A stretch of DNA of 64,000 bases from Streptomyces sp. HUAS 15-9. Its GTDB lineage: Bacteria > Actinomycetota > Actinomycetes > Streptomycetales > Streptomycetaceae. Each line of letters begins with the position of its first letter. The stretch's first letter is position 1. Of this stretch, positions 1 through 64,000 are shown piece after piece. The notes beneath the pieces are model-generated. The model saw only the letters and a list, made by a program, of their open reading frames with translations, was not told the origin of the DNA and did not search any database. Location of the stretch: positions 8,122,001 to 8,186,000 of the forward strand of contig NZ_CP106798.1 in assembly GCF_025642155.1 (NCBI RefSeq), in the 5' to 3' direction. Made by a program: the position numbers and the translations under genes.

Positions 1-210
1 TCGCTCGGTGGCGCGGACCTCGGGACCCGAGGGCAGGACATAGCCCTTGGGACCTTTGGGGACGAAACCGCCGCTGTCCACGCCTGCCCCGTTACCGAGG
101 TGGGGTCTGGTTTGCGGGTCCGGGCCGGATTCGGTGCAGCCGGCGAGTACTCCCAAGCCGACGGCCGCGATCGGGGCACGGAGCAAGGTACGGCGCGAAG
201 GTGTGTGCAT
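1..210 (-). CDS. Lipoprotein N-terminus (partial, runs off the window)
   Basis: Reading from the ATG at 210 leftwards gives 70 codons with no stop before the window edge. The start MHTPSRRTLLRAP has a twin-arginine pattern, and a hydrophobic stretch ending in VLAGC is a lipobox, so Cys25 would be lipidated and the protein held on the outer face of the membrane. The next visible segment is Gly/Pro-rich linker. Only the leader and linker are present, so the enzymatic or binding domain cannot be named from this window. Confidence 0.7.
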   Translation of the reverse strand, partial: MHTPSRRTLLRAPIAAVGLGVLAGCTESGPDPQTRPHLGNGAGVDSGGFVPKGPKGYVLPSGPEVRATER

Positions 211-286
211 GACTGAATAACACACGTTTTGTGGTGATATGTCCGTTAACCGGGGGCGACTCGTTCGGTGGTGTCGGCCGCCGCGG

Positions 287-754
287 TCAGTCCCACAGGG
301 GAACGGTCATGACCCGGTTGTAGCCCTCCGGCCGGGTGTCGGTGTACGTGAGGCTCATCCGCGTGAAGTGCTCCACCCGCGGGTCCCTCTTCCAGGTCTC
401 CGGTCGCTCCAGCCGGATGACCACCGGGTATCCGTGGAACGTACCCGCCGCGCAGTACGGCTTGCAGTCGTTCACCACGTTCACACCCACGGCCGTCGCC
501 GACGTCGGGCCCCACTGCGACCAGTGCATCGCGACCAGCCGGCTGTTGCCGTCTCCGCAGGCCAGGATGAAGTTCACGGGCTGCGTGTTCGAGCGGAACG
601 TGCAGTCGACGAGCACCGGGGCCGACTGCTGCGCCACCACCCGCGGGGCAGCCTGTGCCGATGCGGGCGGGGTGGCGGAGGCCGTTGTCATCGACGCTGT
701 GAGCAGCGTGCCCGCCCCGAGAATGATCGCTGTGTACACCGCTGGTCTTGCCAT
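287..754 (-). CDS. Small secreted protein of unknown function
   Basis: This 155-residue protein has an N-terminal signal peptide (MARPAVYTAIILGAGTLLTA, Ala-rich cleavage region near residue 35), so it is probably exported. The mature part contains four Cys residues (in the VDCTF, LACGDG and DCKPYCAA contexts), which suggests two disulfides, and it is rich in aromatic residues. I do not recognise a catalytic motif. It stands alone, divergent from the NUDIX gene. Many streptomycetes encode short secreted proteins of this sort. Confidence 0.7.
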   Translation of the reverse strand: MARPAVYTAIILGAGTLLTASMTTASATPPASAQAAPRVVAQQSAPVLVDCTFRSNTQPVNFILACGDGNSRLVAMHWSQWGPTSATAVGVNVVNDCKPYCAAGTFHGYPVVIRLERPETWKRDPRVEHFTRMSLTYTDTRPEGYNRVMTVPLWD

Positions 755-904
755 CGTCGCTCCCGGTAGTGGGCGATCGCCTCTGTATCGACGCTACGAC
801 CGTCCCGGCCGATGCACCACTCGCACGGAGTAATGGGCGCCGATGCGGCGCCTCGTGCATGATCGGTCCGTAGACGGCGGCACGGAGTGTACGGGGGCAT
901 GGGC

Positions 905-2125
905 ATGGCGGCACGGACATACGGCTATGTCGGACCCGGTGATCTGAGGGGGCTCGTGCGGCCGGGCGGAGAAGGCGAGGGCATTCGCTGCGCGGCGGAC
1001 TTCGCCCGATGGGTGTCGGCGCGTGACGCGGCGGAACTGGCCGAGCCGTTCACCTTCGTGGTCGATGCCGAGGGCGTACTGCGCCTGGCGCCGCGCCGCG
1101 GCGAGCATGTGGTCTGCGCCGGAGGCGGGCCGGTGCTGAGCGCCGGCGAGATGAGCTTTTGCCAGGACTCCGGACGGTGGGCGGTCGACGAGGTCAGCAA
1201 CCAGTCGACCGGCTACTGCCCGGACGCCGGCTCATGGCAGGCCGTCGCGGACGCCCTGGACCGGGCCGGGCTCGTCCGTCCCCGTGGCTTCACGCACGAG
1301 GTGGTCTTCCGCCGCTGTGTGTCGTGCGGACAGGTCAATGTCGTACGCGAGGACCACTTCGTCTGCGTCCTGTGCGACACGGACCTGCCGCCCGAGTGGA
1401 ACGTCGCCCCGACGGAGCTCTACGACGCGCCCGCGATCAGCTTCGTCGAGGGCGAGGCGCCCCCGCTGTCGGCCGGCGTCCGGCTGGTCATGGACCGTGT
1501 CTGGGACGAGGCGGTCCGGGCCGACCCGAACCTCTTCGACGGTCCGGCCGTGGCCTGCACGGGTCTGCGGCAGGAGGCGGGGAGCCTCGTGCTGTCCTGG
1601 GCGAGGGCCACGTACCGGTACCGCGGCCTGCGCCGGATACCGGAGGCGCCCTCGGTGTCCTCGGTGTTCGTCGCCCTGGCGCAGCCGACGGACGACGGAC
1701 GTCTCCTGGTGGGCCGTATGTCCGCCTCGACGGCCGCCCCGGGGCGGCTGCAGTTGCCCGGCGGTTCGATGGAGCCGCCGCCGCACGGCGAGCCGCTCGA
1801 CGTGGCCGCGCTCCGTGCCCATGCCGCCCGGGAACTGGTCGAGGAGACGGGCCTCGACACACCGCCCGAGGACCTGACCCTCTGGCTGGTCACCCGCGGT
1901 GAGCGCGGAAACGTCGGTTTCCTGTTCCGCGCTCCGTCCCGGCCGGCCGGACTGCTGCACCGGCGCTTCGCGGCTCTGGCCGCCGCGGAGACGGCACACG
2001 GGCGTGAGCCCGAGCTGGACCGGATCGTCCTGGTCGGCTCCGAGGCCGAACTGGCCGGACTCGGCGGACCTCAGGTGGACTACCTGGGCCCGGTCGTGCG
2101 GCGGTTCATGGATCGACCCGGGTGA
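905..2125 (+). CDS. NUDIX hydrolase with N-terminal zinc-ribbon-like region
   Basis: The C-terminal part (about residues 245-400) carries a NUDIX fold. LPGGSMEPP leads into AARELVEETGL, which is the core REXXEEXGX helix of the NUDIX box, with a longer than usual insert between the glycine and the helix. The family hydrolyses nucleoside diphosphates linked to another moiety; the substrate here is unknown. Around residues 135-160 two CxxC pairs (RRCVSCG and CVLCDTD) look like a zinc ribbon. Starts at GTG 887, ATG 899 and ATG 905 are all in frame. I chose 905 because a GGGGG stretch lies about 8 bases upstream. Confidence 0.8.
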   Translation: MAARTYGYVGPGDLRGLVRPGGEGEGIRCAADFARWVSARDAAELAEPFTFVVDAEGVLRLAPRRGEHVVCAGGGPVLSAGEMSFCQDSGRWAVDEVSNQSTGYCPDAGSWQAVADALDRAGLVRPRGFTHEVVFRRCVSCGQVNVVREDHFVCVLCDTDLPPEWNVAPTELYDAPAISFVEGEAPPLSAGVRLVMDRVWDEAVRADPNLFDGPAVACTGLRQEAGSLVLSWARATYRYRGLRRIPEAPSVSSVFVALAQPTDDGRLLVGRMSASTAAPGRLQLPGGSMEPPPHGEPLDVAALRAHAARELVEETGLDTPPEDLTLWLVTRGERGNVGFLFRAPSRPAGLLHRRFAALAAAETAHGREPELDRIVLVGSEAELAGLGGPQVDYLGPVVRRFMDRPG

Positions 2126-2277
2126 GCGGTGCCGCGCCGTCCTTCGGGTAACCCCGGAGGTCACTCGATCGGAGCCATCCGGCCCCGATTGCCCTCCGTT
2201 GGGCGGCGCTTGGCGTGCGGCGGCCGCCGGCCGCGGGTCAGATGGTCTGCGTGCAACGATCATCCATACACACAGCC

Positions 2278-3099
2278 ATGGCCACAGCCACACGTGCCCG
2301 CCGCACCCGTCTTGCCGCGGCCGCCGTCCCGTCCGCCGTTCTGGCGCTGCTCGTGCCGTCGGCGGCCGTACCCGCCTCGGCCGACGGCACCCCGGTGCGC
2401 GGCTCTGCCCATATGGGCATGGGAGTCATGACCCACGACGGCAGCAGCGGAACGCCCGGCGACGCGCGCGCCGGTCAGACCGAAGGTGTCGACGTCGCCA
2501 GCTACCAGGGTGACGTCGCCTGGTCGAAGCTGTGGAGCAGCGGGGTCAAGTGGGCCTACACCAAGGCGAGCGAAGGCACCTACTACACCAACCCCTCCTT
2601 CTCCGACCAGTACAACGGCTCGCGGAAGGTCGGCATGATCCGCGGCGCGTACCACTTCGCCACGCCCGACACCGGCACCGGCGCCTCCCAGGCCGACTAC
2701 TTCGTCGACCACGGCGGCGGCTGGAAGGACGACGGCACCACGCTGCCCGGTGTGCTCGACATCGAATGGAACCCCTACGGCGACGACTGCTACGGCAAGT
2801 CGCCGAGCGCGATGGTCACATGGATCCGTAACTTCCTGAACCGGTACAAGTCCCGCACCGGCCGCAACGCCGTGATCTACACCGCCACCAGCTGGTGGAA
2901 CACCTGCACCGGCAGCTACGGCGGCTTCGCGGCGACCAACCCCCTGTGGGTCGCGCGCTACGCCTCCTCCGTCGGGGAACTGCCGGCGGGCTGGTCGACG
3001 CACACGATGTGGCAGTACACCTCCACCGGGGAGCTCGTGGGCGACCGCGACAGGTTCAACGGATCCACGGACCGGCTGAAAGAGCTGGCCGCCGGCTGA
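2278..3099 (+). CDS. Secreted GH25 lysozyme (N,O-diacetylmuramidase)
   Basis: A 273-residue protein with an Arg-rich signal peptide ending near the ASA/DG junction. The mature enzyme begins with GVDVASYQGD, the GH25 (Chalaropsis/cellosyl type) signature in which the first Asp is part of the active site. It continues through KASEGTYY and VLDIEWNPYG, which supplies the second acidic pair, to the conserved MWQYTSTG near the end. The family cleaves the beta-1,4 bond between MurNAc and GlcNAc in peptidoglycan. Length matches a single catalytic domain with no cell-wall-binding repeats. It is probably monocistronic. Confidence 0.93.
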   Translation: MATATRARRTRLAAAAVPSAVLALLVPSAAVPASADGTPVRGSAHMGMGVMTHDGSSGTPGDARAGQTEGVDVASYQGDVAWSKLWSSGVKWAYTKASEGTYYTNPSFSDQYNGSRKVGMIRGAYHFATPDTGTGASQADYFVDHGGGWKDDGTTLPGVLDIEWNPYGDDCYGKSPSAMVTWIRNFLNRYKSRTGRNAVIYTATSWWNTCTGSYGGFAATNPLWVARYASSVGELPAGWSTHTMWQYTSTGELVGDRDRFNGSTDRLKELAAG

Positions 3100-3214
3100 A
3101 CGGCCCGTCAACGCCCGTTCCGCGATGCTCCGTTCGCGCCCGGCGGCGTGTGCGCGCAGCACCGGCCGTCCTCGTCGCTTATGTTCAGCCACGGATCCGA
3201 TATTTGGAGTGAAA

Positions 3215-4249
3215 ATGCCAAAAACGGATGAACTGGTTGATGCGGCGGGAGGGGTGGCGGTCGTACCCGTCAGCCCACCACGACGGCGGCTGCTCCCGCG
3301 GCCCTACGTCGCCGGGGCCGCGACAGCGGCCGGCGCGGTGGCGGTGGCGTTCGCGCTCGCCGGAACCCAGTGGCTCAACCACCCCGCAGTTGAGGCCTGG
3401 CGCACCGTCTGCCTGGCCATCACCGTCCAGGCACTGCCGTTCCTGCTGCTGGGCACGGTGCTGTCAGGCGCGATCAACGCCTTCGTACCGGCCGACCTGT
3501 TCACCAGGGCGCTGCCCCGGCGCCCGGCCCTCGCCGTTCCGGTGGCCGGGGTGGCCGGAGCGGTCCTGCCGGGCTGTGAATGTGCCTCGGTACCCGTCGC
3601 GAACAGCCTGATCCGGCGGGGTGTCACTCCGGCCGCGGCCTTCGCCTTCCTGCTTTCCGCCCCCGCGATCAACCCGGTGGTGCTGACCGCCACCGCCGTG
3701 GCCTTCCCGGGCAGCCCCGCGATGGTCGCCGCCCGGATGCTCGCCTCGCTCGTCACCGCCGCGCTGATGGGCTGGCTGTGGCTCTGGCTGGGCAAGGAGA
3801 AATGGCTGCGTCCGGCCGTCCGGTACTCGGGCCACCGGCACGGTCACAGCCGCTGGACCGAGTTCCGGCTCGGCTTCCAGCACGACTTCCTGCACGCCGG
3901 CGGCTTCCTCGTCCTCGGTGCCATGGCCGCGGCCACCTTCAACGTCCTGGTGCCGCGCTCGGTCCTCGACGCGTTCTCCGGCTCGCCCTGGCTCTCGGTG
4001 CTCTTCCTGGCCGCGCTCGCCGTCCTCCTGGCGGTGTGCTCGGAGGCCGACGCCTTCGTCGCGGCTTCGCTCACCGGCTTCTCGCCGACCGCCCGCCTCG
4101 TGTTCATGGTCGTCGGCCCGATGGTCGACCTGAAACTGATCGCCCTTCAGGCGGGCACCTTCGGCCGTGCCTTCGCCTGGCGCTTCTCCACGGCGACCAC
4201 CGTGGTGGCGATCGCAGCAGGCGTCCTGATCGGAGGCGTACTGCTGTGA
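3215..4249 (+). CDS. YraQ-family (DUF318) membrane permease
   Basis: A 344-residue integral membrane protein with about eight hydrophobic segments. It contains the family hallmark GCECASVPVA near residue 125 and the related CSEADAFVAAS in the second half, which together form the duplicated YraQ pattern. The start at 3215 is preceded by GGAG with good spacing. Its stop overlaps the GTG of the next gene (GTGA), so the two are translationally coupled. The YraQ/TIGR03943 pair is widely conserved and often linked to metal homeostasis, including zinc limitation in actinobacteria; the transported substrate is not established. Confidence 0.88.
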   Translation: MPKTDELVDAAGGVAVVPVSPPRRRLLPRPYVAGAATAAGAVAVAFALAGTQWLNHPAVEAWRTVCLAITVQALPFLLLGTVLSGAINAFVPADLFTRALPRRPALAVPVAGVAGAVLPGCECASVPVANSLIRRGVTPAAAFAFLLSAPAINPVVLTATAVAFPGSPAMVAARMLASLVTAALMGWLWLWLGKEKWLRPAVRYSGHRHGHSRWTEFRLGFQHDFLHAGGFLVLGAMAAATFNVLVPRSVLDAFSGSPWLSVLFLAALAVLLAVCSEADAFVAASLTGFSPTARLVFMVVGPMVDLKLIALQAGTFGRAFAWRFSTATTVVAIAAGVLIGGVLL

Positions 4250-4974
4250 AACGCCACGCCCAGACAGCGCTGCTGGTGCTGACCGGCCTCGGCCTGCTGC
4301 ACGCCGCCCTGTTCACCGACCTGTACCTGCGCTACGTCAAAGAAGGTCTGCGCCCGCTGCTCATCGCCTCCGGCGTACTGCTCACCCTCCTGGGCCTCGC
4401 GAGCGCGGCCCTGGACCGCGGGCGCGAGGAACACGCCGGTCACGCACACGGCCACGACCACTCCACCGCACCTCGCATCGCCTGGCTGCTCTTCCTCCCC
4501 GCCGTGAGCCTTCTGCTCTACGCCCCGCCCGCCCTGGGTGCCTACACCGCGGCTCACTCGAACAACAAGGCGGTCAAGGCGCAGAAGCGGTTCGACCCCC
4601 TGCCCGCCGCCTCACCCCTGCCCATGACGCTCACGGACTTCACCAGCCGCGTCCAGCAGGACCGCACCCTCGCCATCAAGGGCCGCAGCGTCCGGCTGAC
4701 CGGCTTCGCCTCCCCGGCCGGGCCGGGCGGCGGCTGGTATCTGACCCGGATCATCTTCACCTGCTGCGCCGCCGACTCGCAGACGGTCAAGGTCCGCGTG
4801 TACGGGACCCCGGCCCCGCCCGCCAACAGCTGGCTGGCGGTGACCGGCACATGGCACCCCAAGGGCACCCTCGGTACGAGAACCGCGGAAGCGGCCCTCG
4901 ACGTACGCCGGCTCCAGCCCATGGCCCAGCCGGTCAACGCGTTCACGGACGACCTTCCTCTCACCCCGTCGTAG
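4246..4974 (+). CDS. TIGR03943-family permease partner subunit
   Basis: A 242-residue membrane protein starting at the GTG that overlaps the stop of the YraQ gene. Two transmembrane segments (about residues 5-45) precede a His-rich cytosolic loop (AGHAHGHDHS) and a third segment near residue 85. The extracytoplasmic domain contains RIIFTCCAADSQ, the conserved double-Cys motif of the TIGR03943 (DUF1980) family. The His loop and Cys pair suggest metal handling. The pairing with YraQ is the family norm, so I infer one functional unit. Confidence 0.88.
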   Translation: MKRHAQTALLVLTGLGLLHAALFTDLYLRYVKEGLRPLLIASGVLLTLLGLASAALDRGREEHAGHAHGHDHSTAPRIAWLLFLPAVSLLLYAPPALGAYTAAHSNNKAVKAQKRFDPLPAASPLPMTLTDFTSRVQQDRTLAIKGRSVRLTGFASPAGPGGGWYLTRIIFTCCAADSQTVKVRVYGTPAPPANSWLAVTGTWHPKGTLGTRTAEAALDVRRLQPMAQPVNAFTDDLPLTPS

Positions 4975-5093
4975 CCCCTGCCCGGCGTTCACCGCGAAGC
5001 CGGAGGCCGCCCCGGTGGGCCCGGTGGGGCGGAGTCCCGGCCGACATACGATGGCCGTCCGGGAGACGGGCGGCGGCGGAAGGGAGACGGGGC

Positions 5094-5483
5094 GTGACGG
5101 ATCACCGGCAGCGTGCCCGGCGGCGGGGGCAGGGCGAGCTGGAGGCGATGGTCCTGTCGACGCTGCGGGAGGCGGACGGCCCGGCGACCGCGGGCTGGGT
5201 GCAGGAGCGCCTGGGCGCAGACCTCGCCCATACGACGGTGATCACGATCCTCACCCGGCCGCTGGCGAGGGGAGCGGTCACCCGGGAGCGGGCGGGCCGG
5301 TCCTTCGCCTGGACGCCCACGTCGGACCAGGCCGGCCTCGCCGCCCGCAAGATGCGCAAGGTGCTGGACGCCGAGAGCTACCGTGAGGCCGTGCTGGCCG
5401 GCTTCGTCACGGGCCTCGCCCCGGACGACGAACGGCTGCTGCGCGAACTGCTAGGCCACGCCGACGCGGAGAGCGACGACTGA
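5094..5483 (+). CDS. BlaI/MecI/CopY-family winged-helix repressor
   Basis: This 129-residue protein matches the penicillinase-repressor family: GELEAMVLSTL at the N-terminus, a winged helix with the recognition segment HTTVITILTRPLARG, then a short dimerisation helix. Members repress beta-lactamase, copper or respiratory genes and are usually inactivated by a membrane M56 protease. No M56 gene is adjacent, so the inducer is unknown. The GTG start has GGGAGA upstream. The beta-lactamase in this window lies 37 kb away and need not be its target. Confidence 0.87.
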   Translation: MTDHRQRARRRGQGELEAMVLSTLREADGPATAGWVQERLGADLAHTTVITILTRPLARGAVTRERAGRSFAWTPTSDQAGLAARKMRKVLDAESYREAVLAGFVTGLAPDDERLLRELLGHADAESDD

Positions 5484-5547
5484 ATCCCGATGGTGGTCGG
5501 CCGGCCCGCCCCGCCCCGCCGACCGGGGCCGGGCGGACTGCTGCCGG

Positions 5548-6003
5548 TCAGAGGTCGAACTCGTGCGGCGGCAGCTCGAGGGTGAAGCACGCCTCGCGGA
5601 CGATCGCCTGCTCGTCCTTGTCGAAGTTGCCGTCGGCGCCGCCGATGACGATGCCGATCTGGATCACGGCACGGGCCTCGGCGGGCTTCTTCTTGGCCTT
5701 GGCGACCTCCTGCAACACACTCACCTTGCCGAAGGCGAAGTCGGCCGTCAGCTTGTCGAGGTTGTCCTCGAACCTGCGGCGCAGGTCGTCGGCCGGGAAG
5801 TTCTGCAGAACCTCATTCGTGGCGATCAGTTGAGCCACGCGCTGCCGCTCGGAGGGGTCCACGGTGCCGTCGGCCGCGGCGACCAGCGCGCACATCGCCA
5901 TGCTCGCGTCGCGGAAGGCACCGCTCTTCAGATCGTTCTTCTTCGCCACCAACTGGGTCTGCATCTGAGACGCGGACTCCTTGACGCGGTCCCACAGGGC
6001 CAT
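5548..6003 (-). CDS. TerB-family protein
   Basis: A 151-residue, all-helical protein matching TerB: MALWDRVKES at the start, acidic metal-binding-like loops DGTVDPSER and GNFDKDEQAIV, and the C-terminal LPPHEFDL. TerB proteins associate with the TerC/TerD membrane system linked to tellurite resistance, phage restriction and general stress. No other ter gene is next to it, so this is an isolated copy. It converges on the BlaI gene across a short GC-rich gap. Confidence 0.9.
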   Translation of the reverse strand: MALWDRVKESASQMQTQLVAKKNDLKSGAFRDASMAMCALVAAADGTVDPSERQRVAQLIATNEVLQNFPADDLRRRFEDNLDKLTADFAFGKVSVLQEVAKAKKKPAEARAVIQIGIVIGGADGNFDKDEQAIVREACFTLELPPHEFDL

Positions 6004-6109
6004 GCGAACTCCATACGGTCGGTCGTAATCTTCTACAGTCGTGCAGAAATGATGAGGAGGGGGTGTGCGGCCGGGCCTGATTCCCCCTCCTGTCCACGTT
6101 TCTCCCTAC

Positions 6110-6325
6110 CTACGCGAAGCGGCCTTTGACGACCCGTGCCGCGGCCTCGCTCTCGGCCGCGGGGGGAGACAGCTCGCTCAGCGTGTCGAGGTCCGTGTCC
6201 TCGGCGAGCTCCCGCTCCCAGGCGTCGGCGAGCCTCACCTGCTCCGCATGCGGCTGCTGCTGGACGAGTTCCCGGTCGTGCGGGCTCAGGGCGGCCAGGA
6301 ATCGTTCCACCATATCGATCGCCAT
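6110..6325 (-). CDS. Small hypothetical protein (71 aa)
   Basis: A short acidic, predicted all-helical protein beginning MAIDMVERFLAAL and ending in the basic VVKGRFA. An AAGGAG ribosome site sits at good spacing before the ATG at 6325, which is the main reason to believe it is real. It lies between terB and the WGR gene on the same strand. I do not recognise a family. Its size suggests a small regulator or a partner to a larger protein. Confidence 0.6.
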   Translation of the reverse strand: MAIDMVERFLAALSPHDRELVQQQPHAEQVRLADAWERELAEDTDLDTLSELSPPAAESEAAARVVKGRFA

Positions 6326-6532
6326 CCTTGTTCTCCTTCGTCACGGGACGTGCCGAACCAGCTGACACCGTCCAAGCGTGATCGGCGGCGACGGCTCACC
6401 GTCGGTGCCGTGGCCCACTCGGACCCGAACGGAGGAACGAACCCGTACGGAGGAACCCGTACGGCCGACCGTCGGCCCGGCTCGGCGCGCGCTCGAAGCC
6501 GGCCGATGCCCGGTGTCAGTGGGTGTGTCGGC

Positions 6533-7969
6533 TCACCGCACGCGGCGGATCTCGCCCCGTACACGGTAGAAGCCGCCGGCCGCGGCGTGGACGGCATCGA
6601 CCACATAGCGCGCCCCCGCCTGCCGTATCTCCCGCGGGAACTGCACGTTCCAGCCGGGCTCGAAGCCCTCGGACACCACGTGGACGCGCAGTCGCCCGCC
6701 GTGATCGACGCACTCGACGACCACCCCGCCCGCGGGCGGCGTGCTGACGGTCGCCAGAGCGGACAGCGACGTCGCCGGGTTGTAGGTGGGCAGGGCGGCG
6801 GCCGACTTCACATCGACGGCGACGGGCACCGAGCCCTGCTGGGCGGCCGCGATGGCCGCCTCCGACGTGTCCACGCACACCAGCGACCCGTCGGTGGTGA
6901 CCAGATACAGCCGCTCGTCGAAGTACTGCATGGACAGGGCCGAGCCGTTGCCCGTGCGCAGCTTCCACAGCCGGGTGCCGGACGCGTCGAAGCAGTAGAC
7001 GGACGAGGAGTTGTCGCCGGCGAAGACATAGCGGCCGCCCGGGGCGGTGGCACACGAGTACACCACGGCGTCACAGGTGTAGACACCCTCGACCCGTCCG
7101 GTGGCCTTCGACAGGCGCTGCACCACATGACGGTCCGTGCCCGCGTAGACCGACGTCGCCTCCTGCCATCCGAACAGCACGCCCCCGCGCGTGTCGGTGT
7201 GCCACAACTCGCCGCCCCCGTCCGGGGCGTAGGCCGTCACACCCTCGCCGTGCCCGTGGTACACGGCGTGTTCGTCGGCCCGCACCATCCAGGCCATGTT
7301 GCCGGACGACCGCCGGGACCACTGGTGTTCGTCCTCGTGGTCGATCACGGTGAGGCCGCCCGCCGCGTCCGAGACGTTCAGCACTCCTTCGTGGATGTCC
7401 AGCCAGAAGATGTCGACGTTCGCGGCGATCTCGTACGCGGCGAACGGCAGCTTCGAGGACAGGTCGTACACCCGGCCGTCGTCGCAGCCCGCGTAGATCC
7501 AGAAGTCGTCCGCGACCAGGCACTTGACGCCGTCGGGGAGCAGGTAGCGGGCCATCACCTCGCCGTCGTGGCCCAGGTTGTAGACCTCGCCCGCCTGGTT
7601 GCCCACCCACACGCGGTCCTCGTCGACATGGATGCCGAACGCGGCCGAACCGGTGCGGAAGCGCCACAGCACCGGCGCCGTGGCGCGCGCCGTCGACGGC
7701 GCGGAGCCGACCTGGCGCCGTGTCACGGAACGGGGCGCACGCTGACCGCGCACGGCCACCGCGTACCCCTTGCGGACCTTCTGGTCGATCTTCTTCGCCG
7801 CGGCCGCCTGTGCCTTGGCAGGTGTCGCGAACGACGACGTCTGCACCTGGCCGGACGCCCCGATGCGGCCGTAGCGCACGGTGACGGAGGCGCCGTCGAC
7901 CGTCACCTCGTAGAACTTGTGCGCCCCGCCGCCGTCCTCGGACAGCTCCAGATACGTCGTCTCCGCCAC
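6533..7969 (-). CDS. WGR domain fused to a PQQ-type beta-propeller
   Basis: Residues 1-80 form a WGR domain: a beta-rich start, then KFYEVTVDG, VRYGRIGASGQ and an Ala/Lys-rich helix ending KKIDQKVRKGYA. WGR domains occur in PARPs and MolR-like proteins and bind nucleic acid or protein. Residues 110 to 400 contain repeated blades such as VWVGNQAGEVYNLG, IYAGCDDGRVYDLS and VFAGDNSSSVYCFD, the pattern of a PQQ/WD-like beta-propeller. A C-terminal extension of about 70 residues follows. The GTG at 7969 has GAGGGA upstream. No signal peptide is visible, so it is presumably cytosolic. The propeller is probably a scaffold; the function is unknown. Confidence 0.85.
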   Translation of the reverse strand: MAETTYLELSEDGGGAHKFYEVTVDGASVTVRYGRIGASGQVQTSSFATPAKAQAAAAKKIDQKVRKGYAVAVRGQRAPRSVTRRQVGSAPSTARATAPVLWRFRTGSAAFGIHVDEDRVWVGNQAGEVYNLGHDGEVMARYLLPDGVKCLVADDFWIYAGCDDGRVYDLSSKLPFAAYEIAANVDIFWLDIHEGVLNVSDAAGGLTVIDHEDEHQWSRRSSGNMAWMVRADEHAVYHGHGEGVTAYAPDGGGELWHTDTRGGVLFGWQEATSVYAGTDRHVVQRLSKATGRVEGVYTCDAVVYSCATAPGGRYVFAGDNSSSVYCFDASGTRLWKLRTGNGSALSMQYFDERLYLVTTDGSLVCVDTSEAAIAAAQQGSVPVAVDVKSAAALPTYNPATSLSALATVSTPPAGGVVVECVDHGGRLRVHVVSEGFEPGWNVQFPREIRQAGARYVVDAVHAAAGGFYRVRGEIRRVR

Positions 7970-8077
7970 GACCGGTCCCTCCCGTGCACGACCCCACCGG
8001 CGGCACCGCCCCGCGGTGCGCCCTTCGATGATCGAAACATACGGGAGGGCACTGACAACGGGTCCGTCAGAGATCCG

Positions 8078-8821
8078 TCAGAGGTCCGCCACCAGGAGCC
8101 GGTAGCCGACGTCGACGCTGTCGAGGGCGAGGAGACCGGCGTGACGGGTGTGCCAGCGGCCGGTCGTCAGGTCGTCCGCGAGCCGGTTCAGGCCTGGCGT
8201 GATCAGGCCGTCGCCGGCCTGGGTGAACAGGGATATCCCGGCGCGCACCTGAGGGTCGAGGTAGGCGTGGGGGCGGCGCCAGTACGCGGCGCCGAACCCG
8301 TCCACGCAGTCGTGGGGGACCGGAACCGGCTCCTGGCCGGCCCCGCCGAGCAGTTCGACGAGCCGGTCGATCGGCACCGCGCGGGCGTCGTCGAGTGCGG
8401 CCGCCTCGGGCAGATACTCCCGTACGAGCCAGAACCGCTCGCGGAAGACGTCCTGATCCCAGGTCAGGACGACGACACGACGGCGGGCGACCCGGCGCAG
8501 CTCGGCGATCCCGGCCGCCAGGTCGGCCCAGTGATGGATGGTCAGCAGCGCCATGACGGCGTCGGCGGCGTCGTCACGCAGCGGGAGCCGTTCCGCCACC
8601 GCCTGCACGGCGGGGGCGGAGCCCGGCGGACGCTGGGTGAGCATGACCTGGCTGGGCTCGACCGCGAGAACGGTCCCCGGCGGCTCGTACGAGCCGGTGC
8701 CGGCTCCGACGTTGATCACGTCCGTCGTGTTCCCGAGTGCGGTGTGGATCTGGGCGGCGATCCTCGGATCCGGCCGTCGAGTCCGGGCATACGTGGCGCC
8801 GAGCGTGTCATAGGTGGCCAT
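8078..8821 (-). CDS. Class I SAM-dependent methyltransferase
   Basis: A 247-residue protein. INVGAGTGSYE near residue 40 is the glycine-rich motif I of class I methyltransferases, LAVEPSQVML is motif II with its acidic residue, and DAVMALLTIHHWADL is the motif IV region. This is a Methyltransf_11-like fold. I chose the ATG at 8821 (MATYDTLGATYART) because upstream residues do not look conserved. The substrate is unknown. It is divergent from the FGE-like gene at 8940, so the 118 bases between them should hold both promoters. Confidence 0.85.
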   Translation of the reverse strand: MATYDTLGATYARTRRPDPRIAAQIHTALGNTTDVINVGAGTGSYEPPGTVLAVEPSQVMLTQRPPGSAPAVQAVAERLPLRDDAADAVMALLTIHHWADLAAGIAELRRVARRRVVVLTWDQDVFRERFWLVREYLPEAAALDDARAVPIDRLVELLGGAGQEPVPVPHDCVDGFGAAYWRRPHAYLDPQVRAGISLFTQAGDGLITPGLNRLADDLTTGRWHTRHAGLLALDSVDVGYRLLVADL

Positions 8822-8939
8822 GCCGCTCAGTATGCGAAACGGGCGGTGCTCAGGGCTGCCCCGTCGGAAGCCCTTGGCCGACGGCGGACCGAACCTGGGT
8901 ATCGGCATCACTGTCAGACCCGCGTGCCACACTGCGCGC

Positions 8940-9749
8940 ATGGCACTTGCTGATCTCACGCTCGACCAGTGGCGGTCCTTCGACCCGTCGACCGCACGAC
9001 GCTTCGCCCAGGAGGCCGCCGACCTGGTGCACGGCCGTGTGACCGCCTTCGAGACGGTCGATCATCTGGGTGGCCCGCTGCACCGCGTCCGGATCGAGCG
9101 CGACGGGCAGGAGTTCGCACTGGTCCCCGGGGGCCCGGTGATGCTGGGATTCGACCTCGAAGCCTGGTGTCCGACGCCCGAGCAGAGCGCCGACTACGAC
9201 GAGAGCGTGCAGCAGGGATTCGGGTACGGCCCCGATCTGCGGGCCCATCTCGCGCAGGTGCTCAGCCCCCGCCGCAGCGCCGTCCTGCCCACGGTGCTCA
9301 TGGCGGTCGAGGACGAGGACCTGGACGAGGAGCCGACCGAACTGCCCGCCGACGTGTCGGCCGCGCTCGCGGCCCGCGGACTGCGCATGCCGAGCTCCGA
9401 CGAGTGGGAGCACGCCTGCGGAGCCGGGGCGGACACCCTGTTCCGGTGGGGGAACGACTGCCCCCTGGACCGTATCCCGTACGGGGACCGCACCGGGCCG
9501 CACGAGCAGCCGAACGCGTTCGGCCTGCGCATCGCCTACGACACCTATCGTGCGGAGCTGACGAGCGATGTCACGGCGATACACGGCGGGGACGGTGGTG
9601 AGTCGGTGTGCGGCGGTTACGGCCACCTGCTGGCGTGGCTGCCGCTGGCGACCGCCAACCGCAACCCCTCCATGGTCGAGTTCGTGTACGGCCCGGAGGG
9701 TGACGACGTCTCCGACGGGTTCTCCGTCCGGCCGGTGCTCCCGCTCTGA
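8940..9749 (+). CDS. FGE/SUMF1-like protein, divergent
   Basis: A 269-residue protein. The central and C-terminal part resembles the formylglycine-generating-enzyme fold: RMPSSDEWEHACGAG corresponds to the family's RLPTEAEWEYAARGG, FRWGND to YPWGD, and the end GFSVRPVL to GFR(L/V)VR. True FGEs oxidise a sulfatase cysteine and need a C-terminal Cys pair. Only one plausible Cys (SVCGGYG) is visible here, so this may be a structural relative rather than an active FGE. The N-terminal 120 residues are not recognisable. No sulfatase lies nearby. Confidence 0.72.
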   Translation: MALADLTLDQWRSFDPSTARRFAQEAADLVHGRVTAFETVDHLGGPLHRVRIERDGQEFALVPGGPVMLGFDLEAWCPTPEQSADYDESVQQGFGYGPDLRAHLAQVLSPRRSAVLPTVLMAVEDEDLDEEPTELPADVSAALAARGLRMPSSDEWEHACGAGADTLFRWGNDCPLDRIPYGDRTGPHEQPNAFGLRIAYDTYRAELTSDVTAIHGGDGGESVCGGYGHLLAWLPLATANRNPSMVEFVYGPEGDDVSDGFSVRPVLPL

Positions 9750-9795
9750 TGCGTCCCGGCTGCTCCCGCTCCGATGCGACCTGGCCGCCGCCCCG

Positions 9796-11787
9796 TCACC
9801 GCCGGGAACGGCCGCCGGCCTGTCCCTGCGGGCCCGCGAGGACCGGTGCGTCCACCACGTCCACGTCACTGGCCCGGACGTAGCCGAGCCGGTAGCCGAT
9901 CTGGATCTCGTAGTACTTCTCCTGGCCCTTCACCACCGGGCTCGGCGTGTACTCGAAGGTCGACCTGTCGATATAGGAACCGGTCGTGTGGGACATCGTC
10001 ACGTACCGCTGTCCTTCGCCGAGGGTGTACGGCAGCGGCGACTCGGTCGGCTCCGTGATCCCGTCCGGGTAGGCGTCCTCCTCCGGGAGGGCGCGCCCGT
10101 ACACCGGGACCTCGCTCAGACCTTCCTTGGGAGTGACCATCCGGCCCGCCGCGCCGACGGCCGTGGGGTGCTTCTTCGGGTTCTTGAACCAGGCCTTCTT
10201 GCCCAGGAACCAGATCGCCGTCCAGTCGCCCCGGCGCTCGGCGACGGCGTAGGTCTGGCCGGCGGAGATCCGCGAACCCAGATCGCTGACGTCCTCCGTG
10301 GAGTCCTCACCGTCCGGGCGCCGGCCCGGGTCCTGGATCAGCGGGGCGTTGTCGGCCGGCTCGGTGTGGAGGCGGACGGCGCTGGAACCGTGCGGAGCGC
10401 ACGGCACACCGTGCCCGCCGCATCCCGTGTAGCGCGGCTTGTAGGTGGAGTAGTCCGGCAGCACGGTCACCATGGGGCTGTCCGGCCCGGCCGTGGCCCG
10501 CAGGGGCGCGCCCAGCAGGTCGAAGTAGTGCCGCCAGTCCCAGAAGGGGCCCGGGTCCTCGTGCATGTCGGGGATGCTTTCGGCCGTCGGGGCCGGCACG
10601 TTGTCGTGACCGAAGATGTGCTGCCGGTCCAGCGGGACGCCGTACTTCTTGGCCAGATAGCGCACCAGACGGGCCGAGGCCCGGTACATCTGCTCCGTGT
10701 ACCAGGTGTCGGGCTGTGTGAGGAAACCTTCGTGCTCGATGCCGATGGAGCGGGCGTTGACGAACTGGCTGCCCGAGTGCCAGGCCATGTCCTTGGTCCT
10801 GATGTGCTGTGTGACATGGCCGTCCTTGGAGCGGATCGAGTAGTGCCACGATGCCTCGGTCGGGTCCTGCACCGTCTGGAACATGGACCGCAGGGACGCC
10901 TCGGTGTCGTGGATGACGATGTACTCGATCTTCTGGTCCTTGGGCCGGTCGCCCAGGTCATGATTGCCGTACGCGTCGTCGTCGATCTCCGTGTACGGCG
11001 CGCTGAGCCAGGAGCAGGACAGCTCGGTCGGGCACTCGACCTCCTTGGACCGTGCCGCGTTCTTCAGGGCGCGCGGGCGAACGTCCGGGCTGGCGGGCAG
11101 GGTGACGGACTGTCCGGCGTCGGTGGTGCGATGCGCTCCCTCGTGGATCACTCCGAAGACGTCGTTGGCGTAGGTCGCCGCCTCGGTGGTGTCGTCCAGG
11201 CCGGGGAACCGCGCCACGGCCTCCCACCAGTCCGCCGGGTTGTCGCTGAGCGGCTTGCCGAGCAGCCGTTGCGTCTCCGCCAGGAGCGCCGCACCGCCGC
11301 GCACATTGGCGGCGGCGTCCTTCCGCAGCCGGTCCTCTTTCTCCCCGGTCAGTCGGGCGGCCTGCTGCAGGTCGGACGGCTGCCCGGATCGCTTGCCCGG
11401 GGGCTTGGCCGCCTGGGAGGGGGACGGTCCCGCGAGTGCCACGGCACCCCCGCGCTGCTGCGCCGCCGGGTCAGCCTTCTGGGCCAGCCGTGTGTCCACC
11501 AGATGCATCGGTCCAAAGCCGCCGCCGACGCTCGGCGCGCCCCTGTGGGAGTCCCAGCGCGACTGCAGATAGGACACGCCCATGAGCACACTCCGCGGCA
11601 CGTCGTACTCGTCCGCGGCGGCCGTGAAGTCGTTCTCCAGCCGCTGGTCGGCCGCCACACGGCCCGGTGCGCCGGACATCAGCGGAGCCAGCAGGGGGGC
11701 CATGAGTGCCGCCGACGCCGTCACGAGGACCGTCCGGCGGTGCCTGCGAACGGCACTGGGGACACGGGGGGAGAAGCGTTTCTTCAT
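9796..11787 (-). CDS. Secreted N-acetylmuramoyl-L-alanine amidase with SLT-like N-terminal domain
   Basis: A 663-residue exported protein. After the signal peptide, residues 45-90 (DVPRSVLMGVSYLQSRWDS, then GFGPMHL) resemble a lytic transglycosylase-like domain, with Gln where the catalytic Glu would be expected. From about residue 290 an Amidase_2/PGRP domain follows, with zinc ligands in YIVIHDTE, WHSGSQF and IFGHDNV. This domain cleaves the MurNAc-L-Ala bond. The C-terminal part (VAERRGDWTAIWFLGKKAWF) looks like SH3-type wall-binding segments. The ATG at 11787 follows GGAG at 9 bases. It probably acts in wall remodelling. Confidence 0.88.
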   Translation of the reverse strand: MKKRFSPRVPSAVRRHRRTVLVTASAALMAPLLAPLMSGAPGRVAADQRLENDFTAAADEYDVPRSVLMGVSYLQSRWDSHRGAPSVGGGFGPMHLVDTRLAQKADPAAQQRGGAVALAGPSPSQAAKPPGKRSGQPSDLQQAARLTGEKEDRLRKDAAANVRGGAALLAETQRLLGKPLSDNPADWWEAVARFPGLDDTTEAATYANDVFGVIHEGAHRTTDAGQSVTLPASPDVRPRALKNAARSKEVECPTELSCSWLSAPYTEIDDDAYGNHDLGDRPKDQKIEYIVIHDTEASLRSMFQTVQDPTEASWHYSIRSKDGHVTQHIRTKDMAWHSGSQFVNARSIGIEHEGFLTQPDTWYTEQMYRASARLVRYLAKKYGVPLDRQHIFGHDNVPAPTAESIPDMHEDPGPFWDWRHYFDLLGAPLRATAGPDSPMVTVLPDYSTYKPRYTGCGGHGVPCAPHGSSAVRLHTEPADNAPLIQDPGRRPDGEDSTEDVSDLGSRISAGQTYAVAERRGDWTAIWFLGKKAWFKNPKKHPTAVGAAGRMVTPKEGLSEVPVYGRALPEEDAYPDGITEPTESPLPYTLGEGQRYVTMSHTTGSYIDRSTFEYTPSPVVKGQEKYYEIQIGYRLGYVRASDVDVVDAPVLAGPQGQAGGRSRR

Positions 11788-11980
11788 TGCAGGTGTCTCC
11801 AACCAGGCTCGTCTCGACAGGACGCGGCCAGGACAGGGAGTTGCCCCTTACGCCACCCCTCGTACGATTCCGTGCCCGGCACGCCCCGTCGCGCCGAGGG
11901 TCACTGGCGTGGACCAGCCGTCCGGCAGAGGCCACCCGGTCGGCGGCACCAAGTCCGCTCCCGCACCCGGGGCGTGACGG

Positions 11981-13501
11981 TCAGTCCTGAACGGGGTCCA
12001 CCCGCCAGTCGGGGTGCCCCGGCATGGGCGGGGTGTGCGCCCCGTACAGCCACGGGGTCAGGAAAGAGGCCAGGTCATGGCCCGCGACCTCGGAGGCCAG
12101 GGCGATGAAGTCCCGGGTTCCGGCGGCCCGCCCCCGGAACCTCGTCACCCAGGACCGCTCGATCCTCTCGAAGGTCTGCGCCCCGACCCTCTCCCGGAGG
12201 GCGTAGAGCACCAGTGCCGAGCCGTCGTACCGAATGTTCCTGAACAGGGTGGGCCCGGTGGGTTCGGCGGGCGCTCCGTCGTCGTGCCGCCACTGGTCGT
12301 GCTGCTCGTACGCGGCCCGCATGGCGGACTCGAGGTCGGGGCCGCCGTGCGCGTCGGAGTAGAGGCGTTCGTAGTAGCGGGCGTGACCCTCACTCAGCCA
12401 CAGGTCGGACCACCGCCGGACGGCGACGCTGTCACCCGTCCAGTGGTGGGTCAGTTCGTGTACGAGGTCCCGCTCCGCGTCGACCCGGTCGCCCAGCAGG
12501 TTGTCCCGGGGTACGACGGACAGCGACTGCGTCTCCAGCGCCACCGGCAGATCGGTGTCGCCGACCAGCACGCCGTAGCGGCCGAACGGGTACGGCCCGA
12601 GCCGCTGTTCCAGCCACGCGAGGTGTTCGGTCGTCAGGGAGCGGTACGCCGCGGTGTCGTCGACCATGCCGCCGGGGACCACGTCCCGCACGGGCAGCCC
12701 GCGCGGGCCGGTGCTGTCGACGAACGTGAACCTCCCGATCGCCATCTGGACCAGTTGTGCCGCGACCGGCTGCTCGGAGTCGTACGTCCACCGGGTGTGT
12801 CCGTCGGGCCGTCGGACACGCTCGACGAGCCGGCCGTTGGCCACCGCGCCGAGGCCGGGCGGCGTGGTGATGCGGAAGGTGAAGCGCGCCCGCAGGCTCG
12901 GGTGGTCGTTCGCCGGGAAGACCATCTTGGCGCCGTCGGGCTGCGCGTAGATCAGGGTGCCGTCGGGCGTGGGCATCCAGCCGTAGTCCTGGATCGCGTC
13001 GTCGCGGTGCCGTTGTTGCGTCGGGTCGGCGGTGTAGGCGACGCGTACCGTGAACGCTCCGCCGCGCGGGATGGGCTTCGCGGGGGTGACGACGAGTTCG
13101 TCGCCGTCGCGGACGAAGGCCGCCGGTGCGCCGTCCACGGTGACGGCGTGCAGCGTGTTGCCGGCGAAGTCGAGGTCGAAGCGGGAGAGGGCCTGGGTGG
13201 CGGCGGCGCTGATGGTGGCGCTCGCGTCGAAGGGCGTTCGCGGGGCCCTCCAGTCGAAGTCGAGCGTGTAGTGGCGGACCTCGTAACCGCCGTTGCCGTC
13301 GAGCGGCATGAGCGGATCGCCGATGCCCCTGGCACCGGGGGAGGGGACCGCTGCCGAGGAGACGGCGGAAGGACCGCCGGCGGGGGTGCGGTGGCCCGTG
13401 TGGGGGAGCGCACCGCCGAGCACGACCGCGCCGGCGACCCCGGCGGCACCGGTGAGGCCCAGGGCCAGGGCCGTGCGGCGACGTGTGAACGACGCCTTCA
13501 C
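11981..13501 (-). CDS. Secreted M1-family aminopeptidase
   Basis: A 506-residue protein whose N-terminus MKASFTRRRTALALGLTG looks like a Tat leader. The core is an M1 (gluzincin) metallopeptidase: HELTHHW supplies the HExxH zinc site and WLSEGHARYYE supplies the third ligand Glu 18 or so residues later. The canonical motif is HELAHQW, so this copy has small substitutions but keeps every ligand. The N-terminal beta domain (YEVRHYTLDFDW) fits the family. It lacks the long ERAP-type C-terminal domain, as in other short secreted actinobacterial M1 enzymes. Confidence 0.9.
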   Translation of the reverse strand: MKASFTRRRTALALGLTGAAGVAGAVVLGGALPHTGHRTPAGGPSAVSSAAVPSPGARGIGDPLMPLDGNGGYEVRHYTLDFDWRAPRTPFDASATISAAATQALSRFDLDFAGNTLHAVTVDGAPAAFVRDGDELVVTPAKPIPRGGAFTVRVAYTADPTQQRHRDDAIQDYGWMPTPDGTLIYAQPDGAKMVFPANDHPSLRARFTFRITTPPGLGAVANGRLVERVRRPDGHTRWTYDSEQPVAAQLVQMAIGRFTFVDSTGPRGLPVRDVVPGGMVDDTAAYRSLTTEHLAWLEQRLGPYPFGRYGVLVGDTDLPVALETQSLSVVPRDNLLGDRVDAERDLVHELTHHWTGDSVAVRRWSDLWLSEGHARYYERLYSDAHGGPDLESAMRAAYEQHDQWRHDDGAPAEPTGPTLFRNIRYDGSALVLYALRERVGAQTFERIERSWVTRFRGRAAGTRDFIALASEVAGHDLASFLTPWLYGAHTPPMPGHPDWRVDPVQD

Positions 13502-13677
13502 CCTCGGCTGCCGACGGTCGTGATCTCCATGGCCGCACTATGTCAGCAGATGGTCGTATTGACTGTTCATGCCTTCATGTCCGGCGCCCCAATGGGCTAC
13601 CACGGCCCGCTGTTCACCCGGACGGGTTGCCGACGGGGCAGCCCGCGCGGGCCGGCCGGCTCGGCGACGCCCACCGC

Positions 13678-15744
13678 CTACAGGGTCCGGGCGACGAGGA
13701 GGGCGACGTCGTCGTGGTCGTCGGGGTGGCGCAGACCGTACAGGAGGAGGTCGCAGGTCTCCTCCAGGGGCCGGTGCGGCTCGTCGAGGAAGCTGAGCAG
13801 GACATTCAGCCGGTCGTCGATCGGGTGCTGTCGGGTCTCGACCAGACCGTCGGTGTACAGGACCAGCAGATCGCCGGAGCCGAGATCCGCCGTCGTGGTC
13901 TCGAAGGAGATGCCACCGACGCCGAGCGGCACTCCGGCGGGCAGGTCCAGCAGCTCGGGGGCACGGCCGGGGCCGGCCAGCGCCGGCGGCAGGTGTCCGG
14001 CGTTGGCGATGTGGCACTCCCTGGTGTGCGGGTCGTAGACGGCGTAGAGGCAGGTGACGATGTAGTGCTCCAGATCGCAGGTGATCTTGTCCAGGTGCTG
14101 GAGCACCGCGTTCGGCGGCAGGTCGAGGTCCGCGTAGGCGCAGGTGGCGGTGCGCAGCCGGCCCATGGTGGCGGCGGCGTCGATGCCGTTGCCCATGACG
14201 TCCCCGACGACCAGCGCGGTCTTGCCGCCGGCCAGGGGGAGCACGTCGTACCAGTCGCCGCCGACCTCGCTGGTCGCCAGGGCGGGCTGATAGCGGGAGG
14301 CGAGTTCCAGGCCGGTGTGGTGCGGCGGATGGTCGGGCAGCAGACTGCGCTGGAGGGTGAGGGCGGTGTTGCGCACGCTCTGGAACCACCGGGCGTTGTC
14401 GATGGACATCGCGGCGCGGCTGGCGAGCTCACTGGCCAGGACGACGTCGTCCTGGTCGAACGGGAGCGGGTTGACGGTGCGTTTGAGGTCGAGTGCGCCG
14501 AGGACCTCGCCGTGCGCGATGAGCGGCACCGCGAGATAGGAGTGGACGCCGGCCCGGGCCAGCAGCTCGCTGACATCGGGGGAGCGGGCGATGCGCCGTA
14601 GATCGTCGCTGCCCACATGGCGGACCAGCACCGGCCTGCCGGAGTGGACGCACAGGGTGACCAGACGGTCCCCGTCGTAGGCGGCGAGGTCGCCGGGACG
14701 GTCGGCGGCCTGCAGCGCCACGGTGGGGCGGGACGCTTTCAGGGCCAGTGCCCGGAAGAGCTCCGGGCCGTTCTCGGGTTTGCTGTTGCGGCGGAAGGCC
14801 AGGGCGGAGTCCAGCACGTCCACGGCGACGATGTCGGCGAGCTCGGGGATCGCGATGTCGGCCAGTTCATGGGCGGTCTGCTCCACTTCCAGCGTGGTGC
14901 CGACCCGGGTGGAGGCGTCGGCGATAAGTGCCAGACGGCGCCGGGCCCGGTCCGCCTCGGTGGCCGCGCGGTGCCGCTCCGTGACGTCCACGACCGAGGC
15001 GGCCGCGCCCAGGACGCGTCCGCCGGGGTCCTCCAGCCGGTAGAACGAGAGCGACCAGGCGTGATCGTGGTCGGGGTCGGCCGTGGGGCGGCCCACGTGG
15101 TACTGGTCGAGCAGCGGGGTGCCGGTGGTGAGCACCTGGCGCAGGGCGGACTCGATGGTGTCGACGTCGGAGAAGGGCAGGGTCTCTCTCAGATGGCGGC
15201 CGATGTGGTCCTCGGCGGGTATGCCGTCGATCCGCTCCAGGGCCGGGTTGACCAGGAGATAGTGCAGGTCGGGGTCGAGCAGGGCCAGGCCGATCGGAGA
15301 CTGGTTGATCAGCCGCTCGCCCAGGGCCAGGTCGGTCTCGACGCGCTGGAGCAGGGTGTGGTCGGCCGCTATGCCGAGGGCGTAGACGTCGCCGTGGTCG
15401 TCCAGCAGCCGCATGTTGCGGAACTCCATCAGGCGGGTGCTGCCGTCCTTGTGCCGGACGGGGAAGGCGCCGGCCCAGGCCCGGCCGGTGGCCAGCACCT
15501 CCGCGAACAGGCTCATGACGGCCTGCAGGTGCTCCGGGCGGATCAGCAGCCGCGCCGCTTCCATGCCCAGGGCCTCTTCCGCGGTGTAGCCGAAGAGCTC
15601 CTGGGCCTGCGGGGTCCAGAACACGATGCGCCCCTCGGCGTCCAGGACGATCGCGGCCACGCTCAGCAGATCCAGCAGACCGGTCGGCCGGACCGTCTCG
15701 GGGCCCGGAACATCACTGTTGGGCTTGAAGGATTCGGCTGTCAT
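13678..15744 (-). CDS. PAS-PAS-GAF-SpoIIE protein phosphatase
   Basis: A 688-residue multidomain signalling protein. Two PAS domains lie at about 27-130 (AAIVLDAEGRIVFW) and 150-265 (GLALLDPDLHYLLVNPALE), a GAF domain at about 285-445, and a PP2C/SpoIIE phosphatase at about 455-688 with SEVGGDWYDVLPL, VVGDVMGNGIDAA and the metal-binding end HPDDHDDVALLV. Such proteins dephosphorylate anti-anti-sigma factors in partner-switching pathways. The PAS and GAF parts sense small ligands, redox or light. The ATG at 15744 is preceded by GAGGAGG. No RsbW or RsbV partner is adjacent. Confidence 0.92.
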   Translation of the reverse strand: MTAESFKPNSDVPGPETVRPTGLLDLLSVAAIVLDAEGRIVFWTPQAQELFGYTAEEALGMEAARLLIRPEHLQAVMSLFAEVLATGRAWAGAFPVRHKDGSTRLMEFRNMRLLDDHGDVYALGIAADHTLLQRVETDLALGERLINQSPIGLALLDPDLHYLLVNPALERIDGIPAEDHIGRHLRETLPFSDVDTIESALRQVLTTGTPLLDQYHVGRPTADPDHDHAWSLSFYRLEDPGGRVLGAAASVVDVTERHRAATEADRARRRLALIADASTRVGTTLEVEQTAHELADIAIPELADIVAVDVLDSALAFRRNSKPENGPELFRALALKASRPTVALQAADRPGDLAAYDGDRLVTLCVHSGRPVLVRHVGSDDLRRIARSPDVSELLARAGVHSYLAVPLIAHGEVLGALDLKRTVNPLPFDQDDVVLASELASRAAMSIDNARWFQSVRNTALTLQRSLLPDHPPHHTGLELASRYQPALATSEVGGDWYDVLPLAGGKTALVVGDVMGNGIDAAATMGRLRTATCAYADLDLPPNAVLQHLDKITCDLEHYIVTCLYAVYDPHTRECHIANAGHLPPALAGPGRAPELLDLPAGVPLGVGGISFETTTADLGSGDLLVLYTDGLVETRQHPIDDRLNVLLSFLDEPHRPLEETCDLLLYGLRHPDDHDDVALLVARTL

Positions 15745-16157
15745 CCCAGATCCTCCTCGACCGGTCGGAAGGACAGGCCGGTCTCCGCCGGCGTTGCCGC
15801 ACGCCTGGGTTCTGGCTCCCGGTACTTCCATGCTGCCTCGGGGTTCCGCGGCTTGCCCAGCCACGCGGGGTCTGCATGTGCAGGTCAAGCCGGGTTTGGG
15901 TCGACAGTCGCGGAACTCATCGGCGAAGCAGTGCTGCCCATCGGTGAAGCCGTACTCGCTCAACTCGGCCCCGACGCGGCCATGGACGAGGATCCCGGCG
16001 GTCCGGCAGGTCCGGCACGGTCCCGCGGCGGCCCACCGGACCGCGCGGGCGACTTTGCCTTCTCTTTGCAACCTGCCCCTGTGCCGCCTCGTCTCTCCGC
16101 TCGATCTGTCACCCAGCCTCCCGGCCACCGGGCGGGCCGACGAAAGAGAGCGATTCG
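15745..16157. other. Intergenic stretch with a short direct repeat
   Basis: About 410 bases between the divergent phosphatase and surface-protein genes. It should contain both promoters, but I cannot point to a clear -35/-10 pair. A 21-base-spaced imperfect direct repeat (ATCGGCGAAGCAGTGCT then ATCGGTGAAGCCGTACT) lies near 15919-15957. If translated in one plus-strand frame it gives IGEAVLP-IGEAVLA, but there is no start or ribosome site, so I do not call a gene. Confidence 0.4.
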
Positions 16158-16535
16158 ATGCGCCGAACTGTCCCCAAGGGCATGGCACTTGCGTGCACGG
16201 CGGTGCTGGCGAGCGCCGTGCCCGCGTTCGCCGACGGGGCGACCGCGACCCCCTCCGCCGCGCCGACCCGGGCGTCGAGCGCCGCCCCCACCGAGATGCC
16301 CAGCGCCGAACCCTCCCGCGCGCCGGGCACCCGGCCGACCACGGCGCCGGCGCCCGCGCCGAGCCAGGTCTCCGTCGTGCCTTCGGGCGCCCCCGACACC
16401 GGGGTGCGGGCGGCGTCCGCCGGGTCCGGCTCCGGGACCGAGGGCGGCCTGATCGGCGGAGCCGCTGCCACTGTGCTCCTCGCGGGCGGCGGCGCGGTCC
16501 TCGTCGTACGCCGCCGGCGGGCGACCGGGGCATGA
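16158..16535 (+). CDS. Small surface protein with sorting-signal-like C-terminus
   Basis: A 125-residue protein with a signal peptide ending around PAFADG, a Pro/Thr/Ser/Ala-rich wall-spanning linker, then APDTG followed after about 15 residues by a hydrophobic helix (GGLIGGAAATVLLAGGGAVLV) and the basic tail RRRRATGA. This is the layout of a sortase substrate, although APDTG is a loose match to LPxTG. Its stop overlaps the ATG of the sortase gene (ATGA), so the pair is co-translated and this protein is probably the cognate substrate. Confidence 0.8.
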   Translation: MRRTVPKGMALACTAVLASAVPAFADGATATPSAAPTRASSAAPTEMPSAEPSRAPGTRPTTAPAPAPSQVSVVPSGAPDTGVRAASAGSGSGTEGGLIGGAAATVLLAGGGAVLVVRRRRATGA

Positions 16536-17154
16536 CCCCGCTCTCCAGGCGCGCCTTCGTCAGCGCGGTGAGCGCCACGCTGCTCGTCGGCTGCGCGGGT
16601 CCGGCGACCCACCGGGCCTCGACCGCACGTGCCGCGAGCACGCCAGAGCCTCCCCGGCCTCGGCCTCGGCCTCGGCGAGAACGGTGCGGGCCCTCGCGCG
16701 GTCGGTCCCGGTCCGGCTGCAGATCCCGGCCATCGGGGTCGACACCCCGCTCATCCGGCTGGGGCTGGAGCCCGACGGCACGGTGCAGGTACCTCCCGTC
16801 ACGGCGCACGACCGGGCGGGCTGGTACCGGCACTCGCCGACGCCGGGGCAGGTCGGTCCGTCGGTCATCCTCGGCCATGTGACGGTCGGCGCCTACGGGG
16901 ACGGGGTCTTCCGTCACCTCGCGCGGCTGCACCGCGGTGACCGGGTCGTGGCGCGCCTGGAGAACGGCACGGCGGCGGAGTTCACCGTCGGTGCCGTACG
17001 GACAGTGGCCAAGGCGGACTTCCCGGCGGACGAGGTCTACGGGAACGTCGGCCGTCCGGAGCTGCGGGTCATCACCTGCGGCGGTTCCCACACCGGCGAC
17101 GGCTATCTCGACAACGTGATCGTCTTCGCCGCGCTGAGCTCCACGAGCCCCTGA
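16532..17154 (+). CDS. Class F-like sortase, with an apparent frameshift
   Basis: The catalytic part (frame starting at GTG 16684, 156 residues) has IPAIGVDTPLIRLGL, the His in VILGHVTVGA, and RVITCGGSHTGDGYLDN with the catalytic Cys and the class E/F-type C-terminal signature. Sortases transfer surface proteins to peptidoglycan. The natural start is the ATG at 16532 overlapping the previous stop. Its frame gives a good leader (LSRRAFVSAVSATLLVGCAG, with a lipobox-like Cys) but then runs into Pro/Arg nonsense. The two frames join with a one-base loss somewhere in 16635-16683, near CCTCGGCCTCGGCCTCGG. Either a sequencing indel or a true mutation truncates it. Confidence 0.8.
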
Positions 17155-17164
17155 CCGCCCGCAC

Positions 17165-17205
17165 GGATGCCGGGCCTCGGAACGTACGCCGGCGGCCCGG
17201 CATCC
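17165..17205 (+). terminator. Rho-independent-type hairpin after the sortase gene
   Basis: GGATGCCGGGCC (17165-17176) and GGCCCGGCATCC (17194-17205) form a perfect 12-bp stem with a 17-base loop. The hairpin begins 11 bases after the sortase stop. There is no U-run beyond TTCCC, as is common in Streptomyces. Its position also argues against the ATG at 17167 being the start of the sigma gene. Confidence 0.8.
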
Positions 17206-17211
17206 TTCCCC

Positions 17212-17730
17212 GTGCATGCGACACGACCATGGAGAGCGTTGAAACGGTCCCGCGACAGGGCAGCGTCCGAGCTGTTCGCCGCCCTCTATCCGCGCCTCGC
17301 CGGCTGGTGCCGCCGTCTCGTCGACGACGACGAGACGGCCCACGAGGTCGCCTCGGAGGCGTTCACCCGGCTCTGGGCCCGCTGGACGACCGTGGAGGAG
17401 CCCCGCGGCTTCCTCTACGTCACCGCCGCCAACCTGGTCCGGGACCACTGGCGCAAGCTGGAGCGCGAGCGCAGGGCCATGCACCGCGCCACCTCGGAGG
17501 CCGCCGTCCGCCCCCACGACGAACAGACCGATCCCTCGGTACGGCTGCTCGTGCAGTCGCTCCCGGAACGACTGCGCGTCCCGATCCTGCTGCACTACTA
17601 CGCTGACATGCCGATCCGGGAGGTGTCCGCGCTGACCGGACGTAAGGAAGGAACCGTCAAGGCCGACCTCCACGCGGCCCGAGAACTGCTCCGCGCCCAC
17701 TTGAGGAGAAGCCTTGACCACACGCTTTGA
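17212..17730 (+). CDS. ECF-type RNA polymerase sigma factor
   Basis: A sigma-70 family protein of about 172 residues. The region 2 helix reads ASELFAALYPRLAGW...AHEVASEAFTRLW and PRGFLYVTAANLVRDHWRK. Region 4 reads LPERLRVPILLHYYADMPIREVSALTG, ending in the helix-turn-helix KEGTVKADLHAARELL. No region 1 or 3 is present, which defines the ECF class. The start is uncertain: GTG 17212 and TTG 17239 are both in frame, and TTG 17239 has GGAGAG close upstream. The gene overlaps the next gene, a membrane protein likely to be its regulator. Confidence 0.88.
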   Translation: MHATRPWRALKRSRDRAASELFAALYPRLAGWCRRLVDDDETAHEVASEAFTRLWARWTTVEEPRGFLYVTAANLVRDHWRKLERERRAMHRATSEAAVRPHDEQTDPSVRLLVQSLPERLRVPILLHYYADMPIREVSALTGRKEGTVKADLHAARELLRAHLRRSLDHTL

Positions 17731-18219
17731 CGAGGGCCCGGAGTTTGAACCCGACGACCCGATCGCGGTGATCCTGCGGCCCCCGTCCGACTACCTCGGC
17801 GCACCTCCGGGCCGGTACGAGGCGATCCGCCGCGCCGCGAGCCGCCGCCGACGGCTGCGCGCCGCGGCCGGAGTGGGCCTGTCCTGCGGCGTGGCCGCGC
17901 TCATCGCGCTCCAGCTCCATCTGGCGTCACCCGGGGCGCCCGCGTCGCCCGCGGTGCCGCTCGCACCGCCCCCGCGAGCGGCCGTACGGCGCCGCCCACC
18001 CCGTCGGCGTCACCCTCCGACCCGCCGTCACCCTCCGAGTCGTCGATGCCGGAGTCGGCCGGCCCTCACCCCGGCGCCACGCGGCGGGACGACAACACCC
18101 GTGCCCCGAGCCGCTCGGCAACGCCCACCCGTGGCCCGTCGGTTACACCGACCGAGGCGGGGGCCGAGCCATCGAGGACGCGACCCTCGACCGTCGCCAC
18201 GTCCGCCGGCCGTCCCTGA
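17714..18219 (+). CDS. Single-pass membrane protein co-transcribed with the ECF sigma factor, apparent frameshift
   Basis: A TTG start at 17714, with AGGAG six bases upstream, lies inside the end of the sigma gene. The first 85 residues have an acidic cytosolic segment, a basic RRRRLR stop-transfer and one transmembrane helix (AAAGVGLSCGVAALIALQLHLA). After the CCCCC run near 17969-17973 the frame becomes Arg/Pro nonsense. A one-base shift restores a typical Pro/Ser/Thr-rich extracytoplasmic tail (TPSASPSDPPSPSES...) ending at the TGA at 18217-18219. By position it may be an anti-sigma or sensor partner, but no classic zinc anti-sigma motif is present. Confidence 0.7.
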
Positions 18220-18249
18220 ATCCGGTCGAGTCCGGGTGGCACGACCACT

Positions 18250-18280
18250 TTTGACATCTTGATGGCATGCTCTGGTCAAA
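18250..18280 (+). promoter_or_regulatory. Candidate promoter or operator upstream of the M1 peptidase
   Basis: TTGACA at 18251-18256 is a perfect -35 hexamer, and GGTCAA lies 17 bases later as a poor -10. The same stretch is a dyad, TTTGAC (18250-18255) and GTCAAA (18275-18280), so it could be an operator instead. It lies about 175 bases before the M1 peptidase start. A similar TTTTGACATG occurs upstream of the sphingomyelinase-like gene. Confidence 0.4.
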
Positions 18281-18453
18281 TCTGTCACGCTTTCCGGCAG
18301 CCGTTGCCCCGACCCCAAGGGCCGCGGTGGAACACTCCCCGAGCGAACAGTCCGACCCAAACGCGCAAACCCGAGGTCGTCCACCGGCGCACCCCAGCCG
18401 GGCGGGCGGCCACCGAGCAGGCCGGAATCCCGGCCGCCGCAAAGGAGTTTCGT

Positions 18454-20313
18454 GTGAGATCGACCCCCCACAAGGCCCTCGCCGTCGGCGCAGCGGCCGT
18501 CGCCGCACTGGCCGCCGTCTCGCTTCCCGCCACCCCGGCCGGTGCCGCACCGCCCACAGCCCCGCTCGCCGCCGAGTGCACCCCGGCCCAGGTGGTCACC
18601 AACGGCGGTTTCGAGAGCGGGACTTCGCCCTGGACCCCGTCCTCGTCCGGCGTGATCACCAGCCGCAGCGGTCAGACCGCCCACGGCGGCACCAGCTTCG
18701 CCTGGCTGAACGGCGTCGGCAGCACCCACACCGACACGCTCTCGCAGAGCGTCACGATCCCCTCCGGGTGCAGCACCGCCACTCTCACTTTCTGGCTGCA
18801 CATCGACACCGCCGAGACGACCTCGTCGATCGCCTACGACAAGCTCACGGCGAAGATCGGCTCCACCACCCTGGCGACGTACTCGAACCTCAACGAGAAC
18901 ACCGGCTACGTGCAGAAGTCGTTCGACGTGTCGGCGTTCGCGGGCCAGACCGTGAACCTCGCCTTCACCGGCACCGAGGACTCCAGCCTGCAGACGAGCT
19001 TCGTCCTCGACGACATCGCCCTCGACACCTCCGGCGGTCCGACACCTCCGGCCGACTCCACCCGGACCCCGGCCGCACCCTCGTACACCGTCAGCCTGAG
19101 CAGCAACGCCGGCGGCACGGTGTGGACCGGCCATGAGAGCGTGGCCTTCACCAACGCCTCCTCCACCGCGCTCAGCGAGGTGTATCTGAGGCTGTGGGAC
19201 AACTACCACGGCACCTGCTCGGCCCCGCCGATCACCGTCAGCAATGTCACCGGCGGCACCGCGGGTGCCCTCTCCGTCGCCTGTACGGCGCTCAAGATCG
19301 ACCTGTCCTCGCCGCTGGCGCAGGGCCAGAGCGCGACGATCGGCTTCGACGTGGGCATCACCGTGCCCAGCGGCGCCGACCGCTTCGGTCACGACGGGGC
19401 CTTCAGCTTCATCGGCAACGCCCTGCCGGTCCTCGCGGTCAAGGACGGGGCCGGCTGGCACCTCGACCCGTACACCAACAACGGCGAGTCGTTCTACTCG
19501 CTGGCCGCCGACTTCAAGGTGACCCTCGACCACCCCAGCACCCTGCTCGTGCCGGCGACCGGCACATCGGTCGACACCCCCGGCTCCAGCGGCCGTACGG
19601 TCACCACCGCAACCGCCGCCAAGGTGCGGGACTTCGCCTGGGCCGCCGGGCCCTTCAGCAAGATCTCCGGCACCTCGACGGCCGGAGTCCCGGTGAACGT
19701 CTATTCCGTCTCGGGCATCAGCTCCTCCAGCGCCCAGTCGATGCTCACCACCGCAAAGTCCGCCGTGGACGCCCACGCGTCACGGTTCGGCGCCTACCCG
19801 TACGGCGAACTGGACGCGGTGATCGACAACAACTTCTGGTTCGGCGGCATGGAGTACCCGGGGTTCGTCCTCGACCTGGTCAGCACCACGGCGCTCACCC
19901 ATGAGATCGGCCACCAGTGGTGGTACGGCATCGTCGGTGACGACGAGTACAACAGCCCCTGGCTCGACGAGGCGTTCACCGACTACGCCACCGACCTGGC
20001 CCTGGGCAAGACCGGCACCAACTGCTGGAACAGCGTCTCGTGGGCCTCGTCCGCCGAGAAGATCACCAACTCGATGGCCTACTGGGACGCCCACTCGTCC
20101 CGGTACTCCACCGTGGTCTACGGCTACGGCAAGTGCGCCCTGCACGATCTGCGACGCGTCCTCGGTGATACCGCGATGACCAAAGTCCTGAAGGACTACG
20201 CCACTTCGCACTGGTACGGCGTCTCGACCACGGCCGAGTTCAAGGCGGCGGCCCAGGCCGCCACCAGCACGGACCTGACCTCGTTCTGGACCCAGCACCG
20301 CATCGACAGCTGA
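18454..20313 (+). CDS. Secreted M1-family metallopeptidase with N-terminal carbohydrate-binding-like domain
   Basis: A 619-residue exported protein starting at GTG 18454 after AAAGGAG. The signal peptide ends near PAGAAP. Residues 45-190 (VVTNGGFESGTSPW through SFVLDDIALD) form a CBM/galactose-binding-like jelly roll. After a Pro/Thr linker comes the M1 peptidase: FGGMEYPG (exopeptidase-like GxMEN variant), HEIGHQWW (HExxH zinc site) and WLDEAFTDYA (third ligand Glu). It releases N-terminal residues from peptides outside the cell. The accessory domain may tether it to polysaccharide. This is the second M1 enzyme in the window. Confidence 0.92.
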   Translation: MRSTPHKALAVGAAAVAALAAVSLPATPAGAAPPTAPLAAECTPAQVVTNGGFESGTSPWTPSSSGVITSRSGQTAHGGTSFAWLNGVGSTHTDTLSQSVTIPSGCSTATLTFWLHIDTAETTSSIAYDKLTAKIGSTTLATYSNLNENTGYVQKSFDVSAFAGQTVNLAFTGTEDSSLQTSFVLDDIALDTSGGPTPPADSTRTPAAPSYTVSLSSNAGGTVWTGHESVAFTNASSTALSEVYLRLWDNYHGTCSAPPITVSNVTGGTAGALSVACTALKIDLSSPLAQGQSATIGFDVGITVPSGADRFGHDGAFSFIGNALPVLAVKDGAGWHLDPYTNNGESFYSLAADFKVTLDHPSTLLVPATGTSVDTPGSSGRTVTTATAAKVRDFAWAAGPFSKISGTSTAGVPVNVYSVSGISSSSAQSMLTTAKSAVDAHASRFGAYPYGELDAVIDNNFWFGGMEYPGFVLDLVSTTALTHEIGHQWWYGIVGDDEYNSPWLDEAFTDYATDLALGKTGTNCWNSVSWASSAEKITNSMAYWDAHSSRYSTVVYGYGKCALHDLRRVLGDTAMTKVLKDYATSHWYGVSTTAEFKAAAQAATSTDLTSFWTQHRIDS

Positions 20314-20328
20314 CCCGCGGCGGCCGGC

Positions 20329-20357
20329 CGCGGCCGACGCCCCAGGGCGTCGCCCGC
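20329..20357. terminator. Hairpin between convergent genes
   Basis: CGACGCC (20335-20341) pairs with GGCGTCG (20346-20352) around a CCAG loop, and flanking CCGCGG/CGCGG bases extend the stem with small bulges. It lies between the convergent M1 peptidase and SpoIIE phosphatase genes, so it could stop transcription from both sides. Confidence 0.55.
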
Positions 20358-20435
20358 GGTCGGCTCGTGCCGTGCCTCAGTAGCGGTGGCCCGGCAGTTG
20401 GTCACCGAGCAGGTCGTACTCCCACTGCGCAGGTA

Positions 20436-21584
20436 CTAGTCCGGCAGGAGACACGCGGTGAGCGCGGCGGTGTCGTCGTGCAGGCCGTGCTCACTGTAGG
20501 CGAGCAGGTCGTGATGGAGCCTTTCCAGGAGCTGTCGGGGCGGTAGCGGGCCCCAGGCGCGGACGCGCTCGACGAGGGGATAGAAGGAGCCGTCCGGGGC
20601 GCGGGTCTCCGTGACGCCGTCCGTGTAGAGCAGCAACTGGTCGCCGGGGCGGAAGGCGTAGGTCTCCACGTGGTACGGCTCCCCGACGAGCACGCCGAGG
20701 TTCAGCGGCGGAGAGGACTGCCCCAGGTCCAGTTCGCGCACCTCCTCGGCACGGATGAGCAACGGCGGCGGATGGCCGCAGTTGACGACGCGGACGGCCT
20801 GCTCGTCGGCGTGGACCTCCGCGAAGACGGCGGTGACGAACCGTTCGCTCAGATCGCTCCCGGGGATCTGCTCGGCCCTGCGCGACATGCTGGTCTCCAC
20901 CCGGCCCACCAGGGCGGGCAGGTCGGGTTCGTCGTGCGCGGCCTCCCGGAACGCGCCGAGCAGGGTGGCGGCGGTCTCCACCGCGAGCAGGCCCTTGCCG
21001 CGGACGTCGCCGATGAGCAGCCGCACCCCGTGCACGGTGGGCACGGCCTCGTAGAGGTCACCGCCGATCCGCGCCTCCGCCGAGGCGGAGAGATAGAAGC
21101 TCTCCAGCACCAGGTCGCCGATCCGGCGCGGAACCGGCCGGAGCAGGACGCGTTGCGCCATCTCGGCCACGAAGCGCACATCGGCCAGGGTGCGCTCCCG
21201 TCGGATCCGGTGGGCGGCCAGGATCGTTCCCAGGGTGCCCACCAGGGCGGTACAGATGTAGGCCGCCACATAGTGCCGCTCCCACAGATATCCGACCTCA
21301 CGGCCCGCGCAGCACGGGGTACCGGCCAGGATCCCCAGGAAGACGATGGCGAACACCGTGGTGAGGGCGACGACAGCGGGTCCGTGGGCGAAGGCGGCCA
21401 CCAGAGGCAGGGCGATCAGCACGAAACTGACCGGCCACCGCACGGGCGTGATGGGCTCCAGCACCAGGACACCCACCACGTAGAGGACCGGAAGCCGGCG
21501 CAGCCACGCCGGCTCGGACGGTTGAGCCCCGGGCCCGGTCTGTGCCCGGGACCCATGACGGTCCGACTGACGCAGCCTCCACAC
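20436..21584 (-). CDS. Membrane-bound SpoIIE-type PP2C phosphatase
   Basis: A 382-residue protein with three or four N-terminal transmembrane helices (about residues 28-130) and a cytosolic PP2C/SpoIIE domain from about 160: SASAEARIGGDLYEAV, LLIGDVRGKGLLAVE, VNCGHPPPLL and the C-terminal HGLHDDTAALT with metal-binding Asp residues. No extracellular sensor domain is visible, so the membrane part itself is probably the sensor. This is a frequent Streptomyces architecture, thought to dephosphorylate anti-anti-sigma factors. Its start faces the biosynthetic operon across 300 bases. Confidence 0.9.
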   Translation of the reverse strand: MWRLRQSDRHGSRAQTGPGAQPSEPAWLRRLPVLYVVGVLVLEPITPVRWPVSFVLIALPLVAAFAHGPAVVALTTVFAIVFLGILAGTPCCAGREVGYLWERHYVAAYICTALVGTLGTILAAHRIRRERTLADVRFVAEMAQRVLLRPVPRRIGDLVLESFYLSASAEARIGGDLYEAVPTVHGVRLLIGDVRGKGLLAVETAATLLGAFREAAHDEPDLPALVGRVETSMSRRAEQIPGSDLSERFVTAVFAEVHADEQAVRVVNCGHPPPLLIRAEEVRELDLGQSSPPLNLGVLVGEPYHVETYAFRPGDQLLLYTDGVTETRAPDGSFYPLVERVRAWGPLPPRQLLERLHHDLLAYSEHGLHDDTAALTACLLPD

Positions 21585-21885
21585 ACCGAACTCCCGGACA
21601 CGATCTCAGCAGAAAGGCCAGCGTCCAGTGCCGGGCCGCGGCGCACCGGCGATTGCTCCACTCAACGGCATGTCCGGCCTGCATGCGTGGACCGCCATCC
21701 GGGTGATCTCCGAGGCATGCCCAACCTGCCGGAAACCAGGGAACACGGGCCTGTCGCGCGCTGCCGTCGCCCCGGGCGATCGATCAGGAGTGGCACCCGC
21801 ACGGTGATCGACTGAAACTGAGATCCACGGTTCGTGATCAGTAACGGGCGCAATGCCCAGTTGAAAACGTCCTCCAGGAGGTCGG
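21585..21885. promoter_or_regulatory. Divergent intergenic region upstream of the biosynthetic operon
   Basis: These 300 bases separate the phosphatase from the Dap operon and must hold the operon promoter. Near 21803-21840 GATC-centred short repeats occur (GTGATCGACTG and CGTGATCAGTAACG). I cannot identify a convincing -35/-10 pair. A weak ribosome site (AGGAGG) precedes the GTG/ATG region of the first gene near 21876-21881. Confidence 0.4.
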
Positions 21886-24441
21886 ATGGTCGAGCAGTCC
21901 TCCGGGGTCCATATATCCGGGACGAGCGCGTCGGTCGTCGACCGACTTGCGGAAGTGCTGGCAGATGTCACTTCCGTGGAACGAGTTCCGGTCGACGGTC
22001 ACTTCTTCGACGACCTCGGTGCCAACTCGCTGGTGATGGCGCAATTCTGTGCGCGGGTCAGGAAAATACCGGACCTGCCGTCCGCGTCCATGAAGGACAT
22101 CTACCGGAACCCGACGATCGAAAGACTCGCCGCGGCTCTCGCGGTGACGGATCCCGCTCCCGCCGCCTCGTCGCTTCTCTCGAAGCCATCGGCGCAGCCG
22201 GCCGCACCGACGCCGGTCACGCTGGCGAGCCGGCCCACCTATGTCCTGTGCGGAACAGCCCAGTTGTTGTTCTTCCTGGCATACTCCCTGGTCTTCGGAG
22301 TCGTCACCGCCCGCGGCTACGAATGGGTCGCGACCGGTTCGGACCTGGCCGACATCTATCTGCGCTCGCTGGCCTTCGGCGGCCTCGGTTTTCTGGCGAT
22401 GTGCCTGTTCCCGATCGCCGCCAAATGGATTCTCATCGGCCGCTGGAAACCCCGTGAGTTCCCCGTCTGGGGTCTGACCTATCTGCGTTTCTGGCTCGTC
22501 AAGGTACTGCTCCACGGCAATCCGATGGTCCTCTTCATCGGGAATCCGCTGTATGTGCTGTACCTCCGGGCGCTCGGCGCACACATCGGCAAGGGAGTCA
22601 CGATCCTCTCCCGCACCGTCCCGGTCTGCACCGACCTCATCACCATCGGGGCCGGCACGGTGATCCGCAAGGACTCGTTCTTCGTCGGCTACCGGGCCCA
22701 CGCGGGTCGTATCCAGACCGGCAGGGTCACCCTCGGCCGGGATGCGTTCATCGGGGAGAAGTCGGTCCTCGACATCGATACGGCCGTGGGCGACCGGGCG
22801 CAGCTCGGTCACTCGTCCGCCCTGCACCGCGGTCAGTCGATCCCGGACGGAGAGCGCTGGCACGGATCCCCGGCGGAGCCCACCGAGGTCGACCATGTGC
22901 GGGTCGCTCCGGCGAGGTGCGGCACCGCGCGCCGGGTCTGGTTCGGCCTGGGCACCCTGTTCCAGTTGTTCCTCCTCTACATACCGCTGGCCGTCGGCGG
23001 GCTGTACATGCTGTTCTCCGTGGTTCCGGCGCTGGGCTCACGACTGGGACCGGACTCGGCCGGAATCACGACGGGAACGCTGCTCAGCGACGCGCTGCTG
23101 CTGTCCTTCGTGACGTTCTTCGGGTTCGTCGTCCTGGGCCTCGCCGCGCTGTTCACCGTTCCGCGGTTGGTGGCCCGGGCCATCAAACCCGACAAGGTCT
23201 ATCCCCTGTACGGCTTTCACTACGCGCTGCACCTGGCGACGGCGCGCATGACGAACATCAAGTTCTTCGCCTGGCTCTTCGGTGACAGCTCGTTCATCGT
23301 GTACTACCTGCGCGGTCTCGGGTACGACCTGTCCAAGGTCGAGCAGACCGGCTCGAACTTCGGCACCGAGGTGCAGCACGAGACCCCGTTCCTGGCCTCC
23401 ATCGGCAGCGGAACCATGGTGGCCGACGGACTCTCCATCGCCAACGCGGAGTTCTCCAGCACATCCTTCCGGGTGTCCCGGACGACGATCGGTCCGCACA
23501 ACTTCCTCGGCAACAACATCGTCTACCCGGCCGGCGGCAGAACGGGCGACAACTGCCTTCTCGCGACGAAGGTGTTGATCCCTCTCGACGGCGAGATCCG
23601 CCAAGGCGTGGGTCTCCTCGGATCGCCCAGCTTCGAGATACCCCGGTCGGTGGAACGGGATTCACGGTTCGACGACCTCAGGACCGGGGACACCCTGCGC
23701 CACCGTCTCGCCGCGAAGAACCGCTACAACCTTCGCTCGATGGCCGTCATGCTGTTCGTGCGGTGGCTGTTCACCTTCGCGCTCACGCTGTTCGCCCTGC
23801 AGTCCGTCGAAGTGTACGGCTGGCTCGGACATGCGGTGATCGCCCTGTATCTGGCCTGCACGCTCGCCTTCACCGCCCTCTACTACGTGCTGCTGGAGCG
23901 CTGCATCACCTCGTTCCGCGCACTGCGCCCCAAACTGTGCTCCATCTACGACCCGTACTTCTGGTGGCACGAGCGCCTGTGGAAGGTCCCGGACCACTAC
24001 CTGAACATCTTCAACGGGACCCCCTTCAAGACCCTGATCTGGCGGATGACCGGTGCCCGCGTCGGCAGCAGGGTGTTCGACGACGGCTGCTACATGACCG
24101 AGCGGACGCTCAGCACCATCGGCGACGGCTGCACCCTGAACGCCGGGAGCAAGATCCAGTGCCACTCTCAGGAGGACGGCACCTTCAAGTCCGACACCAC
24201 CACGCTCGGTGCCGGGTGCACGCTCGGCGTCGGCGCCCATGTGCACTACGGCGTGACGATGGGCGACGGTGCCGTACTGGCGGCCGACTCCTTCCTCATG
24301 AAGGGCGAGGAAGTCCCCCCGAACGCACGGTGGGGCGGCAACCCCGCCGTGGACATGCCCGACGCCTCCGAACAGTCCTGTGGCATCGGCCCGGCAACCG
24401 CACTGCCCGCGCCCAACGGCGCCGCGAAGACGATGAGTTGA
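21886..24441 (+). CDS. Pls-type membrane synthetase without adenylation domain (T-TM-C1-TM-C2-TM-C3)
   Basis: An 851-residue protein. Residues 15-85 are a carrier (thiolation) domain with DDLGANSLVMAQ, where Ser48 would carry phosphopantetheine. Three pairs of transmembrane helices (about 122-180, 350-430 and 620-680) alternate with three hexapeptide left-handed beta-helix domains (about 220-300, 480-590 and 730-830; for example GAGCTLGVGAHVHYG). This matches the C-terminal two thirds of epsilon-poly-lysine synthetase Pls, where tandem C domains polymerise the residue at the membrane, but the N-terminal adenylation domain is missing. An adenylation domain is encoded by the next gene, 13 bases downstream. 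I infer a split polymerase acting on activated Dap. Confidence 0.88.
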   Translation: MVEQSSGVHISGTSASVVDRLAEVLADVTSVERVPVDGHFFDDLGANSLVMAQFCARVRKIPDLPSASMKDIYRNPTIERLAAALAVTDPAPAASSLLSKPSAQPAAPTPVTLASRPTYVLCGTAQLLFFLAYSLVFGVVTARGYEWVATGSDLADIYLRSLAFGGLGFLAMCLFPIAAKWILIGRWKPREFPVWGLTYLRFWLVKVLLHGNPMVLFIGNPLYVLYLRALGAHIGKGVTILSRTVPVCTDLITIGAGTVIRKDSFFVGYRAHAGRIQTGRVTLGRDAFIGEKSVLDIDTAVGDRAQLGHSSALHRGQSIPDGERWHGSPAEPTEVDHVRVAPARCGTARRVWFGLGTLFQLFLLYIPLAVGGLYMLFSVVPALGSRLGPDSAGITTGTLLSDALLLSFVTFFGFVVLGLAALFTVPRLVARAIKPDKVYPLYGFHYALHLATARMTNIKFFAWLFGDSSFIVYYLRGLGYDLSKVEQTGSNFGTEVQHETPFLASIGSGTMVADGLSIANAEFSSTSFRVSRTTIGPHNFLGNNIVYPAGGRTGDNCLLATKVLIPLDGEIRQGVGLLGSPSFEIPRSVERDSRFDDLRTGDTLRHRLAAKNRYNLRSMAVMLFVRWLFTFALTLFALQSVEVYGWLGHAVIALYLACTLAFTALYYVLLERCITSFRALRPKLCSIYDPYFWWHERLWKVPDHYLNIFNGTPFKTLIWRMTGARVGSRVFDDGCYMTERTLSTIGDGCTLNAGSKIQCHSQEDGTFKSDTTTLGAGCTLGVGAHVHYGVTMGDGAVLAADSFLMKGEEVPPNARWGGNPAVDMPDASEQSCGIGPATALPAPNGAAKTMS

Positions 24442-24454
24442 GGAGGGCCATTCG

Positions 24455-27400
24455 ATGGGAGCGCGCGTGGAGGCCGACCGGGAGTTCTGGACCGGCGTGC
24501 TGACCGCCGGTGGTTTCACCGCCGTACCGCGGTGGGTCCGCCAGCCGGTGGCCTCAGTGGCCGAGTACGAGGCGGCGGTCCCGCAGGACGTCGCGGCGGC
24601 GGTGCGCGGGCTGGCCCGGGAGTCGGGTGTCCCGCTGAGCGCGGTACTGCTGGCCGCCCATGCCAAGGTGCTGACCGCGCTGTCCGGTGAGCGGGAAGTG
24701 GTGACGGGTTATGCCGCCGGGGCCCGGGGCGGCCCGCTGCCCTGCCGGCTGACCGTCGCACCGGGGACCTGGCGCGCGCTGCTGTCGCGGGCTCATCACG
24801 TCGAGGCCGAACTGCTGGCGTTCCGCGACTTCCCGGTGACCGAGCTGCGCCGGGAGCTGGGGGTGACCGGACCGTCGTACGAGATCGTGTTCGATCCCGC
24901 CGGGGCCGAGAGCGGGCTGGTCGACGAGGCCGCACTCGGTGTCGCCTGGTGCGACGAGGGCGGGCGGCTGTTCGTACGGCTGCGGTACCGCACCCAGACG
25001 CTGGACTCCGAGTGCGCGGCCCGGATCGGGGGCTACCACCTGGCCGCACTGCGGTTGATGACGGATGACATCGATGCCGATCACTCGCGGCAGAGCCTCC
25101 TGTCGGACGACGAGGTGCATGAGCAGCTCGACGGGCTGGCCGGACCTCACCGCAGACTCCCGCAGGGCCGGGCACACGAACTGTTCGAGCAGCGGGTACG
25201 CGCGCATCCGCAGGCGGTGGCGGCGGTCCACGGCGAGCGCGAGTGGACGTACACGGAGCTCAATGCACGTGCCAACCGGCTGGCGCGGGCGCTGGTGCGG
25301 CGGGGACTGGGCCGGGAAGACGTCGTCGCGGTGGTCACCGAACGCAATCTCGACTGGCTGGCCGCGGTACTGGCGGTGTTCAAGGCCGGAGGCGTGTACC
25401 TGCCGATCGAACCGCACTTCCCCCCCGGCCGTATCACCGCGACCCTCGCGCGCGCCGAATGCCGGCTGGTGCTGACCGAGCCCGGCAGCACCGACACCCT
25501 CGACGAGGCCCTCACCGGCCTGCCCGGAGTCGAGAAGCTGCTCATCGAGGCGGCCTGCGCGGAGCAACACGTCGACGGCGACCTCGGGTTGAAGGTCACC
25601 GCCGATCAACTGGCGTACATCTACTTCACCTCCGGCTCCACCGGCGAACCGAAGGGAGCGATGTGCGAGCACGCGGGCATGCTCAACCACCTGTACGCCA
25701 AGATCGACGACCTGGACATCGCCCAGGGGCACGTGGTGGCGCAGACGGCACCGCAGTGCTTCGACATCTCCCTGTGGCAGCTGATCTCCGCGCTGCTGGT
25801 CGGCGGGCGGACGCTGCTGGTCCCGCAGGACGCGATCACGGACGTGGAGCGGTTCCTCGACACGATCGTCCGCGGCCGTGCCCGCGCGGTGCAGGTCGTG
25901 CCCTCCTACCTGGAAGTGGTGGTGTCGTATCTCGAACGGCACCCCCGGGAGCTGCCGGACCTGCGGTGTGTGTCGGTGACCGGTGAGGCGCTCAAACGGG
26001 AGCTGGTCCAGCGCTGGTTCGCGATCCAGCCGGGCATCAAGCTGGTCAACGCCTATGGCCTGACCGAGACTTCGGACGACACCAACCACGAGGTCATGAC
26101 CGAGGTGCCCGAACGCGTGCTGCTGGGCCGCGCGGTCAACAACGTGCACGTCCACGTCGTCGACGAGCACCTGTCACTCGTACCGCTGGGCGCACCAGGA
26201 CTGATCGCGTTCTCCGGTGTCTGCGTGGGGCGGGGGTATGTCAACGACCCCGAACGGACCCGCGAGGCGTACCGGGACAACCCCTACTTCCCGGGGGAAC
26301 GGCTCTACCTCGGCGGTGACTGGGGCCGCTGGCATCCCGGCGGCAAGCTGGAGTTCCTCGGCCGACGCGACAACCAGGTCAAGATCCGCGGCTTCAGGAT
26401 CGAGATCGGAGAGATCGAGAACACCCTCCTGCGGGTGAAGGGCGTGCGGGACGGCGCCGTGGTCGTCGCCGAGCGGGCCGACCAGAGCAAGCACCTCATC
26501 GCCTTCTACACCGGCCGCCGTCAGGAGACCGAGGCACTGCGCGAGGCGCTCGGTGCGGCACTGCCCGCCTACATGGTCCCCTCGGCCTTCCACTGGCAGT
26601 CGGGCCTGCCGCTGACCCCCAACGGCAAGACCGACAAGAAGGCCCTGACCGCGCTCGCCGAACAGACGCAGCCGACCGCCGAGAGCGAGACCGTCGGGCA
26701 GCCCGACCGCTGCGCCCTCACCCCCACCGAGCGGAAGCTGGCGGCCGCCTGGGCGGAACTGCTAGGGGTTCCCGAGGAACGCATCGGCCGAAGAGACCAC
26801 TTCTTCGACTCCGGAGGCACCTCACTGTCGGCGGTGAAACTCACCATCGCCCTCGACCGCGCGGTGTCCCTCAAGGACATCACCCGGCACCCGGTGCTCG
26901 CCGACCTGGCCGCGCTCCTCGACGGCGCCGGCCACAAGCGCCAGGAACTGCTCCAGCCACTGTCCGACGCGGGCGCCGCGCCGGAGTGCGCACTGGTCTG
27001 CTTCCCCTACGCGGGCGGCAACGCCGTCAACTACCAGCCCATGGCCACCGCCCTGGCGGGCAGCGGGACCGCGGTCTACGCGGTGGAGCTGCCCGGTCAC
27101 GACCTGGCCGCCCACAACGAGCCGTTCGCGGCGCTCACCCAGGTGGCCGAACAGGTCGTCACCGAGATCACCGCACTCGGCCCGGCCAGGGTCCTGCTGT
27201 GGGGCCACTCCTCGGGCGCGGCCCTCGCCGTGGAGACGGCGCGACGACTGCAGGAACGGGGGACCGAGGTCTCCCGGGTGTTCCTCGGCGCGCAGCTGCC
27301 CGGCACCGCCGCCGACCGCCGCGCCGCCGTCGACGAGCTGACCGGCCGCAGCGACGCCGAGATCGCCGCCCGGCTGACGGCCGACAGCGGCTACACCGAA

Positions 27401-27718
27401 CTCGGTGAACTCAACGCACAGCACGCCCGGCACATCGGCGCCGCCTACCGCCACGACTGCGTGTCCGCGCACCGCTACTTCGCCGACGCCCTGGAGGACC
27501 CGCCGGCTGTGAAGCTGTCCGCACCGGTCACCGTGGTCATCGCCGCCGACGACCCGAGTACGCCCGGCCCCCGCGACCGGCACCGCGCCTGGCAGCTGCT
27601 GGCCGAGCACGTGGACCTTAGCGAACTCACCGACGGCGGCCACTACTTCCTGCGCACCCGTCCGGCCGAAGCCGCGCAGATTGTCCTGGGCGCGGCCGAA
27701 TCGCTCGCCTCCTCCTGA
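24455..27718 (+). CDS. NRPS: partial C - A - T - TE, predicted to activate a basic amino acid
   Basis: 1,087 residues starting at ATG 24455 after GAGGAGG. Residues 1-215 resemble only the C-terminal lobe of a condensation domain; the HHxxxDG lobe is absent. The adenylation domain spans about 230-735, with YFTSGSTGEPKGAM, FDISLWQ, NAYGLTETSDD and NGKTDKKAL containing the catalytic Lys. By hand alignment the specificity pocket reads D-I-W-Q-S-T-A-D-D-K; the paired Asp residues would suit a positively charged side chain. The carrier domain follows (FFDSGGTSLSA, about 780), then a thioesterase with WGHSSGAAL (about 915) and a final GGHYF His. With SbnA/SbnB-type genes downstream, L-2,3-diaminopropionate is the likely substrate. 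Confidence 0.92.
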   Translation: MGARVEADREFWTGVLTAGGFTAVPRWVRQPVASVAEYEAAVPQDVAAAVRGLARESGVPLSAVLLAAHAKVLTALSGEREVVTGYAAGARGGPLPCRLTVAPGTWRALLSRAHHVEAELLAFRDFPVTELRRELGVTGPSYEIVFDPAGAESGLVDEAALGVAWCDEGGRLFVRLRYRTQTLDSECAARIGGYHLAALRLMTDDIDADHSRQSLLSDDEVHEQLDGLAGPHRRLPQGRAHELFEQRVRAHPQAVAAVHGEREWTYTELNARANRLARALVRRGLGREDVVAVVTERNLDWLAAVLAVFKAGGVYLPIEPHFPPGRITATLARAECRLVLTEPGSTDTLDEALTGLPGVEKLLIEAACAEQHVDGDLGLKVTADQLAYIYFTSGSTGEPKGAMCEHAGMLNHLYAKIDDLDIAQGHVVAQTAPQCFDISLWQLISALLVGGRTLLVPQDAITDVERFLDTIVRGRARAVQVVPSYLEVVVSYLERHPRELPDLRCVSVTGEALKRELVQRWFAIQPGIKLVNAYGLTETSDDTNHEVMTEVPERVLLGRAVNNVHVHVVDEHLSLVPLGAPGLIAFSGVCVGRGYVNDPERTREAYRDNPYFPGERLYLGGDWGRWHPGGKLEFLGRRDNQVKIRGFRIEIGEIENTLLRVKGVRDGAVVVAERADQSKHLIAFYTGRRQETEALREALGAALPAYMVPSAFHWQSGLPLTPNGKTDKKALTALAEQTQPTAESETVGQPDRCALTPTERKLAAAWAELLGVPEERIGRRDHFFDSGGTSLSAVKLTIALDRAVSLKDITRHPVLADLAALLDGAGHKRQELLQPLSDAGAAPECALVCFPYAGGNAVNYQPMATALAGSGTAVYAVELPGHDLAAHNEPFAALTQVAEQVVTEITALGPARVLLWGHSSGAALAVETARRLQERGTEVSRVFLGAQLPGTAADRRAAVDELTGRSDAEIAARLTADSGYTELGELNAQHARHIGAAYRHDCVSAHRYFADALEDPPAVKLSAPVTVVIAADDPSTPGPRDRHRAWQLLAEHVDLSELTDGGHYFLRTRPAEAAQIVLGAAESLASS

Positions 27719-27756
27719 ACCTCCAGCCCCAGATGGGCAACCGAAGGGAAACCGAG

Positions 27757-28761
27757 ATGTCGTCCTCACCGCTGGCCGCACCACTCGACGTGGAGCTGAA
27801 ACCGGACAGACCTCCGATCCTGCACATCGACTCCCCCGGCGACGCTGCGAGTTGGGCGGCCCAGTACCGCGAGGCACTGCGTGCGCAGGTGACCGAGCAC
27901 GGCGCACTGCTCGTCCGCGGCCTGGGACTGCGCGAGACGGATCAGGTCGGTGCCGTCTTCGGCGCCCTGTCGGGCGGTCTGATGACGGAGCGAGAAGCCT
28001 TCGCCCCCCGAGAGGCGTACGGCCCGGGGCTGTACTCCTCGACGGCCTGGCCGGCCAACCAGCCGATGTGCATGCACCACGAACTGAGCTACACCGTCGA
28101 GGTTCCCGGCCTGATGCTGTTCGCGTGTCTGACCGCCCCCGCCGAGGGCGGGGCGACCGCGGTCGCCGACGCCGAACAGATGCTCCAGGCGCTGCCCACC
28201 ACACTGAGCGAGCGGTTCGAGCACGAGGGCTGGCTGCTCACCCGCAGCTACAACGACGAGATCGGGGCGTCCCTCGCGGAGTCCTTCGGCACCGACGACC
28301 CCGCCGCCGTCGAACGCTACTGCGGGGCCCATGCCATCGACTTCGCCTGGCAGCCCGACGGCTCACTGCGCACCCGGCAGCGCCGCAGCGCCGTGGTGCG
28401 GCACCCGGTCACCGGCCGGCGCTGCTGGTTCAACCAGATCGCCTTCCTCAACGAGTGGACGCTGGCCCCGGAGGTGCGCGAGTACCTCGTGGACGTCTAC
28501 GGCGACGAGGGCCTGCCGTTCAACACCCGCTTCGGAGACGGCACTCCGATCGACGAGGACGTCGTCCAGCTCCTCAACTCCACCTACGAGGAGCACACCC
28601 GCCGCGAGCCCTGGCAGGCCGGTGACCTGATGCTCGTGGACAACATCCGCACCGCACACAGCAGAGAGCCCTACGGCGGAGAACGTCAGGTGCTGGTCGG
28701 CATGGCCGAGCCCTGCCGCCTGAGCGACTGCGCCCCGACCCCGGAGGCAAGCCGGCGATGA
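27757..28761 (+). CDS. Fe(II)/2-oxoglutarate-dependent oxygenase (TauD/clavaminate-synthase-like)
   Basis: A 334-residue protein. MHHELSYTVEVPG holds the HxE metal pair typical of the clavaminate synthase/VioC/SyrP side of the family, and DNIRTAHSREPY supplies the third His, with the 2-oxoglutarate-binding Arg in the following GGERQVL. These enzymes hydroxylate free or carrier-bound amino acids. I chose ATG 27757 (MSSSPLAAP) over 27733 because AAGGGA precedes it. Its stop overlaps the ATG of sbnB (ATGA), which ties it to Dap synthesis. It may hydroxylate Dap or the assembled chain. Confidence 0.88.
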   Translation: MSSSPLAAPLDVELKPDRPPILHIDSPGDAASWAAQYREALRAQVTEHGALLVRGLGLRETDQVGAVFGALSGGLMTEREAFAPREAYGPGLYSSTAWPANQPMCMHHELSYTVEVPGLMLFACLTAPAEGGATAVADAEQMLQALPTTLSERFEHEGWLLTRSYNDEIGASLAESFGTDDPAAVERYCGAHAIDFAWQPDGSLRTRQRRSAVVRHPVTGRRCWFNQIAFLNEWTLAPEVREYLVDVYGDEGLPFNTRFGDGTPIDEDVVQLLNSTYEEHTRREPWQAGDLMLVDNIRTAHSREPYGGERQVLVGMAEPCRLSDCAPTPEASRR

Positions 28762-29828
28762 GCAACACACTGTCACCCGCCACACGGCGGACCAAGCCCC
28801 ACGCGGCCACGACGCCGACGTTCGCGGTGATCTCCGGCGCACAGGTGCAACAGGCACTCGCCGGCCGCGAGAAGGAGATCGTGGAGCTCGTCGAGTCCAC
28901 CTACCGGCTGCACGGCGCCGGAGACTCGGTCAACCCCCCGTCGTACTTCCTGCGCTTCCCCGACCGCCCCACGTCGCGGATCATCGCGCTGCCCGCCTCC
29001 ATCGGCGGCGAGGACCATGTGGACGGCCTGAAGTGGATCTCCAGCTTCCCGGACAATGTGACGGCGGGCCTGCCACGGGCCTCCGCGGTCCTCATCCTCA
29101 ACGACCATGACACCGGCTACCCGTTCGCCTGCCTGGAGAGCTCCATCATCAGCGCCACGCGAACCGCGGCATCCGCCGCACTGGCAGCCGACTGGCTCAG
29201 CCGCAACCGGCCCCGCCCCACCCGGATCGGATTCTTCGGTACGGGCCTGATCGCCCGCTACATCCACACCTTCCTGGCCGGCACCGGCTGGTCGTTCGAC
29301 ACGATCGGTGTGCACGATGTGTCCGCCGACAGCGCCGCCGGCTTCACCGGATATCTGCGGCAGACCGACACCACGGCACAGGTCCAGGTCCACGACACCG
29401 CCGAGGACCTGATCCGCTCCAGCGACCTGGTGGTCTTCGCCACCGTCGCCGGCGAGCCGCATGTCACCGACCAGGCCTGGTTCGCGCACCACCCGCTCGT
29501 CCTGCATGTGTCCCTGCGCGACCTCGCCCCGGAGATCCTGCTCGCCTCGGCCAACATCGTCGACGACGTCGAGCACTGCCTGAAGGCGGACACCTCACCG
29601 CATCTGGCCGAACAGCTCACCGGCAGCCGCGACTTCCTCGACGGCACCCTCGACGACGTCATGTCCGCACGGCACATTCTGCCGACCGACCGGACGGTGA
29701 TCTTCTCGCCCTTCGGACTCGGCGTCCTCGACCTCGCCGTCGGCAAGTACGTCTACGACGAGGTGGCCCGGGCGGGACAACTCCGCCTCATCGACAACTT
29801 CTTCCACGACCTGCGCCGGTACGGCTGA
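28758..29828 (+). CDS. sbnB: 2,3-diaminopropionate biosynthesis protein SbnB-like
   Basis: A 356-residue member of the ornithine cyclodeaminase/mu-crystallin family. LPASIGGEDHVDGLKWISSFP and the Rossmann signature GFFGTGLIARYIHTF bind NAD, and ILNDHDTGYPFACLESS is the substrate region typical of SbnB. In Staphylococcus, SbnB oxidatively cleaves N-(1-amino-1-carboxy-2-ethyl)glutamate to L-Dap and 2-oxoglutarate. The ATG overlaps the oxygenase stop, and the SbnA-like gene follows 37 bases after its own stop. The adjacent pair makes this assignment strong. Confidence 0.92.
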   Translation: MSNTLSPATRRTKPHAATTPTFAVISGAQVQQALAGREKEIVELVESTYRLHGAGDSVNPPSYFLRFPDRPTSRIIALPASIGGEDHVDGLKWISSFPDNVTAGLPRASAVLILNDHDTGYPFACLESSIISATRTAASAALAADWLSRNRPRPTRIGFFGTGLIARYIHTFLAGTGWSFDTIGVHDVSADSAAGFTGYLRQTDTTAQVQVHDTAEDLIRSSDLVVFATVAGEPHVTDQAWFAHHPLVLHVSLRDLAPEILLASANIVDDVEHCLKADTSPHLAEQLTGSRDFLDGTLDDVMSARHILPTDRTVIFSPFGLGVLDLAVGKYVYDEVARAGQLRLIDNFFHDLRRYG

Positions 29829-29865
29829 AACCCCACTTCGTCGGCCCTGGCACCAGGAGGCCCAA

Positions 29866-30888
29866 GTGCCCGTCATATCCGCGCCGCAAGCCTTCAACGA
29901 AGGCGCGCTCTACGTCGACCTCGAGTCGATCCTCGGGGTGCGTTTCTACCTGAAGTGCGAGGGCTTCAACTTCGCCGGCTCCATCAAGCTGAAGGCGGCG
30001 AACGAGATGGTGGAGAGCGCCGAGCGTGAGGGAATCCTGACGCCCGACTCGATCCTCGTCGAGTCCTCGTCGGGAAACCTGGGAGTGGCGCTCAGCATGA
30101 TCGCCGCGAGCAAGGGATACCGGTTCCTGTGTGTGACGGACTCCCGCTGCAACCTGTCCACCCGTCTGCTGATGGAGGCGCTGGGCAGCGAGGTGCACAT
30201 CGTGGCCGACCTCGACTCCAACGGCGGCTTCCTCGGCAAACGGATCGACTACGTCCGTTCGCTGTGCGCGTCCGACGACCGGTACGTGTGGCTCAGTCAG
30301 TACACCAACCCCGGCAACTGGCGGGCGCACTTCCTCACCACCGCCCCGGAGATCGCCACTCAGTTCCCGCAGCTCGATGTGCTGTTCATCGGGGCGGGCA
30401 CCACCGGAACCCTGATGGGCTGCGCCCGCTACTTCCGGCGGTGGCACCGCCCCGTGCGGATCGTCGCCGTCGACAGCGTAGGCTCCGTGGCCTTCGGCGG
30501 GGAGCCGGGCCGCCGGATGATTCCGGGCCTGGGCATGAGCATGCGCCCACCGCTGCTGAACGAGGCGTACGTGGACGAGGTGATCCGGGTCGAGGAGGCC
30601 GACACCATCCGTATGTGCCACCGGCTGGCCCGGCGCGGGTTCCTGTTCGGCGGCTCCACGGGAACGGTGGTGAGCGGCGCGCTGGACTGGCTGACCCGGC
30701 ACGACACCCGGGACATCACCGCGGTGGCCGTCGCGCCGGACCTCGGCGAGCGCTATCTCGACACCATCTACCAGATCAACTGGCTCCAGGACCTGTACGG
30801 GGACGACATCCTCGACTCCGAGGCCCTGACCGCCTCCCGCAAGGCCAAGACGGTCTCACAGGAGTCGGCACGCCGACGCAGATCCTGA
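29866..30888 (+). CDS. sbnA: 2,3-diaminopropionate biosynthesis protein SbnA-like (PLP enzyme)
   Basis: A 340-residue cysteine-synthase-fold enzyme starting at GTG 29866 after GGAGG. GFNFAGSIKLKAA holds the Schiff-base Lys, SSSGNLGVALSMIAA is the substrate loop, and GAGTTGTLMGCARY binds the PLP phosphate. SbnA condenses O-phospho-L-serine with L-glutamate to give the SbnB substrate, so the two genes together convert phosphoserine plus glutamate to L-Dap. It is the last gene of the five-gene operon. It converges on the VWA gene across only 12 bases. Confidence 0.92.
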   Translation: MPVISAPQAFNEGALYVDLESILGVRFYLKCEGFNFAGSIKLKAANEMVESAEREGILTPDSILVESSSGNLGVALSMIAASKGYRFLCVTDSRCNLSTRLLMEALGSEVHIVADLDSNGGFLGKRIDYVRSLCASDDRYVWLSQYTNPGNWRAHFLTTAPEIATQFPQLDVLFIGAGTTGTLMGCARYFRRWHRPVRIVAVDSVGSVAFGGEPGRRMIPGLGMSMRPPLLNEAYVDEVIRVEEADTIRMCHRLARRGFLFGGSTGTVVSGALDWLTRHDTRDITAVAVAPDLGERYLDTIYQINWLQDLYGDDILDSEALTASRKAKTVSQESARRRRS

Positions 30889-30900
30889 TCCGTGGTGAAC

Positions 30901-32136
30901 TCACCCGATGTCGACCACCCGCGCCCACGCGGGTGGTGAATCCGGCACATGGTCGGGATCGCCCTCGTCCCACGACGGCCGTGAGCGAGGAAACAGACCC
31001 ACCACGGTCCGGCACGGCGGACGCGTGGTCGGCCACGGGGTCTGTCCGTCGGTGAGGGCCACGATGACATCCGGCCGCGGCCGGGCGCGCAGGGCCCTGG
31101 CGAAGCCCGTGCGCAGATCTGTGCCGCCACCGCCCATCAGCGGAATGCCCTCACCACGGCACAGCGGGTGCACGATCCGGGCCGACGCGTCGCACGGCAA
31201 CACGGTGACCAGGTCACGGCGGCCGCCCACGGCCCGGGAGATCGCGGTGACCTCCAGGAGCGCGCTGCCCAGTTCGGCGTCGCTGACCGACCCGGACGTG
31301 TCGATGACCACGGCGACCCGGGGCGGCATCCGCCTCAGGCTCGGGAGCACCGTGCCGGGCACCGAGGCCGAGCGCCGCGACAGCCGGCCGTACGAGTAGT
31401 CCTCGCCCGCGCCGGAGCCGGACGCCGCCGAGCGGACCGCGGCCCCCAGCAACTCCCGCCACGGCTGCGGCGGATGGAACGCCTCCTCCGCCCAGCGCCG
31501 CCACCCCTTCGGGGCGTTGCCGGGACGGCCGTTGATGCCCTGCGCCACCCGGAACCGGACGCCGTCCCGCTCCTGCTCACTCAGCCCGTGCGCGCCGTCC
31601 GGACCCAGGTCCCACTCCCGGTCCAGCCCATCGGCACCGCTGCCGCAGTCCAGCCAGGAGAGGTTGTCCAGCCACGGTCCGAGCCGGAACAGGCGCAGAT
31701 AGTCCTCCATGAGCTCCCCTTCGGGCAGCCCCATCGACTCCGGCCGGACAGCGTCTTCGGGCTGGACCAGCCCATGACCGAACACATCGTCGTTGATCTC
31801 CAGATCCGCGGCGATGTTCATCCGCAGCCGTTCCCCAGGACCGGTCAGCCCACGCTCCCGGGCGACCCTGTCACTGCGCCCGTGGTGGTCGCGCAACAGA
31901 TGCGACACCTCGTGCACCCAGACCCCGGCCAGTTCCTCCACCGGCATCCGGTCCACGAACACCGGCGAGACATAGCACCGCCAGTACCGGTCGACGGCCA
32001 TCGTCGGTACCCGCCGCGACTCGACGGGGTGCAGGGCGAACAGCGCCGTCGCCAAGTACGGCCGGACGCGGGCGGCGTGCAGCCGGGCGGCAAAGAGCTT
32101 GTCGAAGTCCAGCGTCCCGGGCGCGTCCGTCGTCAT
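30901..32136 (-). CDS. DUF2201-type putative metallopeptidase with C-terminal VWA domain
   Basis: A 411-residue protein. The N-terminal part has VWVHEVSHLLRDHHGR (an HExxH zinc-like site) and a downstream acidic MNIAADLEINDD, as in DUF2201/peptidase-like proteins. From about 275 a VWA domain begins, with the MIDAS DTSGSVSDAE and later GGGGTDLRTGF and LTDGQTPWP. VWA proteins of this sort work with MoxR ATPases in assembly or activation of target complexes. Its ATG overlaps the stop of the MoxR gene (ATGA), so the two are coupled. Proteolytic activity is not proven by sequence. Confidence 0.88.
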   Translation of the reverse strand: MTTDAPGTLDFDKLFAARLHAARVRPYLATALFALHPVESRRVPTMAVDRYWRCYVSPVFVDRMPVEELAGVWVHEVSHLLRDHHGRSDRVARERGLTGPGERLRMNIAADLEINDDVFGHGLVQPEDAVRPESMGLPEGELMEDYLRLFRLGPWLDNLSWLDCGSGADGLDREWDLGPDGAHGLSEQERDGVRFRVAQGINGRPGNAPKGWRRWAEEAFHPPQPWRELLGAAVRSAASGSGAGEDYSYGRLSRRSASVPGTVLPSLRRMPPRVAVVIDTSGSVSDAELGSALLEVTAISRAVGGRRDLVTVLPCDASARIVHPLCRGEGIPLMGGGGTDLRTGFARALRARPRPDVIVALTDGQTPWPTTRPPCRTVVGLFPRSRPSWDEGDPDHVPDSPPAWARVVDIG

Positions 32137-33386
32137 CGGCCCGCCTGCGAGGTGAGCGCGGCGGCCCGAGCCGTGGCCTGGTCCGCACGCCGCGACAGCG
32201 ACACCACTCCGGCGAGCCGCTCGATCGATTCCGGTACGTCCCAGTCCTCCTGCCGCAGCGAGGCGAGGGTGGTCGCGGGAACGACCACCAGGTCCGGGGC
32301 TCCGGTCTCCAGCGCATGGACCAGCAGGGCCCAGGCCGCGTCCCAGCGGGACTTCTCCGGGCGGTTGCGGACCGCCTCCACCACACCTTCGAGCGTGGCC
32401 TGGCGCCGGTCCCCGCGCTCGGGCAGCTCGGCACCCACCGGATCGGCGAGCAGGAGTTCGGGGTCCGGAAGGTCCATCCGGTCCAGACAGGCCAGCAGCT
32501 CCAGCCCCGGACCGTCCCCCACCGTGCCCCTGACCAGCAGCGAAAGCACCTCCCTCGAGGAGCCTGCCGCCGTCGCGAAGGCGATCAGGCACACCGTCAT
32601 GTCCCAGCTGCGGGGCGACGGCCATGCGCCGCCCCGGCGCGTCTCACTGCTTGGCAGCCGGTGCACAAGAGCGGGACGGGCGGACAGCAGCCCGCACACC
32701 GCACGGCGGGCCAGGTCGACCGCCTCGGGCAGCCTGAGCGGATCGAGCCGGGGCAGGGTCGCCCGGGGCCAGGTCCCGCCGAGGCCGCGCACCACGACCT
32801 CGTGGTCGTGGGTCCACTGCAGATGCACGAACCGGTTGGCCAGCGGCGGGCTCAGCTCCCAGCCGTCGGCCGCCGAGGACCGCGGATTGGCGGCGGCCAC
32901 GATCCGGACCCCGGGCGGCAGTCGCAGGGTGCCGATCCGGCGCTCGAGCACAAGACGCAGCAGAGCGGCCTGCACGGCCGGCGGTGCGGTGGACAGCTCG
33001 TCCAGGAACAGCAGCCCCCGGCCGGCCCGGACCAGTCGTACCGCCCAGTCCGGCGGGGCCATCGGGACACCCTGTTCCGCGGGGTCGTCCCCGACGATGG
33101 GCAGCCCCGAGAAGTCCGACGGCTCGTGCACGCTGGCGATCACCGTGGTCAGCGGCAGGTCCAGCGCCTCGGCGAGCTGGGTCAGGGCGGCGGTCTTGCC
33201 GATGCCCGGCTCACCCCACAGCAGTACGGGCAGGTCGGCGGCCACGGCCAGCGTCAGGGCCTCCAGCTGGGTGTCGGGGCGCGGTTCGGTCGTGGTGTCC
33301 CGCAGCAGCGCCAACAGGTCGCCGGCGATGTCGAGTTGGGTGGTGCGGACGGGGTCGGAGAGGGAGCCGGAGTGGGAGTCGGTCAT
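32133..33386 (-). CDS. MoxR-family AAA+ ATPase
   Basis: A 417-residue AAA+ protein. Walker A is LLWGEPGIGKTAAL, Walker B is GLLFLDELSTAPP, sensor 1 is RIVAAANPRSSAADGWELSPPLANRF with the Arg finger region, and an alpha-helical lid follows. MoxR ATPases act as chaperones together with VWA-domain partners, which fits the coupled downstream gene. ATG 33386 (MTDSHSGS) was preferred over 33410. It is the middle gene of a three-gene set. Confidence 0.9.
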   Translation of the reverse strand: MTDSHSGSLSDPVRTTQLDIAGDLLALLRDTTTEPRPDTQLEALTLAVAADLPVLLWGEPGIGKTAALTQLAEALDLPLTTVIASVHEPSDFSGLPIVGDDPAEQGVPMAPPDWAVRLVRAGRGLLFLDELSTAPPAVQAALLRLVLERRIGTLRLPPGVRIVAAANPRSSAADGWELSPPLANRFVHLQWTHDHEVVVRGLGGTWPRATLPRLDPLRLPEAVDLARRAVCGLLSARPALVHRLPSSETRRGGAWPSPRSWDMTVCLIAFATAAGSSREVLSLLVRGTVGDGPGLELLACLDRMDLPDPELLLADPVGAELPERGDRRQATLEGVVEAVRNRPEKSRWDAAWALLVHALETGAPDLVVVPATTLASLRQEDWDVPESIERLAGVVSLSRRADQATARAAALTSQAGR

Positions 33387-33472
33387 GGCGAACGGGCTGC
33401 ATGCAGACATGTTTGATCACCTTTGGGTGTGCGGTGAGACGTGTGGGTGAGGGGGAGACCGAAGTCCCCGGG

Positions 33473-34879
33473 TCAGCGAGCGACCGCGTGGCGCGGGCGC
33501 GTGCGGCGGCCACCGGGACGGCGCCCTTGCGGGCGGAGACGGTCGGGCCCCGGTCCGATCAGGCCGGCCCTGAACAGCCCGTAGGTGATCCGCCGTTGAG
33601 CGGCCACCTCCAGTTCGTCACGCAGCGCGCCGCTGCGCAGCACCGCGGCGGGGCCCAGCAGCCCCTCGACGACGGCGAGCGCGCCGGCGGTGTCGCCGTG
33701 GTCAAGGCGTTCCCGTACGCCCGTGAGACAGTCCGGATGACGGTGCGCCTCGTCGATGGCCCGCAGACAGGGGAGCGGAGTACCGGTCAGCGCGGCCAGC
33801 AGCTCCTCCCGCCGGACCTCGGCGGGGTCGTGGTCCAACGGGGCCAGGACCCCGTCGACGAGACCGATCCGGTGCCGAGCTCCCCGGCACTCCACGATGC
33901 GCGGCTGTCCCGCCGGGTCCGCGTCACGGACCGGACGGACCGGTGAACGGCCCGGTACCAGTGCCGAGGCGACCAGCGGGTGCAGCTGATCGACCTCGAT
34001 CAGACCCGCGCGGAGCAGCTCGAGGTCGGGCGGCACCCAGGTCGCCGCGTCGGGCAGCACCGGCAGCCCGGGGTCACCGCCACACGCGGACACCCCCACG
34101 ATCCGCGGGCCGGGCGGCCCGACGCCGCACCCGTCCGCGACCAGGTCCAGGGTCAGCCGACGCCGGCCGCCCAGTCGCACGGTCACGCCGCAGCCGGCCG
34201 GATGCCCCTCGTCGCGCAGCAGGATTCCCGCCTCGGCCGCCCACCGGTGGACGGCACAACTGCGGTCCTGCGGCAGCATCCCCAGCAGATCGGGGTCCAC
34301 GCCGGGAGAACCGCCCGCGGGCGGCCCGTCGAACCCCGACCGGACTCCCAACTCATCGGTTCTGCGCGCGTCCCACAGATGGCGGTGCAGGTCGAGGCGG
34401 AACCGTGCGCTGGGATGGGGGTGCGGATGGCGGCGGGCGCTCGGTTCACTGTGGGACCCGTCCCACAGCGCGAGGCTGATCCGCTGCCCGGCATCCGCCC
34501 AGGCCGGGGGAGTACGGGCCACGAGGTGCACCGGGTACGGGCCGTCGCGCCCCGGTGCCTCGTAGCGGGCCAGAGCGACGGTGAGACCGGGGCGCAGCAG
34601 CCCGTCGGGAGCGATCCGCGGCATGTGCCAGCGCAACAGGTCCGGCGCCACATGCCGTAGATCGGCCCGGAGTCGGGCCATCAGCTCCCGGCCGTGCGAG
34701 CGTGCCACGGAACGTAGGTTGAGATCGACGTCGATGCCCGCGGCGGCACAGGCCCCGGCCCAGTCCCCGGCCTGGCGGCGGGCGGTCGCGGTCTCGATCA
34801 TGGAGGGCGGCACGGCGAACTCGCGCACGCGCAGCCAGAAGGAAGTACGGGAATCCCCGTTCGCGGCTTGGGTGAGCAT
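33473..34879 (-). CDS. Uncharacterised protein encoded with the MoxR/VWA pair
   Basis: A 468-residue protein, rich in Arg, Asp and Leu, with no signal peptide or membrane segment and no motif I recognise. It contains repeated short GDWAGACAAAGID and GDTAGALAVVEGLLG stretches that look like helical repeats. It lies 86 bases upstream of the MoxR gene on the same strand, so it is probably the first gene of that operon and perhaps the client or adaptor. ATG 34879 fits the AAGG site better than GTG 34885. Confidence 0.75.
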   Translation of the reverse strand: MLTQAANGDSRTSFWLRVREFAVPPSMIETATARRQAGDWAGACAAAGIDVDLNLRSVARSHGRELMARLRADLRHVAPDLLRWHMPRIAPDGLLRPGLTVALARYEAPGRDGPYPVHLVARTPPAWADAGQRISLALWDGSHSEPSARRHPHPHPSARFRLDLHRHLWDARRTDELGVRSGFDGPPAGGSPGVDPDLLGMLPQDRSCAVHRWAAEAGILLRDEGHPAGCGVTVRLGGRRRLTLDLVADGCGVGPPGPRIVGVSACGGDPGLPVLPDAATWVPPDLELLRAGLIEVDQLHPLVASALVPGRSPVRPVRDADPAGQPRIVECRGARHRIGLVDGVLAPLDHDPAEVRREELLAALTGTPLPCLRAIDEAHRHPDCLTGVRERLDHGDTAGALAVVEGLLGPAAVLRSGALRDELEVAAQRRITYGLFRAGLIGPGPDRLRPQGRRPGGRRTRPRHAVAR

Positions 34880-35006
34880 CAGCACTCACCTTGCGCGGAC
34901 GGGACCCCCGATCTGTCAACAGAGTGAGTGGTCATCGCGGCGAGCATAGCGCCGTCATGGCGATCTGTCAGGCGCGTTGTGCGGCCCGCGAGCTTGCGAG
35001 CCTGCG

Positions 35007-35690
35007 TCAGTAGGACAGTCGCGGGTACCAGTCGCCGCGTCCGGCCGGTGTCAGATCGAGGAGGTGCCAGACGGGGGCGAGCAGGTCGATGCCGCGCTCG
35101 GCGATGTCCTCGGCCATGCGCGGATGGGCGGAGTAGCGGTGCCGGACCGTGCCGTCGTCGTCGCGTGTGAAGACGGAGACCGTGGAGTCCTGCGCACCGT
35201 CCTCGTCCTCGCTGCCGAGGTCGTACTTGAAGGTGCTGTCCGCGCAGCTCAGCAGGCGCAGCCGGGACCAGCCGCGGTTGCGGGCGTGCTGCCGGAGGGC
35301 GGGCAGGTCGGCGGCCGCGGCGATGACGAAGTCGGCGTTCTGGGTCACGTGGTGGGTGACGCCGCTGAAGCCGTCGATCCACAGGGTGCACATCGGGCAC
35401 GGCTCGGTCTGCAGCTTGCCGTACATGAGGTGGTAGACGATCAGCGGCCGGTCCGGGGAGGTGAACAACCCGCTCAACGTGACCTCGCGGACAGGCGTGT
35501 CGCCCGCGTCGAGATCGGCCGGGCCCTCGAGGAAGACGTAGTCGTCGACGACCGGCCCCTGGGGGAGTGCCCGTCGCCGGGCCGCGACCTCCTCGCGTCG
35601 ACGCATGAGGTCGATCTCGGCGCGGCGGAGTTCCTCGCGGGCGGCGAGATAGTCGTCGGACTCGCCGGACAGTCGGGTCTGCCGCAACAT
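35007..35690 (-). CDS. DUF899-family thioredoxin-like protein
   Basis: A 227-residue protein with an N-terminal helical segment (LAAREELRRAEIDLMRRREEV) and a thioredoxin-like core that includes EPCPMCTLWIDGF, the conserved DUF899 cysteine motif, and the C-terminal APVWHLLDLTPAGRG. The family is predicted to be redox-active, but its substrate is unknown. ATG 35690 has a strong AGGAGG upstream. It is divergent from the GlxA-type regulator at 35772. Confidence 0.88.
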   Translation of the reverse strand: MLRQTRLSGESDDYLAAREELRRAEIDLMRRREEVAARRRALPQGPVVDDYVFLEGPADLDAGDTPVREVTLSGLFTSPDRPLIVYHLMYGKLQTEPCPMCTLWIDGFSGVTHHVTQNADFVIAAAADLPALRQHARNRGWSRLRLLSCADSTFKYDLGSEDEDGAQDSTVSVFTRDDDGTVRHRYSAHPRMAEDIAERGIDLLAPVWHLLDLTPAGRGDWYPRLSY

Positions 35691-35771
35691 CGCTTCCTCC
35701 TGGAACGGCCGGCCCCCCAGGGTGACCCCAGTCTACCTGGCGTGATCGGCACCATCCGTTAGGATCGGGCC

Positions 35772-36779
35772 ATGCGCAGCAGCGACCGTGCCTCCGGCTT
35801 CCGTCCGCATCGCGTCGTCGTCCTCGCCCTCGACGGCCTGCTCCCCTTCGAGCTGGGCATCCCGCACCGGATCTTCGAGCGGCCCAAGGACGCGCGGGGG
35901 CGCCACCTGTACGAGGTGATCACCTGCTCCATCCGGCCGCCCGGCCCGGTCCAGACCGACGCCGACTTCGCCATCCAGGTCGGGCACGGCCCTCAGGCCC
36001 TGGCCACGGCCGACACGGTCGTCGTCCCGGCCTCGTACGAACTGGGGCCGGTCTTCGACGAGGGCGTACTGACCGACGAGCTGGCCGCCGCGCTCGCACA
36101 CATCCGCCCCGGCACCCGGCTCGCCGCGATCTGCACCGGCGGGTACGTCCTCGCGGCGGCCGGCCACCTCGACGGCCGCCCGGCGACCACGCACTGGGCG
36201 CACGCCGACCACTTCCAGCGGACGTTCCCCCGGGTGAAGGTGGACGCCGACGTCCTGTTCATCGACGACGGCGACGTGCTGACCTCCGCGGGGGTCGCCG
36301 CCGGCATCGACCTGTGCCTGCACATCGTGCGCCGCGACCACGGCACCGCCGTCGCCAACAGCGTCGCCCGCAGCACCGTCGTACCGCCCCACCGCGACGG
36401 CGGTCAGGCGCAGTACATCCACCGCCCGATGCCGGACCCGCAACTGGCCACCACGACCGCCGCCCGCGCCTGGGCGCTCGACCGGCTCCACGAGCCGATC
36501 CAACTGCGGGACATGGCCGAGCAGGAGTCCATGTCCGTACGCACCTTCACCCGCCGCTTCCGTGAGGAGGTCGGCGTCAGCCCCGGCCAGTGGCTCACCC
36601 AGCAGCGCGTCGAACGCGCCCGGCATCTGCTGGAGTCCACCGACCTCTCCGTCGACCAGGTGGCCAGGGACGCGGGCTTCGGCACCGCCCAGTCGATGCG
36701 CCAGCATCTGCAGGTGGCGCTCGGTGTCACGCCCACCGCGTACCGGCGCACGTTCCGTGTCACGGCCAAGGTGGCGTGA
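35772..36779 (+). CDS. GlxA-family regulator (DJ-1/PfpI-like plus AraC HTH)
   Basis: A 335-residue protein. Residues 14-195 form a DJ-1/PfpI-like amidotransferase fold, with AAICTGGYVLAAAG carrying the nucleophile-elbow Cys. Residues 225-325 are an AraC/XylS double helix-turn-helix, with MSVRTFTRRFREEVG and VDQVARDAGFGTAQSMRQHL. Members regulate catabolic or stress genes; the N-terminal domain senses a ligand. It is divergent from the DUF899 gene with 81 bases between, which may therefore be its target. Confidence 0.92.
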   Translation: MRSSDRASGFRPHRVVVLALDGLLPFELGIPHRIFERPKDARGRHLYEVITCSIRPPGPVQTDADFAIQVGHGPQALATADTVVVPASYELGPVFDEGVLTDELAAALAHIRPGTRLAAICTGGYVLAAAGHLDGRPATTHWAHADHFQRTFPRVKVDADVLFIDDGDVLTSAGVAAGIDLCLHIVRRDHGTAVANSVARSTVVPPHRDGGQAQYIHRPMPDPQLATTTAARAWALDRLHEPIQLRDMAEQESMSVRTFTRRFREEVGVSPGQWLTQQRVERARHLLESTDLSVDQVARDAGFGTAQSMRQHLQVALGVTPTAYRRTFRVTAKVA

Positions 36780-36799
36780 CGCGGGCTATTCTCCTCGGC

Positions 36800-38440
36800 A
36801 TGAGTGAGGGGGACAGCGGCAGACGTATCGTCGACGGCCGCTTCGAACTGCAGGTCAGGCTCGGTGGCGGCGGTATGGGCACGGTGTGGCGCGCCCACGA
36901 CCTGCTGCTGCACCGCAGCGTGGCCGTCAAGGAAGTACGGCCACAGGATCCCGGTCTCGCCGAGTCCGACCCCAAGGCCGCCAGGATGCTGCGGGAGCGG
37001 GTCCTGCGCGAGGCCCGCGCGCTCGCCAGGGTCGAGCACCCGAACGTCGTGACCATCCACCACATCGTCGACGGAGGCGGGGACTCGTACCCCTGGATCG
37101 TCATGGAGCTGGTCGAGGGCGGCTCGCTCGCCGACCGGCTCGACCGAGGCACCATGGCCCCCGCGGAGGCGGCCCGTATCGGCCAGGGTGTTCTGTCGGC
37201 GCTGCGCGCGGCCCATGCCGCCGGCGTCCAGCACCGCGACGTGAAGCCCGCCAACGTTCTGCTGCGCCGCGACGGCCGCCCGGTCCTCACCGACTTCGGC
37301 ATCGCCGCGGTGCGCGAGTCGACGACGCTCACGGTCACCGGAGCACTGATCGGCACGCCCGACTACATGGCACCCGAGCGCATCTCGGGTCAGCCGGGCG
37401 GCCCCGAGGCGGACCTGTGGTCCCTGGCGATGATGCTGTACGTGGCGGTCGAGGGCCACCATCCGCTGCGCAAGGCCACGACGCTGGCCACGCTCGCAGC
37501 CGTGCTCTACGACGAGGTACCGCCTCCCACCCACGCCGGCCCCCTGACCGCCGTACTGAACGCACTCCTGGTGCGCGACCCGGCGGCGCGGCCGGACGGC
37601 GAGACCGTCGAGCGCATGCTTGCCGCCGCTGCCCAGCCGACTCCCGAGCAGGCACCCACCTCGTACCCGCTCGCACCCCCGACGCCCCCTCCGCCGTACG
37701 GTACGGCGACCTTCGGGCCCCCTCCGGGCATGACCACGGCGAATGTCGCGCTCTCCCCGGCCGAGAAGACCGTCAGGCGGCAGTGGCGGATACGGAGCGT
37801 CGTCATTGTCGGTTCGGTCGTCGCCGCGGTCGTGGCCGGCAGCCTGATACGGGGGCAGCTGGCCGATGGCAACCACGACGACGCCTCGGACTCTCCCCGC
37901 GTGACGGGCACGCCGGCCGGAGCCACCTCCCACGCGACCGCGGCGACGACGAGCCCGGCGGAACACCGGACACCCGGCAAGACGAAGGACCTGCTCACCC
38001 CCGACGGCATCCGCACCGCGCTGAAGGCCATCGAGGACGAGACGGGCCGCCACTCCTACGGCGACCTCACGGTCTACCCCGAATATGTGTCGGCGGAGGT
38101 CATGGTCGCGGGCAGCCGGACCCAGTACGACACCTATACCTACCGCACCGACGGGGGCGTGGAGAAGGGCATCATCAGCAGCTCCCTGATGGGCGGCGAC
38201 CAGCCGGTGAGCCTGAGGAACTTCAACTGGGACGCCCTTCCGTCCCTGCTCGCCCAAGCGGAGAAGAAGCTGAACGTCGACAAGCCCACGACCCGCTATC
38301 TCGTGCTCAATCAGCCGAACACGGTATTCAACAGCCCGGCGGGCATGGCGGTCTACATCAGCAACGACTACGACCAGAGCGGCTATCTGCAAGCCTCGCC
38401 GCAGGGCAAAGTGACCAGGACGATGCCCTACGACGGCTGA
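36800..38440 (+). CDS. Membrane Ser/Thr protein kinase (PknB-like)
   Basis: A 546-residue Hanks-type kinase. The kinase domain (about 16-275) has LGGGGMGTVW, AVKEVRP (catalytic Lys), QHRDVKPANVLL, LTDFGIAAV and the APE-like MAPERISG. A Pro-rich juxtamembrane stretch and one transmembrane helix (about 331-353, VVIVGSVVAAVVAGSLI) lead to an extracellular domain of about 190 residues with no PASTA repeats. That domain (LLTPDGIRTALKAIEDETG) is the sensor. The protein would phosphorylate cytosolic targets in response to an external signal. Confidence 0.92.
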   Translation: MSEGDSGRRIVDGRFELQVRLGGGGMGTVWRAHDLLLHRSVAVKEVRPQDPGLAESDPKAARMLRERVLREARALARVEHPNVVTIHHIVDGGGDSYPWIVMELVEGGSLADRLDRGTMAPAEAARIGQGVLSALRAAHAAGVQHRDVKPANVLLRRDGRPVLTDFGIAAVRESTTLTVTGALIGTPDYMAPERISGQPGGPEADLWSLAMMLYVAVEGHHPLRKATTLATLAAVLYDEVPPPTHAGPLTAVLNALLVRDPAARPDGETVERMLAAAAQPTPEQAPTSYPLAPPTPPPPYGTATFGPPPGMTTANVALSPAEKTVRRQWRIRSVVIVGSVVAAVVAGSLIRGQLADGNHDDASDSPRVTGTPAGATSHATAATTSPAEHRTPGKTKDLLTPDGIRTALKAIEDETGRHSYGDLTVYPEYVSAEVMVAGSRTQYDTYTYRTDGGVEKGIISSSLMGGDQPVSLRNFNWDALPSLLAQAEKKLNVDKPTTRYLVLNQPNTVFNSPAGMAVYISNDYDQSGYLQASPQGKVTRTMPYDG

Positions 38441-38451
38441 CTACCGCACAA

Positions 38452-40374
38452 CTACGACCGCAGTGGCGAGCACAGCAGCGCGGCCGGGCCCTGGGAGCTG
38501 CCGAAGCGGGTGGTGAAGGCGATACCCGCGGTGTACTCGTCGGCGGCGCACTGGCCCTTGTAGTTGCCGTGGGCGAAGTCGCCGCCTGCGGCATCGGAGG
38601 GGCGGTTGTCGGAACGGTCGAACCAGACCGTACGACCCGTACGGCCCAGCGCAGTGCCGGCGGGTGCGCACAGGGCCGCCGACACACGCTCACCGCGGCG
38701 GCTGTAACCGATGACGAACTGCCCCGCCGGGCACTGGAGTTTGGTGTAGCCGCCGGCCCAGTCTCCGCCCGAGGGAACGTAGCGTTCATCGGTGACGACC
38801 GTCTGGGCGTTGCCCGAGGCACGCAGGTCACCGGCGGTCGCGTCGGTGCACAGGCCGCGGCCGGCGGTGTGGCTGAGGCCGATGAGCCGGAGGCCGTCGG
38901 GGCACGCGGCCTTGTAGGCCCCGGAGTCCCAGTCGCCGCCGGCCCGCACGCGCAGGGACTGCACCTGGTCGCCGTGGTCGGTGGTGAGCATGCGCCAGGT
39001 GGTGGTCGGGGCGATGTACCCGGTGCGAGAAGCCGAGGTCATCAGATGGTTCCAGGCGATACCGCGCCAGTCGCCCTGGTCGAGAATGCCGTACCGTCGC
39101 CCCGCGCTGTCGTAGCGCAGCAGGGCCCAGTCGTCGTGGCCCTCCCAGCCGACCAGAGGCCAGTAGGCGAAGTCGGTGTCGTGGTCGGCGAAGTAGTCGG
39201 TGATGTTGCCGAACCAGGTGCGGGCCGCGGTACCTGTCTCATCGGCTCCGATCCCGAACTCGCTGATCCACACGGGCGCGGTGTAGTGCTGCCCCTCGGT
39301 GGTGACGAAGAAGGCCTGATCGGCGAGGACTTGGTAGAGCTGGTCGCGGGCCAGGTCCTGGTAGCGGGGATCATGGGTCTCGCCGAGTCCGGTCGCGCCG
39401 CTGTGCCGGGGGCCGGTGTAGCCGTAGAAGTGGGCCGAGTAGACCAGCTTGTGGGCGTCCACGAGGGTGTGCGAGAGCGTGCGTACCGGGGTGAGGGTCG
39501 GGCGGTCGTGCGGCAGTCCGTCGACGGGTACACCGGTCCAGTTGATGCCTTCGACGATGATGAGCAGGTGCGGGTTCGCCTCGGTGAGGACGCGGTCGGC
39601 GGCGAGTTGGGCCGCGGCGAACCAGTCGTGCCCGTCGCCCGAGCCCCAGTTGGGGTCGTCCCAGACGTCACGCCGTACCTCGTTGTAGAGATCCGCGCCC
39701 ACGACAAGGGAGTCGGCGGCATACCGGTGGGCCATGAAGACCCAGTCGTCGGCCCACTGCTGGGTGGACTGACTGCTGTTCCAGCGTTCGTTGCCGTCGA
39801 TGCCGCAGCACCAACGGGACGTGTTGGTGTGGTTGTTGAGGATGACCGCGAACCCGTCCTGGGTGAGGGCGGTCACGACGGAGTCGTACACCTGCAGGGG
39901 TGTCTTGCCGCGCAGCTGCGGATTGGCCGTGACGGCGGCGTCCGGGACGGGCGTCGTCGAGTGGATCATCTCGTTGGAGAACGGCAGCCGGACGCTGTTG
40001 ATGCCGAGCGTGTGGAAGTCGGCCAGGAGCGCGGACAGGGGTGCGCGGTCCAGGCCGAGGGGTATGCCGTAGGAGTTCTGGCCTGCGTGGTGGTCGGCCG
40101 GATCGGTGACGCTGCCGCTTCCGGTCCAGGAGCCCTGGGCGCCGTCCCAGTTGGCCGACCGCAGCCGGAAGCGGTTGCCCCGGGCGTCGACGATGTAGCG
40201 GCCTCGGGTGGAGAGCGGCGGCTGCCAGGTGTCGGCCGCCGGGACCGAGGCTTGGGAGGCGGTCCGGGAGGTGGCCGGCTCCGGGGTGGCGGCGACTGCC
40301 GTCGGGGTGGTGGCGAGGAGGGTGAGTACCGTGGCAGTGCCTGTCAGGTACTGGACAAGTCTGAAGGTCGGCAT
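38452..40374 (-). CDS. Secreted GH5-type glycosidase with C-terminal triple repeat
   Basis: A 640-residue exported enzyme. The signal peptide ends near AVAATP. The GH5 (cellulase family) core spans about 50-440: SVRLPFSNEM, GADLYNEVRRDVW with the acid/base Glu, and PVWISEFGIG with the nucleophile Glu. The C-terminal 160 residues contain three related units of about 55 residues (GGDWDSGAYKAACPDG, GGDWAGGYTKLQCPAG, GGDFAHGNYKGQCAAD), each ending near a Cys. They may form a glycan-binding module. ATG 40374 was chosen over upstream starts because it begins the signal peptide and follows AGAGGA. Confidence 0.9.
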   Translation of the reverse strand: MPTFRLVQYLTGTATVLTLLATTPTAVAATPEPATSRTASQASVPAADTWQPPLSTRGRYIVDARGNRFRLRSANWDGAQGSWTGSGSVTDPADHHAGQNSYGIPLGLDRAPLSALLADFHTLGINSVRLPFSNEMIHSTTPVPDAAVTANPQLRGKTPLQVYDSVVTALTQDGFAVILNNHTNTSRWCCGIDGNERWNSSQSTQQWADDWVFMAHRYAADSLVVGADLYNEVRRDVWDDPNWGSGDGHDWFAAAQLAADRVLTEANPHLLIIVEGINWTGVPVDGLPHDRPTLTPVRTLSHTLVDAHKLVYSAHFYGYTGPRHSGATGLGETHDPRYQDLARDQLYQVLADQAFFVTTEGQHYTAPVWISEFGIGADETGTAARTWFGNITDYFADHDTDFAYWPLVGWEGHDDWALLRYDSAGRRYGILDQGDWRGIAWNHLMTSASRTGYIAPTTTWRMLTTDHGDQVQSLRVRAGGDWDSGAYKAACPDGLRLIGLSHTAGRGLCTDATAGDLRASGNAQTVVTDERYVPSGGDWAGGYTKLQCPAGQFVIGYSRRGERVSAALCAPAGTALGRTGRTVWFDRSDNRPSDAAGGDFAHGNYKGQCAADEYTAGIAFTTRFGSSQGPAALLCSPLRS

Positions 40375-40599
40375 CCGGTCCTCTGCGGGCGGGTGGTGGG
40401 GAGACTGACGATTCGCCACCAGCGTAGGGATGGGAAGCGGTTCGGGTCGACGTCGGTTGCCGTCGACATGCTGTTTCTCGGCGGGTGCCGGAGCAGCATG
40501 CTCGTGAGACTCCCGTCCCCAGCGGCGTGGCACCCACCGCGGTACACCCGTTGCCGGTGAGGATTACTGGCCGTTCCGCTGGGTTGTCTGGAGGCACAT

Positions 40600-41673
40600 A
40601 TGACGGTGAATCGGCTCGGTCTGGTCGTCCACAGCGGGCGTCCGGAAGCCGTGGAGGCCGCACGGACCGTACGCGCGTGGTGCGCCGAGCACGACGTGCC
40701 GTGCACGGACATCGATGTGTGGCGCGACGGCGGCAGACACAGTACGCGTGACGAACTCGACTCCGCGGGCGACCCGGACCTCATCGTCACACTCGGGGGC
40801 GACGGCACGTTCCTGCGCGGCGCCCGGCTGGCCGCCGCGAACGACTCCCTGGTCCTGGGCTTCGACCTGGGACGGGTGGGCTTCCTCACGGAGGCCCCCG
40901 TGGCGGCGGTGCGTTCGGCTCTGGACTCCGTACGGGAGGGGCGGCACGAGGTCGAGAAGCGCATGCTGCTCACGATGCGCGCGTCGTGCCGCCTGGAAGT
41001 GCCCTCGGACGTGGAGGGGCTGTTGCAGTACGGCCGCGGCCCGCTGCTGCCGCCACCGAGTGTGCGCCCCGAGTGTGAGGCCGACCGGGACTGGGGCATC
41101 CCCCTGCACGTCACGGCGCTCAACGACGTCGTCGTCGAGAAGCTGTCCCGGGACCGGCAGGTCTCGGTCGGCGTCTACATCTCCGGCAGACTCCTGGCGT
41201 CCTACTCCGCCGACGCGCTGCTGGTCGCCACGCCCACGGGCTCGACCGCCTACAGCTTCGCCGCCGGCGGCCCGGTCGTGTCGCCCCGCTCGGAGGTGCT
41301 GGTCTTCACACCCGTTGCTCCGCACATGACGTTCAACCGGTCGGTCGTCACGGCCCCCGACGAGCCCATCGGACTGCGGGTGCTCGAACGCTCCGGCCGG
41401 GCGGCGGTCAGTGTGGACGGTCAGGTGCGCGGCGTGCTCGATCCGGGGGACTGGATCGGGGTGTACGCCGCGCCCCAGCGACTGCGGGCCGTACGGCTCG
41501 GGCCGATGGACTTCTACGGCCGTCTGCGCGAGCGGATGAACCTGACCGACGCCCCGGCCGCCGTGGCCGACGGGACAGCCGCCCCGCTGTGGTCGGTCAC
41601 CACCCCTCCGCCCGGCGACCTCGCCCACCTCGAATTCCTGAGGGGACCGGACGATCCCTCCCGGGTTCCCTAG
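40600..41673 (+). CDS. NAD kinase
   Basis: A 357-residue protein with the diagnostic GGDGT motif (VTLGGDGTFLRGARLA), then FDLGRVGFLTE and ATPTGSTAYSFAAGGPVV, the NAD-binding signature. It phosphorylates NAD+ to NADP+. The central region has an Asn-Asp (TALNDVV) typical of the family and an insert of about 30 residues. It is not next to recN/argR, as the main actinobacterial ppnK gene often is, so this may be a second copy. Confidence 0.92.
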   Translation: MTVNRLGLVVHSGRPEAVEAARTVRAWCAEHDVPCTDIDVWRDGGRHSTRDELDSAGDPDLIVTLGGDGTFLRGARLAAANDSLVLGFDLGRVGFLTEAPVAAVRSALDSVREGRHEVEKRMLLTMRASCRLEVPSDVEGLLQYGRGPLLPPPSVRPECEADRDWGIPLHVTALNDVVVEKLSRDRQVSVGVYISGRLLASYSADALLVATPTGSTAYSFAAGGPVVSPRSEVLVFTPVAPHMTFNRSVVTAPDEPIGLRVLERSGRAAVSVDGQVRGVLDPGDWIGVYAAPQRLRAVRLGPMDFYGRLRERMNLTDAPAAVADGTAAPLWSVTTPPPGDLAHLEFLRGPDDPSRVP

Positions 41674-41751
41674 GTACGGCGCCGTGGGCGGGCTGTGACT
41701 TCCCCCACCTGCCCTTGCCGCAGGCCAGGGGGCCTACCTAGGTTCGGTGAC

Positions 41752-42066
41752 ATGTCCTCCCATGGCCCCACCGATCCTGTCGATCCGGACGAACCCGACG
41801 CGGTGCGCGGGAACGGCGCCGGACGGCAGGACACCTCCGCGCCGGTCGACTTCTCCGTCGACCTCGGCGCCCACGAGGTGCTGCGACGGGCCCATGTCCT
41901 GGACGCCCTCGGCCCCGACTGGGATCCCGTCGCCGTGCTCCAGGGCGAGGAGGCGGCCTACGACCTGCTGTACTCCGGCCTCAGCGAGGAGCAGCGACAG
42001 GTCTACGACGACCTGGTCGCGGCCGGTGTGCTGCCGAGGAGGGGAGAGGGCAGTGCTGCCGCTTGA
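41752..42066 (+). CDS. Small conserved acidic protein (DUF6400-like)
   Basis: A 104-residue acidic protein: a Pro/Asp-rich leader followed by DFSVDLGAHEVLRRAHVLDALGPD and EAAYDLLYSGLSEEQRQVYDDLVAAGVL. It is predicted to be all-helical and looks like the DUF6400 family of streptomycetes. The function is unknown. It overlaps the following gene by 14 bases, so the two are probably co-translated. Confidence 0.72.
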   Translation: MSSHGPTDPVDPDEPDAVRGNGAGRQDTSAPVDFSVDLGAHEVLRRAHVLDALGPDWDPVAVLQGEEAAYDLLYSGLSEEQRQVYDDLVAAGVLPRRGEGSAAA

Positions 42067-42310
42067 CCCGCAGGCCGACATCGGGCGCCGCGCCTGGGTG
42101 AGCTGCCCGAACTGCGACGACAGCCAGGGGTGCGACACCTGCGAGCAGCGCCGCACCTGCTCCGAGCACTGGCGGTATCTGCTCCGTAACACCGGCAGCC
42201 TGCTCCATCTGCAGTGCCCGTCGTGCAGCCACATCTGGGAGCACGAGACCGGCTTCGGCGCGACCCGCTCCCGCTGGCAGCGCATCACGAGCGGCCTGCG
42301 CCGACCGTGA
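42053..42310 (+). CDS. Small zinc-ribbon-type protein
   Basis: An 85-residue protein starting at GTG 42053 after GGAGAGG, overlapping the previous stop. It has Cys clusters CPNCDDSQGCDTCEQRRTCSEH and QCPSCSHIWEHE, which resemble two zinc-binding knuckles. The C-terminal end is basic. It could bind nucleic acid or act as a small metal-binding adaptor. No family name is certain. Confidence 0.7.
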   Translation: MLPLDPQADIGRRAWVSCPNCDDSQGCDTCEQRRTCSEHWRYLLRNTGSLLHLQCPSCSHIWEHETGFGATRSRWQRITSGLRRP

Positions 42311-42391
42311 TCGGCGGCGCCGCGTAACCGTCGGTGTTACGTACGGAGACCGGGCGGAGCCCCGGCGTGAGCGCGTCCGGCAGTGACCGCC

Positions 42392-43309
42392 TCACTCGCC
42401 CGGCGCGAGCGCGTGCGCCAGAATCCGCGCCGCGGACTCGATCAGTGCGTTGTCCACGGGTGCGTCCCGGGTGGTCTTCGACGACAGCACGGCCAGTACG
42501 AGCGGTGTGCGCCGTGTGGTCCAGGCGACGCCGATGTCGTTCGCGGTCGCATAGTCGCCGGTGCCTGTCTTGTCCGCTACGACCCAGTCGCCGGGCAGGC
42601 CCGCGCGGAACCGTTGGCCGCTGGTGGTGTTGCCCTTCAGCCAGGTGACCAGTCGCTCGCGATCGGCGTCGGCCAGGGCCCGGCCCAGCGCCAACCGCTC
42701 GACGCATCCGCCGATCGCCGCCGGGGTGGTGGTGTCGCGGAGGTCACCGGGCACGGCCGTGTTCAGGTCGGTCTCCCAGCGGTCGAGACGGCTCACCCGG
42801 TCGCCGATCGAGCGGAAGAACCCGGTGAGCCCGGCCGGCCCGCCGATCTCGCGCAGCAGCAGGTTTCCCGCCGTGTTGTCGCTGTACTGGATCGCGGCCG
42901 CGCACAGGTCGGCCACCGACATGCCGGTGTCGACGTGCGCCTCGGTCCTCGGGGAGTTCGGCAGGAGGTCCGCGGGCGGGTAGTGGATCACCTTGTCCAG
43001 CGGTGAGCAGTGGCCATGAGCGCGCAGGACCGCGGCGGCGGCGACCGCCTTGAACGTCGAGCACATCGCGAACCGCTCCCGCGCCCGATGGGACACCACC
43101 TGCCCGGTGCGGACGTTACGGGCGTACACGCCGAGGCGTGCGACGTACCGCTGTTCGAGCTCACGTAACTCGCTTTCGACACTGCGAAGTTGGTGTGACG
43201 TCTGCGCCGAGGCCGACGACGTCGTGACAGCGGGGGTGAGTACGGCGGCCGAGGCGGCGAGGCCCGCCTTGAACAGGCCGCGCCGCGGCACGGATGCGGA
43301 AGTGGTCAT
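42392..43309 (-). CDS. Class A beta-lactamase (contains a TTA codon)
   Basis: A 305-residue secreted enzyme with a Tat leader (SVPRRGLFKAGLAAS). All class A motifs are present: S84-T-F-K87, S143-D-N145, E in DRWETDLN, and KTG in VADKTGTGD. It hydrolyses penicillin-type beta-lactams through an acyl-serine. Codon 48 is TTA (43166-43168), the rare Leu codon read by bldA tRNA, so expression should depend on development. The BlaI-like gene lies far away at 5.1 kb, and no regulator is adjacent. Confidence 0.95.
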   Translation of the reverse strand: MTTSASVPRRGLFKAGLAASAAVLTPAVTTSSASAQTSHQLRSVESELRELEQRYVARLGVYARNVRTGQVVSHRARERFAMCSTFKAVAAAAVLRAHGHCSPLDKVIHYPPADLLPNSPRTEAHVDTGMSVADLCAAAIQYSDNTAGNLLLREIGGPAGLTGFFRSIGDRVSRLDRWETDLNTAVPGDLRDTTTPAAIGGCVERLALGRALADADRERLVTWLKGNTTSGQRFRAGLPGDWVVADKTGTGDYATANDIGVAWTTRRTPLVLAVLSSKTTRDAPVDNALIESAARILAHALAPGE

Positions 43310-43396
43310 GCACAGAGGTAAACAGCAGCACCCCACCCATGTCCAAGAGGCGAGCGGACAGCACGCCGCCCCGCTCCTGGTGAGCGGCGAGTGGGC

Positions 43397-44314
43397 TCAG
43401 TCGCGTCCACGTCCCTTCCCCAGGCGTTCCAGTACCGCGCCCGCCATGGCCTGCTCACCCGTGGCGTTGGGGTGCGCAGGGGCCGCGGGCGCGGCCGGCT
43501 GCAGCGGTTCGATCCAGCGGTCGGCCGGGGCCTTGCACATGTCGTGGCCGCGCGTGGGCGCGTAGGTGTCGACGTACTCCGCGTGGTTCCAGGCGGCGAC
43601 CAGGCGCAGCATGACGTTCAGCTGCTTCTCGGTGTCCCGCAGGTAGGGGAAGTCCTTCGACGCGAACGGCACCGAGGGGTAGCAGCCGTTGCCGTCGTCG
43701 GGCAGGAGGTCCGGGTAGCCGACGACGAGCACCCGGGCGTGGGGTGCCCTGGCGTGCACGGCGCGCAGCACTCGGTCGACCTTCGGCGCGGTCCGCACGA
43801 TGTTGAGCGTCAACTGGTCCAACCCGGACGAAGAGTAGTAGCGCTGGCACGGGTTTCCCGTGAGGTCCTGGGAGGCGAGCCGGGCGCAGGTCTGGATGAT
43901 GGAGCCGAAGCCGACGTCGTTGCCGCCGATCTGGACCGTCACCAGGTCGGTGTCCCGCCGCACCGCGTCGAGTTGGGGGCCGTTGGTGCCCTGCGGCTTC
44001 CACATCTCCTCGGTGGTCGCTCCGGCGCAGCTCACGTCCTTGAACGCGGACACACCGCGCTGCGCCGCCACGAGGGAGGGGTAATTGTGGTCGGAGCGTG
44101 CGCAGTTCGCGTCCACCTGCTGCGGGATGAGCGGGCCCGAAGTGTAGGAGTCCCCGAGCGACACGTACTGCGTGTCGTGGCCGTGTCCCGCGTCGTGTGC
44201 GGAGGCCGGTACGGCGGAAGCGGCGACCAGGGTGCAGCCGCCGAGCGCCGCCCCCATCGCGACCGGCCACCGCCGACGTCTCGCCGCTTCTTCCGGCTTC
44301 GTGTCGTTCAGCAT
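43397..44314 (-). CDS. Secreted SGNH-family esterase/lipase
   Basis: A 305-residue exported hydrolase. After the signal peptide (MAAALGG... to SAHDAGHG) come VSLGDSYTSG (block I with the nucleophile Ser), QIGGNDVGF (block III Asn) and the C-terminal Asp/His region around HPNATGEQAM. These fit the SGNH/GDSL family of Streptomyces secreted lipases. Three Cys pairs suggest disulfides. ATG 44314 is preceded by a GGGGGG site. A palindrome (ATACCG-TT-CGGTAT) 78 bases upstream may be its operator. Confidence 0.9.
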   Translation of the reverse strand: MLNDTKPEEAARRRRWPVAMGAALGGCTLVAASAVPASAHDAGHGHDTQYVSLGDSYTSGPLIPQQVDANCARSDHNYPSLVAAQRGVSAFKDVSCAGATTEEMWKPQGTNGPQLDAVRRDTDLVTVQIGGNDVGFGSIIQTCARLASQDLTGNPCQRYYSSSGLDQLTLNIVRTAPKVDRVLRAVHARAPHARVLVVGYPDLLPDDGNGCYPSVPFASKDFPYLRDTEKQLNVMLRLVAAWNHAEYVDTYAPTRGHDMCKAPADRWIEPLQPAAPAAPAHPNATGEQAMAGAVLERLGKGRGRD

Positions 44315-44391
44315 CGAAGACCCCCCTGAGCACGGAACATCGCGCGCAGCCGACACCAGGAACGGCCTTTCGCGCGTTCGATCAGGCTTGT

Positions 44392-44405
44392 ATACCGTTC
44401 GGTAT
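44392..44405. promoter_or_regulatory. TetR-type operator-like palindrome
   Basis: ATACCGTTCGGTAT is a 6-2-6 inverted repeat of the type bound by many actinobacterial TetR-family repressors. It lies 78 bases upstream of the SGNH gene start. On the minus strand TATACA beside it could be part of a -10. No TetR gene is present in the window, so the regulator is unknown. Confidence 0.55.
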
Positions 44406-44617
44406 GGCCCGGGGGCCAGAGGTCGGAACGGAGTAACGGACCGGACAGGGGCGAAGGGCAACTGGGCGCCGACGCCTTTGAGGTTGCTGCCCGCTCCTAG
44501 CAGCCCGCCATGTCGCCGCACAGGCCGTCCAGGCGAGCCGACTTGCCCCCTTGAGTCCCGACTTCGGCTTGTCCGATGCTACGAACTTCTGCCGTAGGGC
44601 TTCCGGCAGAGCATCCA

Positions 44618-44634
44618 ATAGGAAAGCTTCCTAT
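44618..44634 (+). promoter_or_regulatory. CsnR-like operator upstream of the chitosanase
   Basis: ATAGGAA-AGC-TTCCTAT is a 7-bp perfect inverted repeat. It lies 56 bases before the chitosanase start. Actinobacterial GH46 chitosanase genes are known to have a conserved palindrome here, bound by the ROK-family repressor CsnR, which is released by chitosan oligosaccharides. The palindrome and position fit that model; the exact literature consensus was not checked. Confidence 0.75.
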
Positions 44635-44689
44635 CAGTACGCTAGGCGGGACAACGTCCCACCCCCCACATCCAGTTGGAGCCCCCGTG

Positions 44690-45526
44690 GTGCAACTCGA
44701 CCATCATGCAGCATCCCCGTCCGGCCCCTCCCGCCGGACCTTCGTCGCCCTGACCGGCGCCGTGGCCCTGGGCGGTTTCCTGGCCGCACAGCACGCCACG
44801 GCGGCACAAGGGGCCGCCCCGGGCCTCGACGACCCGGCGAAGAAGGAAATCGCCATGAAGCTCGTGTCGAGCGCGGAGAACTCCTCGCTCGACTGGAAGG
44901 CGCAGTACAAGTACATCGAGGACATAGGCGACGGCCGCGGCTACACCGCGGGCATCATCGGCTTCTGCTCCGGCACCGGCGACATGCTCGACCTCGTACA
45001 GCTCTACACCGACCGCAGGCCCGGCAACGTCCTCGCCAAGTACCTGCCCGCACTGCGCCGTGTCAACGGCAGCGACTCGCACGACGGGCTCGACCCGAAC
45101 TTCCCCCGGGACTGGCGCAAGGCCGCACAGGACTCGGCGTTCCAGCAGGCGCAGAACGACGAGCGCGACCGCGTCTACTTCAACCCCGCGGTGCGGCAGG
45201 GCAAGACGGACGGACTGCGGGCGCTCGGCCAGTTCACGTACTACGACGCCATCGTCATGCACGGCGACGGCAGCGACCCCACCAGCTTCAGCAGCATCCG
45301 CAAGCGGGCGCTGCGCCAGGCCAAGCCGCCGGCGCAGGGCGGCAACGAGACGACGTACCTCAATGCCTTCCTCGATGCCCGGGTGTGGGCCATGAAGCAG
45401 GAGGAGGCCCACAGCGACACCAGCCGGGTCGACACCGAGCAGCGCGTCTTCCTGCGCAAGGGCAACTTCGACCTGAACACGCCGCTGGACTGGAAGGTCT
45501 ACGGCGACAGTTATCACATCGGCTGA
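44690..45526 (+). CDS. csnA: Secreted GH46 chitosanase
   Basis: A 278-residue protein. The Tat leader SRRTFVALTGAVALGG ends near ATAAQG. The mature enzyme is clearly a CsnN174-type chitosanase: KLVSSAENSSLDWK (catalytic Glu) and EDIGDGRGYTAGIIGFCSGTGDM (catalytic Asp), then QNDERDRVYF and DTSRVDTEQRVFL. It hydrolyses chitosan endo-wise by inversion. GTG at 44690 has GGAG eight bases upstream; GTG 44687 is also possible. A CsnR-like operator lies upstream and a strong terminator downstream. Confidence 0.95.
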   Translation: MQLDHHAASPSGPSRRTFVALTGAVALGGFLAAQHATAAQGAAPGLDDPAKKEIAMKLVSSAENSSLDWKAQYKYIEDIGDGRGYTAGIIGFCSGTGDMLDLVQLYTDRRPGNVLAKYLPALRRVNGSDSHDGLDPNFPRDWRKAAQDSAFQQAQNDERDRVYFNPAVRQGKTDGLRALGQFTYYDAIVMHGDGSDPTSFSSIRKRALRQAKPPAQGGNETTYLNAFLDARVWAMKQEEAHSDTSRVDTEQRVFLRKGNFDLNTPLDWKVYGDSYHIG

Positions 45527-45550
45527 TCGCAGGGGCGCGAGGACAACACG

Positions 45551-45593
45551 AGGCGCCGGGAGGCCCGACCGCAGTCGGACCGTCCCGGCGCCT
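45551..45593 (+). terminator. Terminator after the chitosanase gene
   Basis: AGGCGCCGGGA (45551-45561) and TCCCGGCGCCT (45583-45593) form a perfect 11-bp stem, with an inner paired stretch in the loop. It starts 24 bases after the chitosanase stop. Confidence 0.85.
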
Positions 45594-45790
45594 AGTGCCG
45601 CTGCTCTGCGCCGCTGCCCCACCCTCCGGCTCGGTCAGCCATTCGGGTGTGTTCCCCGCCGTGGGGCGTGTGAGGGCGACGATGTGCTTCGGCGCAGGTG
45701 TGATGTTTGTTAAAACGCCGGAATGAAAGGGGGCGAATGGGCAACGTTCCCTTTCATGCCCCAAACGAACCTCCCCCGGCAGGTGACACG

Positions 45791-46990
45791 ATGACGACGG
45801 CGACCAGGGTGCCGAGGCCACCGTCCAGCACTGCCACCTCAGCCGACCCCACGACTTCCCAGCCCGCCGCGATGCCCTCGCTGCCGTCCCTCACCGGACT
45901 GCGGTGGGTGGCCGCGCTGCTGGTCTTCGGGCTGCATGTGCGCAACTTCGGCTACTTCGGAGGCGACGGCGGCCGGATCGTGACATGGGGACTGGGGGCA
46001 GGCGCCGTCGGCGTCTCGTTCTTCTTCGTTCTGTCCGGGTTCGTACTGACTTGGTCCGCACGGCCGAACGACCGCGCGCTCGCCTTCTGGCGGCGCCGTA
46101 TCGCCCGTATCTACCCGGTCCATCTGGCCACCGCCGCGATCGCGCTGCTGATGGCGTACACGCTGGCCCGCCAGCCGAAGCCGACGCTGCCCCAGGCCCT
46201 GGCCAACGTCCTGCTGGTGCATTCCTGGTGGCGTCCGTGGTGGCAGACGCTGGATCCGGTCAGCTGGTCACTGGCCTGCGAGGCGTTCTTCTACGCCGCC
46301 TTCCCGCTGCTGGCACTTCTCCTGCGCCGCCTCGGCCCCCGGGGACTGACGGCTCTGGTCGGGGTCTCGGCCCTGTCGGTCCTCGTGCTGGCCTGGGCGG
46401 AGGCCCACCACTGGGCGGACCAGCCGATCAGTTCCTTCCCCGCCGCCCGGCTGCCCGAGTTCGTCCTGGGCGCCGCCTCGGCCAGGCTGGTGCTGCTGGG
46501 CCGGTGGCGCGGTCCCGGCCTGGAAGCATCCCTGGCCCTCGCCATCATCGGTTACTTCTTCGTCCCCCAGGTCACCGCTGGATACCCCGCCACCGCCTGC
46601 ACCCTCACCGGCTTCGCGCTGCTCATCCCCGCAGCCGCCGTGGCGGATCTGCGCGGCCTGCCCTCGCTGTGGCGCGGCCGGCGGATGGTCCGGCTCGGCG
46701 AACTCTCGTTCGCCTTCTACATGGCCCACCTGCTGGTGCTGCGCGCCGCCATCAGCGTGCTCGGCAAGTACCCGCACTTCGGCGTGGCGGCGGGCCTGGC
46801 CGTCACCGCCGCCCTGTTCACGGTCGCCCTCGTCCTGTCCTGGGTCCTGTACGAGGCGGTGGAACGTCCCGCGAGGCGACTGCTCCTGCGCAACCGCCGC
46901 GCCGCCAAGCCCCAGCCGACGCCACCCGCCCCGGCGACGCCGGCGCCGCTCAGCAGGTGCACCGAAGACACACGGCAGACCGACGACTGA
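45791..46990 (+). CDS. Acyltransferase-3 family membrane protein (OafA-like)
   Basis: A 399-residue protein with about ten transmembrane helices. The N-terminus carries LTGLRWVAALLVFGLHVRNFG, the AT3 signature including the conserved Arg and the His on helix 1, then VSFFFVLSGFVLTWS and FWRRRIARIYPVH. AT3 proteins transfer acetyl or acyl groups to extracytoplasmic sugars or other acceptors. The acceptor is unknown. ATG 45791 follows an AGGTGA site. The C-terminal tail is Pro-rich. Confidence 0.9.
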   Translation: MTTATRVPRPPSSTATSADPTTSQPAAMPSLPSLTGLRWVAALLVFGLHVRNFGYFGGDGGRIVTWGLGAGAVGVSFFFVLSGFVLTWSARPNDRALAFWRRRIARIYPVHLATAAIALLMAYTLARQPKPTLPQALANVLLVHSWWRPWWQTLDPVSWSLACEAFFYAAFPLLALLLRRLGPRGLTALVGVSALSVLVLAWAEAHHWADQPISSFPAARLPEFVLGAASARLVLLGRWRGPGLEASLALAIIGYFFVPQVTAGYPATACTLTGFALLIPAAAVADLRGLPSLWRGRRMVRLGELSFAFYMAHLLVLRAAISVLGKYPHFGVAAGLAVTAALFTVALVLSWVLYEAVERPARRLLLRNRRAAKPQPTPPAPATPAPLSRCTEDTRQTDD

Positions 46991-47073
46991 ACCAACGGGT
47001 GAAGATCCGGGCCGCCTTGCCCTCGCGGGAATCCAGCCCCGGCCGACGCTCGTCGACTGTCTAAAGTGACCCC

Positions 47074-47601
47074 GTGACCAACGAACCCGCGGATCCGCCC
47101 AGAACCGCCTACCCGTCCTCCATACGTCGCACCGCACTCGTCGCCCTAGGCTCGATCGTGTTCGTGGTGCTGTGCGCATGGGCTCTGATCAGCCATTCCA
47201 GCATCAAGGCCGTACTCGCGGGCGCGGTGGGCGTGCCGTTCTTCGGTCTGTGCGCCGCGGTCGCGATCGGCCGTCTCGTGCGACGGCGGCCCGAGCTGGT
47301 CATCACCGGTGAGGGTTTGACGCACGCGATGCTGGGCTCGATCAGCTGGACCGAGATCGCCGCCGTGGGGATCCGGGAGATCAAGGTCAGCTCAAGGCCC
47401 CAGCGCATGATCGAGCTGGTCCTCCACGACCCGGGTGCCTATCTGGCACGCGCACCACGCATGGCGCGCATCACCGGCAGGGCCAACCTGCGCCTTGGCT
47501 ACAGCCCGGCGACCATCTCCGCGACCACACTCCCGGTCGGCGCGGACGAGGTGCTGGCGGCCATGCGCCGTCACCATCCCGGGTTGGACATCGTCCGCTA
47601 G
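47074..47601 (+). CDS. STM3941/PH-like two-helix membrane protein
   Basis: A 175-residue protein with two adjacent transmembrane helices (about residues 20-68) and a cytosolic beta-rich domain (PELVITGEGLTHAMLGSISWTEI and IELVLHDPGAYLARA), similar to the STM3941 family with a PH-like fold. The GTG start follows a weak ribosome site. The function is unknown. A transposase remnant begins about 40 bases after its stop. Confidence 0.75.
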   Translation: MTNEPADPPRTAYPSSIRRTALVALGSIVFVVLCAWALISHSSIKAVLAGAVGVPFFGLCAAVAIGRLVRRRPELVITGEGLTHAMLGSISWTEIAAVGIREIKVSSRPQRMIELVLHDPGAYLARAPRMARITGRANLRLGYSPATISATTLPVGADEVLAAMRRHHPGLDIVR

Positions 47602-47638
47602 GCCCTGTGCCGGAAGCGGATCTCAACTCGGCCCCCGC

Positions 47639-47740
47639 GGCGGCCGGGCGCCGCGCTTCGGCCCGGACGACTACCGCAAGCGCCATGCGGTCGAGTGCGG
47701 GATCAACCGCCTCAAGAGGCAACGGGCCATCGCCAGGCAA
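47639..47740 (+). pseudogene. IS5-type transposase C-terminal remnant
   Basis: A fragment reading APRFGPDDYRKRHAVE, then CGINRLKRQRAIA, matches the end of IS5-family DDE transposases (YRxRxxVExxxNRLKxxRxIA). The rest of the transposase is absent and the following residues diverge, so only a scar of about 100 bases survives. No terminal inverted repeats are recognisable. Confidence 0.75.
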
Positions 47741-47780
47741 CGAGTGGCCGTGATCGGCACCCTCCGCCAGAGCTCTTGGT

Positions 47781-48861
<1,081 letters not shown>

Positions 48862-48869
<8 letters not shown>

Positions 48870-49098
48870 GGCCCTCTCCTTCTTCCCGCTCTGTCGTGTG
48901 CCGGCAGTCGTGTACCTGGTCGTGCTCGATGAGCCGGTTGAAGAACGGAACTGCCAGTGCGGCGGCGCCCAGTCCGGCAAGGGCGCTGCGGGATGCGACC
49001 TCACCAGCCGTCAGGGACAGGGCCGTGGCGATGGCGCCACTGAGCACGGCGAGCAGGAGCACGAGAGCGGATCGGGCTGTTAACAAGGGCTTATCCAT
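48862..49098 (-). CDS. Small membrane protein with a TTA codon, coupled to the response regulator
   Basis: A 78-residue protein starting at ATG 49098. Two hydrophobic segments (ALVLLLAVLSGAIATALSL and SALAGLGAAALAVPFF) suggest a two-pass membrane protein with an acidic C-terminus. Codon 6 is TTA (49081-49083), which should make translation depend on the bldA tRNA. Its stop lies inside the start of the regulator gene, so low translation here would also lower the regulator. Confidence 0.75.
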
Positions 49099-49614
49099 GG
49101 GACCTTCCCCGTCAGGGCCCCTGGCCGAGGGCAAGAAGGCCTGTCATCGGCGCGAACGGCGGTTCGCCGCCTGGGATACAAAGCATGGAGTGTCACGCAC
49201 CTGTTGCACGCCATAATCCTCGGCGCAGCACCCGAAACGGGTGTTGCAGACGCCAACCCCCTGACATGGAACGGCGTTTGGCCAGGTCAGAACGCCCCGT
49301 CCGTACATCGTTGCCAGTTGCGTTGCATGCAACGTGGGCGATGCCCGTTGCCCGTGCCGCAGCAGTCGTCCGCCCCTCCCTCGCCAGAACACCAGGGTGA
49401 AGGTGCTCGTGCCGCCGGAAGATGGCACTCCGTCCGGCTCCCGCATCGAAATCAACTGCCCGGGTGGCGGACATGACCTTCATCACCTCGCTGAACGACG
49501 ACCTGAAGGCCGCCGCGAGGGCCACCCTCCGGATCCGCTCCGAGATGCTGGAGCCGATCAGGTGACCGTCCCACCCCCCTCGGGGCCAGCCGCAGTTCAC
49601 CGGGCAAAGTCGGA
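49099..49614. promoter_or_regulatory. Intergenic region rich in GTTGCA-type palindromes
   Basis: About 515 bases between two minus-strand genes. It contains the perfect palindrome CGTTGCATGCAACG (49321-49334), a 10-bp hairpin with one mismatch around AAA (49225-49247), and several GTTGC/GTTGCA copies (near 49203, 49242 and 49310). This upstream region of the TTA-containing gene probably holds its promoter and an operator. A short plus-strand reading frame (49422-49565, 47 residues) exists but has no clear ribosome site, so I do not call it a gene. Confidence 0.5.
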
Positions 49615-51222
49615 CTAGGACGACGAGCGGTTCAGCCGGGACGGTGAGCCGGCCGCCTGGCTTCCCTCATCGACGAGGGCGAGGGTGTCGGCACCCGCCT
49701 CGGTCAGCGTGTAGACGTTGCCGCGCACACAGACCACTCCGGCCGACGGATCGCTGGGCGTGCTCGTCGCCGCCTCGAAGACCATGGATGTCCGGTGGGT
49801 TTCCCGCAGGAGCAGCGTCTCGGTGCACCCGATGTCCCGGCCGCTGCCGGCCTCGGTGATGTGGCTGACCTGCCGGCCCACGAGTTCACCACGTGCCGCC
49901 GCGTGCAGCGTGACGACGACGGTGACACCGTTCGTACGGGAGTTGACGACGCCGTCGGCCGACTTGCTGCCCGGCCCGGTGCCCTTCCAAGTGCCGACCC
50001 ACGAGGCGGGCAGAGCGGCCGACGTGGACGGGGAGGGTGACGAACCGTGTCTTTTGTCCCCCGTGTCGCCGTCGCCGCCGTCCGGCCAGGACAGCGCGGT
50101 GACGACGGCCACGGCCGTCACCACACCCGCGGCAACGGCCAACGTCCGGGCGCGGGGCGTGCGTCGCACGGGAAGCGGCGCGGCGGACACGGCGGCCGGA
50201 GACGCGTACGGGACGGGCGGTCCGAATCCGACGGGTGCGATCGGTGTGGCGGAAATGGGTTCAAGCACGGCCACGGGCGCCGGACTCGGGGGCATGGTGG
50301 TCTGAGAAGCTCGGGGCGCCGGCTGTTCCAGCCGGGTCCGCAACTCGGCTTCCCTGGCGGTGAGTTCCGTCTCCAGGCCAGGCAGCGGCGCGGATGTCCA
50401 GCCGGCTGACCCGGCGCCGATCCGCTCCAGGAGCGCTTCTGCGGTCGGGCGGTCTTGAGGTGACTTCTGCAGGCAGGCGGCCAGCAGCGGTCGTAGTGAT
50501 GGCGCAACGCCGTCCAGGACCGGCTCCTCGTGCACGATCCGGTACAGCAGTTGCGCGGCCGACGAATCCTCGCCGGGCCGCAGGAACGGGCCCTCCCCGG
50601 TGGCCGCGTACACCAGCACGGCGCCCAGCGCAAAGATGTCCCCGGGTTCGGCCGCGCCGCCTCCGGTGACCTGTTCCGGTGCCATGTACCCGGGTGAGCC
50701 GACCACACCGCCGGTACGGGTATGGCGGGTGTCGTCTGCCGCACGCGCGATGCCGAAGTCGATGAGCAGGGGGTGACGGCGGCCGAGCAGCACGTTGGAC
50801 GGCTTCACGTCCCGGTGGGCCAGCCCCGCCCGGTGCACGGCCCGCAGCCCCTCGGTGAGTTCCGCGGCCAGCGCCCGTACGGCGGGCTCGGGCAGTGGGC
50901 CGTAGCGCTGCACCCAGTCGGTGAGGGAGGGCGCGGCGACGTACTCCGTGGCCAGCCACTGCGGCCGCTGACCGGGCGGGCTGTAGTCGACCACCGCAAC
51001 CGCCCAGGCAGAGCGCACCTGATCGCTGCTGGCGATCTCGCGGGCGAACCGCTCCTCGAAGGACGGGTCCGCACCGAACTCGGGCCGCACCGTCTTCAGG
51101 GCCAGCGGGCGGCCGGACGGGGTGCGGGAGAGGAACACCTGCCCCATGCCGCCGGCCCCGAGCCGTGCCAGCAGGGGATAACCGCCTATGGCGGGCGGAT
51201 CGGTGGGATCCAGATTCCTCAT
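49615..51222 (-). CDS. Membrane Ser/Thr protein kinase
   Basis: A 535-residue kinase. The catalytic domain (about 14-270) shows LGAGGMGQVF, LALKTVRP, AHRDVKPSNVLL, LIDFGIARA and MAPEQVTGG. A Pro-rich linker leads to one transmembrane helix (about 365-385, AVAAGVVTAVAVVTALSW) and an extracellular domain of about 150 residues with a Cys pair (IGCTETLLL and VVCVRGN). The extracellular part (SWVGTWKGTGPG) resembles a lipocalin-like ligand-binding fold common on Streptomyces kinases. ATG 51222 has GGAG at the right distance. Confidence 0.92.
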   Translation of the reverse strand: MRNLDPTDPPAIGGYPLLARLGAGGMGQVFLSRTPSGRPLALKTVRPEFGADPSFEERFAREIASSDQVRSAWAVAVVDYSPPGQRPQWLATEYVAAPSLTDWVQRYGPLPEPAVRALAAELTEGLRAVHRAGLAHRDVKPSNVLLGRRHPLLIDFGIARAADDTRHTRTGGVVGSPGYMAPEQVTGGGAAEPGDIFALGAVLVYAATGEGPFLRPGEDSSAAQLLYRIVHEEPVLDGVAPSLRPLLAACLQKSPQDRPTAEALLERIGAGSAGWTSAPLPGLETELTAREAELRTRLEQPAPRASQTTMPPSPAPVAVLEPISATPIAPVGFGPPVPYASPAAVSAAPLPVRRTPRARTLAVAAGVVTAVAVVTALSWPDGGDGDTGDKRHGSSPSPSTSAALPASWVGTWKGTGPGSKSADGVVNSRTNGVTVVVTLHAAARGELVGRQVSHITEAGSGRDIGCTETLLLRETHRTSMVFEAATSTPSDPSAGVVCVRGNVYTLTEAGADTLALVDEGSQAAGSPSRLNRSSS

Positions 51223-51411
51223 GAGCATCTCCGGGCAATCCCGCCGATTACATGGGCGCTCATGCTACATGGCGTGTATGCATCAGATGGGTCGGCGGCC
51301 GTCGGCGAATATCCGGGTGACCGCCGCCCGGCACGTCATGACAATGGAGCCCCACGCACCCAAGCTCACCTCGCGAGTACAAGGGCGCAAGCACAAGGAA
51401 GGCGGCCGCCC

Positions 51412-52113
51412 GTGACCGTCCCGAACGTCATCCTGTCCGGGATCGTCGGTTCCACCGCGTACGGACTCGCTCACGAGGGCTCCGACATCGACCGCCTCGG
51501 CGTCTTCGCCGTACCCACCGCGGAACTGCACGGTCTGCACCGGCCGAAGGAGTCCCACGTCACCACCAAGCCCGACCGCACCCTGCACGAGGCCGCCAAG
51601 TGGTGCCGCCTCGCCCTCGGCGGCAATCCGACCGCGATGGAACTGGTCTGGCTTCCGGACGAGTTGTACGAGGTGCGGACGCCGTTCGGGGACGAGCTGA
51701 TCGGCATACGGTCCTCGCTGCTGTGCGCCAAGCGCGTCAGGGACGCCTATCTCGGCTATGCCACACAGCAGTTCCGACGCCTGGAGGCCCGCGGCGACGG
51801 ATCGTTCTCCGCGGACACCCGCAAGCGCACCGCCAAGCACGCCCGCCACCTGAAGCGGCTGTGCCACCAGGGACTGGAGCTGTACGCCACCGGCCGGCTG
51901 ACCATCCGGGTCGAGAACCCGCAGGAGTACCACGAATTCGGCGAGCGCGTGGCCGCCGACGCGTCCGCGGCTCTGCCCGTGCTCCGGGCCTACCAGGCCG
52001 CGTTCGACGAGACGACCAGCGTGCTCCCGGAGCGACCGGACGAGGCGGCCGCCGAAGTGTGGCTGCGCCGTGTACGGGGCCATCTGTACGCCGACGCGCC
52101 GGCGCGGGGATGA
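51412..52113 (+). CDS. DNA polymerase beta-superfamily nucleotidyltransferase (RlaP-like)
   Basis: A 233-residue protein. GSTAYGLAHEGSDIDRLGVF carries the GS...D-x-D nucleotidyltransferase signature, followed by an all-helical C-terminal part with basic residues (TAKHARHLKRLCHQGLELY). The superfamily transfers nucleotides to RNA, proteins or small molecules; RlaP-type members are linked to RNA repair. The substrate is unknown. GTG 51412 is the chosen start. Confidence 0.85.
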   Translation: MTVPNVILSGIVGSTAYGLAHEGSDIDRLGVFAVPTAELHGLHRPKESHVTTKPDRTLHEAAKWCRLALGGNPTAMELVWLPDELYEVRTPFGDELIGIRSSLLCAKRVRDAYLGYATQQFRRLEARGDGSFSADTRKRTAKHARHLKRLCHQGLELYATGRLTIRVENPQEYHEFGERVAADASAALPVLRAYQAAFDETTSVLPERPDEAAAEVWLRRVRGHLYADAPARG

Positions 52114-52122
52114 CCCCGGCCG

Positions 52123-52491
52123 TCACCGGTGACCGCTGGTGGTGGTCGCCGGTGGTGGGGACGACGGAGCCTGTTGCAGCGCGGCCAGCAACTCGTTCCG
52201 GCCGACGAGCAGTTCGGTGAGGATGCGCCGGGCGGCGGCCAGCAGCTCGGCGACATCACCGCCGGCCAGCGCGTAGAGGACCGTGGAGCCCTCCCGGGTG
52301 GACACGACGATCCCCGATCGTCTCAGCACCGCCAACTGCTGCGAAAGGCTGGACGGCTCGATCTCGATGTCCGCCAGCAGATCCCGTACGGGGACGGGGC
52401 CGTGCTGCAGCAGTTCCAGGACCCTGATGCGTACCGGGTGCCCGAGCATGCGGAAGAACTCCGCCTTGGCCTGGTAAAGGGGGACTTGCAT
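52123..52491 (-). CDS. ArsR-family winged-helix regulator
   Basis: A 122-residue protein: MQVPLYQAKAEFFRMLGHPVRIRVLELL and the recognition region EPSSLSQQLAVLRRSGIV, typical of ArsR/SmtB repressors. The usual metal-binding Cys motif (ELCVCD) is replaced by PVRDLLADIE, so it probably senses something other than arsenite or cadmium by that site. No efflux gene is adjacent. Confidence 0.9.
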   Translation of the reverse strand: MQVPLYQAKAEFFRMLGHPVRIRVLELLQHGPVPVRDLLADIEIEPSSLSQQLAVLRRSGIVVSTREGSTVLYALAGGDVAELLAAARRILTELLVGRNELLAALQQAPSSPPPATTTSGHR

Positions 52492-52689
52492 GCGCGTTCG
52501 CTCTCTGCCGGGTCGGAGTGGTCGCCAGGACGCGGCGGCACCGTGAAGGTGCCGCCGCTCGATCCGGCTTCATGAGCCGATCCTTGTCGCCCGGGACCGT
52601 GAGCATCCACGAGTTGGGGTCATGATGATCTCGTGACTTGAAGAAGTCTTCACGTTCTGGGCATGCGTGTGCCCGGGCTCATGACCACT

Positions 52690-53064
52690 TCAGACCTCGA
52701 GCTGTTCCTCCACCCGCTTCAGCTGGTGCCGGGCCATGGCCAGATTGGACCGGGACTTGTCGAGCACGAGATAGAGGAAGAGGCCGTTGCCGTTGCGCCC
52801 GCTGACCAGGCGGATCAGGTGGTACTGCCCCTCGAGCGTGATCAGGATGTCCTGGATGTCGCCCTTCAGGCCCAGCTGATCCATCGTGCGCACTTTCGCG
52901 CGGATGACATCCGTGTTGCCCGCCGAGGCGATGTTCAGGTCGAGATCCTTGTTCCCGCCCAGAGTGCCCAGCGCCATGCCGCTGGTGTAGTCGACGACCG
53001 CTGCCCCGAGCGCCCCCTCGACCGAGGCCATGATCTCCTTCAACGACACTTCGACATTCGCCAT
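52690..53064 (-). CDS. Roadblock/LC7-domain protein
   Basis: A 124-residue protein with the Roadblock fold: VSLKEIMASVEGALGAAVVDYTSGMALGTL and DILITLEGQYHLIRLV. In Streptomyces such proteins usually sit in conservons with a histidine kinase, DUF742 and a small GTPase. Here it is alone, so it may serve a distant GTPase. ATG 53064 has GGGGAGG upstream. Confidence 0.88.
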   Translation of the reverse strand: MANVEVSLKEIMASVEGALGAAVVDYTSGMALGTLGGNKDLDLNIASAGNTDVIRAKVRTMDQLGLKGDIQDILITLEGQYHLIRLVSGRNGNGLFLYLVLDKSRSNLAMARHQLKRVEEQLEV

Positions 53065-53275
53065 CGTGCCTCCCCTTGGTTGTCGGCTGCGGCGGCGCGG
53101 CGCGTTGCCGTCCCGCCCGGTGGTTGCACCGTAGACATGCATATGCGGCCCGATGGGGGCGTCTCCGGGACTGACGGCCGATGCCTGATAGATCACATAA
53201 GACGACTGATCTTGAACTGGGGGACGATCGACTTCGATTGACTCGGACCGGCGGCCGACGGCGTCACGCCAGGGG

Positions 53276-54157
53276 TCAGGGCGCGGTGAACAGGTTCGGG
53301 AAGCGTGGCGCGAGCCAGGGCCTGCGCCCCCAGGCGACGATCTGCCCCCGCGCGATGGCCCGCCACGGGTTGTGCCGGCCCAGCGCGATGAGCAGGAAGG
53401 CGACGGGCTCGATGAGGATGGTGCAGTCCGGACGGTCCCGCGGCTCCGGCGTCACCTCCACGGCGCCGTCCGCCAGGCTCACGCCGAACGCCGTACCGCC
53501 CCTGAGCCGGACGGTGTAGCGGGCGGTGAGACCGGCCGTGGCGGCCGCGTCGGCCACGCGCGGCATGACCGAGGACATGAACGGCATGCACAGCCCGACA
53601 CGGTCCGGGTCGATCATGTGCGGGCGCTTCACCGCGCGAGCGAGGTCATAGCCGTGGCCCAGCATGTGGGTGAGCAGGTAGGACGCGAGAAGGGGCCTGG
53701 TCAGGGGGCCGAGCGGCGTGTCGAGTGGCGTGTCGAGAGGTGTGTCGTCGATGGTCCCGTCGGCCGCCGCCCGCGCCACGGCGTCCAGGAAGGCGTCGGC
53801 CTGCTCGGTGATCACCGCCGCCAGTGGTTCCGCCCGGCGCTCGTCGTAGGCGGCGAGGGACTGTTCATTGGCGGCGGCCAGGCTCTGGGGTGTGCCGTCC
53901 CCATAAGGGCGTTCGCGTCCGGCCGCGAGGTCGGCCATCAACTCGTTGGCCAGCGCCAGATGGGCAGCCGCTTCGCCGAGGGTCCACTCGGATCCCGGTA
54001 CGGCGACCGTCGTGTCCGGCACGCCCCGCAACAGCGCGGCGATGTCACCGGCGGTCTCGCGTATCGCCTGCCCGAGCCCTTCGGGCAAGGGCTCCCTGGT
54101 GTCCTGCCGTACCGTCGGACGCACGCCGCACGCTCCCGTTCTGCCTGCCGCGCCCAT
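53276..54157 (-). CDS. Maleylpyruvate isomerase-like/SCP2-like domain protein
   Basis: A 293-residue protein (start uncertain; GTG and ATG codons upstream to 54211 are in frame). The N-terminal four-helix part (SEWTLGEAAAHLALANELMADL) resembles the mycothiol-dependent maleylpyruvate isomerase/DinB fold. The C-terminal part (TVRLRGGTAFGVSLADGAVEV and DCTILIEPVAFLLIALGR) resembles an SCP2 sterol-carrier domain. A DTPL-DTPL-DTPL stretch near the centre reflects a 12-base tandem repeat. Substrate and role are unknown. Confidence 0.8.
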   Translation of the reverse strand: MGAAGRTGACGVRPTVRQDTREPLPEGLGQAIRETAGDIAALLRGVPDTTVAVPGSEWTLGEAAAHLALANELMADLAAGRERPYGDGTPQSLAAANEQSLAAYDERRAEPLAAVITEQADAFLDAVARAAADGTIDDTPLDTPLDTPLGPLTRPLLASYLLTHMLGHGYDLARAVKRPHMIDPDRVGLCMPFMSSVMPRVADAAATAGLTARYTVRLRGGTAFGVSLADGAVEVTPEPRDRPDCTILIEPVAFLLIALGRHNPWRAIARGQIVAWGRRPWLAPRFPNLFTAP

Positions 54158-54288
54158 CGCGCGCCGGGGTACCCAATCAGACTCGGCGCCCAGCGACAAG
54201 CCTCGGCGCACGGTTTCGTCGGGCGCGCCTGGGTGCGGGCCAGGGGGCGGGAGCCCGGCCGACCCGATGCGCCGAAGGGGCTCTCACG

Positions 54289-54345
54289 CGGCTCGGAAGG
54301 GACCGCTCGTACGGCTCGGAAGGGATCGCTCACACGGCTCGATGT
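54289..54345. repeat. Imperfect 23-bp tandem repeat
   Basis: CGGCTCGG recurs at 54289, 54312 and 54335 with spacing of 23 bases, in units resembling CGGCTCGGAAGGGACCGCTC. It lies in the 370-base gap before the LAETG gene. The role is unknown. Such short repeats can be slippage products, or binding sites if conserved. Confidence 0.7.
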
Positions 54346-54525
54346 GCCGAACAGGTGAAGAATTGACGGGAGTTGTGAAAGGCGGCAAGAATTCGCTTAC
54401 TTCGCTGGGCCTGAAGCGAGCGAAGTGACGCGAGCGACTCGGTCGTCCACGCCTTCATGGCGTCTGCCCGTGTCGGCGCTCGCGATCCACCACCTCCCAC
54501 ACTTTCACCTTCACAGAGGCTCATC

Positions 54526-55453
54526 TTGTCGCGTTCGCATCAATCGAGAACTCTGGCCGCCCTTGCGGCAACCGCTTTCACCGGCGCGATCGTCCCCCTG
54601 GTCGCGGCCGGTGCCGCAAGCGCCACGACGGCCGCCGACTGCCGGTCGGCCACCGTCCAGTACCGCATCGTCGACGCCGACGGAAAGACCGTCGGTGCGG
54701 ACTGGACCTCGCAGGGCGGGTTCCACCAGTGGGACAGCGCTCCCGGAACCGTGGAGGTCCGGCTCGCCCCGGGCCAGACCGTGGGCGACGGCTGCAAGTA
54801 CCCCGTCTCCCTCGCCGAGTACACCACCGAGGGCTCGAACTGGTACACCTCCGGTCACCAGAGTCTGGTCGACAAAGCCACCGTCTACCTCACCGCCGCC
54901 GACGTGGCCGGCTCCGACGACGCGAAGCGGACCTGGCAGAAGCTGTCCGTGCAGGCGCCCGACTGCTACGGCCAGATCGACCTGTACGGCGACGACGTCT
55001 CGTACGACGGCAAGACCGGCGAGGGCCACGGCCCCGTTCCCTACCAGCCGGACAACGTCATCACCCCGTACCACCTGATAGCCGCGTGGAACGGCGGGGA
55101 CAAGGCGTGCACCCCCGGCATCCCGGACTCGCCCACCCCCACACCGTCCGAGCCGACCCCGTCCACGCCCGCGACCCCGACCACTCCGGCGGACAGCACA
55201 CCGCCGAGCCACGCGACCACTCCGCCGACCACCCCCAAGCCCTCCACCACGCCTCCCACGACGCCGGACGTGCCCCCGCTCCAGTCGACGCCGCCCACCA
55301 CCCCGAAGCCGTCGCCCAGCGACAGCGGGCCACCGCTGGCCGAGACGGGCGCGAGCGCCCCGGTCGGCCTGATCGCGGGCGGCGCCGCCCTGGTGATCGT
55401 CGCCGGCAGCGCGCGGCGCGGTGTACCTGACCAGCCGTACGCGCCGTTCATGA
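54526..55453 (+). CDS. LAETG-anchored surface protein, apparent frameshift near the C-terminus
   Basis: TTG at 54526 follows GAGG at 7 bases and begins a signal peptide ending at ASA. The mature N-terminal domain of about 165 residues (VQYRIVDADGK to HLIAAWNGG) is followed by a Pro/Thr-rich wall-spanning region and LAETGASAPVG, the sorting signal of Streptomyces class E sortases, then a hydrophobic helix. In the open frame the protein then runs on for about 60 unconvincing residues. Shifting by one base near 55411-55415 gives the expected tail GAVYLTSRTRRS and a stop at 55451-55453. I annotate to that stop. Confidence 0.8.
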
Positions 55454-55536
55454 CCGGGGCCGTCCCCGCGCCGGTCGCGCGGGGACGGCCCACAGCATCA
55501 GGCACATCGGCAGCACCGGTGTCGGACACCAGGGCG

Positions 55537-56709
55537 TCAAGAGGGTGCGGAGGACTGCCCCTTGGAGCGCAGTAGGAGCACCGTGACATCGTCCGTGCAC
55601 TGGCCGGTGGGCCAGGCGCAGTCGATCAGGCCGTCGATGAGGCCCTCCAGGCTGTCGTCGTCGGCGTGTGCGAGGTGCTGGACCAGGCCGTCGGTGACCT
55701 GTGCGGGGTTGGTTCCGGCCCGTTCCACGAGGCCGTCGGTGTGGAGCGTGACGACGGAGCCCGTGGGCAGGGGAGTGGCGGCGAGAGGGTACTGGGCGTG
55801 GGTGTCGATGCCCAGGAGCGGCCCGGGCTCGAAGTCCAGGATGCGGGCCTGGCGTGGTGCGTGGCGCAGGAGGGGAGGTACGTGACCCGCGTTGGCGAGG
55901 GTCAGTTCACCGCGGCGCAGGTCGACCTGGGCGTAGAGACAGGAGACCAGCAGGTCGGAGTCCAGGTCGACCAGCAGTCGGTTGGTGCGGGCCAGGACCT
56001 GGTCAGGTGTGGCTCCGGCGGTCGCGTGGGCGTGAATGGCGGTGCGGACCTGCCCCATGAGGGCGGCTGCCGCGATGCTGTGGCCTTCGACATCGCCGAT
56101 GACGGCCGCGGCGGTGGTGTCGTCCAGGCGCACCAGATCGTAGAAGTCGCCGCCGACCTCGGTCCCGCGGCCGGCCGGCAGATAGCGGGCGGCCACCTCC
56201 AGCCCGGGCAGTGTGGGCAGACTGCCCGGCAGAAGCGCCCGTTGGAGTTCGCGGACGAGGCGGTGCTGGGTGTCGTACAGATGGGCCCGGTCCAGTGCCT
56301 GGGCCATGAGACCGGCCAGTGAGGTGAGGACGGCGCGCTCGTCGGCGGTGAAGGAGTGGGGCTGCTCGTAGGTGAGGATGAAGCAGCCCACGGGTCGTCC
56401 CGTGATGACGAGCGGCAGGAAGGCCCACGCCTTCTTGCCGCTGATCCAGGGTGCCCTGGGGTAGCAGCGGGCCAGGTCGGCGGGGCTCGCGAAGAAGGCG
56501 GCGGTGCCGCTGGCCAGGACCTGGCCCGCGGGAGTGAGATCGGTGTCGAGCGGCAGGGCGTCGAGGCTCTCGACGATGTCGGCCGGGTAGCCGTGATGAC
56601 CTGTGATCTTCAGGCGGCCTGCCTCGGCGACGGACATGACCAGGCCCTGGGCGCCGAAGGCCGGCAGGATCTGCTCGACGGCCAGTGCCGTGACATCGCG
56701 CACGGTCAC
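55537..56709 (-). CDS. GAF-SpoIIE phosphatase, probably lacking its true N-terminus through a frameshift
   Basis: The open part is 390 residues: a GAF domain (about 1-150, VEQILPAFGAQGLVM) and a PP2C/SpoIIE domain from about 165 with TEVGGDFYDLVRL, AVIGDVEGHSIAAA and CTDDVTVLLL. Upstream of GTG 56709 the same frame still encodes convincing GAF-leading sequence (GRLYQLVHLAAALTETV), but reaches a stop at 56878-56880 without any start codon. An ATG at 56822 lies in a different frame. A one-base shift near 56785-56800 would join them. It probably acts on anti-anti-sigma factors. Confidence 0.85.
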   Translation of the reverse strand: MTVRDVTALAVEQILPAFGAQGLVMSVAEAGRLKITGHHGYPADIVESLDALPLDTDLTPAGQVLASGTAAFFASPADLARCYPRAPWISGKKAWAFLPLVITGRPVGCFILTYEQPHSFTADERAVLTSLAGLMAQALDRAHLYDTQHRLVRELQRALLPGSLPTLPGLEVAARYLPAGRGTEVGGDFYDLVRLDDTTAAAVIGDVEGHSIAAAALMGQVRTAIHAHATAGATPDQVLARTNRLLVDLDSDLLVSCLYAQVDLRRGELTLANAGHVPPLLRHAPRQARILDFEPGPLLGIDTHAQYPLAATPLPTGSVVTLHTDGLVERAGTNPAQVTDGLVQHLAHADDDSLEGLIDGLIDCAWPTGQCTDDVTVLLLRSKGQSSAPS

Positions 56710-56924
56710 CGTCTCCGTGAGCGCGGCCGCCAGATGGACGAGTTGGTAGAGCCGACCGGTGGGCGTCGCCGGAGTGCGCTGTGCGGCGGCGGGCGCAGCG
56801 GGGTCCCGGGCGCCGTCGTCATGGCTGGTAAATCCCGCCGCCGGTACCGGCCGGTGTCGTCCAGCGGCCCAGGACGCCTACAGTGCGCCGCCGCCGACTT
56901 CGATCTCTGAACATCCGGGGCGCG

Positions 56925-57146
56925 TCAGGTCTGCTGAGTGCCCCACTGATCCGGCCCGACCTCGCGCCATTCGATCAGAGGTGAATGCGCGACCTCGTCC
57001 GGGTCGATCTCCAGCCCGGCCCGGCGCAGGAACTCAGCGACATCCGGCACGCCGTACGCGAGCCCGAGGATCTCGCCGTCCACGCGCACCCTGCGGCCTC
57101 CGCTCGGCGAGGGCGGTGAGACCACGACGCGAAACTGCCTGGTCAC
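56925..57146 (-). CDS. Small conserved hypothetical protein
   Basis: A 73-residue protein from GTG 57146: TRQFRVVVSPPSPSGGRRVRVDG, then LAYGVPDVAEFLRRAGLEIDPDEV and a tail with EWREVGPDQWG. It looks like a short beta-hairpin plus helical domain seen beside anti-sigma ATPase genes in streptomycetes. The function is unknown. It lies 121 bases downstream of the RsbW-like gene on the same strand. Confidence 0.65.
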   Translation of the reverse strand: MTRQFRVVVSPPSPSGGRRVRVDGEILGLAYGVPDVAEFLRRAGLEIDPDEVAHSPLIEWREVGPDQWGTQQT

Positions 57147-57267
57147 ATCACCAGCATCGGCCGGTTGGTCCGGACGCGCATCCGGCAGGGCGTCGCTCTC
57201 GACGATCGGGTCGCGGGCAGGGGCCCCGAGTCTCGGCGGACCGTGCGCACACGGCTCGACAGAAGCG

Positions 57268-57693
57268 TCAGGCAGCCACCAGGTCCGCCCACCGGGTGAC
57301 CCCGTCGCAGTGGATGCGCATGCCGTGCCGAGCGGACAGTACGTGGACGATCTGCTGGCCCCGGCCGTGCTCGTCCGGGTCGATTCCGTCGGGCGACTGC
57401 CCCGCCGCCAGCGCGGGCCCGGCGTCGGAGACCTCCACACGCAGGGTCCTGAGTCCGCCACGCAGGCCCCATGACAGCCGCAGCTCCGCCGGCGGCAGAG
57501 CGTGGACGAGCGCGTTGGTGAGCAACTCCGTCACCACCAGAATCGTGTCGTCGACGATCTCCGGAGATACGTTCCAGGCGGCCAGGACCGCCCTCACACG
57601 TCGGCGCACGGCCGAGACGGCTCCGGCGACGGGCGGCAACGCAAAGACGTGTTCGACTACCCCCCGAGGCCTGATTTCGAGCTGTACCGCCAT
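57268..57693 (-). CDS. RsbW-like anti-sigma factor ATPase
   Basis: A 141-residue GHKL (histidine-kinase-like) ATPase. VVTELLTNALVHA is the N-box, VEVSDAGPAL is the G1 box, and HGRGQQIVHVLS is the G2 region. Such proteins bind or phosphorylate anti-anti-sigma factors, the opposite reaction to the SpoIIE phosphatases, so it may work with the GAF-SpoIIE protein upstream. ATG 57693 has GGAGGAG before it. Confidence 0.9.
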   Translation of the reverse strand: MAVQLEIRPRGVVEHVFALPPVAGAVSAVRRRVRAVLAAWNVSPEIVDDTILVVTELLTNALVHALPPAELRLSWGLRGGLRTLRVEVSDAGPALAAGQSPDGIDPDEHGRGQQIVHVLSARHGMRIHCDGVTRWADLVAA

Positions 57694-57880
57694 GTGCTCT
57701 CCTCCGGTGAGCGCTGCCGGCGGGTCGCCGGGGCTCAGTGCGCTTCCTCGCACGGTAGGCAGACGCGCGGAGCCGGTCAATGAACGGTGGTCGGCATTGT
57801 CGAACGGTGGCTCCCACCTGGTACGAAGCCGATGAGCTGCACGTAAGGCGGTCCCTCCACGGGCGTATTAGGCTCGTTTC

Positions 57881-58648
57881 ATGGCCGGCCCAGTCCAGTC
57901 GATCGAACGGGCGGCGGCAATTCTGCGGCTGCTCGCTGGTGGGCCCCGTCGGCTCGGGCTCGGCGAGGTGGCGGCCTCGCTCGGGCTGGCGAAGGGCACC
58001 GCTCACGGCATTCTGCGCACGCTCCAGCACGTGGATTTCGTCGAGCAGGACGCGGCGACGGGAAAGTACCAGCTCGGGGCCGCGCTGCTGCATCTCGGCA
58101 CCAGTTACCTGGACGTCAACGAGCTGCGGTCGCGCTCCATCAACTGGGCCGACGCCCTGGCCGCCCGCAGCGGGGAGGCCGTCCGCCTGGGCACCCCCCT
58201 GGAGGGCAGGGTCCTGGTCGTCCACCATGTCTTCCGGCCGGACGACACGCTGCAGACCCTGGACGTGGGCGCGCTGCTGCCGCTGCACGCCTCCTCGCTC
58301 GGCAAGGTTCTGCTGGCCTTCGGGACCGCCCCCCTGGAGTCGGTGCTCGAATTCGGTCTCGAGACCTACACACGGCACACGATCGTCGACCCGGAGCAGC
58401 TCTCCCGGGCGCTCGCCGAGATCCGGGAACTCGGCTGGGCCGCCGAGGTCCAGGAAATGAGCATGGGCGAGGCCGGCGTCGCCTCACCGATCCGAGGGCA
58501 CGGAGGTCTCGTCGTGGGCGCCATCGGACTGTCCGGCCCGGTCGAGCGGATCTGCGACAGCCAGGGCCGTCCCCTCCCGAACCTGATCACCCTGCTCCGT
58601 GAGGCCGCACGGGCGATCTCCAGAGACCTGGGCGCAGCTCGCTGGTAG
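57881..58648 (+). CDS. IclR-family regulator of glycerol use (GylR-like)
   Basis: A 255-residue protein with an N-terminal winged helix ([34 protein letters not shown]) and a C-terminal IclR effector domain ([22 protein letters not shown], then [10 protein letters not shown]). It resembles GylR, the glycerol-operon repressor of Streptomyces. It lies 38 bases upstream of glycerol kinase on the same strand, so it probably regulates that gene and itself. Confidence 0.9.
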
Positions 58649-58686
58649 CCACCGCCTCTTCGACACATCGGAAGGCAGAGCTGATC

Positions 58687-60201
58687 ATGGTTGAACGGTA
58701 TGTAATGTCCATCGATCAGGGCACCACCTCCACTCGATGCATTCTGTTCGACCAGCAGGGGCGGCTGGTGACGGTCGCGCAGCGTGAGCACCAGCAGCAC
58801 TTCCCCAAGCCCGGATGGGTCGAGCACGACGCCCTGGAGATCTGGCGCAATCTGCAGCGCATCGTGCCCGAGGCCCTGTCCGGCACCGGAATGGGAGCGA
58901 AGGACGTCGCCTCGATCGGCATCGCCAACCAGCGGGAGACGACGGTGCTCTGGGACCGGCGCACGGGTGCACCGTTGGACAGGGCCATCGTCTGGCAGGA
59001 CGTCCGCACGGCACCGCTCGTCGAGGAACTCGGCCGGCGCCCCGGCGAGGAGTTCTTCGTGGAGCGCTGCGGTCTGCCCCCCTCGACCTACTTTTCCGCA
59101 CTGCGGCTCCGCTGGCTGTTCGACCACGTCGACGGGCTCGAACAGCGTGCCAGGGACGGCGAGGTGCTCTTCGGCACGATGGAGACCTGGCTCATCTGGA
59201 ACCTCACCGGGGGAACGGAGGGCGGACTGCACATCACCGACCCCACCAACGCCAGCCGCACCATGCTGATGAACATCCGTACGCTCACCTGGGACGAGGA
59301 ACTGCTGGAGTTCTTCCGGGTGCCCCGCGCGATGCTGCCCGAGATCCGGTCGTCCGCCGAACGCTACGGCGCTGCCCGCCTGGTGCTCCCGGGCGTTCCC
59401 ATCACCGCCGCCCTCGGCGACCAGCAGGCCGCCCTGTTCGGCCAGACGTGCTTCTCCCCGGGAGAGGTGAAGTGCACCTACGGCACCGGCAGCTTCCTGC
59501 TGCTCAACACCGGTACCGATGTCGTGCGGTCCCGCAACGGGCTCCTCACGACGGTGGGTTACAAGATCGGAGACCAGGCCCCCGTCTACGCCTTGGAGGG
59601 CTCGATCGCCGTCACCGGCTCGCTGGTCCAGTGGTTCCGGGACCGCCTGGGCCTGATCAGCAGCGCCCCGGAGATCGAGACCCTCGCACGCACGGTCGAG
59701 GACAACGGCGGCTGCTACATCGTCCCCGCGTTCTCCGGCCTGTTCGCACCTCACTGGCGCAGCGACGCGCGCGGTGTCATCGTCGGCCTCACGTCGTACA
59801 TCACCAGGGGACACCTGGCCCGAGCCGTCCTGGAGGCGACCGGCTGGCAGACCCGGGAGGTCGTCGACGCCATGAACGCCGACTTCTCGGTCCCCCTCAA
59901 GCAGCTCAAGGTGGACGGCGGCATGACGGCGGACAACCTGCTCATGCAGTTCGTCGCCGACGTCCTCGACGTGCCCGTGGTGCGGCCCATGGTCGCCGAA
60001 ACGGTCTCCCTCGGCGCCGCCTACGCCGCCGGGCTGGCCGCCGGCTACTGGTCGGACCTCGAGGTCCTGCGCCGCCACTGGCACCGGGCCGCCCAGTGGC
60101 TGCCGGACATGGACCCCGAGCGCAGGGAACGGGAGTACGCGGACTGGAAGCGGGCCGTCGAGCGCTCGCTGGGCTGGGTCAGATCCTCGGAGTCGCCTTG
60201 A
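58687..60201 (+). CDS. glpK: Glycerol kinase
   Basis: A 504-residue FGGY-family kinase of standard length. [15 protein letters not shown] is the phosphate 1 motif, [14 protein letters not shown] follows, [13 protein letters not shown] is the adenosine-side motif and [12 protein letters not shown] the phosphate 2 region. It converts glycerol plus ATP to glycerol 3-phosphate. In typical gyl operons glpF precedes it and glpD follows. Neither is here; a terminator and a convergent gene follow, so this is a reduced glycerol module. Confidence 0.95.
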
Positions 60202-60225
60202 CCGGGGAACTCCGGTCCGCCGGAG

Positions 60226-60268
60226 GCCCGTACACCTGGAGTCGCTTGCGTCCTACAGGTGTACGGGC
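60226..60268. terminator. Bidirectional terminator between glpK and the sphingomyelinase-like gene
   Basis: GCCCGTACACCTG (60226-60238) and CAGGTGTACGGGC (60256-60268) form a perfect 13-bp stem with a 17-base loop. It lies between two convergent genes and should stop transcription from both. Confidence 0.88.
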
Positions 60269-60304
60269 TCTGCCGACCGGCCGGCATGGGGCCGGCACCC
60301 GGTG

Positions 60305-61642
60305 TCAGCGCTTGGTGTAGATGAAGCCGACCTTGTCGAGCTCGTCGCCCGAACGTCCGTGGAAGCCGGCGATCTGCCAGCCGGACGGTGCCGTACGGGT
60401 CACGCAGTCCGAGGTGGTCGTACCGCCTGCGAGGGTGCGGCCCAGGTTGGTGGTGAACCTGGCGTAGAAGATCCGGGTGTGACTGTCCTTCACGCCTTCG
60501 CACAGGTAGGCGGTCGTCACATATTCGCCGCTGCCCAGAGTCAGTGAGGACGCCGTGCCGCCGGTTCCGCCATGGGTGAGTGTGGTGCCGTTGCTCAGGG
60601 TGAGGCCCACCTGGTCGACCCGGGACCCGGAGCGCAGCGAGACGGTGGTGGCGCGGGCGCCTGCGGGGACCTTGTCGATGTCCTGGTAGTGGTCGCCGTG
60701 CGGACCGCCGAACTGGTCGCTGAGCTGGAAGTCCGGGTTCTGCGACCAGGAGAAGCCGACCGTGACCGGGTCGTGGTCCGAGAGCATGAGCCCGTCGGAG
60801 GTCAGGAACTTGGCGTGCTCGTTGTCGTACGAGGTGGCGTTCAGCGTGACGAGCCTGCTTCCGCGGTACAGGACCTTGTCCACGACCTCGCAGGTGTTCG
60901 GCACGGTGGCCCCCGTCTGGTCGCAGACCAGCGCGTCACTGCCCTTGGCCGGCGGTGTGCCGCCGCGGATCAGCCGTACCCAGGCGTCGGTCAGCCCGTT
61001 GGCCGCGGCGAACTCGGCGATGGTGTCGCCGGTGCGGGTGTAGCGGGTGTTGGTGTCGCCCATCACCACGACCGCGTTGCCCGCCGAGTGCGACTGGATG
61101 AACGACGTGAGCTGGTTCAGGTTGTCCGCGCGCGAGGCCAGGTCACCATCGTTCGTGCCCGCGTTGGTGTGCAGGTTGTAGAAGTCGACGTACACGCCCT
61201 CGGCGAGGCGTTCACGCATGAAGGTGAACCCCTTCGGCGTGAGGCAGTCGCCGGAGTCGAGCTGGCAGGAGTTCCACTTCACGCGCTCGAAGTCGTCAGT
61301 GTCCCAGGCGTAGTCGGAGACGGTGTTGAGCCCACTGCCGATGCCCGCGCCGCCGCTGGTGGCGGTGCGGTAGGGGTGGGTGTCCGTGGAGTACAGGTAC
61401 GCGTGGTAGTTGAAGTCCTCCTGGACGTTGACGATGTCGTACGGTGCGATGCGGCGGCCGATCTCCGTCGTGCTGGTGTCGCGCGGTGTCGACGCGCTGG
61501 ACAGGGATTCCGGAAGGCCGGCGACGTTGTACGTGAGCACGCTGAACGTGCCCGAGCCGGCAGCCGCGGCCGGCGTGGCCGCCGCCGTTAGCCCGCCGAG
61601 GGCGGTGACCGCGGCCGCCAGAGAGGCGACGAGTCTGCGCAT
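60305..61642 (-). CDS. Secreted sphingomyelinase/EEP-type phosphodiesterase with jacalin-like C-terminal domain
   Basis: A 445-residue exported protein; the signal peptide ends near AAAAGS. Residues 35-310 form an endonuclease/exonuclease/phosphatase fold: FSVLTYNVAGLPES, VNVQEDF (metal Glu), VMGDTNTRY and LSDHDPVTVGF with the catalytic Asp-His pair. In secreted Streptomyces proteins this fold often hydrolyses sphingomyelin or related lipids. Residues 315-445 (QFGGPHGDHYQDIDKVP) resemble a jacalin-like lectin domain that could bind glycans. ATG 61642 follows TAGGAGA. Confidence 0.88.
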   Translation of the reverse strand: MRRLVASLAAAVTALGGLTAAATPAAAAGSGTFSVLTYNVAGLPESLSSASTPRDTSTTEIGRRIAPYDIVNVQEDFNYHAYLYSTDTHPYRTATSGGAGIGSGLNTVSDYAWDTDDFERVKWNSCQLDSGDCLTPKGFTFMRERLAEGVYVDFYNLHTNAGTNDGDLASRADNLNQLTSFIQSHSAGNAVVVMGDTNTRYTRTGDTIAEFAAANGLTDAWVRLIRGGTPPAKGSDALVCDQTGATVPNTCEVVDKVLYRGSRLVTLNATSYDNEHAKFLTSDGLMLSDHDPVTVGFSWSQNPDFQLSDQFGGPHGDHYQDIDKVPAGARATTVSLRSGSRVDQVGLTLSNGTTLTHGGTGGTASSLTLGSGEYVTTAYLCEGVKDSHTRIFYARFTTNLGRTLAGGTTTSDCVTRTAPSGWQIAGFHGRSGDELDKVGFIYTKR

Positions 61643-61678
61643 GGGGGTTCTCCTACGGGGAGGTGGACCGATCCGGGG

Positions 61679-61710
61679 TGGAACCGATTGGAGTGTGAGC
61701 ATGTCAAAAC
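61679..61710 (-). promoter_or_regulatory. Candidate promoter of the sphingomyelinase-like gene
   Basis: On the minus strand TTGACA (61707-61702) is a perfect -35 hexamer within GTTTTGACATG. A weak -10 would follow 17 bases later. A similar TTTTGACAT stretch lies upstream of the secreted M1 peptidase at 18.25 kb, so this may be a shared promoter type of secreted enzymes. Confidence 0.35.
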
Positions 61711-61873
61711 CTAGCGGCAAACGCTTTCTGCGCACCCTCTTCGCGTCCGTCCGATCGGGGAATTCCATGTGACGAGGAGTGGATCAACTACCGTTTGGGG
61801 GCGGTTGGTTCAGCTATAGGCGTCTGGAAAGGGCTTGTACAAGCGGCCACTTGCGGAAGCCGGCGCTTGCCCG

Positions 61874-63250
61874 CTATCGGCCCCGCCGGCGCTTCGGGAG
61901 GGCCGTCCGTCCCACCGTCGCCGCCAGTTTGCGCAGCCGCCGCCACTCCAGGGGCGGTGTGACCGCGGGGACGCCGGGCCGGGTGCGGGGGACTCGGACC
62001 CGCAGGGCGCCGGGCCGGATGCGGCAGTCGACAGGTGTGGGCAGCACCAGGGCCTCGCCGTCCACGCCGGCCTCGACATCCCCTTTGTCGCAGTCGACGA
62101 CGACCTGCCGGGCGGTGACCGCGGTGAGCCCCTCGGCATTGCGTCCGCGCAGCAGTCCGGCAGCCTGGGCGGCGCTCTCCACCTTGACGCCGAGCACCCC
62201 GAGCACGCCCAGGTCCATCCGCTCCCGATAGCCGAGGCCCGCCACGTCGTCCATGCGGTAGGGGTTGTTGCTGACCAGGACGGCCTGGGGCGTGTCGATG
62301 ACGAGGTCGGGGCCGCCGGTGCCCGCGACGCGCGCGGTGAGCCGCGGCCCACGCTCGTGGGTGAGCAGTTCGGGCAGCAGATCCAGGGTCGTGCGCACCT
62401 TGTCGTCCCGGTACGCGGGGCTCTGCACGACCGCCGCGTACGCCCCGAACGACGCGTTGTTCACGAAGGGGTGGTCGCCCGCGAAGCCGAGGTCGACCCG
62501 GACCTCGACCCCGTCGCGAAGCGCGTCCAGGCATCCCGAGGGGTCGGCGCGATCGAGCCCGAGGTCCATGGCGAAGTGGTTGCGGGTTCCGGCGGAGATC
62601 ACCAGGAACGGTACGTCGTGCTCCGCCGCGACGGCCGCGACCCGCGCCTGCGTCCCGTCCCCGCCCGCGACTCCGAGCAGATCGGCGCCTTCCGCGAGGG
62701 CGGCACGGGCCAGCGCGACGACGTCTTCGGGCCCGTCCGCCCGGCCGGAGCCGAGCAGATGCACACGGGCTCCGAGCTCCTCGGCCTTCGCCTTCAGCCC
62801 GAACCGCTCGACCTTCCCGCCCCCGGACCTCGGGTTCATGATCAGATACGGCCGTGCGGGAGGCGGCGTCTCGTACTCGACGACCCGTACGACATGCGAC
62901 CGCGTGCCGCTGAGCGCGACCTGCCCGGTCCATACGGCCAGTACCCACAGGGCCAGCAGCAGGACGGGCAACCACAGCAGCCGCGCCACGGCGAAGAGCG
63001 CGATCGCGGTGGCGGGCGCGGCGACCGCGAGCACTCCGGCGGCGGCCCTGCGCCAACCCCGCCGGGTGAGCGTCCACCACAGTGCCGCCAGACTCACGGC
63101 GATCGACAGGCCCCCGACCAGCACGAGCACCACCCCGGCGGAGGACGCGGTACCGAGCGGTGCGAGCAGGGCCAGCCCGGCGAACGTCAACGACGCGCGC
63201 GCCGCCCACCGTTGCCGCGCGTGCGCCCGCTCGTCCAGCCCCGAGCCCAT
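61874..63250 (-). CDS. Membrane lipid kinase (diacylglycerol kinase family)
   Basis: About 458 residues. Three or four transmembrane helices occupy residues 15-110. The catalytic domain begins with YLIMNPRSGGGKVERFGL and continues with GVAGGDGTQARVAAVAAEH (the GGDGT nucleotide loop) and SAGTRNHFAMDLGLDR, typical of the DAGK/YegS family. It phosphorylates a lipid such as diacylglycerol with ATP. The fused membrane part anchors it near its substrate. The start could be ATG 63250 or GTG 63289; 63250 is used. Confidence 0.85.
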   Translation of the reverse strand: MGSGLDERAHARQRWAARASLTFAGLALLAPLGTASSAGVVLVLVGGLSIAVSLAALWWTLTRRGWRRAAAGVLAVAAPATAIALFAVARLLWLPVLLLALWVLAVWTGQVALSGTRSHVVRVVEYETPPPARPYLIMNPRSGGGKVERFGLKAKAEELGARVHLLGSGRADGPEDVVALARAALAEGADLLGVAGGDGTQARVAAVAAEHDVPFLVISAGTRNHFAMDLGLDRADPSGCLDALRDGVEVRVDLGFAGDHPFVNNASFGAYAAVVQSPAYRDDKVRTTLDLLPELLTHERGPRLTARVAGTGGPDLVIDTPQAVLVSNNPYRMDDVAGLGYRERMDLGVLGVLGVKVESAAQAAGLLRGRNAEGLTAVTARQVVVDCDKGDVEAGVDGEALVLPTPVDCRIRPGALRVRVPRTRPGVPAVTPPLEWRRLRKLAATVGRTALPKRRRGR

Positions 63251-63314
63251 ACGTGGACCGCCTCCAGAACCCGCGCCCTTGTCCTCCACGTCCTGCTCCG
63301 CCTTTCCGGTGAGT

Positions 63315-63680
63315 TCAGGAGTCGGCGTCCTCGTCGCGCTCGTTCCGTGCCACGCGTTCGAAGTCCTCCCAGGCCTGCCGCTGGATCTCCTCGCCGTCCG
63401 CGAGCAGCTCCTCCAGGGGCGCTGCCTCGCCGGCCGGCGGAGTGAGTGCCTGCGTGAGTGTGTCGTAGAGGTACGCGCAGGCGTCGGTCTCGGTGGCGAA
63501 TCGCCGTACGACACTGTCCTGGGAACGCTCGCTCAGGCCGACGGTCCAGGCGTCCGCCGTACGACGCAGAAAGTAATGGGCGTCGGGCCGGGCCGGTGGG
63601 GCGGGGACACCGGCAATCTCGTAGAACGCCTCGGGAACGCCCGCCTCGCGGAGTCTTTCGACGAGTTCTGCTCTGTCCAT
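63315..63680 (-). CDS. Putative immunity protein next to a TNT-type toxin
   Basis: A 121-residue acidic protein (MDRAELVERLREAGVPEAFYEIAG, later RRTADAWTVGLSERSQDSVVRRF, acidic end ERDEDADS). It starts 77 bases after the stop of the TNT-domain gene on the same strand, the usual toxin-immunity order. I do not recognise the family; the immunity role is inferred only from position, size and acidity. Confidence 0.6.
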   Translation of the reverse strand: MDRAELVERLREAGVPEAFYEIAGVPAPPARPDAHYFLRRTADAWTVGLSERSQDSVVRRFATETDACAYLYDTLTQALTPPAGEAAPLEELLADGEEIQRQAWEDFERVARNERDEDADS

Positions 63681-63757
63681 CGGGTCGGCCGGTCCTGTCC
63701 GTGGTCCCCTGGTGGTCTCCGGCTCCGCCGCCCGAGACCACCCAGGTTCTGCCGGGG

Positions 63758-64000
63758 TCAGGTTACCGGCAGCTCTTCCAGGTCCTTCGACACGACGAGC
63801 TGGGGGATCGGCTTGTCCGTCAGATACTGGAGCCCCAGGCCGGGCTGGCCGAACCAGGGCCTGATCGGGCCCGCGTGCACGGTGAACGACTTGAGGACCC
63901 GGTAGAGGTGATAGCCGTAGGGGTGCGCGGGGTCGAAGGTGTCGAGGTTGCTCGGCGGAATCGCGCGCTTGCCGTACGGCGTGCCCGCGGGGGCGAGGAA
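63758..64000 (-). CDS. C-terminal TNT-type NAD+ glycohydrolase toxin domain (partial)
   Basis: The last 80 residues of a gene entering from the right edge. FLAPAGTPYGKRAIPPSNLD, FDPAHPYGYHLYRVLKSFTV and PIRPWFGQPGLGLQYLT match the C-terminal half of the TNT domain (tuberculosis necrotizing toxin, which hydrolyses NAD+). In actinobacteria the domain usually ends large secreted proteins. The upstream part, which would show the delivery route, is outside the window. Confidence 0.82.
   Translation of the reverse strand, partial: FLAPAGTPYGKRAIPPSNLDTFDPAHPYGYHLYRVLKSFTVHAGPIRPWFGQPGLGLQYLTDKPIPQLVVSKDLEELPVT

Follow-up and report, generated by a model that had tools for sequence, protein, structure and literature searches.

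A conserved five-gene unit of Streptomyces as a candidate split, oxygenase-coupled version of cationic poly(amino acid) synthetases

Five same-strand (+) open reading frames at positions 21886-30888 of a 64,000-nucleotide stretch of the Streptomyces sp. HUAS 15-9 genome (henceforth the window) combine a Pls/PosA-type membrane condensing protein without an adenylation (A) domain with a separate non-ribosomal peptide synthetase (NRPS) protein, a TauD-type oxygenase and two enzymes for the synthesis of the rare amino acid L-2,3-diaminopropionate (Dap). In our best reading of the sequence, the set is a variant of the cationic poly(amino acid) synthetases that has been split and coupled to an oxygenase; with moderate confidence, we propose that it may work on its own as a divided synthetase that makes an oxidised L-Dap isopeptide. 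The first-pass annotation had described these genes as an operon, and the small intergenic gaps (13, 14, -4 and 37 bases from gene 1 to gene 5), together with the retention of the set across Streptomyces loci, bear out an operon-like unit. The genes and their domains (T, carrier; C, condensation; TE, thioesterase) are as follows:

21886..24441, + strand: gene 1, carrier and Pls/PosA-type membrane condensing domain, without adenylation domain (851 aa)
21940..22140, + strand: T domain of gene 1 with the LGANS serine (PF00550, residues 19-85; sequence)
22246..24348, + strand: C1-C2-C3 membrane domain of gene 1 (residues 121-821 aligned to TIGR02353 positions 1-695)
24455..27718, + strand: gene 2, half-C - A - T - TE NRPS protein (1087 aa)
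24455..25144, + strand: C-terminal half of a condensation domain in gene 2, end approximate (PF00668 positions 189-284 only, under cut-off)
25184..26647, + strand: adenylation domain of gene 2 (PF00501 and PF13193)
26735..26920, + strand: T domain of gene 2 (PF00550, residues 761-822)
26993..27661, + strand: thioesterase domain of gene 2 with the GHSSG serine (PF00975, residues 847-1069)
27733..28761, + strand: gene 3, TauD-type Fe/2-oxoglutarate oxygenase (342 aa)
28758..29828, + strand: gene 4, SbnB, Dap synthesis (356 aa)
29866..30888, + strand: gene 5, SbnA, Dap synthesis (340 aa)

The five-gene arrangement recurs far beyond chance. We examined 38 regions picked by hand, mostly from one list of homologues; the genome's own A-containing Pls (L069) served as a control and a locus with a two-base slip (L074) was also left out, leaving 36 loci, of which 35 carried all five genes. 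Among the best 80 named Streptomyces loci (of 481 relatives), 79 had all five genes in the same order, which indicates that the unit is self-contained; TauD was present in all 80, that search having been seeded with TauD. In a second sample (L112-L131) the five genes were complete in 18/20 loci; L124 lacked TauD and SbnB, both of which that genome carries elsewhere (L071), and L125 encoded a single-chain A-T-Pls protein. A third sample (L144-L153) comprised loci with all five genes (L150-L152), single-chain forms (L144-L149) and a contig of 10.7 kb holding three of the five (L153). In one genome (G012) the unit was divided between two distant sites with all five genes retained, and HUAS 15-9 itself carries a second copy, which has no thioesterase. 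Overall, the Pls subfamily was found in 141/392 sampled Streptomyces genomes, at least five of these having the single-chain form, and some TauD and Pls copies contained an in-frame stop. In a phylogenetic tree the order of A-less and A-containing forms was weakly supported (90/58) and the root unsure, while the TE-less form 2 split into two groups, and the forms are not clades.

Gene 1 shares with the Pls/PosA family (TIGR02353), whose member Pls makes the food preservative epsilon-poly-lysine, a carrier followed by three transmembrane pairs and three tandem C1-C3 domains. It matched the whole 695-position model at 841.9 bits (above the cut-off), with its carrier domain (PF00550) directly N-terminal of the membrane domain and six hydrophobic regions arranged as three pairs; a structure model (mean pLDDT 69) likewise gave three helix pairs. 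The Pls-type C1-C2-C3 membrane protein proposed at first pass was thereby corroborated. All 56 columns that are invariant in 14 A-containing Pls proteins were kept (56/56), and the carrier serine pattern was matched in 31/36 units, the one inspected among the five misses (L068) reading GADSM. Unlike in Pls/PosA, the A domain lies off-chain, on an A-T(-TE) protein of its own, and the unit also includes an oxygenase. Specifically, gene 1 had no PF00501 match and the A domain is on gene 2; gene 1 is therefore not a full Pls, and simple Pls-style homopolymerisation does not follow from a classical NRPS A domain on another gene and a separate carrier.

Since Dap genes and a Pls-type protein occur here in one operon, the locus could be taken for no more than an ordinary Pls or the poly-Dap locus already published. 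We give this explanation practically no credence: gene 1 has no A domain and is 26% identical to the A-containing Pls of HUAS 15-9, and the architecture refutes the identity. According to the accessible text on S. albulus PD-1, the poly-Dap synthetase PDAPs is encoded by one 4,338-bp open reading frame that includes A and PCP domains, and the Dap genes are said not to lie near pdaps (PMC4668381). As described there, PDAPs shares the Pls-type C-terminal domain, and the PD-1 Dap route likewise relies on a pair of proteins, relatives of cysteine synthase and ornithine cyclodeaminase; our unit is set apart by its A-less gene 1 and by SbnB and SbnA lying in the same run. Whether the two loci are the same, as the first-pass annotation had asked, can thus be answered in the negative on these descriptions.

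The earlier prediction of a de novo L-Dap supply was supported, in that SbnB (420.2 bits against TIGR03944, cut-off 326.9) and SbnA (379.4 bits against TIGR03945, cut-off 349.95) both scored above the curated NCBIfam cut-offs. It is in this respect that they resemble the SbnA/SbnB pair of staphyloferrin B; by contrast, the pair here adjoins a peptide synthetase and not a siderophore route, and its substrates are predicted ones. For the NjxA/NjxB proteins of S. albulus, substrates other than O-phosphoserine and glutamate are given in the accessible part of the same report (PMC4668381).

Gene 2 had been read as an A-T-TE NRPS; its A, T and TE domains were all recovered, and a half-C domain at its N-terminus had been overlooked. 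Profile matches comprised PF00501, PF13193, PF00550, PF00975 and a partial PF00668, and the predicted structure matched NRPS-module folds. Over the first ~230 residues the condensation-domain match was confined to that domain's C-terminal part, and the HHxxxDG motif was found in this half-C domain in 0/36 units. Read by motif position with GrsA numbering, the putative A-domain pocket code is DIWQSTADDK. It was identical in 35/36 units as read by script; the stretch that the script read differently (L076) still shows the same S-V-T motif, and the last K was missed by the script in six units. The same code was found at L007 and similar ones at L008 and L009; L008 adjoins annotated SbnA/SbnB, and L007 and L009 adjoin enzymes matching SbnA under the cut-off. 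A literature search for the code returned no occurrence.

The TE motif was present in 20/36 units and missing in 16/36, although at L065, one of those missing it, the match extends into the TE region. Amino acids are known to be oxidised on a carrier by systems that pair an A-T-TE protein with an oxygenase. This layout, the TE motif where it is retained, the TauD domain in frame with the NRPS at three loci (L059, L062 and L068) and the presence of only two carriers would all suit a small released metabolite (i.e., an oxidised Dap monomer, a Dap-Dap dipeptide or a ring), with gene 2 acting like the stand-alone A-T-TE modules that charge a carrier with a single amino acid, oxidise it and set it free, and the Pls-type domain making a single bond. 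We consider this outcome unlikely, as release seems not to need a TE given the 16 units without the motif, gene 1 retains the 56 invariant Pls-type columns, and some of the closest A-containing relatives are found at loci of the poly-Dab type. Specifically, three single-chain Streptomyces relatives (L144, L145 and L148; 53% identity) adjoin a Dab transaminase, and two of them also an aspartate kinase, both of which the accessible text describes as helpers of the poly-Dab route (PddA with PddC/PddD; PMC8225329). In the tree, these three are placed close to the unit's own proteins, and they are likened to PddA by that description; they differ from the unit in being single-chain A-T-Pls proteins with a different pocket and no TauD, SbnA or SbnB nearby. 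No Dab family was found among the few neighbours scanned of the single-chain L125, L146 and L147.

The oxygenase assigned to gene 3 at first pass was confirmed by a match to TauD (PF02668, E 3.5e-43). The facial triad of Fe/2-oxoglutarate enzymes has the form HxD/E ... H, and halogenases lack the acid; we found an HHE motif in 35/36 units and the distal His pattern in 32/36, and the window gene has both. TauD was present in 35/36 examined loci holding the other genes, and all 130 genomes with TauD at E 1.7e-128 or better also hold the Pls subfamily (both sets compiled by hand). The oxygenase is nonetheless not proof of Dap, because two TauD relatives (L088 and L089) have a pattern-caught A domain that we take to be serine-like, and no SbnA or SbnB was found near them. 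The two carriers and single A domain of the unit would also fit a comb-like or alternating Dap polymer (cf. multi-L-Dap-poly-L-Dap), one carrier serving the backbone and the other the side chain, and a Dap polymer of repeated dipeptides has been reported from a poly-lysine-producing Streptomyces (PMC10522769, PMC9606270). The accessible text mentions no oxidation for that polymer, whereas TauD accompanies nearly every unit, and we regard a product of this kind as quite improbable.

In solved-structure comparisons, the gene 1 model matched hexapeptide acyltransferases best, and two A-less relatives (L084 and L085), which lack the four partner genes, are plasmid-borne and have metal-related genes around them. 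Both observations would be compatible with a Pls-type protein that transfers Dap, oxidised or not, to an envelope lipid, glycan or protein and not to another Dap. However, PosA, a polymer synthetase, has also been modelled with acyltransferase-like left-handed beta-helices, as far as the accessible text describes it (PMC10522769), and no further gene recurred beside the unit in more than 1/19 form-1 loci among the neighbours scanned, making envelope transfer highly unlikely.

The unit is also carried by S. alanosinicus (L190). Identity with the alanosine (aln/ala) cluster was considered and rejected: the accessible description places cupin, acyl-CoA-dehydrogenase-type hydroxylase and nitrogen-oxide genes beside the Dap genes of that cluster (PMC11705231), and none of these was among the ten window neighbours scanned or recurred in more than 1/19 form-1 loci. 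Two SpoIIE proteins were also found. Upstream of gene 1 lies a conserved element:

21790..21821, + strand: GTGGCA ... AACTGA, possibly a promoter (conservation upstream of form-1 units)

In 20/20 form-1 units GTGGCA occurred within the 350 bp upstream, at a distance of 68-212 bp from the start and followed by a conserved block, and no sigma-70-type promoter match was found in 21500-31200. Iron or zinc control found no support with three consensus boxes: iron-box matches lay within the shuffle range, and zur matches fell below the shuffle minimum in 2/20 and nur matches in 0, a lenient comparison in which shuffles were scanned on one strand and real sequences on both.

From the genes present, their domain layout and conserved motifs, the retention of the set as a unit and the in-frame fusions, we infer a substrate, loading in trans, an order of steps, a product and a chain length as follows. 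SbnA and SbnB would make L-Dap, which the A domain of gene 2 would activate and load onto its own carrier (T2) and, in trans, onto the carrier of the A-less gene 1 (T1). TauD would oxidise Dap while on T2, and C1-C2-C3 would join Dap units, replacing the degenerate half-C as condensation domain. The output may be a cationic isopeptide, either short or polymeric, formed at the membrane, with the TE, where present, serving release or editing. At L068, a single 2285-aa frame reads T-Pls-half-C-A-T-TauD, i.e., in the order T1 - C1C2C3 - A - T2 - oxygenase. Because Pls enzymes probably take a free acceptor, the second carrier may not be involved; furthermore, a beta-hydroxylated Dap whose beta-amine is free would be an unstable carbinolamine, which leaves a hydroxy-Dap polymer (102.04 Da units) as just one among several conceivable outcomes. 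A possible analogue of the loading step is found in capreomycin synthesis, where, in the accessible text, the Dap-specific CmnA-A1 loads the A-less CmnI in trans (PMC12400406). The likeness would lie in an A-less carrier module whose A domain is on another protein; CmnI is described with an intact C domain (HHxxxD), whereas here a Pls-type membrane domain takes its place. A wider proposal, which we hold to be possible if on balance doubtful, is that the unit represents an NRPS type found across the genus, whose condensation domain between two carrier-bound units is a Pls-type membrane domain. In this view, that domain would replace a canonical C domain that is in decay in the same operons, and the oxidised Dap isopeptide produced would be a so far unseen common metabolite of Streptomyces.

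No description of the unit or its product was found in the papers searched. A published network of these synthetases applied a length filter of 1100-1800 residues, according to its accessible text (PMC10522769), and the 850-residue A-less forms would have been left out of it by that filter; a search for polycationic isopeptides would widen to the A-less forms. About a third of the sampled Streptomyces genomes (141/392) carry the unit or its close single-chain relative, some of them twice. The natural separation from the A domain gives access to what a Pls-type C1-C3 region does alone, and the nine-kilobase unit, which could be expressed whole, would link the supply of Dap to its oxidation on a carrier and to isopeptide formation at the membrane.

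Domain and family matches placed the five genes (21886-30888) where the first-pass annotation had put them, on one strand with intergenic gaps of 13, 14, -4 and 37 bases, and amended it in two domain details. By domain search, the gene 1 protein, previously described by its Pls tandem C1-C2-C3 layout, has a carrier (T) domain and no adenylation (A) domain. The nonribosomal peptide synthetase (NRPS) of gene 2, previously described as A-T-TE (TE, thioesterase), begins with a condensation domain reduced to its C-terminal half (half-C). The condensation motif HHxxxDG was absent from gene 2 in the window's unit and at all 35 other loci scanned (36 units).

Features of the five-gene unit and its surroundings in the window
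11981-13501, -: gene with M1-peptidase domain
13678-17721 and 20436-21584, -: a pair of SpoIIE-phosphatase proteins, one also containing PAS and GAF domains
18259-20313, +: second gene with M1-peptidase domain, less than 9 kb from the first, also with InhA-like MAM domain
21790-21821: upstream of gene 1, conserved block GTGGCA ... AACTGA
21886-30888, +: five-gene unit
gene 1, +, 851 aa: T domain, then complete Pls/PosA terminal domain (TIGR02353, 841.9 bits)
gene 2, +, 1087 aa: half-C-A-T-TE NRPS (domain search)
gene 3, +: TauD-family oxygenase
gene 4 (SbnB) and gene 5 (SbnA), +: both above curated family cut-offs

The Pls part of gene 1 is intact. All 56 columns that are invariant among 14 A-containing Pls proteins (including the 1325-aa Pls of the window's own genome) are also present in gene 1, and 54 of them are retained in at least 90% of 45 unit proteins lacking an A domain (A-less). 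Its hydrophobic segments are grouped in three pairs, and a structure model (17 sequences, mean pLDDT 69) has three helix pairs with a short-strand region after each; its best solved-structure matches are hexapeptide acyltransferases. PosA, a known Pls-family polymer synthetase, has been modelled with three left-handed beta-helices over transmembrane helices (excerpts of PMC10522769). Gene 1 shares only 26% identity with the A-containing Pls of its own genome, and in a 63-row tree its subfamily lies far from that protein, with the root and the branching order of A-less and A-containing proteins unsettled.

The 9.6-Mb genome encodes two more TIGR02353 proteins above cut-off: the 1325-aa Pls, and one within a second complete five-gene copy (~522-531 kb) in which SbnA is inverted and the NRPS stops after T. 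All five genes were present in 35 of 36 related loci (a sample of our own choosing); the exception, L071, has TauD and SbnB only, while SbnA, Pls and NRPS lie ~5.3 Mb away at L124 of the same genome (G012), which keeps all five. A second sample had the complete set at 18 of 20 loci. When named genomes were scanned with a TauD alignment as seed and the best 80 of 481 relatives retained, 79 had the five genes in identical order and strand; the 80th locus is a 4.4-kb contig. The Pls subfamily occurred in 141 of 392 Streptomyces genomes (E<=1e-150), at least five of which (G060, G096, G149, G164, G240) have a single-chain A-T-Pls instead, and in 17 of 394 genomes of a class-level sample (E<=1e-100), 13 of them Streptomyces. 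All 130 genomes with a TauD match reaching E 1.7e-128 belong to those 141. Some TauD copies (L077 in G203, and those of G369, G380, G141 and others) carry one in-frame stop codon, which may reflect either decay or a sequencing error.

The sampled loci retain a core of T-Pls, A-T, TauD, SbnB and SbnA, around which gene 2 varies. It is half-C-A-T-TE in form 1, which includes the window, and lacks the TE motif in form 2 (16/36 units); in a third form (L112-L115, L120, L129) half-C is mostly lost as well, since the match begins only at residue 149-176 of gene 2. These forms are not clades, because form 2 splits into two groups of the tree. TauD is in frame with the NRPS at L059 and L062, and L068 has a single 2285-aa open frame, T-Pls-halfC-A-T-TauD; these fusions could be assembly effects, though the three loci are concordant. 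The order T-C1C2C3-A-T is an NRPS order with the Pls domain (C1-C2-C3) at the place of the C domain. GTGGCA was found in 20/20 form-1 units versus 2/16 form-2 units in the same scan, and the upstream block was not explained by consensus iron or zinc boxes. The SpoIIE-phosphatase neighbours were not conserved in relatives, and no additional ORF around the unit recurred in more than one of 19 form-1 loci (~20 kb each).

With pocket positions set by GrsA numbering, a script returned the A-domain code DIWQSTADDK in 35 of 36 units, missing the final K in six of them. Plasmid-borne relatives have the identical code (L007), DIWQATCDDK (L009) or DIWEALADDK (L008); L008 adjoins annotated SbnA and SbnB, and L007 and L009 adjoin enzymes matching SbnA below cut-off and an argH-type lyase. 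2,3-Diaminopropionate (Dap) is a candidate substrate through guilt by association (pocket code and neighbouring genes). Other A-less Pls genes lie on plasmids amid metal-related genes, without the other four unit genes: L084 (cation transporters, CopC, DUF305), L085 (ArsR/SmtB) and L086 (ZIP transporter; Arthrobacter), the last with an SbnA-like piece of 84 residues directly upstream.

The closest relatives that do carry an A domain include six Streptomyces single-chain A-T-Pls loci (L125, L144-L148; 50-53% identity). A diaminobutyrate (Dab) transaminase adjoins three (L144, L145, L148), two of which also have an aspartate kinase; in poly-Dab synthesis these helper roles belong to PddC and PddD (excerpts of PMC8225329); no Dab family was found among the few neighbours scanned at L125, L146 and L147. 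At L149, which comes from a different genus (55%), a phosphopantetheinyl transferase lies nearby, and a Skermanella relative adjoins ectB. TauD, SbnB and SbnA were not found in the stretches examined at L125 and L144-L149 (E<=1e-15). The single-chain Pseudonocardia alni relative (L079) is followed by a TauD gene (52%). That Pls (4622-9133 of L079) has three separate carrier-domain matches, suggestive of carriers in tandem.

Most likely, SbnA and SbnB would produce L-Dap, gene 2 would activate it and load both its own T and that of gene 1, TauD would oxidise the unit bound to the gene 2 carrier, and the gene 1 membrane domain would link the units. In this scheme the genes, domains, motifs, conservation and fusions are observed; substrate, loading in trans, oxidation site and product are inferred. 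Some points count against it. The A domain beside the TauD relatives L088 and L089 looks serine-like by its pocket code, and neither SbnA nor SbnB was found beside them. On one view, Pls enzymes use a free acceptor; if so, the gene 2 carrier would serve oxidation only.

An L-Dap A domain loading an A-less module, as proposed here, has been demonstrated for the capreomycin proteins CmnA-A1 and CmnI (excerpts of PMC12400406). For the poly-Dap synthetase of S. albulus PD-1, PMC4668381 describes a single 4,338-bp ORF whose product contains A, PCP and seven transmembrane domains, and states that the producer's Dap genes are not near it. Excerpts of PMC10522769 and PMC9606270 cite a comb-like Dap polymer with a repeated dipeptide, and those of PMC11479980 report S. 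scabies SbnB, encoded near sbnA and an NRPS gene, as produced in the presence of potato. We found no description of the unit in the open-licence papers searched. The unit is real, conserved and probably functional, and is best read as a variant cationic poly(amino acid) synthetase that is split and coupled to an oxygenase.
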